Source: a virus. Taken from it: 25,114 bases of DNA. Location: IMG/VR virus record IMGVR_UViG_3300046048_000349, positions 1-25,114 of that record, one strand, 5' to 3'. The notes under the pieces are model-generated. The model was given only the letters and a program-made list of their open reading frames with translations, did no database searches and was not told the origin of the DNA. Position numbers and translations under genes: made by a program. The stretch's first letter is position 1; the number at the start of each line of letters is the position of its first letter. Positions 1-25,114 of the stretch are shown here, in pieces.

Positions 1-574
1 GCCATGTATTCAGTGAAGGAACGACGAAAAGTTCTACGTTGGGAGTCCAGTTTGGATTCCATTCCTGTGAATACAGTGTTTCCCAGTTGATTCCGTTTGT
101 GCTGATCTGAATGTTCGAAGTGGTTGGTAGCGTGATCTCACCGGCTGCTCTTGGAACATATTGCAGGTTGGCTGGCAATGCGGCTCCGCACCCAGGACAT
201 ACGTTTGCGTCTGGAGGGACAACTTCGTCGCAGCTTGGGCAATGGACCACCGGGGTTTCGCATTTCGGGCATTCAGTCGCATCTGTGGGCAGGACGGCAT
301 CGCAACTGGTGCAGTAGTCTATGTCAGTCTCACATGTTGGACACTGTTGCGCGTCTTCAGGCAGCACCCTGTTGCATTCAGGGCATCTATGCCGCTTGAT
401 ACACTCGTTGCTTTTGATAAGGACGTAAGCCCCCGCTCCGACCACTCCGATAATGACTATAGTTACGCAGAGCGGCAACACAGCCATGTCTTTGCCGTTC
501 TCACCGTCAGATTGGGCTTGTGACGCATGAACAATGCACGCGCAAATCAGGAGGCTCAGAAGTCTAGTTTTCAT
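1..574 (-). CDS. Signal-peptide/TM protein with three tandem zinc ribbons (3' end off window)
   Basis: The frame opens at the ATG ending at 574 and stays open to base 1, so 191 residues are visible and the C-terminus is missing. Residues 1-20 look like a cleavable signal peptide (MKTRLLSLLICACIVHASQA). Residues 31-53 are a strong hydrophobic segment followed by basic residues (K54, K60, R61, R63), which predicts that the rest is cytoplasmic. Six CxxC pairs follow at C64/67, 78/81, 88/91, 102/105, 112/115 and 126/129. They form three zinc ribbons repeating every 24 residues with the pattern CxxCx(V/L)xPxDAxxCPxC. From about residue 151 a new segment begins (STNGINWETL), similar in style to repeats in verrucomicrobial surface proteins. 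The start overlaps the preceding 58-aa gene by 11 bp, so the two are probably translationally coupled. Zinc binding is well supported; the function is unknown. Confidence 0.82.
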   Translation of the reverse strand, partial: MKTRLLSLLICACIVHASQAQSDGENGKDMAVLPLCVTIVIIGVVGAGAYVLIKSNECIKRHRCPECNRVLPEDAQQCPTCETDIDYCTSCDAVLPTDATECPKCETPVVHCPSCDEVVPPDANVCPGCGAALPANLQYVPRAAGEITLPTTSNIQISTNGINWETLYSQEWNPNWTPNVELFVVPSLNTW

Positions 575-740
575 GGGAACGAAGTTGGTCTCGAAGTTCT
601 GTCACTTCATTGTTTAGTCTGAGGTTTTCGTCAGCCATCTGGTTGACTCTGGTTATGATTAGGGTTAGTGAGGCAGCACAGACTGCAATCAGAAGCAATG
701 CTGCTATCAGTTCAGTCACTTTCGGATTTATACGTTTCAT
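564..740 (-). CDS. Small membrane protein with coiled-coil tail
   Basis: This encodes 58 residues from an ATG ending at 740. An alternative TTG start at 794 would add 18 residues. Residues about 9-30 form one transmembrane helix (TELIAALLLIAVCAASLTLI). They are followed by a short heptad-like charged helix (NQMADENLRLNNEVTELRDQ). The gene overlaps the 3' end of the 63-aa gene upstream by 29 bp and the start of the zinc-ribbon gene by 11 bp. A membrane anchor plus coiled coil resembles an inner-membrane spanin in outline, but it is very short and no outer spanin lies next to it, so that assignment is only a possibility. It could equally be a partner of the zinc-ribbon membrane protein. Confidence 0.6.
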   Translation of the reverse strand: MKRINPKVTELIAALLLIAVCAASLTLIITRVNQMADENLRLNNEVTELRDQLRSHEN

Positions 741-903
741 AAATCGCAGACAACCGCCACAGAAGTCCAAACCGGATCTCAGGCCGGTTCGCAACGAACT
801 GTCGCAACAGTCGTCGTGCCCTCCTGCGCTTGTCGCGCCTCCGGTCCAAGGCGGATGTGGCTCGCGACTCGTCCGGCACAGGAACGGTTGTCTGAGAACA
901 CAT
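712..903 (-). CDS. Small basic protein, unknown function
   Basis: This encodes 63 residues, starting at the ATG ending at 903. The centre is very basic (LDRRRDKRRRARRLLRQF) and the C-terminal third is aromatic and helical. The product could bind nucleic acid, but no known fold is recognised. Codons 7-12 encode VPVPDE. A 20-bp identical stretch occurs in opposite orientation at the same distance from the start codon of the plus-strand gene at 2351. That argues that both starts and frames are genuine. The 3' end overlaps the following 58-aa gene by 29 bp. No convincing Shine-Dalgarno sequence precedes the ATG. Confidence 0.5.
   Translation of the reverse strand: MCSQTTVPVPDESRATSALDRRRDKRRRARRLLRQFVANRPEIRFGLLWRLSAIYETYKSESD
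868..887 (-). repeat. 20-bp repeat, inverted partner of 2367-2386
   Basis: Read on the minus strand this is CCGTTCCTGTGCCGGACGAG, identical to plus-strand 2367-2386. In both places it covers codons 6-12 of a small gene (VPVPDE). See the finding on this pair. Confidence 0.85.
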
Positions 904-1280
904 TTACTACACTCTTTTGATTTTGGATAGACCGTATAATTACTGACTTCACAAATGGCTGGAGTATGTGTATGGTCTGGTTGCGAATGGACAAGCCGTG
1001 AGTGTCCTAGTCAATGAGGGTTTTCATACCTCAACCTATGCTGAATGCCGCCACAGCATTTGACACCAACCACGGAGGCGGCAACTCAATTAGCCTAGTC
1101 ATACAACATGAATACACAGTGGGTAATACTTGCATACTCGGAGATGGTGTCTGCTGGACTCGCGGGTGTGATGCGGTGCAGGCGGCACTGGCGGCAGAGG
1201 CATCGTTCGTGCGGGCGATTTGGGCGACATCGCCGAGGCACTTGACGACGGCGGCGGCGGGGAATTCAATTTGAAACATT
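904..1280. other. Divergent spacer without a convincing gene
   Basis: This separates the leftward zinc-ribbon cluster from the rightward accessory genes. The longest plus-strand frame (1014-1274) encodes an 86-residue peptide with no recognisable domain and atypical composition. A shorter overlapping frame starts at ATG 1109 (MNTQWVILAYSEMVSAGL, 45 residues to 1246), and a start-less frame ends GGGGEFNLKHYENPT at 1297. None stands out. The right half (about 1140-1265) is much more G/C-rich than the left. The segment probably holds promoters for both directions and may contain a decayed gene. Confidence 0.45.
935..940 (+). promoter_or_regulatory. Possible -10 box for the rightward accessory genes
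   Basis: A perfect TATAAT lies in the divergent spacer upstream of the rightward genes. No good -35 box is found at 16-18 bp, only T-rich sequence, so the assignment is weak. Confidence 0.22.
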
Positions 1281-1287
1281 ATGAAAA
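1251..1287 (+). repeat. 37-bp direct repeat, copy 1 (spans a start codon)
   Basis: The 30 bases before ATG 1281 plus the first seven coding bases are identical to 2505-2541. The repeat contains a GGCGGCGGGG run, GAATTC and TTGAAACATT immediately before the ATG. The two copies lie 1,254 bp apart and bracket three genes. Confidence 0.9.
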
Positions 1288-1679
1288 TCCTACATAAGAA
1301 AACGGGGACCGTTCTGTTGGACATCCCCGCAGAATCTTTAGTCGCGGCGGATCTGCGCGAGGCGGATCTGATCGAGGCAAAACTTGACGCGGAAGAAATT
1401 GAGCGACGCAGCATTCTGCCAGCCGGTGAGTTGGTTGCCTGGAAAAAGTTGCGCGGAGGCGGACTGTGTAAACTCCTAATCCCAAAGGAAGCCAAAAGGC
1501 ATTCATCCCTCACGTCAAGAAAATGTCGGGCTGAATACGCCATTGTTTTAGAGGAACACAAGCTTGAATATAGGGTCGGACAAAAGGTCGTCCCCGACTC
1601 GTATGATCCAGATCCGCGCATAGACTGTTCGCACGGAATTCACTTCTACATTACACGCCAGGAGGCTCAAGAGGCATGA
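1281..1679 (+). CDS. DUF5758-like protein with pentapeptide-like N-terminus
   Basis: This encodes 132 residues. Residues about 20-38 (VAADLREADLIEAKLDAEE) match pentapeptide-repeat spacing, with a small residue and Leu every five positions. The C-terminal two thirds fits the DUF5758 family seen in phages. Visible features are SILPAGELVAWKKL, an RKCRAEYAIVLE block, EYRVGQKVVPD, and a Cys/His-containing end CSHGIHFYITRQEA. The family is common in phage accessory regions and has no established biochemical role that I know of. The stop overlaps the start of the next gene in ATGA (1676-1679), so the two are coupled. The start codon sits in a 37-bp direct repeat, and no Shine-Dalgarno sequence is close to it. 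Confidence 0.8.
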   Translation: MKILHKKTGTVLLDIPAESLVAADLREADLIEAKLDAEEIERRSILPAGELVAWKKLRGGGLCKLLIPKEAKRHSSLTSRKCRAEYAIVLEEHKLEYRVGQKVVPDSYDPDPRIDCSHGIHFYITRQEAQEA

Positions 1680-2350
1680 AAGCGTATCACTTCACAGGGG
1701 ATAAACTCCGCAATGGTGATCCAATCCCGCCCATTGGAGAATGGTTGGTGTTTGATGGCGAACCGCAGCTATGCGTCCAGGGGTTGCATGCCAGCATAGA
1801 TCCATACGATGCGTTAACCTGTGCGCCTGGGACATTGCTGCACAAGGTAGAATTAGGCGGTAAGATTATCCACAGCTCAGATAAAATGGTTGCGACACGC
1901 AGAAAGATAATCGCCTCAGTAGACACTACAGCAACACTCCAAGCGTTCGCCCGCTGGTGCGCATTTCAAGTAATTGATTTATGGGACGCTCCCCAGATAG
2001 TCAGACAATGGCTTGAAACTGGAGATAAATCATTGAGTCTGGCGGTAATGGAGGCGGTGTGTATGTCGATAAAAGCGGTGTCAGAGTGGCTGCCAGTGCC
2101 TGCAAGAGCGGCGACAGCAGCAGCGATAGCAGCAGAATGGGCGGCAAGGGTGTCGGGGGCGTGGGGGGCGGAGTGGACGACGGGTGCGGCGGTAGCATTG
2201 GGAGCCCAACTGGCAACGGGGCATGCGGCACACGCAGTGTATTGCCCAGGAAACATGTGGATTTCGGCGGTATGGGCATCGGAGGAGAAAAATAAGCAAC
2301 GAAAAGAATTTCAGCGCAGGGTGAATGAGTTGTTTGGAGACAAAACATAA
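1676..2350 (+). CDS. Phage accessory protein with Ala-rich middle (DUF7666-like)
   Basis: This encodes 224 residues. The N-terminal ~85 residues (MKAYHFTGDKLRNGDPIPP, GEWLVFDGEPQLCVQGLHAS, LLHKVELGG, DKMVATRRKII) match a family of phage and bacterial proteins, probably DUF7666, that often sits beside DUF5758 proteins. The role is unknown. Residues ~125-190 are an Ala/Trp/Gly-rich helical tract, followed by a charged C-terminus (EEKNKQRKEFQRRVNELF). The Ala-rich tract is encoded with many G-ending codons and long G runs (2148-2171), unlike the rest of the gene. Such Ala-rich tracts are typical of this family and vary in length between relatives. The gene is coupled to the gene before it (ATGA) and abuts the next. 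Confidence 0.75.
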   Translation: MKAYHFTGDKLRNGDPIPPIGEWLVFDGEPQLCVQGLHASIDPYDALTCAPGTLLHKVELGGKIIHSSDKMVATRRKIIASVDTTATLQAFARWCAFQVIDLWDAPQIVRQWLETGDKSLSLAVMEAVCMSIKAVSEWLPVPARAATAAAIAAEWAARVSGAWGAEWTTGAAVALGAQLATGHAAHAVYCPGNMWISAVWASEEKNKQRKEFQRRVNELFGDKT

Positions 2351-2593
2351 ATGAACATTTTCCCCGCCGTTCCTGTGCCGGACGAGATCGTTCCCAACAT
2401 TTACTGCACGCCATGTGTCCCTGACGTGGGACAGAAAGTGCAGACGATCAAGTGCAGGGGAGTACGAGCAAAATACCGCAACTGTCAAGCAAAGGCGGAC
2501 CACTGCGGCGGCGGGGAATTCAATTTGAAACATTATGAAAAACATACGCACAACATATTTACCAACTGCAGAGCTTTTCCTGGCATACATTGA
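2351..2593 (+). CDS. Small hypothetical protein
   Basis: This encodes 80 residues, starting one base after the stop codon of the previous gene. It is Cys-rich in the middle (Cys in NIYCTPCVPD, IKCRG, YRNCQ and DHCGG), so metal binding is possible, but no known motif is complete. Residues 7-12 are VPVPDE, shared at the DNA level (20 bp) with the leftward 63-aa gene at the same distance from the ATG. The last ~20 codons overlap the next gene and contain the second copy of the 37-bp repeat, read here as GGGEFNLKHYE. The genuine end could be earlier in an ancestral version if the repeat was pasted in by recombination. Confidence 0.45.
   Translation: MNIFPAVPVPDEIVPNIYCTPCVPDVGQKVQTIKCRGVRAKYRNCQAKADHCGGGEFNLKHYEKHTHNIFTNCRAFPGIH
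2367..2386 (+). repeat. 20-bp repeat, inverted partner of 868-887
   Basis: CCGTTCCTGTGCCGGACGAG on the plus strand, codons 6-12 of the small gene at 2351. It is identical to the minus-strand copy in the 63-aa gene. Confidence 0.85.
2505..2541 (+). repeat. 37-bp direct repeat, copy 2 (spans a start codon)
   Basis: Identical to 1251-1287 and, like it, ends seven bases into a gene (ATG 2535). In both copies another frame reads GGGEFNLKHYE. Confidence 0.9.
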
Positions 2594-2753
2594 TATTCTT
2601 GAGCGAAGAGAGATTCCAATCAACAAAGATGGGATTAAGTGCTACACAAAGACAGTCCACATTAAGCGGATATTGTCGTGCTCATCTGACGAAACAACCG
2701 CTATGATTCAGGCTCATTCGAAGATTAAAGCCAGAATGTCAGAAGAACCATGA
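2535..2753 (+). CDS. Small hypothetical protein
   Basis: This encodes 72 residues beginning MKNIRTTYLPTAELFLAYID and ending KIKARMSEEP. The product looks mainly helical and mildly basic, with no recognisable domain, signal peptide or membrane segment. The ATG lies in the second 37-bp repeat, giving it the same initiation region as the DUF5758 gene at 1281. It overlaps the 3' end of the previous small gene by 59 bp, so at least one of the two boundaries may be a recombination product. Confidence 0.5.
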   Translation: MKNIRTTYLPTAELFLAYIDILERREIPINKDGIKCYTKTVHIKRILSCSSDETTAMIQAHSKIKARMSEEP

Positions 2754-2782
2754 CATGCTACTAGCCTTACTCACAGTTGGTT

Positions 2783-3061
2783 ATGAATGCTATGTCACTT
2801 GCATTACACAAACGCTTATGCGTTACTTTAGGCATGTGGACCGTGCAGGAACATGAAGACGTTGATGCGCTTGACGCCGGATTCACCCATGAATTCAGGG
2901 TGACTGATGGTAAGCGTTCCTTTGTCTGCACCGATGGCGACGACGCTTTTTGGTTGAGAGATTCCCTGTCTAGGCTCCAGAATCGCATCGTAAGCGATTT
3001 TCGGAGGCAGATGGGACTAGGAGATGGTAGACATGACAAAACAGCAACAGGGGCCATCTGA
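2783..3061 (+). CDS. Small hypothetical protein
   Basis: This encodes 92 residues from ATG 2783. TTG 2777 or ATG 2792 are alternative starts, and no clear ribosome binding site decides between them. The centre (FTHEFRVTDGKRSFVCTDGDDAFWLRD) suggests a small beta-rich domain and the end is helical. No family is recognised. It overlaps the following gene by 29 bp. Confidence 0.5.
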   Translation: MNAMSLALHKRLCVTLGMWTVQEHEDVDALDAGFTHEFRVTDGKRSFVCTDGDDAFWLRDSLSRLQNRIVSDFRRQMGLGDGRHDKTATGAI

Positions 3062-3269
3062 GCCCCAAGAAAGGCACACCACAATGAGTAAGGCGACTTA
3101 CTTCTCTCGCGCCTTCTGCATGGAACGCGCAAAACACTGGGATGCTAAAAAGCTACAAGACCTTAAATCCTTGGAGCTTAACGAAGTATGGAGATGGCAC
3201 AACGCTGGATACCTTCGCGTCTTCACTGACGGGACGATTCTAGCTCTTCCAGATGTTTCTGTAGCTTAG
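3033..3269 (+). CDS. Small hypothetical protein
   Basis: This encodes 78 residues. ATG 3033 (MTKQQQGPSEPQERH) is preferred because AGGAG lies nine bases upstream. ATG 3024 touches that AGGAG, and ATG 3084 (MSKATYFSRAFCMERAKHW) has a weaker AAAGG upstream. The product is Trp-containing and helical (HWDAKKLQDLKSLELNEVWRW) and no domain is recognised. It is the last gene of the rightward accessory group. Its 3' end overlaps the 3' end of the opposing DUF4406/DUF5664 gene by 47 bp, and a terminator follows 30 bp after its stop codon. Confidence 0.5.
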   Translation: MTKQQQGPSEPQERHTTMSKATYFSRAFCMERAKHWDAKKLQDLKSLELNEVWRWHNAGYLRVFTDGTILALPDVSVA

Positions 3270-3963
3270 CCAGTGCTCGCCAAGCTACTTTCGTCCAATC
3301 GCCCTCCAGGACATGTCTTAGGAGGGCGTTTTCTTCATCAGCGCTCTTACTTCTATCCCATCGTATGGGCTGTCCTGGCAGATGCTGTTTATTGCCCAGG
3401 AAACTCACATGAGCTACAGCGGCTAACGCATTTGGAAAGTATTTGAACAGTCCGCTGTAGATTGGGTATGTCTTACGCTCATCAGCATTCTCTGGAAATA
3501 TCGGTGGAGCAATGACAGGAGCCTCTTGGCAGTCTGATCTAGCATCCATGATAGGCGTAAGATACTTAGGGATAAGACTCTCTGGGTTAATGTCAGCCAC
3601 TTTAATCACAGGATCCTCACCAGGGCTATACAACCAAACTGCACTAATCCCTTTCCATAGCGCATAGGACAGTTCTGCTTTTGCTCCTTTGCTATGTTCC
3701 CATCCAGGCAGCATCATAATCACGTCCGCATTCTCTACAGCGGCGATATCTCTTATGCGAGCTTGCTTTAGGAAATGTCGGCTAGGTGCTGGACCTGTCG
3801 GATCGAATCCCAAGTCCATGTCTGCACGTGCTGGGTTGATAACCACTAAGCGATCATTGGTTGTTTGCAGGTATTCCTCTGCAGCAAAAAAGGCATTGAA
3901 ATTATGTCCAGGCCATCCTTTCATCGGGCCAGACAGAACTACTGTTAAGTGCGATTCATTCAT
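3223..3963 (-). CDS. DUF4406 + DUF5664 (dATP/dGTP diphosphohydrolase N-terminal-like) fusion
   Basis: This encodes 246 residues. Residues 6-120 fit the DUF4406 / nucleoside 2-deoxyribosyltransferase-like fold: VVLSGPMKG at 8-16, NFNAFFAAEEYL, VINPA at 41-45, and LPGWEHSKGAKAEL at 85-98. Residues ~162-240 fit the DUF5664 (dATP/dGTP diphosphohydrolase N-terminal-like) family: KTYPIYSGLFKYFPNALAAV, GNKQHLPGQPIRWDRSKSAD, RHVLEGDW, KVAWRALAKLQ. Both domains occur in phage nucleotide-metabolism genes. The second belongs to a group linked to nucleotide-pool editing, including in phages that replace adenine with 2-aminoadenine, but no PurZ-like gene is present here. It is the last gene of a leftward operon, starting 4 bp after the phosphoesterase gene with GAAAG upstream. 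The substrate is not predictable from sequence alone. Confidence 0.82.
   Translation of the reverse strand: MNESHLTVVLSGPMKGWPGHNFNAFFAAEEYLQTTNDRLVVINPARADMDLGFDPTGPAPSRHFLKQARIRDIAAVENADVIMMLPGWEHSKGAKAELSYALWKGISAVWLYSPGEDPVIKVADINPESLIPKYLTPIMDARSDCQEAPVIAPPIFPENADERKTYPIYSGLFKYFPNALAAVAHVSFLGNKQHLPGQPIRWDRSKSADEENALLRHVLEGDWTKVAWRALAKLQKHLEELESSRQ
3300..3336 (+). terminator. Rho-independent terminator embedded in the opposing gene
   Basis: The perfect 8-bp arms CGCCCTCC (3300-3307) and GGAGGGCG (3321-3328) enclose a 13-base loop and are followed by TTTTCTTC. The T tract is on the plus strand only, 30 bp after the stop codon of the last rightward accessory gene. The same bases encode residues NALLRHVLEGD of the leftward DUF5664 domain. 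Confidence 0.75.
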
Positions 3964-3967
3964 TATG

Positions 3968-5002
3968 TTATACTACTTTCCCGCTGACTATCTTGAGGTT
4001 GTCGAAGCTCCATGCTGTGTGATTGAGTTCAATCCAAGCAAACCCATGGTTCCATTTGTTGAGTGGCCGATATCTAGGGCGTCTGTGACAAAGACAACCT
4101 ATGCCGAACGTGCTCACTGTCTTGTCTAGTCCTGACTCGGTGTGATTTGAAGTTTGGTGTAGGTGTCCAGCAGCACAGTTGCATTGGGCTCTGAGGAATA
4201 GGCCGCGAGCAGGGTTCACAGGATTGGTAAAACTTGAAGGAAATTCATGGCCATGAAGCAGATGTAGATGAGGCCCACACCTGATGGGTTGTTTATTGTC
4301 CACCAATTCAACTCCATACTCCTTGAAATCCAGCATTGTATCTAGCCTCAGTATTGGGGCTCCGTCAGGATCAAGGACTGTGAACAGCTCTGGCGCTCTT
4401 TTCCAAGCATATCTCCACAATCTCTCCTCATGGTTTCCTTCCTTGAAGATGATCCTGGATTTTGGAAAGCGAGCCCTTAGATGTTCAAGGAAGAGCCTGC
4501 CTGCCTCGATTTCATCATTTAACGGTTGGCGCAACCTAGGGTCTCTTTCCCAGAACGATACCGGGTAATGATCCAGGATGTCTCCTAGCAGTATCACACA
4601 GTCTGGTTTACGATCTTGTGCGTAGTCTAGGGCTGCAACCAAGGCCTGCTTGTCGTAGAACGGCATGTGAATGTCACAGAGCACAACAGCATTCTTGAAC
4701 TCAATATTGATGACTTTCCAATCATCCGGCTCTGTGATTACTGGTGGCAATGGGACTACTGCATCTGATTGTGTGCCTTTTGCCTTGTAAAATGCCGTTA
4801 ATCGCACATTGCTGCGTGCATGATTTCCATGGATACCACGATAGGTTCTTACAACACCCCTGGCATATTCAACATTGCTAAACAAAGCCGGTTCATGATC
4901 ACACAGTAATCTAGCCAGACTCTTACTTGGAAGGTGTGGGTATTTCCTGATGTATTCAATTGCTATCTCAGCGTTAAGTTTTCGCGGTTTTATGAATGCC
5001 AT
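3968..5002 (-). CDS. Calcineurin-like metallophosphoesterase
   Basis: This encodes 344 residues. The five metallophosphoesterase motifs are all present in order: CDIH (D110, H112), GDILDH (D141), GNHEER (N190, H191), LHGHEF (H250/H252) and AGHLHQ (H280, H282). The active site should bind two metal ions and hydrolyse phosphodiester or phosphomonoester bonds. The N-terminal ~60 residues (EIAIEYIRKYPHLPSKSLA ... ARGVVRTYRG) look like a helix-turn-helix-type nucleic-acid-binding region, an arrangement also seen in other phage members of this family. A role as a DNA or RNA processing nuclease or phosphatase is plausible, but the substrate is unknown. It lies 7 bp after the metallopeptidase gene and 4 bp before the DUF4406 fusion gene. 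Confidence 0.88.
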   Translation of the reverse strand: MAFIKPRKLNAEIAIEYIRKYPHLPSKSLARLLCDHEPALFSNVEYARGVVRTYRGIHGNHARSNVRLTAFYKAKGTQSDAVVPLPPVITEPDDWKVINIEFKNAVVLCDIHMPFYDKQALVAALDYAQDRKPDCVILLGDILDHYPVSFWERDPRLRQPLNDEIEAGRLFLEHLRARFPKSRIIFKEGNHEERLWRYAWKRAPELFTVLDPDGAPILRLDTMLDFKEYGVELVDNKQPIRCGPHLHLLHGHEFPSSFTNPVNPARGLFLRAQCNCAAGHLHQTSNHTESGLDKTVSTFGIGCLCHRRPRYRPLNKWNHGFAWIELNHTAWSFDNLKIVSGKVV

Positions 5003-5009
5003 AACGGGT

Positions 5010-5348
5010 TCAGTCTTTCTTTTCTGCCAACCAACTCATTAAAACTGGGTTACTCTTCAACACTCCTACCAGTCCGTGCCCAATCAGATCGCATACTGTT
5101 TCCTGGTCCCAATTCTCACGGTCCCCATAAATGTGGTAAATGGCGTGTATAATCTCGTGCATGACGATATCCCTGATGCGGTCGTGCCCTAGCTTCACGT
5201 CAATCTCAATTGCCTGATATGCGTTGTCGCACCAGCCCTCACACAGATCACCATCTTTGATGATTGGGGCATGTCTGAAGAACAGCGTGTAAGTGTAGCC
5301 GCAAATCAAAATCTTCGACTCATTGAGAAAGCATGTCGATGGTATCAT
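5010..5348 (-). CDS. HExxH zinc metallopeptidase, phage SprT/ImmA-like
   Basis: This encodes 112 residues. The motif MHEIIHAIYH gives the zinc ligands H64 and H68 and catalytic E65. A downstream Glu (E83 in WDQETVCDLIGHGL) is placed to be the third ligand. The conserved ending NPVLMSWL is shared by small phage metallopeptidases of this kind. A beta-rich N-terminal half precedes the helix, as in minimal gluzincin folds. It could cleave a host regulator or act in virion maturation; nothing in the sequence settles this. The start codon overlaps the stop codon of the upstream 87-aa gene by 4 bp (ATGA). Confidence 0.8.
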   Translation of the reverse strand: MIPSTCFLNESKILICGYTYTLFFRHAPIIKDGDLCEGWCDNAYQAIEIDVKLGHDRIRDIVMHEIIHAIYHIYGDRENWDQETVCDLIGHGLVGVLKSNPVLMSWLAEKKD

Positions 5349-5608
5349 TGGTTTTGTTTTGGAAGATACTGATTGAGGCGCTGAATCAATCGACCTATGT
5401 CCTGTAAGACGGTGTGGATTGGGGCATCATAACTTCGAACGCAAACGAAATTATCGGATGGTCTTTGGGTTCTGTAAACCACCACCGTATGTCCAGCCTT
5501 TAAGGCCTTTAACCCTTCTTCCCTCAAGCCTGTAGCATCATTCCCCAGTGTGGCATTGACGATACCGCATTCGCACAATCTGAAAGTGATTTCTTTATCA
5601 CTAAGCAT
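5345..5608 (-). CDS. Small hypothetical protein, first gene of the leftward operon
   Basis: This encodes 87 residues starting MLSDKEITFRLCECGI. The middle (EEGLKALKAGHTVVVYRTQRPSDNFVCVRSYD) looks like a small alpha/beta domain and the end is helical (TVLQDIGRLIQRLNQYLPKQNQ). No family is recognised. It is the promoter-proximal gene of the operon that continues with the metallopeptidase, phosphoesterase and DUF4406 fusion, and overlaps the metallopeptidase by 4 bp. A 9-bp inverted repeat lies 11 bases upstream of its start codon. Confidence 0.65.
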   Translation of the reverse strand: MLSDKEITFRLCECGIVNATLGNDATGLREEGLKALKAGHTVVVYRTQRPSDNFVCVRSYDAPIHTVLQDIGRLIQRLNQYLPKQNQ

Positions 5609-5618
5609 AGCTCGGTGG

Positions 5619-5650
5619 TGAGATAGTGGACCCTGACAACAACTATCTCA
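5619..5650. promoter_or_regulatory. Operator-like inverted repeat in the divergent control region
   Basis: Perfect 9-bp arms TGAGATAGT (5619-5627) and ACTATCTCA (5642-5650) are separated by 14 bases. The arm centres are 23 bp apart, about two helical turns. The site is just upstream of the leftward operon start (5608) and just before AT-rich sequence leading to the capsid gene, as expected for a repressor or activator site controlling a divergent pair. A stem-loop in the leftward leader RNA is an alternative. Confidence 0.5.
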
Positions 5651-5659
5651 ATAAAAAAT

Positions 5660-5688
5660 TTGACCGTAATCATACGGAAGTGTATTGG
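5660..5688 (+). promoter_or_regulatory. Weak sigma70-like promoter candidate for the capsid operon
   Basis: TTGACC (5660-5665), a 17-bp spacer and TATTGG (5683-5688), preceded by an A/T-rich stretch. The -35 match is good and the -10 poor. It conflicts with the GTG start of the small gene at 5688, so only one of the two calls is likely to be right as drawn. Confidence 0.22.
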
Positions 5689-5825
5689 TGAGAAAGACGT
5701 ATTGCGAATTCGTCCTTCGCATGGGGCGTAATGTGCTCTCTCCCCCGGCACGTGTAGCGGCAGTATCGGATTCTCTCCGCGATCCTGAGGCATTCACTTT
5801 AATCACGACAGGCTTATGGCTGTAG
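5688..5825 (+). CDS. Small protein overlapping the capsid gene start
   Basis: This is a 45-residue frame from GTG 5688, with GGAAG seven bases upstream. ATG 5721 would give 34 residues. The sequence SPPARVAAVSDSLRDPEAFT followed by LITTGLWL reads like a real helical peptide and has ordinary codon use. Its stop codon lies inside the capsid gene, overlapping the capsid ATG by 10 bp. Translation could therefore be coupled to capsid synthesis. The frame is open back to a TAA at about 5667. It is short, so homologues are needed to confirm it. Confidence 0.42.
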   Translation: MRKTYCEFVLRMGRNVLSPPARVAAVSDSLRDPEAFTLITTGLWL

Positions 5826-7129
5826 ATTGCACAAAATTCAACGACTACTTATTCCGGAGGACGGAGAACTGGGACCGGGAGTTGGCGAAGGATCGTTTCC
5901 CTCACAACTACCTATACACTACGATGTATGAAACCAAGACGTGGCCATCCTTCACCGGCACGACCCACACCTGGGATCGCTTCCATGTGACGCGAGCAAA
6001 TGACCCAGGATGTTGGGAGCAAATGGATGCAGATTCCTGCATCACAAACATCTGTGATGTCACTCCACGCTACCTCGGTTGGGGATCGACTCGGAACACA
6101 TACGTCAAATATCACACGGATTACAGAACTCCCGTGTTCTGCTTTGACCAACTCCGACACGTCCAGCAAGCTGAGGAACAGCTTCAAGCTCTTGTGGACG
6201 GACTCAAGAAGCAGCCCGATGAGATCACCTCGGACTTTCTCCGACATCTGGTGGTCCAGCAAGCCGACAAGATTTACATCTGCGGCAGTGGGCTACTCGA
6301 ATACACGGTGGATCCTGCGACGATCTGGGCGGATGACTGTCTCAACCTTCAGGTTGGCACAGACGACACCTATCTCCCAACGTCGAAACTCTCCATCGAG
6401 TATCTCAACAACTACATGGAGAACCTGCGATACAACGGGTATCACGACCAGGAATTCATGGAGCAGGGCAAGTTCTTCTCCACGATTGACCTCCAGACAC
6501 TGCAGGACGTCTCTAATGCGAATCCTGCGCTCACGCAGTTGTTCAGAGCTACTGACTTCGCCAAGACTGGTATTTACTACAAGTATGGCGTCAACAAGGG
6601 GGTCGGAGACTGGCTATTCAAGATTGATCCAGCACCGTTGCGGTTCAATTACATTGGATCCGGCAAGTTCCGGCGCATCTGGCCTTACGAGAATGTGGCG
6701 GCAACTGTGGGCAAAAAGCCCGAGTTCAGCACTGACTACAAGGCTGCTGAATACCAGATGTTCCACGTTTACAACCGGGCAGCTCGTCAGGTTCACGTTG
6801 GAGACATCACCTCGGTCAACGACACGATGAAATTCGGTCTGGCACGCTCGCTCATGGGCAAGTGGGGCTGGAAGAATCCGGACTACTTCCAGGCGTTTGA
6901 CATCAACACAGGAACCGTCTGCTATCACGACAATGTGAAGAAGAACAAGGGCTTCTTCCTTGGTGAGTTCGAGATGGGAGTTAAGACGATCTATCCTGAA
7001 ATCGAAATGGTGATCCTTGCGAAGCGCGAGGCTTCTGGAGTGGTCAATGTTCCTCGGAACGCTGGCACTGTAAGCATGACGACCTACCAGTCGTTGACGC
7101 CTTACAACACACTCTGCGAAGACAGCTAA
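5816..7129 (+). CDS. Putative major capsid protein
   Basis: This encodes 437 residues with no signal peptide or membrane segment. The assignment rests on size, context and style: a long soluble protein with aromatic-rich beta segments and a helical spine-like region (QQAEEQLQALVDGLKKQPDE), a strong terminator directly after it, and a codon choice biased to C-ending Asn, Asp, Tyr and Phe codons, as expected of the most abundant virion protein. It is the first full-length gene of the rightward block and is followed by fibre-like genes, and no other capsid candidate is visible. No separate scaffold or maturation-protease gene is recognised. The ribosome binding site is weak (GACAGG), and initiation may be coupled to the small frame that overlaps it. 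Confidence 0.72.
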   Translation: MAVDCTKFNDYLFRRTENWDRELAKDRFPHNYLYTTMYETKTWPSFTGTTHTWDRFHVTRANDPGCWEQMDADSCITNICDVTPRYLGWGSTRNTYVKYHTDYRTPVFCFDQLRHVQQAEEQLQALVDGLKKQPDEITSDFLRHLVVQQADKIYICGSGLLEYTVDPATIWADDCLNLQVGTDDTYLPTSKLSIEYLNNYMENLRYNGYHDQEFMEQGKFFSTIDLQTLQDVSNANPALTQLFRATDFAKTGIYYKYGVNKGVGDWLFKIDPAPLRFNYIGSGKFRRIWPYENVAATVGKKPEFSTDYKAAEYQMFHVYNRAARQVHVGDITSVNDTMKFGLARSLMGKWGWKNPDYFQAFDINTGTVCYHDNVKKNKGFFLGEFEMGVKTIYPEIEMVILAKREASGVVNVPRNAGTVSMTTYQSLTPYNTLCEDS

Positions 7130-7146
7130 TCGCAGTGGTAATCATT

Positions 7147-7174
7147 GGGGTGCCCCTTCGGGGGCATCCCTTTT
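7147..7174 (+). terminator. Rho-independent terminator after the capsid gene
   Basis: GGGGTGCCCC, loop TTCG, GGGGCATCCC, then TTTTAT. The 10-bp stem has one G-U pair and a stable UUCG tetraloop. It ends 20 bp before the next gene, so capsid mRNA is probably made in excess of the downstream genes. Confidence 0.9.
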
Positions 7175-7193
7175 ATACTGAAAGGATTCTCTT

Positions 7194-7589
7194 ATGGCCA
7201 ACACAGCCGTTATTACGCAGACAGAGTGGGTGGATGGAGCATCCAAATACACTCGTCAAAATCTCAATGCTAAAGAGCAACTAGCTCTGTGCATTCACGC
7301 AATGTCGATAGAGTTGGGAGCCGTTGGGGGCACCAATTACGTTACCAATGGATTCGAGTCACTCATTGCTGCCTCAGATGCCGTGAGCAATTACATGAAC
7401 CCCGATGCCCTTTGCGCGGCTGAGGTGGCTATCAGATACGCAGATGCTGCAAATGCCGGTGGATCTGTTCCGGCGACAGTGGATGCGAAGTTGCTGGCGG
7501 CAGTGAAGCTACTTCATTACGATGAGGATCGCCTACGGCGTGCCAAGTTGTATCTTGAGGGAGCATTAGGCTACCATTCCAGCTTCTAG
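7194..7589 (+). CDS. Helical structural-region protein
   Basis: This encodes 131 residues with AAAGGA nine bases before the ATG. The product is almost all helical and Ala-rich (KEQLALCIHAMSIELGA; LIAASDAVSNYMNPDALCAA; AKLLAAVKLLHYDEDRLRRA). No family is recognised. It lies directly after the capsid terminator and before three genes with a repeated helical module. The segment around residues 60-87 has spacing reminiscent of that module (small-residue helix, turn, Asp 28 positions on), so it may be a distant relative. A minor head protein is plausible from position only. Confidence 0.6.
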   Translation: MANTAVITQTEWVDGASKYTRQNLNAKEQLALCIHAMSIELGAVGGTNYVTNGFESLIAASDAVSNYMNPDALCAAEVAIRYADAANAGGSVPATVDAKLLAAVKLLHYDEDRLRRAKLYLEGALGYHSSF

Positions 7590-7617
7590 TTTGTTGGGCT
7601 GGTTGGTGTTGGGTGGG

Positions 7618-7649
7618 CTGGTTCTGGGCTTCTCACGGCCCAGAACCAG
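7618..7649 (+). promoter_or_regulatory. Perfect 12-bp stem-loop before the module gene
   Basis: Arms CTGGTTCTGGGC (7618-7629) and GCCCAGAACCAG (7638-7649) enclose the loop TTCTCACG. There is no real T tract, so it is at best a weak terminator. It could be an RNA stability or processing element between the 131-aa and 78-aa genes. Just upstream GGGCTGGTT occurs twice in G/T-rich DNA. Confidence 0.7.
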
Positions 7650-7669
7650 ACTTCCTAGAAAGGTTCGTT

Positions 7670-7906
7670 ATGGCGACATGTGATGCTGAAACACTGCTAG
7701 CCTCAGCTAGCGCAAACGGATTTACTAAGCTTTCTGAAGAACAATGTTGGCTGGTTGCTCTTGCCCTAGCCCAAGACTGGGAGGGTGGATCAGATACAGC
7801 CGCTACGATTCTTGCTTCTGCTGCATCAAATGACATCCTGTTTCTAAGCGACGGCAATCTATGGGATTGCCTATGTCAGAAGCTATGTGACATTTCGTCA
7901 GGCTAA
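7670..7906 (+). CDS. Two-module helical protein (MATC module family)
   Basis: This encodes 78 residues. ATG 7670 is chosen over an upstream in-frame start at 7613 because GAAAGG sits just before it and because two neighbouring genes begin with the same MATC residues. The protein is essentially two copies of a ~37-residue module: DAETLLASASANGFTKLSEE with its following helix, and DTAATILASAASNDILFLSD ending CQKLCDISSG. The module recurs in the next two genes, where it precedes distinct C-terminal domains. Here it stands alone. It may be a decoration or fibre-base protein that docks on the same virion site. Two bases separate its stop codon from the next gene. Confidence 0.7.
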   Translation: MATCDAETLLASASANGFTKLSEEQCWLVALALAQDWEGGSDTAATILASAASNDILFLSDGNLWDCLCQKLCDISSG

Positions 7907-7908
7907 TT

Positions 7909-9075
7909 ATGGCAACCTGCGTAGCCAACGACGTAATTCAAAACGCTAGCACGAGCGGATTTACCAAGCTGTCTGAAAGGGATCAGCTCAGTGTGATCGC
8001 GCAGAGACTTTATGACATCACCTCTTCCACGGACGATGTTGATACCCTAATGTCAGCCGCTAAAACCGCTGGCTTTACCAAGGTCACGTCTTCACGATAC
8101 AGGCTGGCCATTCTTCTACAACTGCTAGTGTCATACAACGCCGCAGGGGATAACGCTGGACAGATTCTCGCTAACTCCTCACTGAGCGGATTCCTGTTCA
8201 TGAGCACGAAGCAGAAGCGTGACGCATTACTGCAACTGCTGTGCGATTCCAGTGCGAACACTGCGGAGGTAACGTCATGGCTGTCTGCCGTTGCAGCTAA
8301 CGGAGGAGCAGCGCCATCAGCTAGCACAGTGACCGCACTCAACGCCTTTGTAACTGCGCTAGAGACTGCCTCGATCAAGGACAAGATGATCATTGTTAAT
8401 CCAATCGTTCCAGACAGCGACATTGCTGCTAGGACTCCTCTCATCAAGGGTCCAGGACACGCTTTGTGGATTGACAGTGGAGTAGACAGCCCAACTATCG
8501 GCGTCAATGGAGCAGAATGCGCTGGCAAAACCTGCCGTTGGGAGGTTGGAGCAGGACCTCAGGAGCTTGGGTGGAATCCAGGAATGCAGGACGCTGGAGT
8601 GATAGCCTACCATTATGCCAACGGAACAGGCACTGGATATGTGACGGGATGCAATACTGGAGGAGTAAGCGGTAAAATCCAGTTATACAACAAGACTATT
8701 CTGAACAGGTTCCAAGCTGTTTGGGGCAACCTAAGCTTTGGCTACATCAACTGGCTTGCGTCTCCAACATCCTTCTTTGGGTATGTTGGCACATTCAATG
8801 TGACCGGAGCGAATGGGATGAAGATGTATGTTGCGAGCAGCACCAAAGCTCACACATTAGCGGCTCAAGACACTGCATCTGGCATCGTAGATAACACAAC
8901 GATTGACTTCTACGCCCTATGTAATAACGACAATGATAATGTGACTGTTCAGCAACCATTCAAAGGAACAGTCTCGTTCCTTGCATACACAAAGAATCTC
9001 ACAGAAAGCGAGTCGTCTGATCTATATGACGCAATCCAGGCACTTAGAACCGGCCTGGGAGGAGGCGCAATATAA
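7909..9075 (+). CDS. Modular fibre/decoration protein with C-terminal beta domain
   Basis: This encodes 388 residues. Residues 1-~125 hold three copies of the ~37-residue helical module (ASTSGFTKLSERDQL; AAKTAGFTKVTSSRYRLAIL; SLSGFLFMSTKQKRDALLQL), followed by a degenerate fourth (SWLSAVAANGGAAPSASTVT). From about residue 165 a large beta-rich domain follows, with Gly/Asn-rich loops and a concanavalin-like end (GTVSFLAYTKNLTESESSD then LYDAIQALRTGL), typical of carbohydrate-binding fibre or surface domains. The stop codon overlaps the next start in TAATG. A receptor-binding or head-fibre role is inferred from architecture and position. Confidence 0.7.
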   Translation: MATCVANDVIQNASTSGFTKLSERDQLSVIAQRLYDITSSTDDVDTLMSAAKTAGFTKVTSSRYRLAILLQLLVSYNAAGDNAGQILANSSLSGFLFMSTKQKRDALLQLLCDSSANTAEVTSWLSAVAANGGAAPSASTVTALNAFVTALETASIKDKMIIVNPIVPDSDIAARTPLIKGPGHALWIDSGVDSPTIGVNGAECAGKTCRWEVGAGPQELGWNPGMQDAGVIAYHYANGTGTGYVTGCNTGGVSGKIQLYNKTILNRFQAVWGNLSFGYINWLASPTSFFGYVGTFNVTGANGMKMYVASSTKAHTLAAQDTASGIVDNTTIDFYALCNNDNDNVTVQQPFKGTVSFLAYTKNLTESESSDLYDAIQALRTGLGGGAI

Positions 9076-9545
9076 TGGCCACCTGTGACGCACAGACAAT
9101 TGTAAACAATGCCGCAATCAGCGGATTCACAAAGCTATCTCACAGGAACAAGCTAGACACACTGCTACAGTTGCTGTGCGATATCTCCAATGCTCCTGCG
9201 CCTACTTCAAGTCCTGTCACAATCGGTATGCCAATCTCTGATGAGACGAGCGATATCACGACAGACGTCAGTGTCTTCTCGATGCGTGCGCCATACGCAA
9301 TGACCGTTACTGAAATCTATGCCACGTTAAATACGGCGTGCGTAGGAAATACTTCAGTCGATGTGAACAAGAATGGAGCTACGATCATTGGTGGCGGACT
9401 GACAATCGCAACTTCGACAGCAGCGAGCACAGGGACGATCAGTGTGTCAGTGGCAAAAGGCGATTTGATCTCTGTGGACATCATCGCAGTCGGAGCTACA
9501 ACTGGAAAAGGCTTAAAAGTCTGGCTCATAGGAGAAACAGCGTAA
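9075..9545 (+). CDS. Modular fibre/decoration protein with short beta domain
   Basis: This encodes 156 residues with GGAGG before the ATG. The N-terminus (residues 1-~38) is one helical module, with AAISGFTKLSHRNKLDTLLQ and LCDIS. A short linker (NAPAPTSSP) leads to a ~100-residue beta domain. It contains FSMRAPYAMTVTEIYATLNT and NTSVDVNKNGATII, a pattern found in phage fibre and virion surface domains. The shared N-terminus suggests it docks at the same place as the two preceding proteins while presenting a different outer domain. It is linked to both neighbours by TAATG overlaps. Confidence 0.7.
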   Translation: MATCDAQTIVNNAAISGFTKLSHRNKLDTLLQLLCDISNAPAPTSSPVTIGMPISDETSDITTDVSVFSMRAPYAMTVTEIYATLNTACVGNTSVDVNKNGATIIGGGLTIATSTAASTGTISVSVAKGDLISVDIIAVGATTGKGLKVWLIGETA

Positions 9546-9982
9546 TGGCATTCACATATCCAATTCCGCAGACTGACAGGTTCGTGATCATTATTCGAGC
9601 CACAAACGAGATTGTTAAGCGCAACGTCAAATGGCTAAGGCTTGACGGATTGCCGATTGAGAACTTCCCAACTGACAAGGCAATCCTAAAGCTCAACAGG
9701 CAAGATAGGCCAGCCTACGATGAGAACACTCAGAAGCTTGTCCAGGTCGAGAACATCACGCTCGATCCGACACAGCCTGATGGTTATTGGACCGGTGAAT
9801 TCGATCTGGCATGGGACATTGTTCCTCTGACGCAGGCAGAGATCGACGCAATCCAGGAAAGGCAGATGGCAAAGGCTATGTATCAGGATCTAAAAAACAG
9901 TGTTGGAACAGGTGAACAACGTCTTAGGCGATGTGAACTTGTCTGCGCTTATCTTCTGAAGGAAGTTATCGGAGGGCAATGA
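9545..9982 (+). CDS. Small structural-region protein
   Basis: This encodes 145 residues from the ATG in TAATG (AGGAGA upstream); an in-frame start at 9338 would read through the previous gene and is rejected. The first ~100 residues look beta-rich (RFVIIIRATNEIVKRNVKWL; GYWTGEFDLAWDI), and the C-terminal ~45 are helical (AEIDAIQERQMAKAMYQDLK; RRCELVCAYLLKEV). The family is unknown. It overlaps the next gene by 4 bp (ATGA), and an accessory role to the fibre proteins on either side is likely. Confidence 0.6.
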   Translation: MAFTYPIPQTDRFVIIIRATNEIVKRNVKWLRLDGLPIENFPTDKAILKLNRQDRPAYDENTQKLVQVENITLDPTQPDGYWTGEFDLAWDIVPLTQAEIDAIQERQMAKAMYQDLKNSVGTGEQRLRRCELVCAYLLKEVIGGQ

Positions 9983-10776
9983 TTCTTCGACGTGTATATC
10001 AGCAACGAACAACCGACTGGATTGATGCAATTCACACAGCCGGAAGCGATGTTGAGTGGTCGAGTGCTGAAGCTGTTAATAACTTCGTATATCGGATACG
10101 ACTTCTAGGATTTTCGTCTCAACTAAAAAGGGTAAACGTATTAGCAGGTCTTGATCTCAGTGCAGCACTTGCCTGCCTTTGGGATGATATCGGGACAGCT
10201 AATTCAGACACCAACGTGGCATTCGTCAACGCCGACTATGCAGAGAACACCGGACTTGCGATGGACACCACGAATAAGTATTTAAGGACTGGCGCAGCAG
10301 TGAACTCTCTCAGTTCTACCTCACATCATCACGGGATGTATGTGTGCGACAACTTCAAATCTGAAAGATGTGGTCTTGGAGCATATAGTTCGACCGTTGC
10401 CACGTTCTTGCTCTGGTGTCCATATTCCACAGATACCGTTTATTCAGACTCTTACAGCACTGGGACTGGTCGCGTGAACAGTGGATCAGGGCTAACTGGA
10501 AGCGTTGCGTGGATTTTTGGACAAAGACTGGGGAATTATCATGAGATCAGGCGCAACACAACTACCCTGGCCTTCAACAATACTACTGGAGGTTCTGCTG
10601 ATAGCCGAGAGATGTGGGTTGGATGCTACAACGCAGCAGGATTTCCAATGCCAAGCCCAGGATCTTACGTGATGGGTGGATATTCCTTTGGCACAGATTT
10701 GACAGCGGGGACTGATGCGGACGACTATTATACTGAATGGCAACGCCTGCAAACAAGATTGGGGAGAGCAGTGTAG
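9979..10776 (+). CDS. Putative fibre/adsorption protein with concanavalin-like domain
   Basis: This encodes 265 residues with GGAGGG upstream. The N-terminal ~45 residues are mixed. The rest is a beta-rich domain full of Ser/Thr/Gly/Asn (TGAAVNSLSSTSHHHGMYVC; TGTGRVNSGSGLTGSVAW), ending with a helix (YYTEWQRLQTRLGRAV). The strands-then-terminal-helix plan matches phage concanavalin-like surface domains and parallels the C-terminal domain of the protein at 7909. No catalytic motif is visible. It probably contacts host surface glycans. Confidence 0.6.
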   Translation: MILRRVYQQRTTDWIDAIHTAGSDVEWSSAEAVNNFVYRIRLLGFSSQLKRVNVLAGLDLSAALACLWDDIGTANSDTNVAFVNADYAENTGLAMDTTNKYLRTGAAVNSLSSTSHHHGMYVCDNFKSERCGLGAYSSTVATFLLWCPYSTDTVYSDSYSTGTGRVNSGSGLTGSVAWIFGQRLGNYHEIRRNTTTLAFNNTTGGSADSREMWVGCYNAAGFPMPSPGSYVMGGYSFGTDLTAGTDADDYYTEWQRLQTRLGRAV

Positions 10777-10822
10777 TAAGTAGAAATACGGATTGATATC
10801 ATGAGATCATTCTGATACACAG

Positions 10823-11356
10823 ATGTCGATGAAAACACTCATACCAATCCTACTGTTGTCAGCTCTAACATCATACGGTCAAGTTCCACCAGCACCATCA
10901 CTGATCTCACCTACCGCTCCGACCAATGCTAGCGTTACACTAGCTTGGGATCCCAGTCCGACAGACCCAGCGCGGATTGATCATTACTCAATCCTCTGGA
11001 GCACAATCCCAGGAGCATACACGTTGACCAATTCGCTTGACGTTGGAACCAACCTCACCGGAACAATCACAAACTTGGCTGTCGGTGCCACATTCTACTT
11101 TGTTGCTACCGCAACTGGGACTAATCAGTTGATGTCGGATTTCAGTAATGAGGTGGAATTCCAGGTTCCAGCACCACCAGAATCTCCGTCTAATCTGAGG
11201 ATTGATGAGGCACTTCTTATCCGAGTGAATATACAGGGGACCATTGATCTCACGAATTACACTAAGGTTTTCGAGTTCGTCATAGATTCGCAGCAACCAA
11301 TAGGGCTTTTTAGGGCAGAACTCGAACAAACTACTAAGCCCTCAGTAACGTGGTGA
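10823..11356 (+). CDS. Secreted fibronectin type III protein
   Basis: This encodes 177 residues (ATG 10823 or 10829, no clear ribosome binding site). Residues 3-22 are a typical signal peptide (MKTLIPILLLSALTSYGQ). Residues ~28-117 form an FN3 domain: SVTLAWDPSPTDPARIDHYS, ILWSTIPGAYTLTN, ATFYFVATATG, DFSNEVEFQVP. The last ~55 residues are a separate small domain. This FN3 style is very common in Verrucomicrobiota proteins and may have come from the host. It is followed by a holin-like gene and a lipoprotein gene, so it may act in the periplasm during lysis or alter the infected cell surface. Confidence 0.75.
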   Translation: MSMKTLIPILLLSALTSYGQVPPAPSLISPTAPTNASVTLAWDPSPTDPARIDHYSILWSTIPGAYTLTNSLDVGTNLTGTITNLAVGATFYFVATATGTNQLMSDFSNEVEFQVPAPPESPSNLRIDEALLIRVNIQGTIDLTNYTKVFEFVIDSQQPIGLFRAELEQTTKPSVTW

Positions 11357-11361
11357 AGTCA

Positions 11362-11583
11362 ATGTTCAAAGGAAATTACGACATTCTCTCCCGAGCATTC
11401 GCCGGGATCTCTACAAGTGCTGCAGGCATTACAATATCAATCCTGCACCAACTTGAGACAATCCTGCGAATATGCTCTCTAGTCGTCGGCATTTCCGTTG
11501 GTCTGGTGACATTATACGGCATTATCACTAGGCTTCGGCAGGACCGTAAGCAAAAGACTGTTGACCAGAAGCCAAAATTGTGA
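11362..11583 (+). CDS. Holin-like small membrane protein
   Basis: This encodes 73 residues from ATG 11362; GTG 11350 or 11353 would add up to four residues and overlap the FN3 gene. Two hydrophobic stretches are visible, at ~12-28 (AFAGISTSAAGITISIL) and ~37-58 (RICSLVVGISVGLVTLYGII). They are followed by a short, highly basic tail (TRLRQDRKQKTVDQKPK). Size, two membrane segments and a charged C-terminus fit small holins. Its place between a secreted protein and a lipoprotein fits a lysis group, although no endolysin is seen in this window. Confidence 0.55.
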   Translation: MFKGNYDILSRAFAGISTSAAGITISILHQLETILRICSLVVGISVGLVTLYGIITRLRQDRKQKTVDQKPKL

Positions 11584-11596
11584 GTCAGTGTGGCGT

Positions 11597-12064
11597 ATGA
11601 ATAAACAACCAACCATCCTGGCATTCGTTGCGGCAAGCGTTATTGCGATTGTAGCCTTTACCGGCTGCGTATCCACTGATCCTGTCTACAGCGATGTCCC
11701 AGGCCCGAACGGTGAACAGGTGCAGATAGGATCCACAAACTACGTTAGCCCAGAGCTTCAGGAGACCCTGGATAAGATTCTCCTGGCGCATGATGGGACA
11801 GCGTCATTGAATCCGTATGCGCCACTGACACGACCAGTCATTGCAGGAGTAGGTGCCTTGCTCGTTGCAATCTCATCGTTAATCGCAGGCGTTAAGAATC
11901 GTCAGGCGTCGAATGCTTCGACAGCCCTGGAAACGATTGTGCAGGCAGTGGAATCAACAGCTCCAGAGGTCTCAGATGCTGTTAAGGCCTCGGTGAAGTC
12001 TACTGCGGCGGTTAAGGGGACTACCACATTAGTCAAAACTGCGGTTACAGCGGCTAAACAGTAG
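11597..12064 (+). CDS. Lipoprotein with a second membrane segment
   Basis: This encodes 155 residues from ATG 11597; a longer frame from 11561 would run through the holin-like gene's 3' end. Residues 1-25 form a lipoprotein signal with lipobox AFTGC. Residues ~79-99 (RPVIAGVGALLVAISSLIAG) are a second hydrophobic segment. The C-terminal ~50 residues are an Ala/Val/Thr-rich amphipathic helix (ETIVQAVESTAPEVSDAVKA). It may be an outer spanin-type or other cell-envelope factor in lysis, or a superinfection-exclusion lipoprotein; the sequence does not decide. It is the last gene of the rightward block and is followed 26 bp later by a terminator. Confidence 0.65.
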   Translation: MNKQPTILAFVAASVIAIVAFTGCVSTDPVYSDVPGPNGEQVQIGSTNYVSPELQETLDKILLAHDGTASLNPYAPLTRPVIAGVGALLVAISSLIAGVKNRQASNASTALETIVQAVESTAPEVSDAVKASVKSTAAVKGTTTLVKTAVTAAKQ

Positions 12065-12090
12065 CCGTATGTAGCGAGAACAGAGAATGA

Positions 12091-12120
12091 CCCCCTTGGG
12101 CGTTTGGCTCAAGGGGGTTT
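12091..12120 (+). terminator. Terminator between the convergent fibre/lysis and packaging blocks
   Basis: Arms CCCCCTTG (12091-12098) and CAAGGGGG (12110-12117) with an 11-base loop, then TTT. The T run is on the plus strand, so it mainly ends the rightward block. The leftward portal transcript also crosses the hairpin, but without a T tract. Confidence 0.8.
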
Positions 12121-12136
12121 GTATTTTCTGCCTGGG

Positions 12137-14401
12137 CTATTTCTTAGACGGCTTTGCAGGCTGCTTCGGAGGATTCACTTTAGCCTGTTCTGCCGCACTC
12201 ATAGCCTTGAGATTTTCCCTCTCTATAGCTGCGGCGGTTTCAGCATCCTTGCGCCCCTGCTCATTGGCAAAGGCGATATTCTCCCTCTCCATCCTAGCCT
12301 CAGCCTTCATGATCTCAAGTTGCTGCTGCGCCTCGAACTTGGCTTGCAACTCTGCGATTTTGGCCATGCCTTCCTTGGACATACCTTGTTGCTCCTGTTC
12401 AGCCTTTTCGCTTTCAGCTAGCCGCTGTTCGTAGGCCTTAACCTCATTCATTAGCTTGCCCAAGGCATCACCGTAGGACTTGACTGCAGACTTCTGATTG
12501 GGGTCCTGTGCAAGCTGCGCAATCAGTTTATTGATATGCTGTGCTACAGTGTGCAGGCCAACAATCTTCTCGAAGTCAGCCTCTCCACCAGCTCGGTTGA
12601 TCAGGTCAATCTCGCCTGCAAGCAGTCCTATTAGCGTTTCGATCTGGTCAATAACGTTCAGTTCTGGGGCGATGCTTACAGGCAGTCCGTGCATCAACAC
12701 CGGGAAGCTGAATTCTGCATTCTTCTGGGCATTCGATACCTTTTGACTCTGATCCAACGGAACCATGCGGTCGGCAGTATGTGGGTTGTCAGTCATGATC
12801 GACACAAAGGTGTGCATCACTTCCTGCTGAGCAACCGGACTCAACTGATTCTTGATGTCCATCAACGCCTTGATTTGTGACTGCTCAGCAACAGGATTGC
12901 CTGCACCGATTGGCACTTCAGGCTCAATATCCCATTCTTCTGAGTCAATCCATTCAGGCGGTATTCCATACTTCTTGCAGTCTTTCTGAAACTGCTTAGC
13001 CTCCGGACATGCACCACTCTTCTTGGTAAAACGCCTGCAGATTTCCCTGTAAGCATGAGTCTCCTGGCTAAATGCGTGGGATAGGAGGCCAGACATCATT
13101 GCATTTACCATGGACATCTTCACCGCTGTTTCATACGCAGTTTGCTCCTTCTTGGTCCCAGTATCCAACTCCTGGGTGTATGATGCGCTTGCCTCCTGCA
13201 TTAACTGCTTCAGTTGAGCCATCGTCATATTTACCAGATTCGGGTCAATCTGATGTCGCTCGGCTGCCGGAACAACTCGAACACCTTCTGGAAGGAAACC
13301 TCTATCCATCAACTCCACCTTTAGGGCTCTGATGCGCCCATTAGGATCTGACGTCTGGAACAGCATGTTGAAACCCTCAAACATGTGCTGCAAGAGTCTG
13401 CATCTTGCCATGTTTGTCCAGAAGCATGGCTCAGTGAGCATGAATCCAAGTGAGCGAACAGAATGGTATAGGAAAGGAGCCTTGTTTGATAGGTCTCCAA
13501 ACTGAACCTGCAGGATCTGATCTAACTTCTCAGCTCGAATTCTGCTACCCTCATTGAACAGAAACTCAATAGGGTTGCGGCCAGAGAATCCCCTAACATG
13601 CCTATCTGGAAGCACCCTCATCTTCCATCCAATCCTTTTGCCTTCGCTACGATCCAGGAAGTAAAGGTGCCAAAGATTTATGGAAGGCACTGCGTCACCT
13701 GAGTAGAAGTGGCCATTCTGCTTGTAGTGTTCAGCCATCTTTTCCGGACGATCTGCCCATCCATAATCAGTCTGTTCGTAATTCGTATCGTGATAGGCAG
13801 CTAAAATTTTCTTAATTGCAGCCTTGTTCCAACCTTTCAGAGATCCCTTGCCAAATACTCTCTCTGACAGCTCTCCTGGAGTGTATTCCCTGCGCTCAGA
13901 AAACCATTCAAGGTTCTCAAAACTTATCTGAGTATCTGTAGGGACTCTCAAATTCTCGACCGAGACGAATCTAGGAAGCCAGCACTCCTGGTCATACCAT
14001 ATCTGAGGACCAATGCCATGCGCCACGATGGACGCAATTCTATTCCTCCAAAGCTCGGTGTATCGTTTTTCTCGCTTCAATGGGCGGTTGATCTTCTTGG
14101 TCATGAAGAGTTCCCAGTCTGAGCATCGCTCGTCCTCACAGTCAGGAAGAATGATCTTGAAGTAGCGTTTGGGTTTGATAAACGCATTAGCGTATTGCCT
14201 TCTGGCATGGTGAGCAAGAACAGCAGCCTCTCCCCAGTTTACGTTCACCTTCAAGTTCTGTCTCAAAGCGTCATCCGCACTTAATGGCGGCACAGAATTG
14301 AAGAGATCATTGACCTTCCTTCGATTATTAGAGCGGATTTGTTCTACTTCAGCTCCAGCTTCAATGGTGTCTAGTGCCTTTTTTGGGTCCGTGAAGTTCA
14401 T
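12137..14401 (-). CDS. Portal protein
   Basis: This encodes 754 residues, the size range of podovirus portals. It is soluble, with a mixed N-terminal body, a long central wing-like region, and a C-terminal ~110 residues of highly charged Ala/Gln/Glu helix (AYEQRLAESEKAEQEQQGMS ... QQQLEIMKAEARMERENIAF), matching the crown or barrel helix of large portals. The lysine/proline-rich end (NPPKQPAKPSKK) is extra. It forms the dodecameric DNA gate at one capsid vertex and binds the terminase and the head-tail connector. AGGA precedes the ATG, and the start overlaps the upstream zinc-binding gene by 4 bp (ATGA). The packaging order terminase, two small genes, portal supports the call. Confidence 0.85.
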   Translation of the reverse strand: MNFTDPKKALDTIEAGAEVEQIRSNNRRKVNDLFNSVPPLSADDALRQNLKVNVNWGEAAVLAHHARRQYANAFIKPKRYFKIILPDCEDERCSDWELFMTKKINRPLKREKRYTELWRNRIASIVAHGIGPQIWYDQECWLPRFVSVENLRVPTDTQISFENLEWFSERREYTPGELSERVFGKGSLKGWNKAAIKKILAAYHDTNYEQTDYGWADRPEKMAEHYKQNGHFYSGDAVPSINLWHLYFLDRSEGKRIGWKMRVLPDRHVRGFSGRNPIEFLFNEGSRIRAEKLDQILQVQFGDLSNKAPFLYHSVRSLGFMLTEPCFWTNMARCRLLQHMFEGFNMLFQTSDPNGRIRALKVELMDRGFLPEGVRVVPAAERHQIDPNLVNMTMAQLKQLMQEASASYTQELDTGTKKEQTAYETAVKMSMVNAMMSGLLSHAFSQETHAYREICRRFTKKSGACPEAKQFQKDCKKYGIPPEWIDSEEWDIEPEVPIGAGNPVAEQSQIKALMDIKNQLSPVAQQEVMHTFVSIMTDNPHTADRMVPLDQSQKVSNAQKNAEFSFPVLMHGLPVSIAPELNVIDQIETLIGLLAGEIDLINRAGGEADFEKIVGLHTVAQHINKLIAQLAQDPNQKSAVKSYGDALGKLMNEVKAYEQRLAESEKAEQEQQGMSKEGMAKIAELQAKFEAQQQLEIMKAEARMERENIAFANEQGRKDAETAAAIERENLKAMSAAEQAKVNPPKQPAKPSKK

Positions 14402-14766
14402 TGCAGGGCATCCTGTTCGTTAGTGATCCAGCAGTTCAACTGCCGTAGTTTGTCCAAGTCTTGAGGTGTCATATTTTCAACGATATGCTGAATAGGAACA
14501 TGGACTTTAAGTCGCAAATCGCAATTACAAACCATACATCCATGAAGTTTTCCCTCTTCTGGTATGCTTATCTTCATTGAGTTCTTTAGTTCAAAGATTC
14601 GCTTAATCCCCTTTATGACGGCTCTTGTTAGCCAGTAAACCTTGCCGTGTTTTGGACATTTCAAGCAACACTGTGCTCGACCGGAAGCTTGTCCTTTCTC
14701 GACAGGCCAACCCCCATCACCCATCCAATCGTCGAATGTCCTGACTGCTTGCTCAACCTTGTTCAT
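14398..14766 (-). CDS. Small Cys-cluster (zinc-binding) protein between terminase and portal
   Basis: This encodes 122 residues from the ATG ending at 14766 (a TTG at 14781 would add five). The first part is FDDWMGDGGWPVEKGQASGR. Cysteine pairs follow in AQCCLKCPKHGK and, after a helical spacer, in HGCMVCNCDLRLK. That makes a split CxxC ... CxxCxC zinc knuckle. The end is helical (TPQDLDKLRQLNCWI). It overlaps the portal gene by 4 bp. Proteins of this plan occur next to the portal in some phages; a role in packaging or head assembly is inferred from location. It is not a recognised small terminase. Confidence 0.65.
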   Translation of the reverse strand: MNKVEQAVRTFDDWMGDGGWPVEKGQASGRAQCCLKCPKHGKVYWLTRAVIKGIKRIFELKNSMKISIPEEGKLHGCMVCNCDLRLKVHVPIQHIVENMTPQDLDKLRQLNCWITNEQDALQ

Positions 14767-14784
14767 GACTGAATGTCGCAATCA

Positions 14785-15114
14785 CTACCTACTATGTCCA
14801 CCACAACTGCCACAGCCTCTGCGGACCTTCCTGGCGGCTGGCTGAATCTCCTGGAACGTCTTTGTAGTAGGCCCGTCTTCTACGCACCACCTATCATGAC
14901 CACCTAGACGAATGCACTGGTATTTGTCCACATCTTCAAAAGCCTCCTCGAATGATTGCCTTTCCAGCCCGTTTGCCTTACGGAACTCTGAAACTCTATC
15001 GGCTTGTGTGCGTATGTCGCAATCCCCCTTGAATTTGTGGTATATCCCTTGTGTTTGTTCGTATGGGAATCCGCCTGGGGGGAACGGTGAATGTCGTCTG
15101 AGTCGTTTAGACAT
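14785..15114 (-). CDS. Small hypothetical protein in the packaging block
   Basis: This encodes 109 residues with AAAGGAG upstream. The N-terminus is basic and proline-rich (MSKRLRRHSPFPPGGFPYEQ). The middle is a charged helix (DIRTQADRVSEFRKANGLER, QSFEEAFEDVDKYQC), and the tail holds a Cys-Gly cluster (RRGCGSCGGHSR). No family is recognised. The start overlaps the terminase 3' end by 8 bp, so it is translated from the same message. Its position could fit a head-assembly factor; nothing identifies it as a small terminase. Confidence 0.55.
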   Translation of the reverse strand: MSKRLRRHSPFPPGGFPYEQTQGIYHKFKGDCDIRTQADRVSEFRKANGLERQSFEEAFEDVDKYQCIRLGGHDRWCVEDGPTTKTFQEIQPAARKVRRGCGSCGGHSR

Positions 15115-16888
15115 GTTGTAGCATTGCTCCTTTTATTACTCTGTCGTAATGCTCTGCTGCCTGCAGAACTGGATCGTCTGGATTGTCCTGAACACCTTCT
15201 AAATGCGTGGTTATAGACTTGATTTGAAACCCCAACTGCCTTGCGCCTTCTACTCCTGTTGCCAGCCAGTCGAACAAGTCAGGAGATTTTCCCATGCGCT
15301 TTCTAGTATCCTTCTTAGATTCAATCTCTATCTTGTCACCCCTGACAGTTCCATATTCTCGAAGGCATCCTTCTAGCATGACTTCCAATGGCAGCTCTCT
15401 CATCTGCTCGCACTCGATCATTGTCCTCACAGAAAACCACATTTCAGTAATGAACTTTGAATAATGCTCGTCACATCTTTTGAGTCTCCTTGCGCCAGTT
15501 TTCTTGTCTATAACAAATAGATCGTGTCTGACAGGCCTGTCTGTGGGTGGCCCGCCTGCCGCCACTGCCACTGGAGGAGTGTTGCCGAACACCACTGCGA
15601 ACGATTCTCCGAGGGTTCCTTTGCCGGTTGCGTCGTAGAAACATCTTTCAGGAGGTATGTTATGCTCGTCCATTCTCATCTTGGCATGACGGGCAATCTG
15701 CATCTCAGGCTTCTCTGAAATCCCTGGCTTCACTGGAATAACTTCAGGAGGATGAACCTTTAGGACAAGTTCGTCCCTGTCAGATTGACCGAACTCCAGC
15801 ACTCCTCCAACGCATCTGTCTTCTCCACCGTATGACGGATCCAGTGCGTATAACTTAGTTCTGTTCGTGTCCAACCACAGAGCGTCTTCGTGAGCGTGGT
15901 GCTTTTTGCATAAGTCAGATGTGATAACACGCCTGCCAACCAACCCAAAACGCATGACACCCTTGCACTGGGAGTAGTATTGGATTGAGTCCTTTCCGTA
16001 GAAGTTGATCGTGCTGTCGATCTTTCTCCAGGAAATCATGTAGGGATACTTCGGCGGCTTGTGCTTGGGGTATTCGAAGTTTGGGGAGTCAGTCCCAACA
16101 AGATTCACACACCAACCGTTGAAGAACTTCGTTGGCCAACAAGCGGTCTTCTCTGGCTCTTCCTGGGAATCCCAACCGTCCAGCGGCTCTGCAAGCCTTC
16201 CAAGACAGTCTGTGGTTTCCAGTGGGTTTCCAAGAAATGCGCTCTTGTAGTCTTTCCCGAGATAGTTTGGAATAGCGTCTAAGAACGATGGCCCCATGAA
16301 CTGCACCTCGTCACCGATTTGGCGAAGCCGCTTTTGCTTAACTCCAACGTATTTCCCAAGCCCAACATACCGACCTGACTGCATACATGGGATGCAGATG
16401 ATGCCTTTCCTGAGCACCCGCGCCTGACGGTTATCCTCAGTGATGGCGTCTGTGGTTATGGCATGTTTTGAGTCAAGAACCAGCCCCGGCAGGTATGGAT
16501 ACCGCTCAAGAGCACGATTGAAGAGGTCCTTCATGGCCCCCCATACGCGCAATTCCAACCCTCTTACGTCAGTAGAACTGACGAGAACCAAGGTATCATT
16601 GGGGCTAGTCCAGTATTCTATGAGCCCCCACTTTGCCGTTGGATACGTCTTTCCGGAGTCAGAACAACCCATCAGGGTCGTGATCGTATTCTTGGCCAAA
16701 TGCTCAAACACAAGCTTGAACCAGCGGTGCTGGTCATCTTCTGGCCATAGTAGCCTATCAATGGATAAATAGTGCTCTAACGGAGAATCCTTCCAGAGTT
16801 TTAACTGGAGCATTGAAAACTCAATCTCGATGTCTGTCATTCCTGGAGGCCACTCCAGTCCATATTTCAATACGTTTCCGTTTGACAT
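15107..16888 (-). CDS. terL: Large terminase subunit
   Basis: This encodes 593 residues from the ATG ending at 16888; a GTG at 16900 would add four (numbering here from that GTG). The ATPase half has Walker A GCSDSGKT (residues 78-85) and a Walker B-like IGDE (D197/E198). The nuclease half has three acidic positions in order: YALDPSYGG (D354), FYDATGKG (D423) and SPDLFDWLATG (D541/D544). It drives ATP-dependent DNA packaging into the prohead through the portal and cuts concatemers. It is the first gene of a leftward packaging block. No clear Shine-Dalgarno sequence precedes either start. The spacer to the divergent fibre gene is only 46 bp, so the promoter must lie there or inside that gene. 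Confidence 0.93.
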   Translation of the reverse strand: MSNGNVLKYGLEWPPGMTDIEIEFSMLQLKLWKDSPLEHYLSIDRLLWPEDDQHRWFKLVFEHLAKNTITTLMGCSDSGKTYPTAKWGLIEYWTSPNDTLVLVSSTDVRGLELRVWGAMKDLFNRALERYPYLPGLVLDSKHAITTDAITEDNRQARVLRKGIICIPCMQSGRYVGLGKYVGVKQKRLRQIGDEVQFMGPSFLDAIPNYLGKDYKSAFLGNPLETTDCLGRLAEPLDGWDSQEEPEKTACWPTKFFNGWCVNLVGTDSPNFEYPKHKPPKYPYMISWRKIDSTINFYGKDSIQYYSQCKGVMRFGLVGRRVITSDLCKKHHAHEDALWLDTNRTKLYALDPSYGGEDRCVGGVLEFGQSDRDELVLKVHPPEVIPVKPGISEKPEMQIARHAKMRMDEHNIPPERCFYDATGKGTLGESFAVVFGNTPPVAVAAGGPPTDRPVRHDLFVIDKKTGARRLKRCDEHYSKFITEMWFSVRTMIECEQMRELPLEVMLEGCLREYGTVRGDKIEIESKKDTRKRMGKSPDLFDWLATGVEGARQLGFQIKSITTHLEGVQDNPDDPVLQAAEHYDRVIKGAMLQHV

Positions 16889-16934
16889 AGGTTGTTGCAC
16901 AGACGTTAATCTTACGTAGAACTACTTACAAGCT

Positions 16935-17789
16935 ATGTCTAACGCTCAAAGTTGCCAACCGTGTTGCTCGACAACCCAGACAGTGAACGTCCCCGGCGTT
17001 GCCGGTGCTGATGGCGCTGACGGGGCTGCTGGAGCAGATGGAGTGAACGCTTACACCACAACCACTGCAGATTTCGATGTTCCAACTGTAGGCGGCACGG
17101 TGCCTGTGAATGTTGTGAATTCAAGCTGGATGGTTGTCGGACAGCCTATCTTTGTAGAGGGTCCTGCCAACTTCGTGGTGGATTCAGTGCCCACTACAAC
17201 CTCGTGTGTATTGGAATTTAAGGGTCACGAAGACGATTTGTCCCCAGGATCTACCATTTCATGGCCTGCTGGAGTCAGCCCCGGCGGCACTCAACCAGCA
17301 GCAATCACCGCATCGCAGTTGACTGATTACCAGAACGAGACTTTGCGGGCAAATTGCCACACGTTCTCTGAGACTCCTGAAGCGCTTCAATTCAATGCGG
17401 TCAACCAGTCTCTCGTAATCAACGCCACAGGAAAATGGCTTCTGTTAGCCAAGGTTCGCGTTGACTACTCATGGGCTACCTATTCGGAAGACAACAAAAT
17501 TCTGAATCTAAAGCTACGAAGAACTAACAACTCTGCAGCCGACATTGCCGATACGACCGTTGCAATTAAACTGCGAGACGTCTCGACTGCCTACTTCACA
17601 GCCCAGGTTGTGGACCTTCCGCAAGTTGTGTATAACACCACGAATACAACTGATGCACTGAGCATCTACGGATGGCTGGATAGCGGAGACTTGCCAGACA
17701 ACGCTGCGTCAGACCTACCAACCGGGAATGGGCGTGTAATTGCTCTTGAGTCTTCACTCGTCGCAATCAAAGTCGCTGAAGCAAGCTAA
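16935..17789 (+). CDS. Collagen-like/C1q-like fibre protein
   Basis: This encodes 284 residues. A Cys-rich start (MSNAQSCQPCCSTTQTVNVP) is followed by about six collagen-type G-x-y triplets (GVAGADGADGAAGADG) and a beta domain (VPTVGGTVPVNVVNSSWMVV). After a linker, residues ~140-284 resemble a trimeric jelly-roll/C1q-like head (INATGKWLLLAKVRVDYSWA; ILNLKLRRTNN). This is the plan of short phage fibres, with the collagen part forming a trimer. It is the first gene of the tail block, divergent from terminase, and has no obvious ribosome binding site. Confidence 0.75.
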   Translation: MSNAQSCQPCCSTTQTVNVPGVAGADGADGAAGADGVNAYTTTTADFDVPTVGGTVPVNVVNSSWMVVGQPIFVEGPANFVVDSVPTTTSCVLEFKGHEDDLSPGSTISWPAGVSPGGTQPAAITASQLTDYQNETLRANCHTFSETPEALQFNAVNQSLVINATGKWLLLAKVRVDYSWATYSEDNKILNLKLRRTNNSAADIADTTVAIKLRDVSTAYFTAQVVDLPQVVYNTTNTTDALSIYGWLDSGDLPDNAASDLPTGNGRVIALESSLVAIKVAEAS

Positions 17790-17793
17790 TGAG

Positions 17794-19812
17794 ATGCCAG
17801 TCAATTACACTAACGAGGCGGTTTTCGATGGCTTCCTGGAGCTAAGTGGTGGAGTAAACTCGGGATGGGTGCCAACGCTCATCCCAAACAACACCCTTTC
17901 GTTTGCATGGAACTGCACTGTGAGAGGTGGGTTTCTGACTCACAGACCGGCAATAACCGTGCTTCCGTTGTCGTTTGAAAATGACACTATTAGGAAGCGT
18001 GTTGTGGAAGGAAACTTTCAGGGATCTATAATTTACACTCCAGACAACGCAACTCCATACGCTGTAGCCAGTATATCAGGAAGGCTATTCAAGTTCCCGC
18101 TAACAGAGGATGTCTCAAGAGTGACTGAGATCACGATCAGTTCAGCAACCCTCACTGCTGCTCTTTTTAACCATCCCCTGGAGACCTATGACGTCCAGAT
18201 AAGCGTAAACAGCACAGCCAACATCTTTCCGAATGCTCCGATTCAGATTGGTCTCTACAATTACACAGTAGTTTCTGTCGATTCTGCCACTCTGTTAACG
18301 ATAAAGAACGTCGATGGACCCCCTGGAAACCAAGTAAACCTCGGAACTCAGTTGATTTCCTGGGACGTTAATCCGGCACTCAGGCAGCAGGCATGGTTCT
18401 GCCAAGCCGAAAAATGGCTAATTATTCAGGATGGACAAAGTCTGCCTATCTTTTGGGACGGTGCAAAGGCCAAGAGATCAATACCGTCACTTGGACAGAT
18501 GACCGGAGGAAAGATGATGGAGTATCATCGTGGCCGGGTTGCCAAGGTAAATCCAGACGGTCGCACCTATTCTATTGGCGACATCGTTTACGGACCATCT
18601 GGAACGGCTGGAGAGCAGTTTAGGGATGCGGTGCTTTACGCTACTGAAAACACTTATCTGGCAGGTGGGGGGTTCTTCTCTGTTCCCGGTAACTACGGGG
18701 ATATTACGTTCATGCGTGGAATGGCCCAACTGGAGACTGCATTTGGTCAAGGGCCACTCATGATTGGGACAGAGTTTGCAATCTTCAGTGTGGATCTTCC
18801 TACAGACAGGACAACCTGGACCAGCATTACAGATCCAATTCAAGCTGTTGCTCACATTGCCAGCGGTGGCACCAGTCAGAACTCAGCAGTAAACGTAAAC
18901 AGCGATCTCTACTACCGAAGTCAGCTTGGTGTTAGGAGCCTCATTCAAGCTCAACGAGATTTTCAGGCCAACTCTGGAAACACCCCTGTTAGTCGAGAAA
19001 TGAATCGTTTATTCCTCTACGATGACGAGACACTGCTGAACTTCTCTAGCGGTGTGTTCTTCGACAACAGATTGCTGATGACATCAAGCCCAAGCTATTC
19101 TGCACGTGGAACATTCCATAGAGCTATTGCAGCACTAGACCTGGATGTGCTGTCCTCAATGCGTGATAAGTCTCCTGCAGTATGGGAGGGGGCTTGGTTG
19201 GCCACAAACACGCTTCAGTTGATGGCTTCAAACATCGACCGAGAAGAGCGATGTTTTGAGTTCCAGGTATCCGGTGAAGGCGACATTGAGTTGTGGGAGT
19301 TGACCAAGCAAGGCCAGCAAGACAGATACGGAGATGTTCCGATTAAGTGGGCATTTGAGACTGCTGACTTCTTCAGGAAGGGTGAAAGCTTTCATGAGCT
19401 AGATATGAAGCGACTCATAAATGGAGAACTCTATGTCGAGGATCTTAAGGGATTTGTCACATTCAAGGTGTGGTGGAAGCCTGATCAATACCCATGTTGG
19501 ACATACTGGTTTACGTGGTCAGAGTGCGCTAATGAAGAAGCTTGCGCTTACACTACTGCAGGCTGCCCAGATCCAAAGACGTATCGCCCTCAGTTCCGTC
19601 ACCGAATGCAATTTGGTCAACCGCCAGACACTGCTGATACCATTGGCAGGAAGAAACTCAGGGAAGGGCGCACATTCCAAGTTAGGGTGGAGATTATCGG
19701 GCATTGTAAGGTTCGTGGAATGCGATTGATGGCTATTCCTATCAAGGAACCTGGTATGCCGCAGCCAGATTGCGTTGAGTTTGAAGACGTTTCAGATTTG
19801 AGCACATCATGA
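17794..19812 (+). CDS. Putative tail nozzle/tube protein of a short-tailed phage
   Basis: This encodes 672 residues from ATG 17794, five bases after the previous stop codon; an in-frame start at 17740 would overlap the fibre gene and lose the family-typical beginning. The N-terminus (FDGFLELSGGVNSGWVPTLI, then LSFAWNCTVRGGFLTHRP) matches the 'SGG...S...P..L....A...N...RGGF..TRP' start common in podovirus-like nozzle proteins. The rest is beta-rich, consistent with a propeller-like body, plus a Cys-rich loop (CANEEACAYTTAGCPDPKT). It probably forms the distal channel of the tail through which DNA leaves. It overlaps the next gene by 4 bp (ATGA). Confidence 0.7.
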   Translation: MPVNYTNEAVFDGFLELSGGVNSGWVPTLIPNNTLSFAWNCTVRGGFLTHRPAITVLPLSFENDTIRKRVVEGNFQGSIIYTPDNATPYAVASISGRLFKFPLTEDVSRVTEITISSATLTAALFNHPLETYDVQISVNSTANIFPNAPIQIGLYNYTVVSVDSATLLTIKNVDGPPGNQVNLGTQLISWDVNPALRQQAWFCQAEKWLIIQDGQSLPIFWDGAKAKRSIPSLGQMTGGKMMEYHRGRVAKVNPDGRTYSIGDIVYGPSGTAGEQFRDAVLYATENTYLAGGGFFSVPGNYGDITFMRGMAQLETAFGQGPLMIGTEFAIFSVDLPTDRTTWTSITDPIQAVAHIASGGTSQNSAVNVNSDLYYRSQLGVRSLIQAQRDFQANSGNTPVSREMNRLFLYDDETLLNFSSGVFFDNRLLMTSSPSYSARGTFHRAIAALDLDVLSSMRDKSPAVWEGAWLATNTLQLMASNIDREERCFEFQVSGEGDIELWELTKQGQQDRYGDVPIKWAFETADFFRKGESFHELDMKRLINGELYVEDLKGFVTFKVWWKPDQYPCWTYWFTWSECANEEACAYTTAGCPDPKTYRPQFRHRMQFGQPPDTADTIGRKKLREGRTFQVRVEIIGHCKVRGMRLMAIPIKEPGMPQPDCVEFEDVSDLSTS

Positions 19813-20936
19813 GCGACTGCACACAATTAGAATGTTGCTTTGGCAATGACCTACTACTTGGGGACCTTGCTGGCTTCAGTATTGTTGGTGGAGACTATCC
19901 TGGAGGGTCTATCAACGGAAATCCTGAGAGCACATTCATTGTAGATTGTCCTCCAGGGCAGACCTGTGCTCCTGGAGAATATCCTAAACTTGTCACGATT
20001 CCCAAGAACACGGTCATCAATCCATATCCTCCATACACTGGCGAGCCAATAATTATACATCAACCATGCGCAACTTCAGGTGGGACAACTAGGTATTTGC
20101 CAGCAGGTTCCACTTTAGCTCAGATCAACGCCGCTATTGCCGATGCTTTGTTATTGTGTGCTAAGGCTATTGCAGAAGAGCCTACCCCTGGAGGATGGAC
20201 AGTCATTCAGCAAACATACACCAACGACGAGGTGGATCCTGTTGAGTGCGATGAAGATAAGAAGTTCTCATCGGATCCTGGTGGCATTCTTGACTGGGAC
20301 GACTCAACCAAGCTTGCATCTTTCCCGAAGGATAGGGTTGTTAGCTTGGTAAGCAAGGCTGACGCAAACAATCTGGCTGACGGATACATCGCTGATCAGA
20401 TAGCAAAGTTCCTCGCAGGTGGAGGATCATGTGGATACTGGAATACCGCCCAACAGAAGTGCCCTCCTGATGGTCCTATTGCGGCTGCAAACACGTTTTT
20501 CTCTGCGGTTTCTCAGGCTCAAGCAGATCAGGACGCTCTGGATTCGCTGGCAGAATGCGCCTGTGACGCAAATATCGACGCCCTAACATGGACACCAGCT
20601 GGTTCTGGAACCGCAAGTGGAAGTGGCGCTGAGATCACGTGGGATTGCTCAGCAGCAGGAGTGGCTCTGACTAGCAGCGCTTGGGACAGCACCCCTACTG
20701 GAGTAACCTGCCAGCTAAGCGGATCATTTACGGTAACTGGCGCTGTTTCCTTAGGCTTAGCAAGATCTGGTGGTGGATATGAGAGTCTTTGGGGAGGCGT
20801 TTACGCTCCGGGGACGCACAATATCAGTCAGGTGATTGTCATCCCGTCATCCATACTTCAGCTTCTGTTTTTAACGGTCAACGCCGGTGGCGCGGGAAAT
20901 GCCTGCTCCGGTTACATGAGAGTTGGCCCAGTGTAG
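19809..20936 (+). CDS. Cys-rich virion-associated protein
   Basis: This encodes 375 residues. The first ~80 are Cys- and Pro-rich with no signal peptide (MSDCTQLECCFGND; CPPGQTCAPGEYPKLVTIP), followed by YLPAGSTLAQINAAIADALL. Residues ~130-250 are mixed with a helical stretch (NTFFSAVSQAQADQDALDSL), and the C-terminal ~110 form a beta domain (SGSGAEITWDCSAAGVALTS ... SGSFTVTGAVSLG). No named family is recognised. The position between nozzle and connector-like genes and the ATGA coupling indicate a tail or fibre component. Cysteines in a cytoplasmic virion protein may serve metal binding or crosslinking after release. Confidence 0.6.
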   Translation: MSDCTQLECCFGNDLLLGDLAGFSIVGGDYPGGSINGNPESTFIVDCPPGQTCAPGEYPKLVTIPKNTVINPYPPYTGEPIIIHQPCATSGGTTRYLPAGSTLAQINAAIADALLLCAKAIAEEPTPGGWTVIQQTYTNDEVDPVECDEDKKFSSDPGGILDWDDSTKLASFPKDRVVSLVSKADANNLADGYIADQIAKFLAGGGSCGYWNTAQQKCPPDGPIAAANTFFSAVSQAQADQDALDSLAECACDANIDALTWTPAGSGTASGSGAEITWDCSAAGVALTSSAWDSTPTGVTCQLSGSFTVTGAVSLGLARSGGGYESLWGGVYAPGTHNISQVIVIPSSILQLLFLTVNAGGAGNACSGYMRVGPV

Positions 20937-20973
20937 ACTTGCGACAAATGAAGACGCATAGGAGAATCAAATA

Positions 20974-21501
20974 ATGGCACAAGACCTTCAAGTAATAGCA
21001 CCAAGCCTTCCGCCTGGATCATGCTACGATAACAACTTGCTCGTGTTGTTGGGTAAGATTCGTGTAATTCTTCCCAACGAGATCAGCTTCTTCATAATTT
21101 CACCGAATGAGCCGACTGTTGAGCAAAGAGACCAGTTGTGGGTGAAGACAAACTCTCTGACTGGTGCAATTGTTGGTCTGTTCACGTGGAGCGCAAACTA
21201 TGGACTGTGGATCAAGCCGCACTTCAATGGAACCACAGTGCCAATCAATGAGCGCCGAATCTATGTTGGCTCTCTCTCATCACTGGAGACTTACGATGGT
21301 GGATCGCCAGGAACAGTAACAGACACTACTGGTCCATTCTGGCAGCAGGACACGAACTGGACTGACAAATTTATCGTAGGAGCTGGAACTACCGCTGTGG
21401 ACGCTGACAATGCTGCTGGATACACGCCAGGGGGTGCTGGGACGACCAGGGGAGCCTACATAATTAAGCCAACTGGAAGAATATACGATAGGAGCACATA
21501 A
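20974..21501 (+). CDS. Small tail/structural protein
   Basis: This encodes 175 residues with a strong AGGAG upstream. The sequence is beta-rich (NNLLVLLGKIRVILPNEISF; PTVEQRDQLWVKTNSLTGAI; GLFTWSANYGLWIKPHF), with a Gly/Thr-rich C-terminus (GYTPGGAGTTRGAYIIKPTG). No family is recognised. It overlaps the connector-like gene in TAATG, so the two proteins may be made in similar amounts and sit near each other in the neck or tail. Confidence 0.6.
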   Translation: MAQDLQVIAPSLPPGSCYDNNLLVLLGKIRVILPNEISFFIISPNEPTVEQRDQLWVKTNSLTGAIVGLFTWSANYGLWIKPHFNGTTVPINERRIYVGSLSSLETYDGGSPGTVTDTTGPFWQQDTNWTDKFIVGAGTTAVDADNAAGYTPGGAGTTRGAYIIKPTGRIYDRST

Positions 21502-22577
21502 TGTTTCAGACGCTAGCCGATCTAAAGAACACGAACAACCCGATCAATCGGGTAGCTGGGCTATGTCCTCCTAACGACTCCAGGTTCACTAGTTATATCG
21601 ACGAAGCTGTCAGAAAGCTGATGACCCGTGGCGACTCTGCTGGAACAGTTGTTCCAATCCACGTCTGCGTTAAGCGTGGATGCGTCACATGGCCTAGATA
21701 TGTTGAATCCATCCGCAAGATCAACCTATGTGGATCCCCGGTCCAGGTAACGAACATTTACTCGCAATATCTGGATAGAGACATCATGCCTTGCTGGTAT
21801 GGATGGCCAGGGCTGTATCCTTGGGGTTCTCTTGGGAACTCATACAACTTAAACGATAAGGGCTTTGGCTCTGATCTCAGGTATTCTGCAGTTGGAATCC
21901 CAAAGACTGGTCATTACTCGACATACAGTGACCCTCAAAACACGTGCTTCATTCGTGCATACCCACAGTATGCAGAGGATATCGGAAAGACTGTTACCAT
22001 CTTTGGCAAGGATGAAAATGGTCAACCACTACAGACGAAAGTCACCGCAAGCGATGGAACAGTTACATACAAACCGGGCCATATTATCACCCTTGCCTCT
22101 CCTTACGGGAGTAGCTCTGTTCAGATTCAGCCCCCAATAGGCAGGGTTATCAAAGACGAAACTGAGGGACAGGTGTGGTTGTATGCCTATGATGCGACAA
22201 ATGAATGGCTTGAGGATTTGGCTATCTACGAACCTACTGAAACCAATCCATGGTATGAGAGGACATTCATCGGTGGGTCCAGTCCGTCTGGAGGATCCTG
22301 CAGCACTATCACCGTAATGGCTCTGGTTAAACTGCGTCATATCCCATTGAAACACGATACTGATCTGGTTACAGTCTCTAATGTGGACGCACTGAAGATG
22401 ATGCTTCAGTCAATCCTGTTCGATGAAGCTGACGATCCAGACAAAGCTGATAGATACGAAGCGAAGGCTATCAGAGAGTTGAATCTGTTCACTCGCAATC
22501 TGTATCCAGAAGATCAGACTCCAATAGTGGTGGAGCCGTTCAATGCAACTGGGATTGGTCCGCAACAATGCTTTTAG
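21501..22577 (+). CDS. Putative head-tail connector/adaptor protein
   Basis: This encodes 358 residues with AGGAG upstream. The N-terminal pattern includes NPINRVAGLCPPNDSRFTSY, IDEAVRKLMTRGDSAGTVVP, CVKRGCVTWPRYVESIRKIN and LCGSPVQVTN. It resembles a family of podovirus-type tail-tube or adaptor proteins in which a helical start is followed by 'T.PR..ESI..V...G.P'. The centre is beta-rich and the C-terminus helical (DALKMMLQSILFDEADDPDK ... AIRELNLFTRN). Such adaptors ring the portal and join it to the nozzle. The assignment is from pattern and gene order, not from a search. Confidence 0.65.
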   Translation: MFQTLADLKNTNNPINRVAGLCPPNDSRFTSYIDEAVRKLMTRGDSAGTVVPIHVCVKRGCVTWPRYVESIRKINLCGSPVQVTNIYSQYLDRDIMPCWYGWPGLYPWGSLGNSYNLNDKGFGSDLRYSAVGIPKTGHYSTYSDPQNTCFIRAYPQYAEDIGKTVTIFGKDENGQPLQTKVTASDGTVTYKPGHIITLASPYGSSSVQIQPPIGRVIKDETEGQVWLYAYDATNEWLEDLAIYEPTETNPWYERTFIGGSSPSGGSCSTITVMALVKLRHIPLKHDTDLVTVSNVDALKMMLQSILFDEADDPDKADRYEAKAIRELNLFTRNLYPEDQTPIVVEPFNATGIGPQQCF

Positions 22578-22587
22578 GAGAAAAAAC

Positions 22588-23268
22588 ATGGCTTACACTC
22601 TTAAACAACCGTTGGCTCCAGGTGAAAAGTATAAGACACCGCTGCCAACCTATCCTGCCCCTGGAACAGAGCCAGCCGCAGGCGGCACGCAATACAACGT
22701 CAGCCCTAACCCAACCATGGGAATGGGGCCTTTTGGTAGAGTGCCAGGGCAGGTTGGGATACCAGACGTCGCAGCTCAACTCGAACAACAGCTTCCTGGA
22801 ATCGGCAACATTAACGAGGCTGCAGCGCAGGGAGTTCTTGCAGACTTGAGGGGAGAATTGGCACCATCCACGGTCAATGCGATTCAGCAGGCAGCCGCTC
22901 AATGGGGAGCTGGAGCTGGTGTTCCTGGTAGCGGTCTGGCTCAACAGGCTGGACTCCGTGATATTGGACTAACTGCAGAAGCTCAACGTCAGAAGGCCAT
23001 GCAGAACTATGCTCAACTAGCAGGAACAGTCTCTCAGACTCAAACTGTGTCTCCAGAAACGCAGATCAGCACAGCTTTGCAGAATGCTGTTAATCGCGCC
23101 TCACCGGATCCTGGTGCTGCTGCGAGGTATTCTGAATCTTTGTTCAACAAGTATGTCAGTAGGATGAATGAGCCTGCGATCAGTCCGATTCAGCAACCTC
23201 AACAGAATTCAATGAAGCTGCTTCGAAGTGGAAGAATGATCAGCAGCTTGGCAGATGTAGGATTCTAG
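22588..23268 (+). CDS. Probable internal virion (ejection) protein, Gln/Ala-rich
   Basis: This encodes 226 residues from ATG 22588 (GGAG ten bases upstream), and an in-frame start at 22543 overlapping the previous gene is rejected. It has a Pro/Gly-rich beginning (PLAPGEKYKTPLPTYPAPGT) and a helical Gln/Ala core (DVAAQLEQQLPG; NAIQQAAAQWGAGAGVPGSG; AEAQRQKAMQNYAQLAG). It ends with a Pro/Gln segment and a basic tail. Low-complexity helical proteins placed between connector and large internal proteins are typical of podovirus ejection proteins. Confidence 0.6.
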   Translation: MAYTLKQPLAPGEKYKTPLPTYPAPGTEPAAGGTQYNVSPNPTMGMGPFGRVPGQVGIPDVAAQLEQQLPGIGNINEAAAQGVLADLRGELAPSTVNAIQQAAAQWGAGAGVPGSGLAQQAGLRDIGLTAEAQRQKAMQNYAQLAGTVSQTQTVSPETQISTALQNAVNRASPDPGAAARYSESLFNKYVSRMNEPAISPIQQPQQNSMKLLRSGRMISSLADVGF

Positions 23269-23272
23269 CAAT

Positions 23273-24040
23273 ATGGCATTCGTAGCACCTTGGCAAAAAC
23301 CGGCTGACGTCATTGAAGCGATGACGAGAGGAGCCAGTGTTGGCGCACAGATGGCGCAACTGCGGCAGCAGGCTCAAGACTCACTTCGAAGACATCAGGA
23401 GAATATGGCAAGAATATCCGCTCAGTCTGCATCATCTAGTGCTGCCAGGGCGGGACAGGCTGCTGCAAATTCTGCAAGAGAGAGGCTAGCTAAAGAACAG
23501 CTTAAAGCCAAGGAGCGCATGGCATCTCAAGAGCTGAGTTTGGCAAGGGAGAAACTTCGGGAAGATGCACGTCAAGCTGATTTGTCTGCCCAGCTAGCAT
23601 CAAATAAGTCTCAGATGAGTTCTCCATACTCATTTTCAAACCTGGGTGGTGGAGTAGTTCTGAAGGGCAACACACGAACAGGGGAATATGAGAAACTGGA
23701 TTTTCCAGAACTACGTAAAAAGAGTGATGCCAGACAAAGGCTTGAAGAGATGCAGGGTGGAGGAGCTGCAACCACAGGCCCGCTGGAGGGAACATCTCAG
23801 CCTGACTTTGGGCAGGGATCTGCTGACTGGGCTGGAATTAGCGCTCTTACAAATCCACAGCAACCTCCTCAACAAGCTGGAACTCGTCCTCCGAGAAATA
23901 CTTTCTTTCTTGGCGATGTGGCAGACGCACCTCAGGAAGTTAATCCTCAAGGCACATACTATTCTGGATCGAAATCTGTAGGTCCTAAGACTGACAGGTT
24001 CATTTGGCGCAATGGCAAGCTTGTAAAAGTTAGCCAATAG
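23273..24040 (+). CDS. Probable internal virion protein with coiled coil
   Basis: This encodes 255 residues, starting 4 bp after the previous gene. Residues ~25-110 are a continuous Gln/Ala/Arg/Lys coiled coil (AQMAQLRQQAQDSLRRHQEN ... ERLAKEQLKAKERMASQELS ... LAREKLREDARQADLSAQLA). The rest is Gly/Pro/Gln-rich and probably disordered, closing with a small block (TDRFIWRNGKLVKVSQ). No enzyme motif is present. Context is the same as its neighbour, and the pair probably forms part of the ejected complex. Confidence 0.6.
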   Translation: MAFVAPWQKPADVIEAMTRGASVGAQMAQLRQQAQDSLRRHQENMARISAQSASSSAARAGQAAANSARERLAKEQLKAKERMASQELSLAREKLREDARQADLSAQLASNKSQMSSPYSFSNLGGGVVLKGNTRTGEYEKLDFPELRKKSDARQRLEEMQGGGAATTGPLEGTSQPDFGQGSADWAGISALTNPQQPPQQAGTRPPRNTFFLGDVADAPQEVNPQGTYYSGSKSVGPKTDRFIWRNGKLVKVSQ

Positions 24041-24058
24041 CGTGAGGATTACCTCATG
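24041..24058 (+). promoter_or_regulatory. Hairpin enclosing ribosome binding site and start codon
   Basis: CGTGAGG, loop ATTA, CCTCATG: a 7-bp stem with one G-U pair. The left arm is the GAGG ribosome binding site and the right arm ends with ATG 24056. The fold would hide both from ribosomes unless opened by translation of the upstream gene, whose stop codon is the TAG at 24038-24040. Confidence 0.5.
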
Positions 24059-25114
24059 CCTAAGCTGGTAACACTTCCTAACATCGGTGACATAGAGTTT
24101 CCGGATGACGCCACTGAAGATCAGATCGCAGAAGCGATTCAACGCGAATATCCTAAGCCGCCTCCATCTCAGATCGTCGGCAACGTAGGACAAGAACTCC
24201 AGGCTCCACAGGTCTCACCGCTCGACAGAGTCGGGGTAGGTGCGATGGAGCAATCGCAGGCTGAGCAACAGCCCGTCTTCGTTAGCCCAGAATCTTTGGC
24301 GTTTGCGGCAGACCAGAGCGTCCCGACATCAGGTGAGGAGCTAGCAGCTAGGAACTACGATATGCTGCAGACTCCTATCATCACAGAACCAACTGGACAG
24401 GCCAGACTCGCAACTCCGCGAGAAGAGAAGAAAGCATCTCTGATTCAGCAACAGAGAGCTGTAGCACAGAATCCAACAGGGTTTGCTCAGGGTTTCATCG
24501 AGGAGTTAGGCCCTCGACTGGCTGAGGGAGTGCGCGGCGTCACACAAACCGCAAGCGGAACATTGCGCGCTCTCGCCCGAGTCACACAGAAGATGGCTGA
24601 GCAGGATCCAACAATGGCTGGAGCTAATCATAAGGTCTACGCCGATTACGCCTATCAGCTTGCCAGCGTGATAGATGAAGAGGCTGAGAAGCTTCCGCAG
24701 CCAGATAGGCGTGATTTCTTCCACGATCTCGCCAGAGGTGGTGGACAACTCGCTGGCATGCTCGCAGGAGGATTGGTTGGCAAAGCAATCGGAATGAGCC
24801 AGACGGCAACCGCCACAGTTCTTGGTGGAGGACTGGAGTTCGATGATGCTTACGATGCTGCAATCGAAAAGGGAGATGACCCAGACACGGCATTCGCTAA
24901 GTCGCTCGGTTACGCAACCATTGCAGGCTTGATCGAGAATAGACTGGGTGCAGGTCGCATCCTGAGGAAGTATTTCCCAACAGCCAATGCTGCCGCCCAG
25001 TCCCTGACCAAGTGGGGGGTCTCCAAGGAGATTCTCAAGAATTTCATTTCTGGGTTTGGTGAGGAAGCCGCTCAGAGATTCGCACAGAACTGGATCGTGC
25101 AGGAGAAGCCAGGG
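24056..25114 (+). CDS. Large internal virion protein, N-terminal part (3' end off window)
   Basis: The frame is open from ATG 24056 to the window edge, giving 353 residues. The N-terminus (PNIGDIEFPDDATEDQIAEA) is the 'EFPD..T..QI..AI' motif that starts many large phage internal proteins. A Gln/Glu-rich, probably disordered region follows to ~140, then an Ala/Gly-rich helical region with hydrophobic stretches (GGQLAGMLAGGLVGKAIGMS). The segment 'FISGFGEEAAQRFAQN' resembles the repeated 'EE..QE' helices of giant phage ejection proteins. It may extend into a lytic transglycosylase, peptidase or other enzyme domain beyond the edge; none is visible here. Confidence 0.75.
   Translation, partial: MPKLVTLPNIGDIEFPDDATEDQIAEAIQREYPKPPPSQIVGNVGQELQAPQVSPLDRVGVGAMEQSQAEQQPVFVSPESLAFAADQSVPTSGEELAARNYDMLQTPIITEPTGQARLATPREEKKASLIQQQRAVAQNPTGFAQGFIEELGPRLAEGVRGVTQTASGTLRALARVTQKMAEQDPTMAGANHKVYADYAYQLASVIDEEAEKLPQPDRRDFFHDLARGGGQLAGMLAGGLVGKAIGMSQTATATVLGGGLEFDDAYDAAIEKGDDPDTAFAKSLGYATIAGLIENRLGAGRILRKYFPTANAAAQSLTKWGVSKEILKNFISGFGEEAAQRFAQNWIVQEKPG

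Follow-up and report, generated by a model that had tools for sequence, protein, structure and literature searches.

Three consecutive genes downstream of a predicted HK97-fold capsid gene begin with one to three copies of a 38–39-residue module, and the two longer proteins continue into different C-terminal domains. We read these genes as a head decoration or fibre array, in which a common N-terminal docking module carries exchangeable outer domains, with a probability of about 0.6. The window analysed here is an entire IMG/VR record of 25,114 bases. The six module copies are distributed as two in a 78-aa protein, three in a 388-aa protein and one in a 156-aa protein. All three translations start with MATC, as an earlier note on this DNA had observed. 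The features of the window are the following.

5816..7129, + strand: predicted major capsid protein gene, 437 aa (AlphaFold2 model compared with HK97-fold capsids; homologues precede the arrays in relatives)
7194..7589, + strand: gene of a 131-aa capsid-adjacent helical protein, a separate family (homologues in the same position; profile comparison negative)
7670..7906, + strand: gene of the 78-aa protein, modules only (two); leave-one-out E 5e-12, orthologue in the relative G032
7670..7786, + strand: module 1 of the 78-aa protein, residues 1–39 (leave-one-out profile)
7787..7903, + strand: module 2 of the 78-aa protein, residues 40–78 (leave-one-out profile)
7909..9075, + strand: gene of the 388-aa protein, three modules and a probably lectin-like C-terminal domain; leave-one-out E 7e-21
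7909..8025, + strand: module 1 of the 388-aa protein, residues 1–39 (leave-one-out profile)
8026..8142, + strand: module 2 of the 388-aa protein, residues 40–78 (leave-one-out profile)
8143..8256, + strand: module 3 of the 388-aa protein, residues 79–116 (leave-one-out profile)
8257..9072, + strand: C-terminal domain of the 388-aa protein, a helical lead-in and a beta-rich part, probably concanavalin/LamG-like (homologues in G037, G047, G054 and G057; weak fold matches)
9075..9545, + strand: gene of the 156-aa protein, one module and a small beta domain; leave-one-out E 6e-16
9075..9191, + strand: module of the 156-aa protein, residues 1–39 (leave-one-out profile)
9192..9542, + strand: C-terminal beta domain of the 156-aa protein (PHROG matches)

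The repetition across three genes, which the earlier note had reported from the sequence alone, was confirmed by leaving out one gene at a time. A profile trained without that gene was searched against ~29,000 reading frames, and each held-out gene was recovered with the E value listed above. Taken individually, module 2 of the 388-aa protein is the weakest copy (leave-one-out domain E 0.27). Twelve of the 15 module pairs scored above all 1000 shuffles, and two more gave p values of 0.001–0.002; the pair of second modules from the 78-aa and 388-aa proteins alone was not significant (shuffle p 0.35). DNA identity among the copies is ~50–62%, which indicates that the duplications are old. A further, degenerate copy had been claimed in the 388-aa protein (residues ~117–155, TAEVTSWLSAVAANGGAAPSASTVTALNAF...), and this part of the claim did not hold: the shuffle p value was 0.1–0.93 and the segment gave no profile match. 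In other proteins, one of them module-free, its aligned counterpart is the N-terminal end of the C-terminal domain, and the segment is accordingly the beginning of that domain in the 388-aa protein. The ATG of the 78-aa gene at 7670 is preceded by AGAAAGG and the same start is used in G032; an in-frame GTG lies upstream at 7613. The three genes are closely spaced, and the 388-aa stop and the 156-aa start codon share bases (TAATG), an arrangement that suggests co-expression.

The product of 5816–7129 has no significant family match in Pfam or PHROGs. An AlphaFold2 model built from nine homologues (pTM 0.65, pLDDT 59) gave N4 (9e99) as the best Foldseek match with a probability of 1.00 and an E of 1e-7. 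VIA likewise identified an HK97 fold, with N4 best at Z 15.0 and an rmsd of 4.3 over 257 residues. The assignment as the major capsid protein, with an HK97 fold closest to that of N4, is thus well supported by modelling and agrees with the earlier naming of this gene. The 131-aa protein that follows had been proposed as a distant member of the module family. The data do not support this: the profile comparison gave P=0.05 over 7 columns (hhalign), and the protein forms a conserved family of its own, whose members occupy this position in G032, G037, G047 and G053–G057. Many relatives also encode an acidic protein of 100–130 aa between capsid and array (for instance L237 10078–10389, L241 11548–11865, L242 11570–11959 and L248 12412–12777), which is absent from the window and G032.

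Searches of cultured phages with the capsid, 388-aa and module sequences and with proteins of the relatives did not bring up any relative of the system. Scanning IMG/VR directly with patterns and peptides of capsid, portal and module gave nothing apart from L002, a chance match. A looser module pattern returned L250, a chance match on a bacterial contig, and otherwise two records that were both already known. A pattern scan of 84,980 genomes for the tail protein yielded no relative, and the host was not traced. Access to relatives came through CVTWPRxVE, a motif in the window protein at 21501–22577. Scanning IMG/VR with it gave 120 loci, many with terminase, portal and tail proteins homologous to those of the window; further scans gave 80 loci with the tail protein at 17788 and ten with the capsid. 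A capsid homologue followed by same-strand module genes was present in 11 records (G032, G037, G047, G053–G057, G041, G038 and G027). The profile built from the window modules alone matched G032, G053, G054, G057 and G047 (E 7e-27 to 3e-4), in each case directly downstream of the capsid homologue and on the same strand. After iteration, a search of 29,164 reading frames from 248 loci gave 26 matches (some are overlapping fragments of one gene), all in capsid-adjacent arrays, and none in the tail gene clusters of these loci. This absence is meaningful because most of the loci were fetched through tail genes.

Gene order in the window separates these clusters. The portal, two small genes and the terminase (12137–16900, − strand) run opposite to the capsid array (5816–12064, + strand) and the tail cluster (16935–24040, + strand), and G027 (L126) has this order too. 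The tail cluster starts with a 284-aa protein (16935–17789, + strand) that has a collagen-like, Gly-rich N-terminus (GADGADGAAGADG) and homologues in many relatives. On the other side of the capsid gene, 3223–3963 and 3968–5002 (− strand) encode nucleoside 2-deoxyribosyltransferase-like and metallophosphoesterase proteins (PHROG 355, E 5e-16, and PHROG 221, E 3e-41).

The closest relative is G032, whose capsid protein is 72% identical. Its capsid gene is followed by a 146-aa homologue of the 131-aa protein, a two-module 78-aa protein, a three-module 368-aa protein and two one-module proteins. Module counts per gene are 2, 1, 1 in both G053 and G056, 2, 3 in G057 and 2, 1 in G054; G037 and G047 carry one long protein with up to five modules (counted by eye). 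Short two-module proteins occur in six records besides G032. Across the relatives, one to about five tandem copies are found in one to four neighbouring genes. Two variants of the module extend the family. A Cys-type module occupies the same place in G041 and G038 in a 2, 1, 1 arrangement and can be aligned with the window module from end to end (hhalign P 1e-5). A CRSPWE-type module, present in G027, G001 and others, follows the same pattern as the window type. It lies in the same place in G027, which has three copies; in seven further records, two genes carry a single copy apiece. Profile comparison with the window module gave P 0.001, and common descent of the two types is likely by sequence, although the CRSPWE type escapes a profile trained only on the six window modules.

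The tandem module at the array position of G006 is of another kind (FPEGTxxLxTDDExRS). In L127, 10488–11291 (− strand), tandem copies of FPEGTxxLxTDDExRSLxK span two consecutive genes after the capsid homologue. This module is possibly an analogous anchor of independent origin. In G045 the capsid match is good (39%) but the modules are absent, and a fibre-like gene follows the capsid gene. Fibre-like proteins with hydrophobic, signal-like N-termini also follow the module array in many relatives; such loci are L126 4461–6989, L127 8645–10603, L234 7882–9258, L241 13609–15081, L239 6448–9012 and, for the G045 gene that lies directly after the capsid gene, L231/L232. ITADxTxITAD repeats were seen in module proteins of 70–78 aa (the small array proteins of L128, L131 and L133–L136), and also inside homologues of the window tail protein at 17788 (L023 and L085).

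Comparison of the window with G032 shows what changes on the kept module. The modules are 48–60% identical (z 19–44) and the module-only 78-aa protein is 70% identical, whereas the C-terminal domains have no detectable similarity and score at shuffle level (z 0.7–1.9). In G057 (L248) the module carries FN3 (PF00041, E 8e-11) and a lectin-like domain, and in G041 (L237) BspA-type leucine-rich repeats (PF13306, E 1e-10); elsewhere it carries small beta domains or short tails. A conserved anchor with a variable outer domain is thus what we find, and a kept N-terminus with freely exchanged C-termini is expected of a docking module. In 11 records, in which capsid and array are physically linked, rho between module type and capsid identity is 0.65, as against 0.73 for terminase and 0.28 for tail; the module type thus follows the terminase as closely as the capsid, and the correlation does not demonstrate co-evolution with the capsid.

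The two outer domains of the window look unrelated to each other, as the earlier note had stated; all that they have in common is a weak continuation of the match between the modules. The C-terminal domain of the 388-aa protein has homologues in G037, G047, G054 and G057 and in one G047 protein without any modules. A low-confidence model of it matched concanavalin-like lectin domains weakly (E 0.015, Z 7–8), and in VIA the 388-aa model came closest to a Pan3 tailspike (Z 8.4). These matches lie within the range of unrelated models and are only a hint, although the domain is probably lectin-like. The beta domain of the 156-aa protein matches PHROG 38418 (E 4.5e-8, unknown function) and PHROG 2952, a minor tail protein (E 0.002). 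A related array protein of 149 aa (L128) has a beta domain that recurs in minor tail proteins of many cultured phages and is similar to domains of other virion surface proteins in cultured phages.

The window module proteins have no match in Pfam, the PHROGs matched the module only at E 0.38 and 0.47, and solved chains gave only chance matches to it at E<=10; no curated Pfam or PHROG family covers the module. In the AlphaFold2 model of the 388-aa protein, each module is a pair of helices (pLDDT 40–56), which weakly suggests a helical hairpin. On the proposed mechanism, each module would be a helix-turn-helix hairpin of ~39 residues, with GF/GY-x-KLS as its conserved turn. The modules, singly or as two or three in tandem, would attach to the outer face of the capsid shell, probably at a recurring site, for example the hexon centre, and the exchangeable C-terminal domain would project outward and bind sugars or surfaces of the host or its habitat. 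The 78-aa protein would be an anchor only; it may fill sites or complete those beside a one-module protein. The architecture is established, and in more than one genome; presence in the virion, binding at a capsid docking site, oligomeric state and adhesion are what we infer. The earlier proposal of a modular docking tag stands in that the module is common to the array, the outer domains are swapped, and the array lies beside a predicted HK97 capsid gene in at least ten related records; docking itself is the best explanation of these observations. A more specific version is speculative and distinctly unlikely: a single docking site with three module places could be filled by a three-module monomer (388 aa), by two modules (78 aa) plus one (156 aa), or by 1+1+1. 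The sets of G053, G041, G038 and G056 (2+1+1), of G054 (2+1) and of G027 (3) fit, but those of G037 and G047, where a single protein has up to five modules counted by eye, and of G057 (2 and 3) have no simple fit. If it were true, several displayed domains could be mixed on one head and exchanged with the capsid unchanged.

The modules could instead dock to the tail or the portal vertex, which would make the proteins tail- or neck-attached adhesins and the capsid neighbourhood merely the place where they are encoded. The C-terminal domains resemble minor tail proteins and tail fibres, and the Pan3 tailspike match of the low-confidence model points the same way. We nevertheless consider this unlikely: wherever we identified a capsid gene, the array comes after it, the tail genes lie in a cluster of their own, and the tail clusters of the searched loci lack the module. 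The head location is argued mainly from gene position, because the same types of C-terminal domain occur in tail proteins of other phages. It is very unlikely that the proteins stay off the virion as secreted or intracellular factors with a common interaction module. Their genes come directly after the capsid gene, they carry virion-type beta domains, and they have no signal-like N-terminus. The cluster is not purely structural, however, and the nearby gene at 10823–11353 looks secreted, with FN3 and a signal-peptide-like start. This gene (10823–11356, + strand) encodes a 177-aa FN3 protein (PF00041, below cut-off) that begins with MKTLIPILLLSALTSYGQ, and a similar gene lies downstream of the G032 array (L230 6995–7558).

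A role for the module as a stalk or oligomerisation element, away from the capsid contact, would resemble the supercoil of the phi29 head fibre. The helix-turn-helix repeats of phi29 gp8.5 are located in the fibre stem. That fibre contains a supercoiled, repeating helix-turn-helix motif (PMC11476376), and a copy number of one to about five would suit a stalk. The module is found at the extreme N-terminus even in one-module proteins, however, the stand-alone two-module protein fits an anchor better, and the module has no sequence match to solved structures; we regard a stalk as distinctly unlikely. The head-attached fibre of phi29 is also encoded beside the capsid gene (PMC11476376), but by one gene whose product is a trimer, and its repeats form the fibre and not the N-terminal anchor of several proteins. 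The module profile has no sequence match to gp8.5 (model pLDDT 40–56).

Other known systems resemble the preferred reading, a capsid-docking module with exchangeable outer domains, in part. In crAss001, hexon pockets receive residues 1–38 of gp21 and 1–58 of gp29, and the two proteins differ in their C-terminal domains; the anchors use different pockets, form a trimer and a dimer, and are present as a single copy each (PMC10172136). The likeness lies in short N-terminal capsid-docking segments with different C-terminal domains, on a head that bears two fibre types. Here, in contrast, one anchor family is common to neighbouring genes and repeated in tandem, and the module profile matches no solved chain. 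The N-terminal helical bundle of Sf14 gp20, which binds hexon centres, has 118 residues (PMC11821841); three modules together have nearly the same length, 116. Sf14 gp20, T5 pb10 and T4 Hoc likewise combine a capsid-binding domain with outward adhesive domains (PMC11821841, PMC7602432), but their outer domains are Ig-like, each is a single gene, and tandem repeats of a small module are not described. In the comparison with this group, the module profile gave only chance solved-chain matches at E<=10, and one relative of the window carries FN3. N4, which gave the best fold match for the capsid protein of the window, has an adhesion-type decoration of its capsid, gp17 (PMC7602432); this has three Ig-like domains, and a tandem helical module is not described for it (PMC7602432).

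Modular head display itself is already known, and a tandem anchor common to a gene array would be a new form of it. Most of the head fibres and decoration proteins known so far come from a single gene and have an anchor of their own. A tandem anchor that serves a whole gene array, and on which close relatives swap the outer domains, would amount to a plug-in display system made by nature. Such a system would provide a small tag for capsid display that can be moved genetically, and it would explain how the head surface diversifies in a group of uncultured phages.
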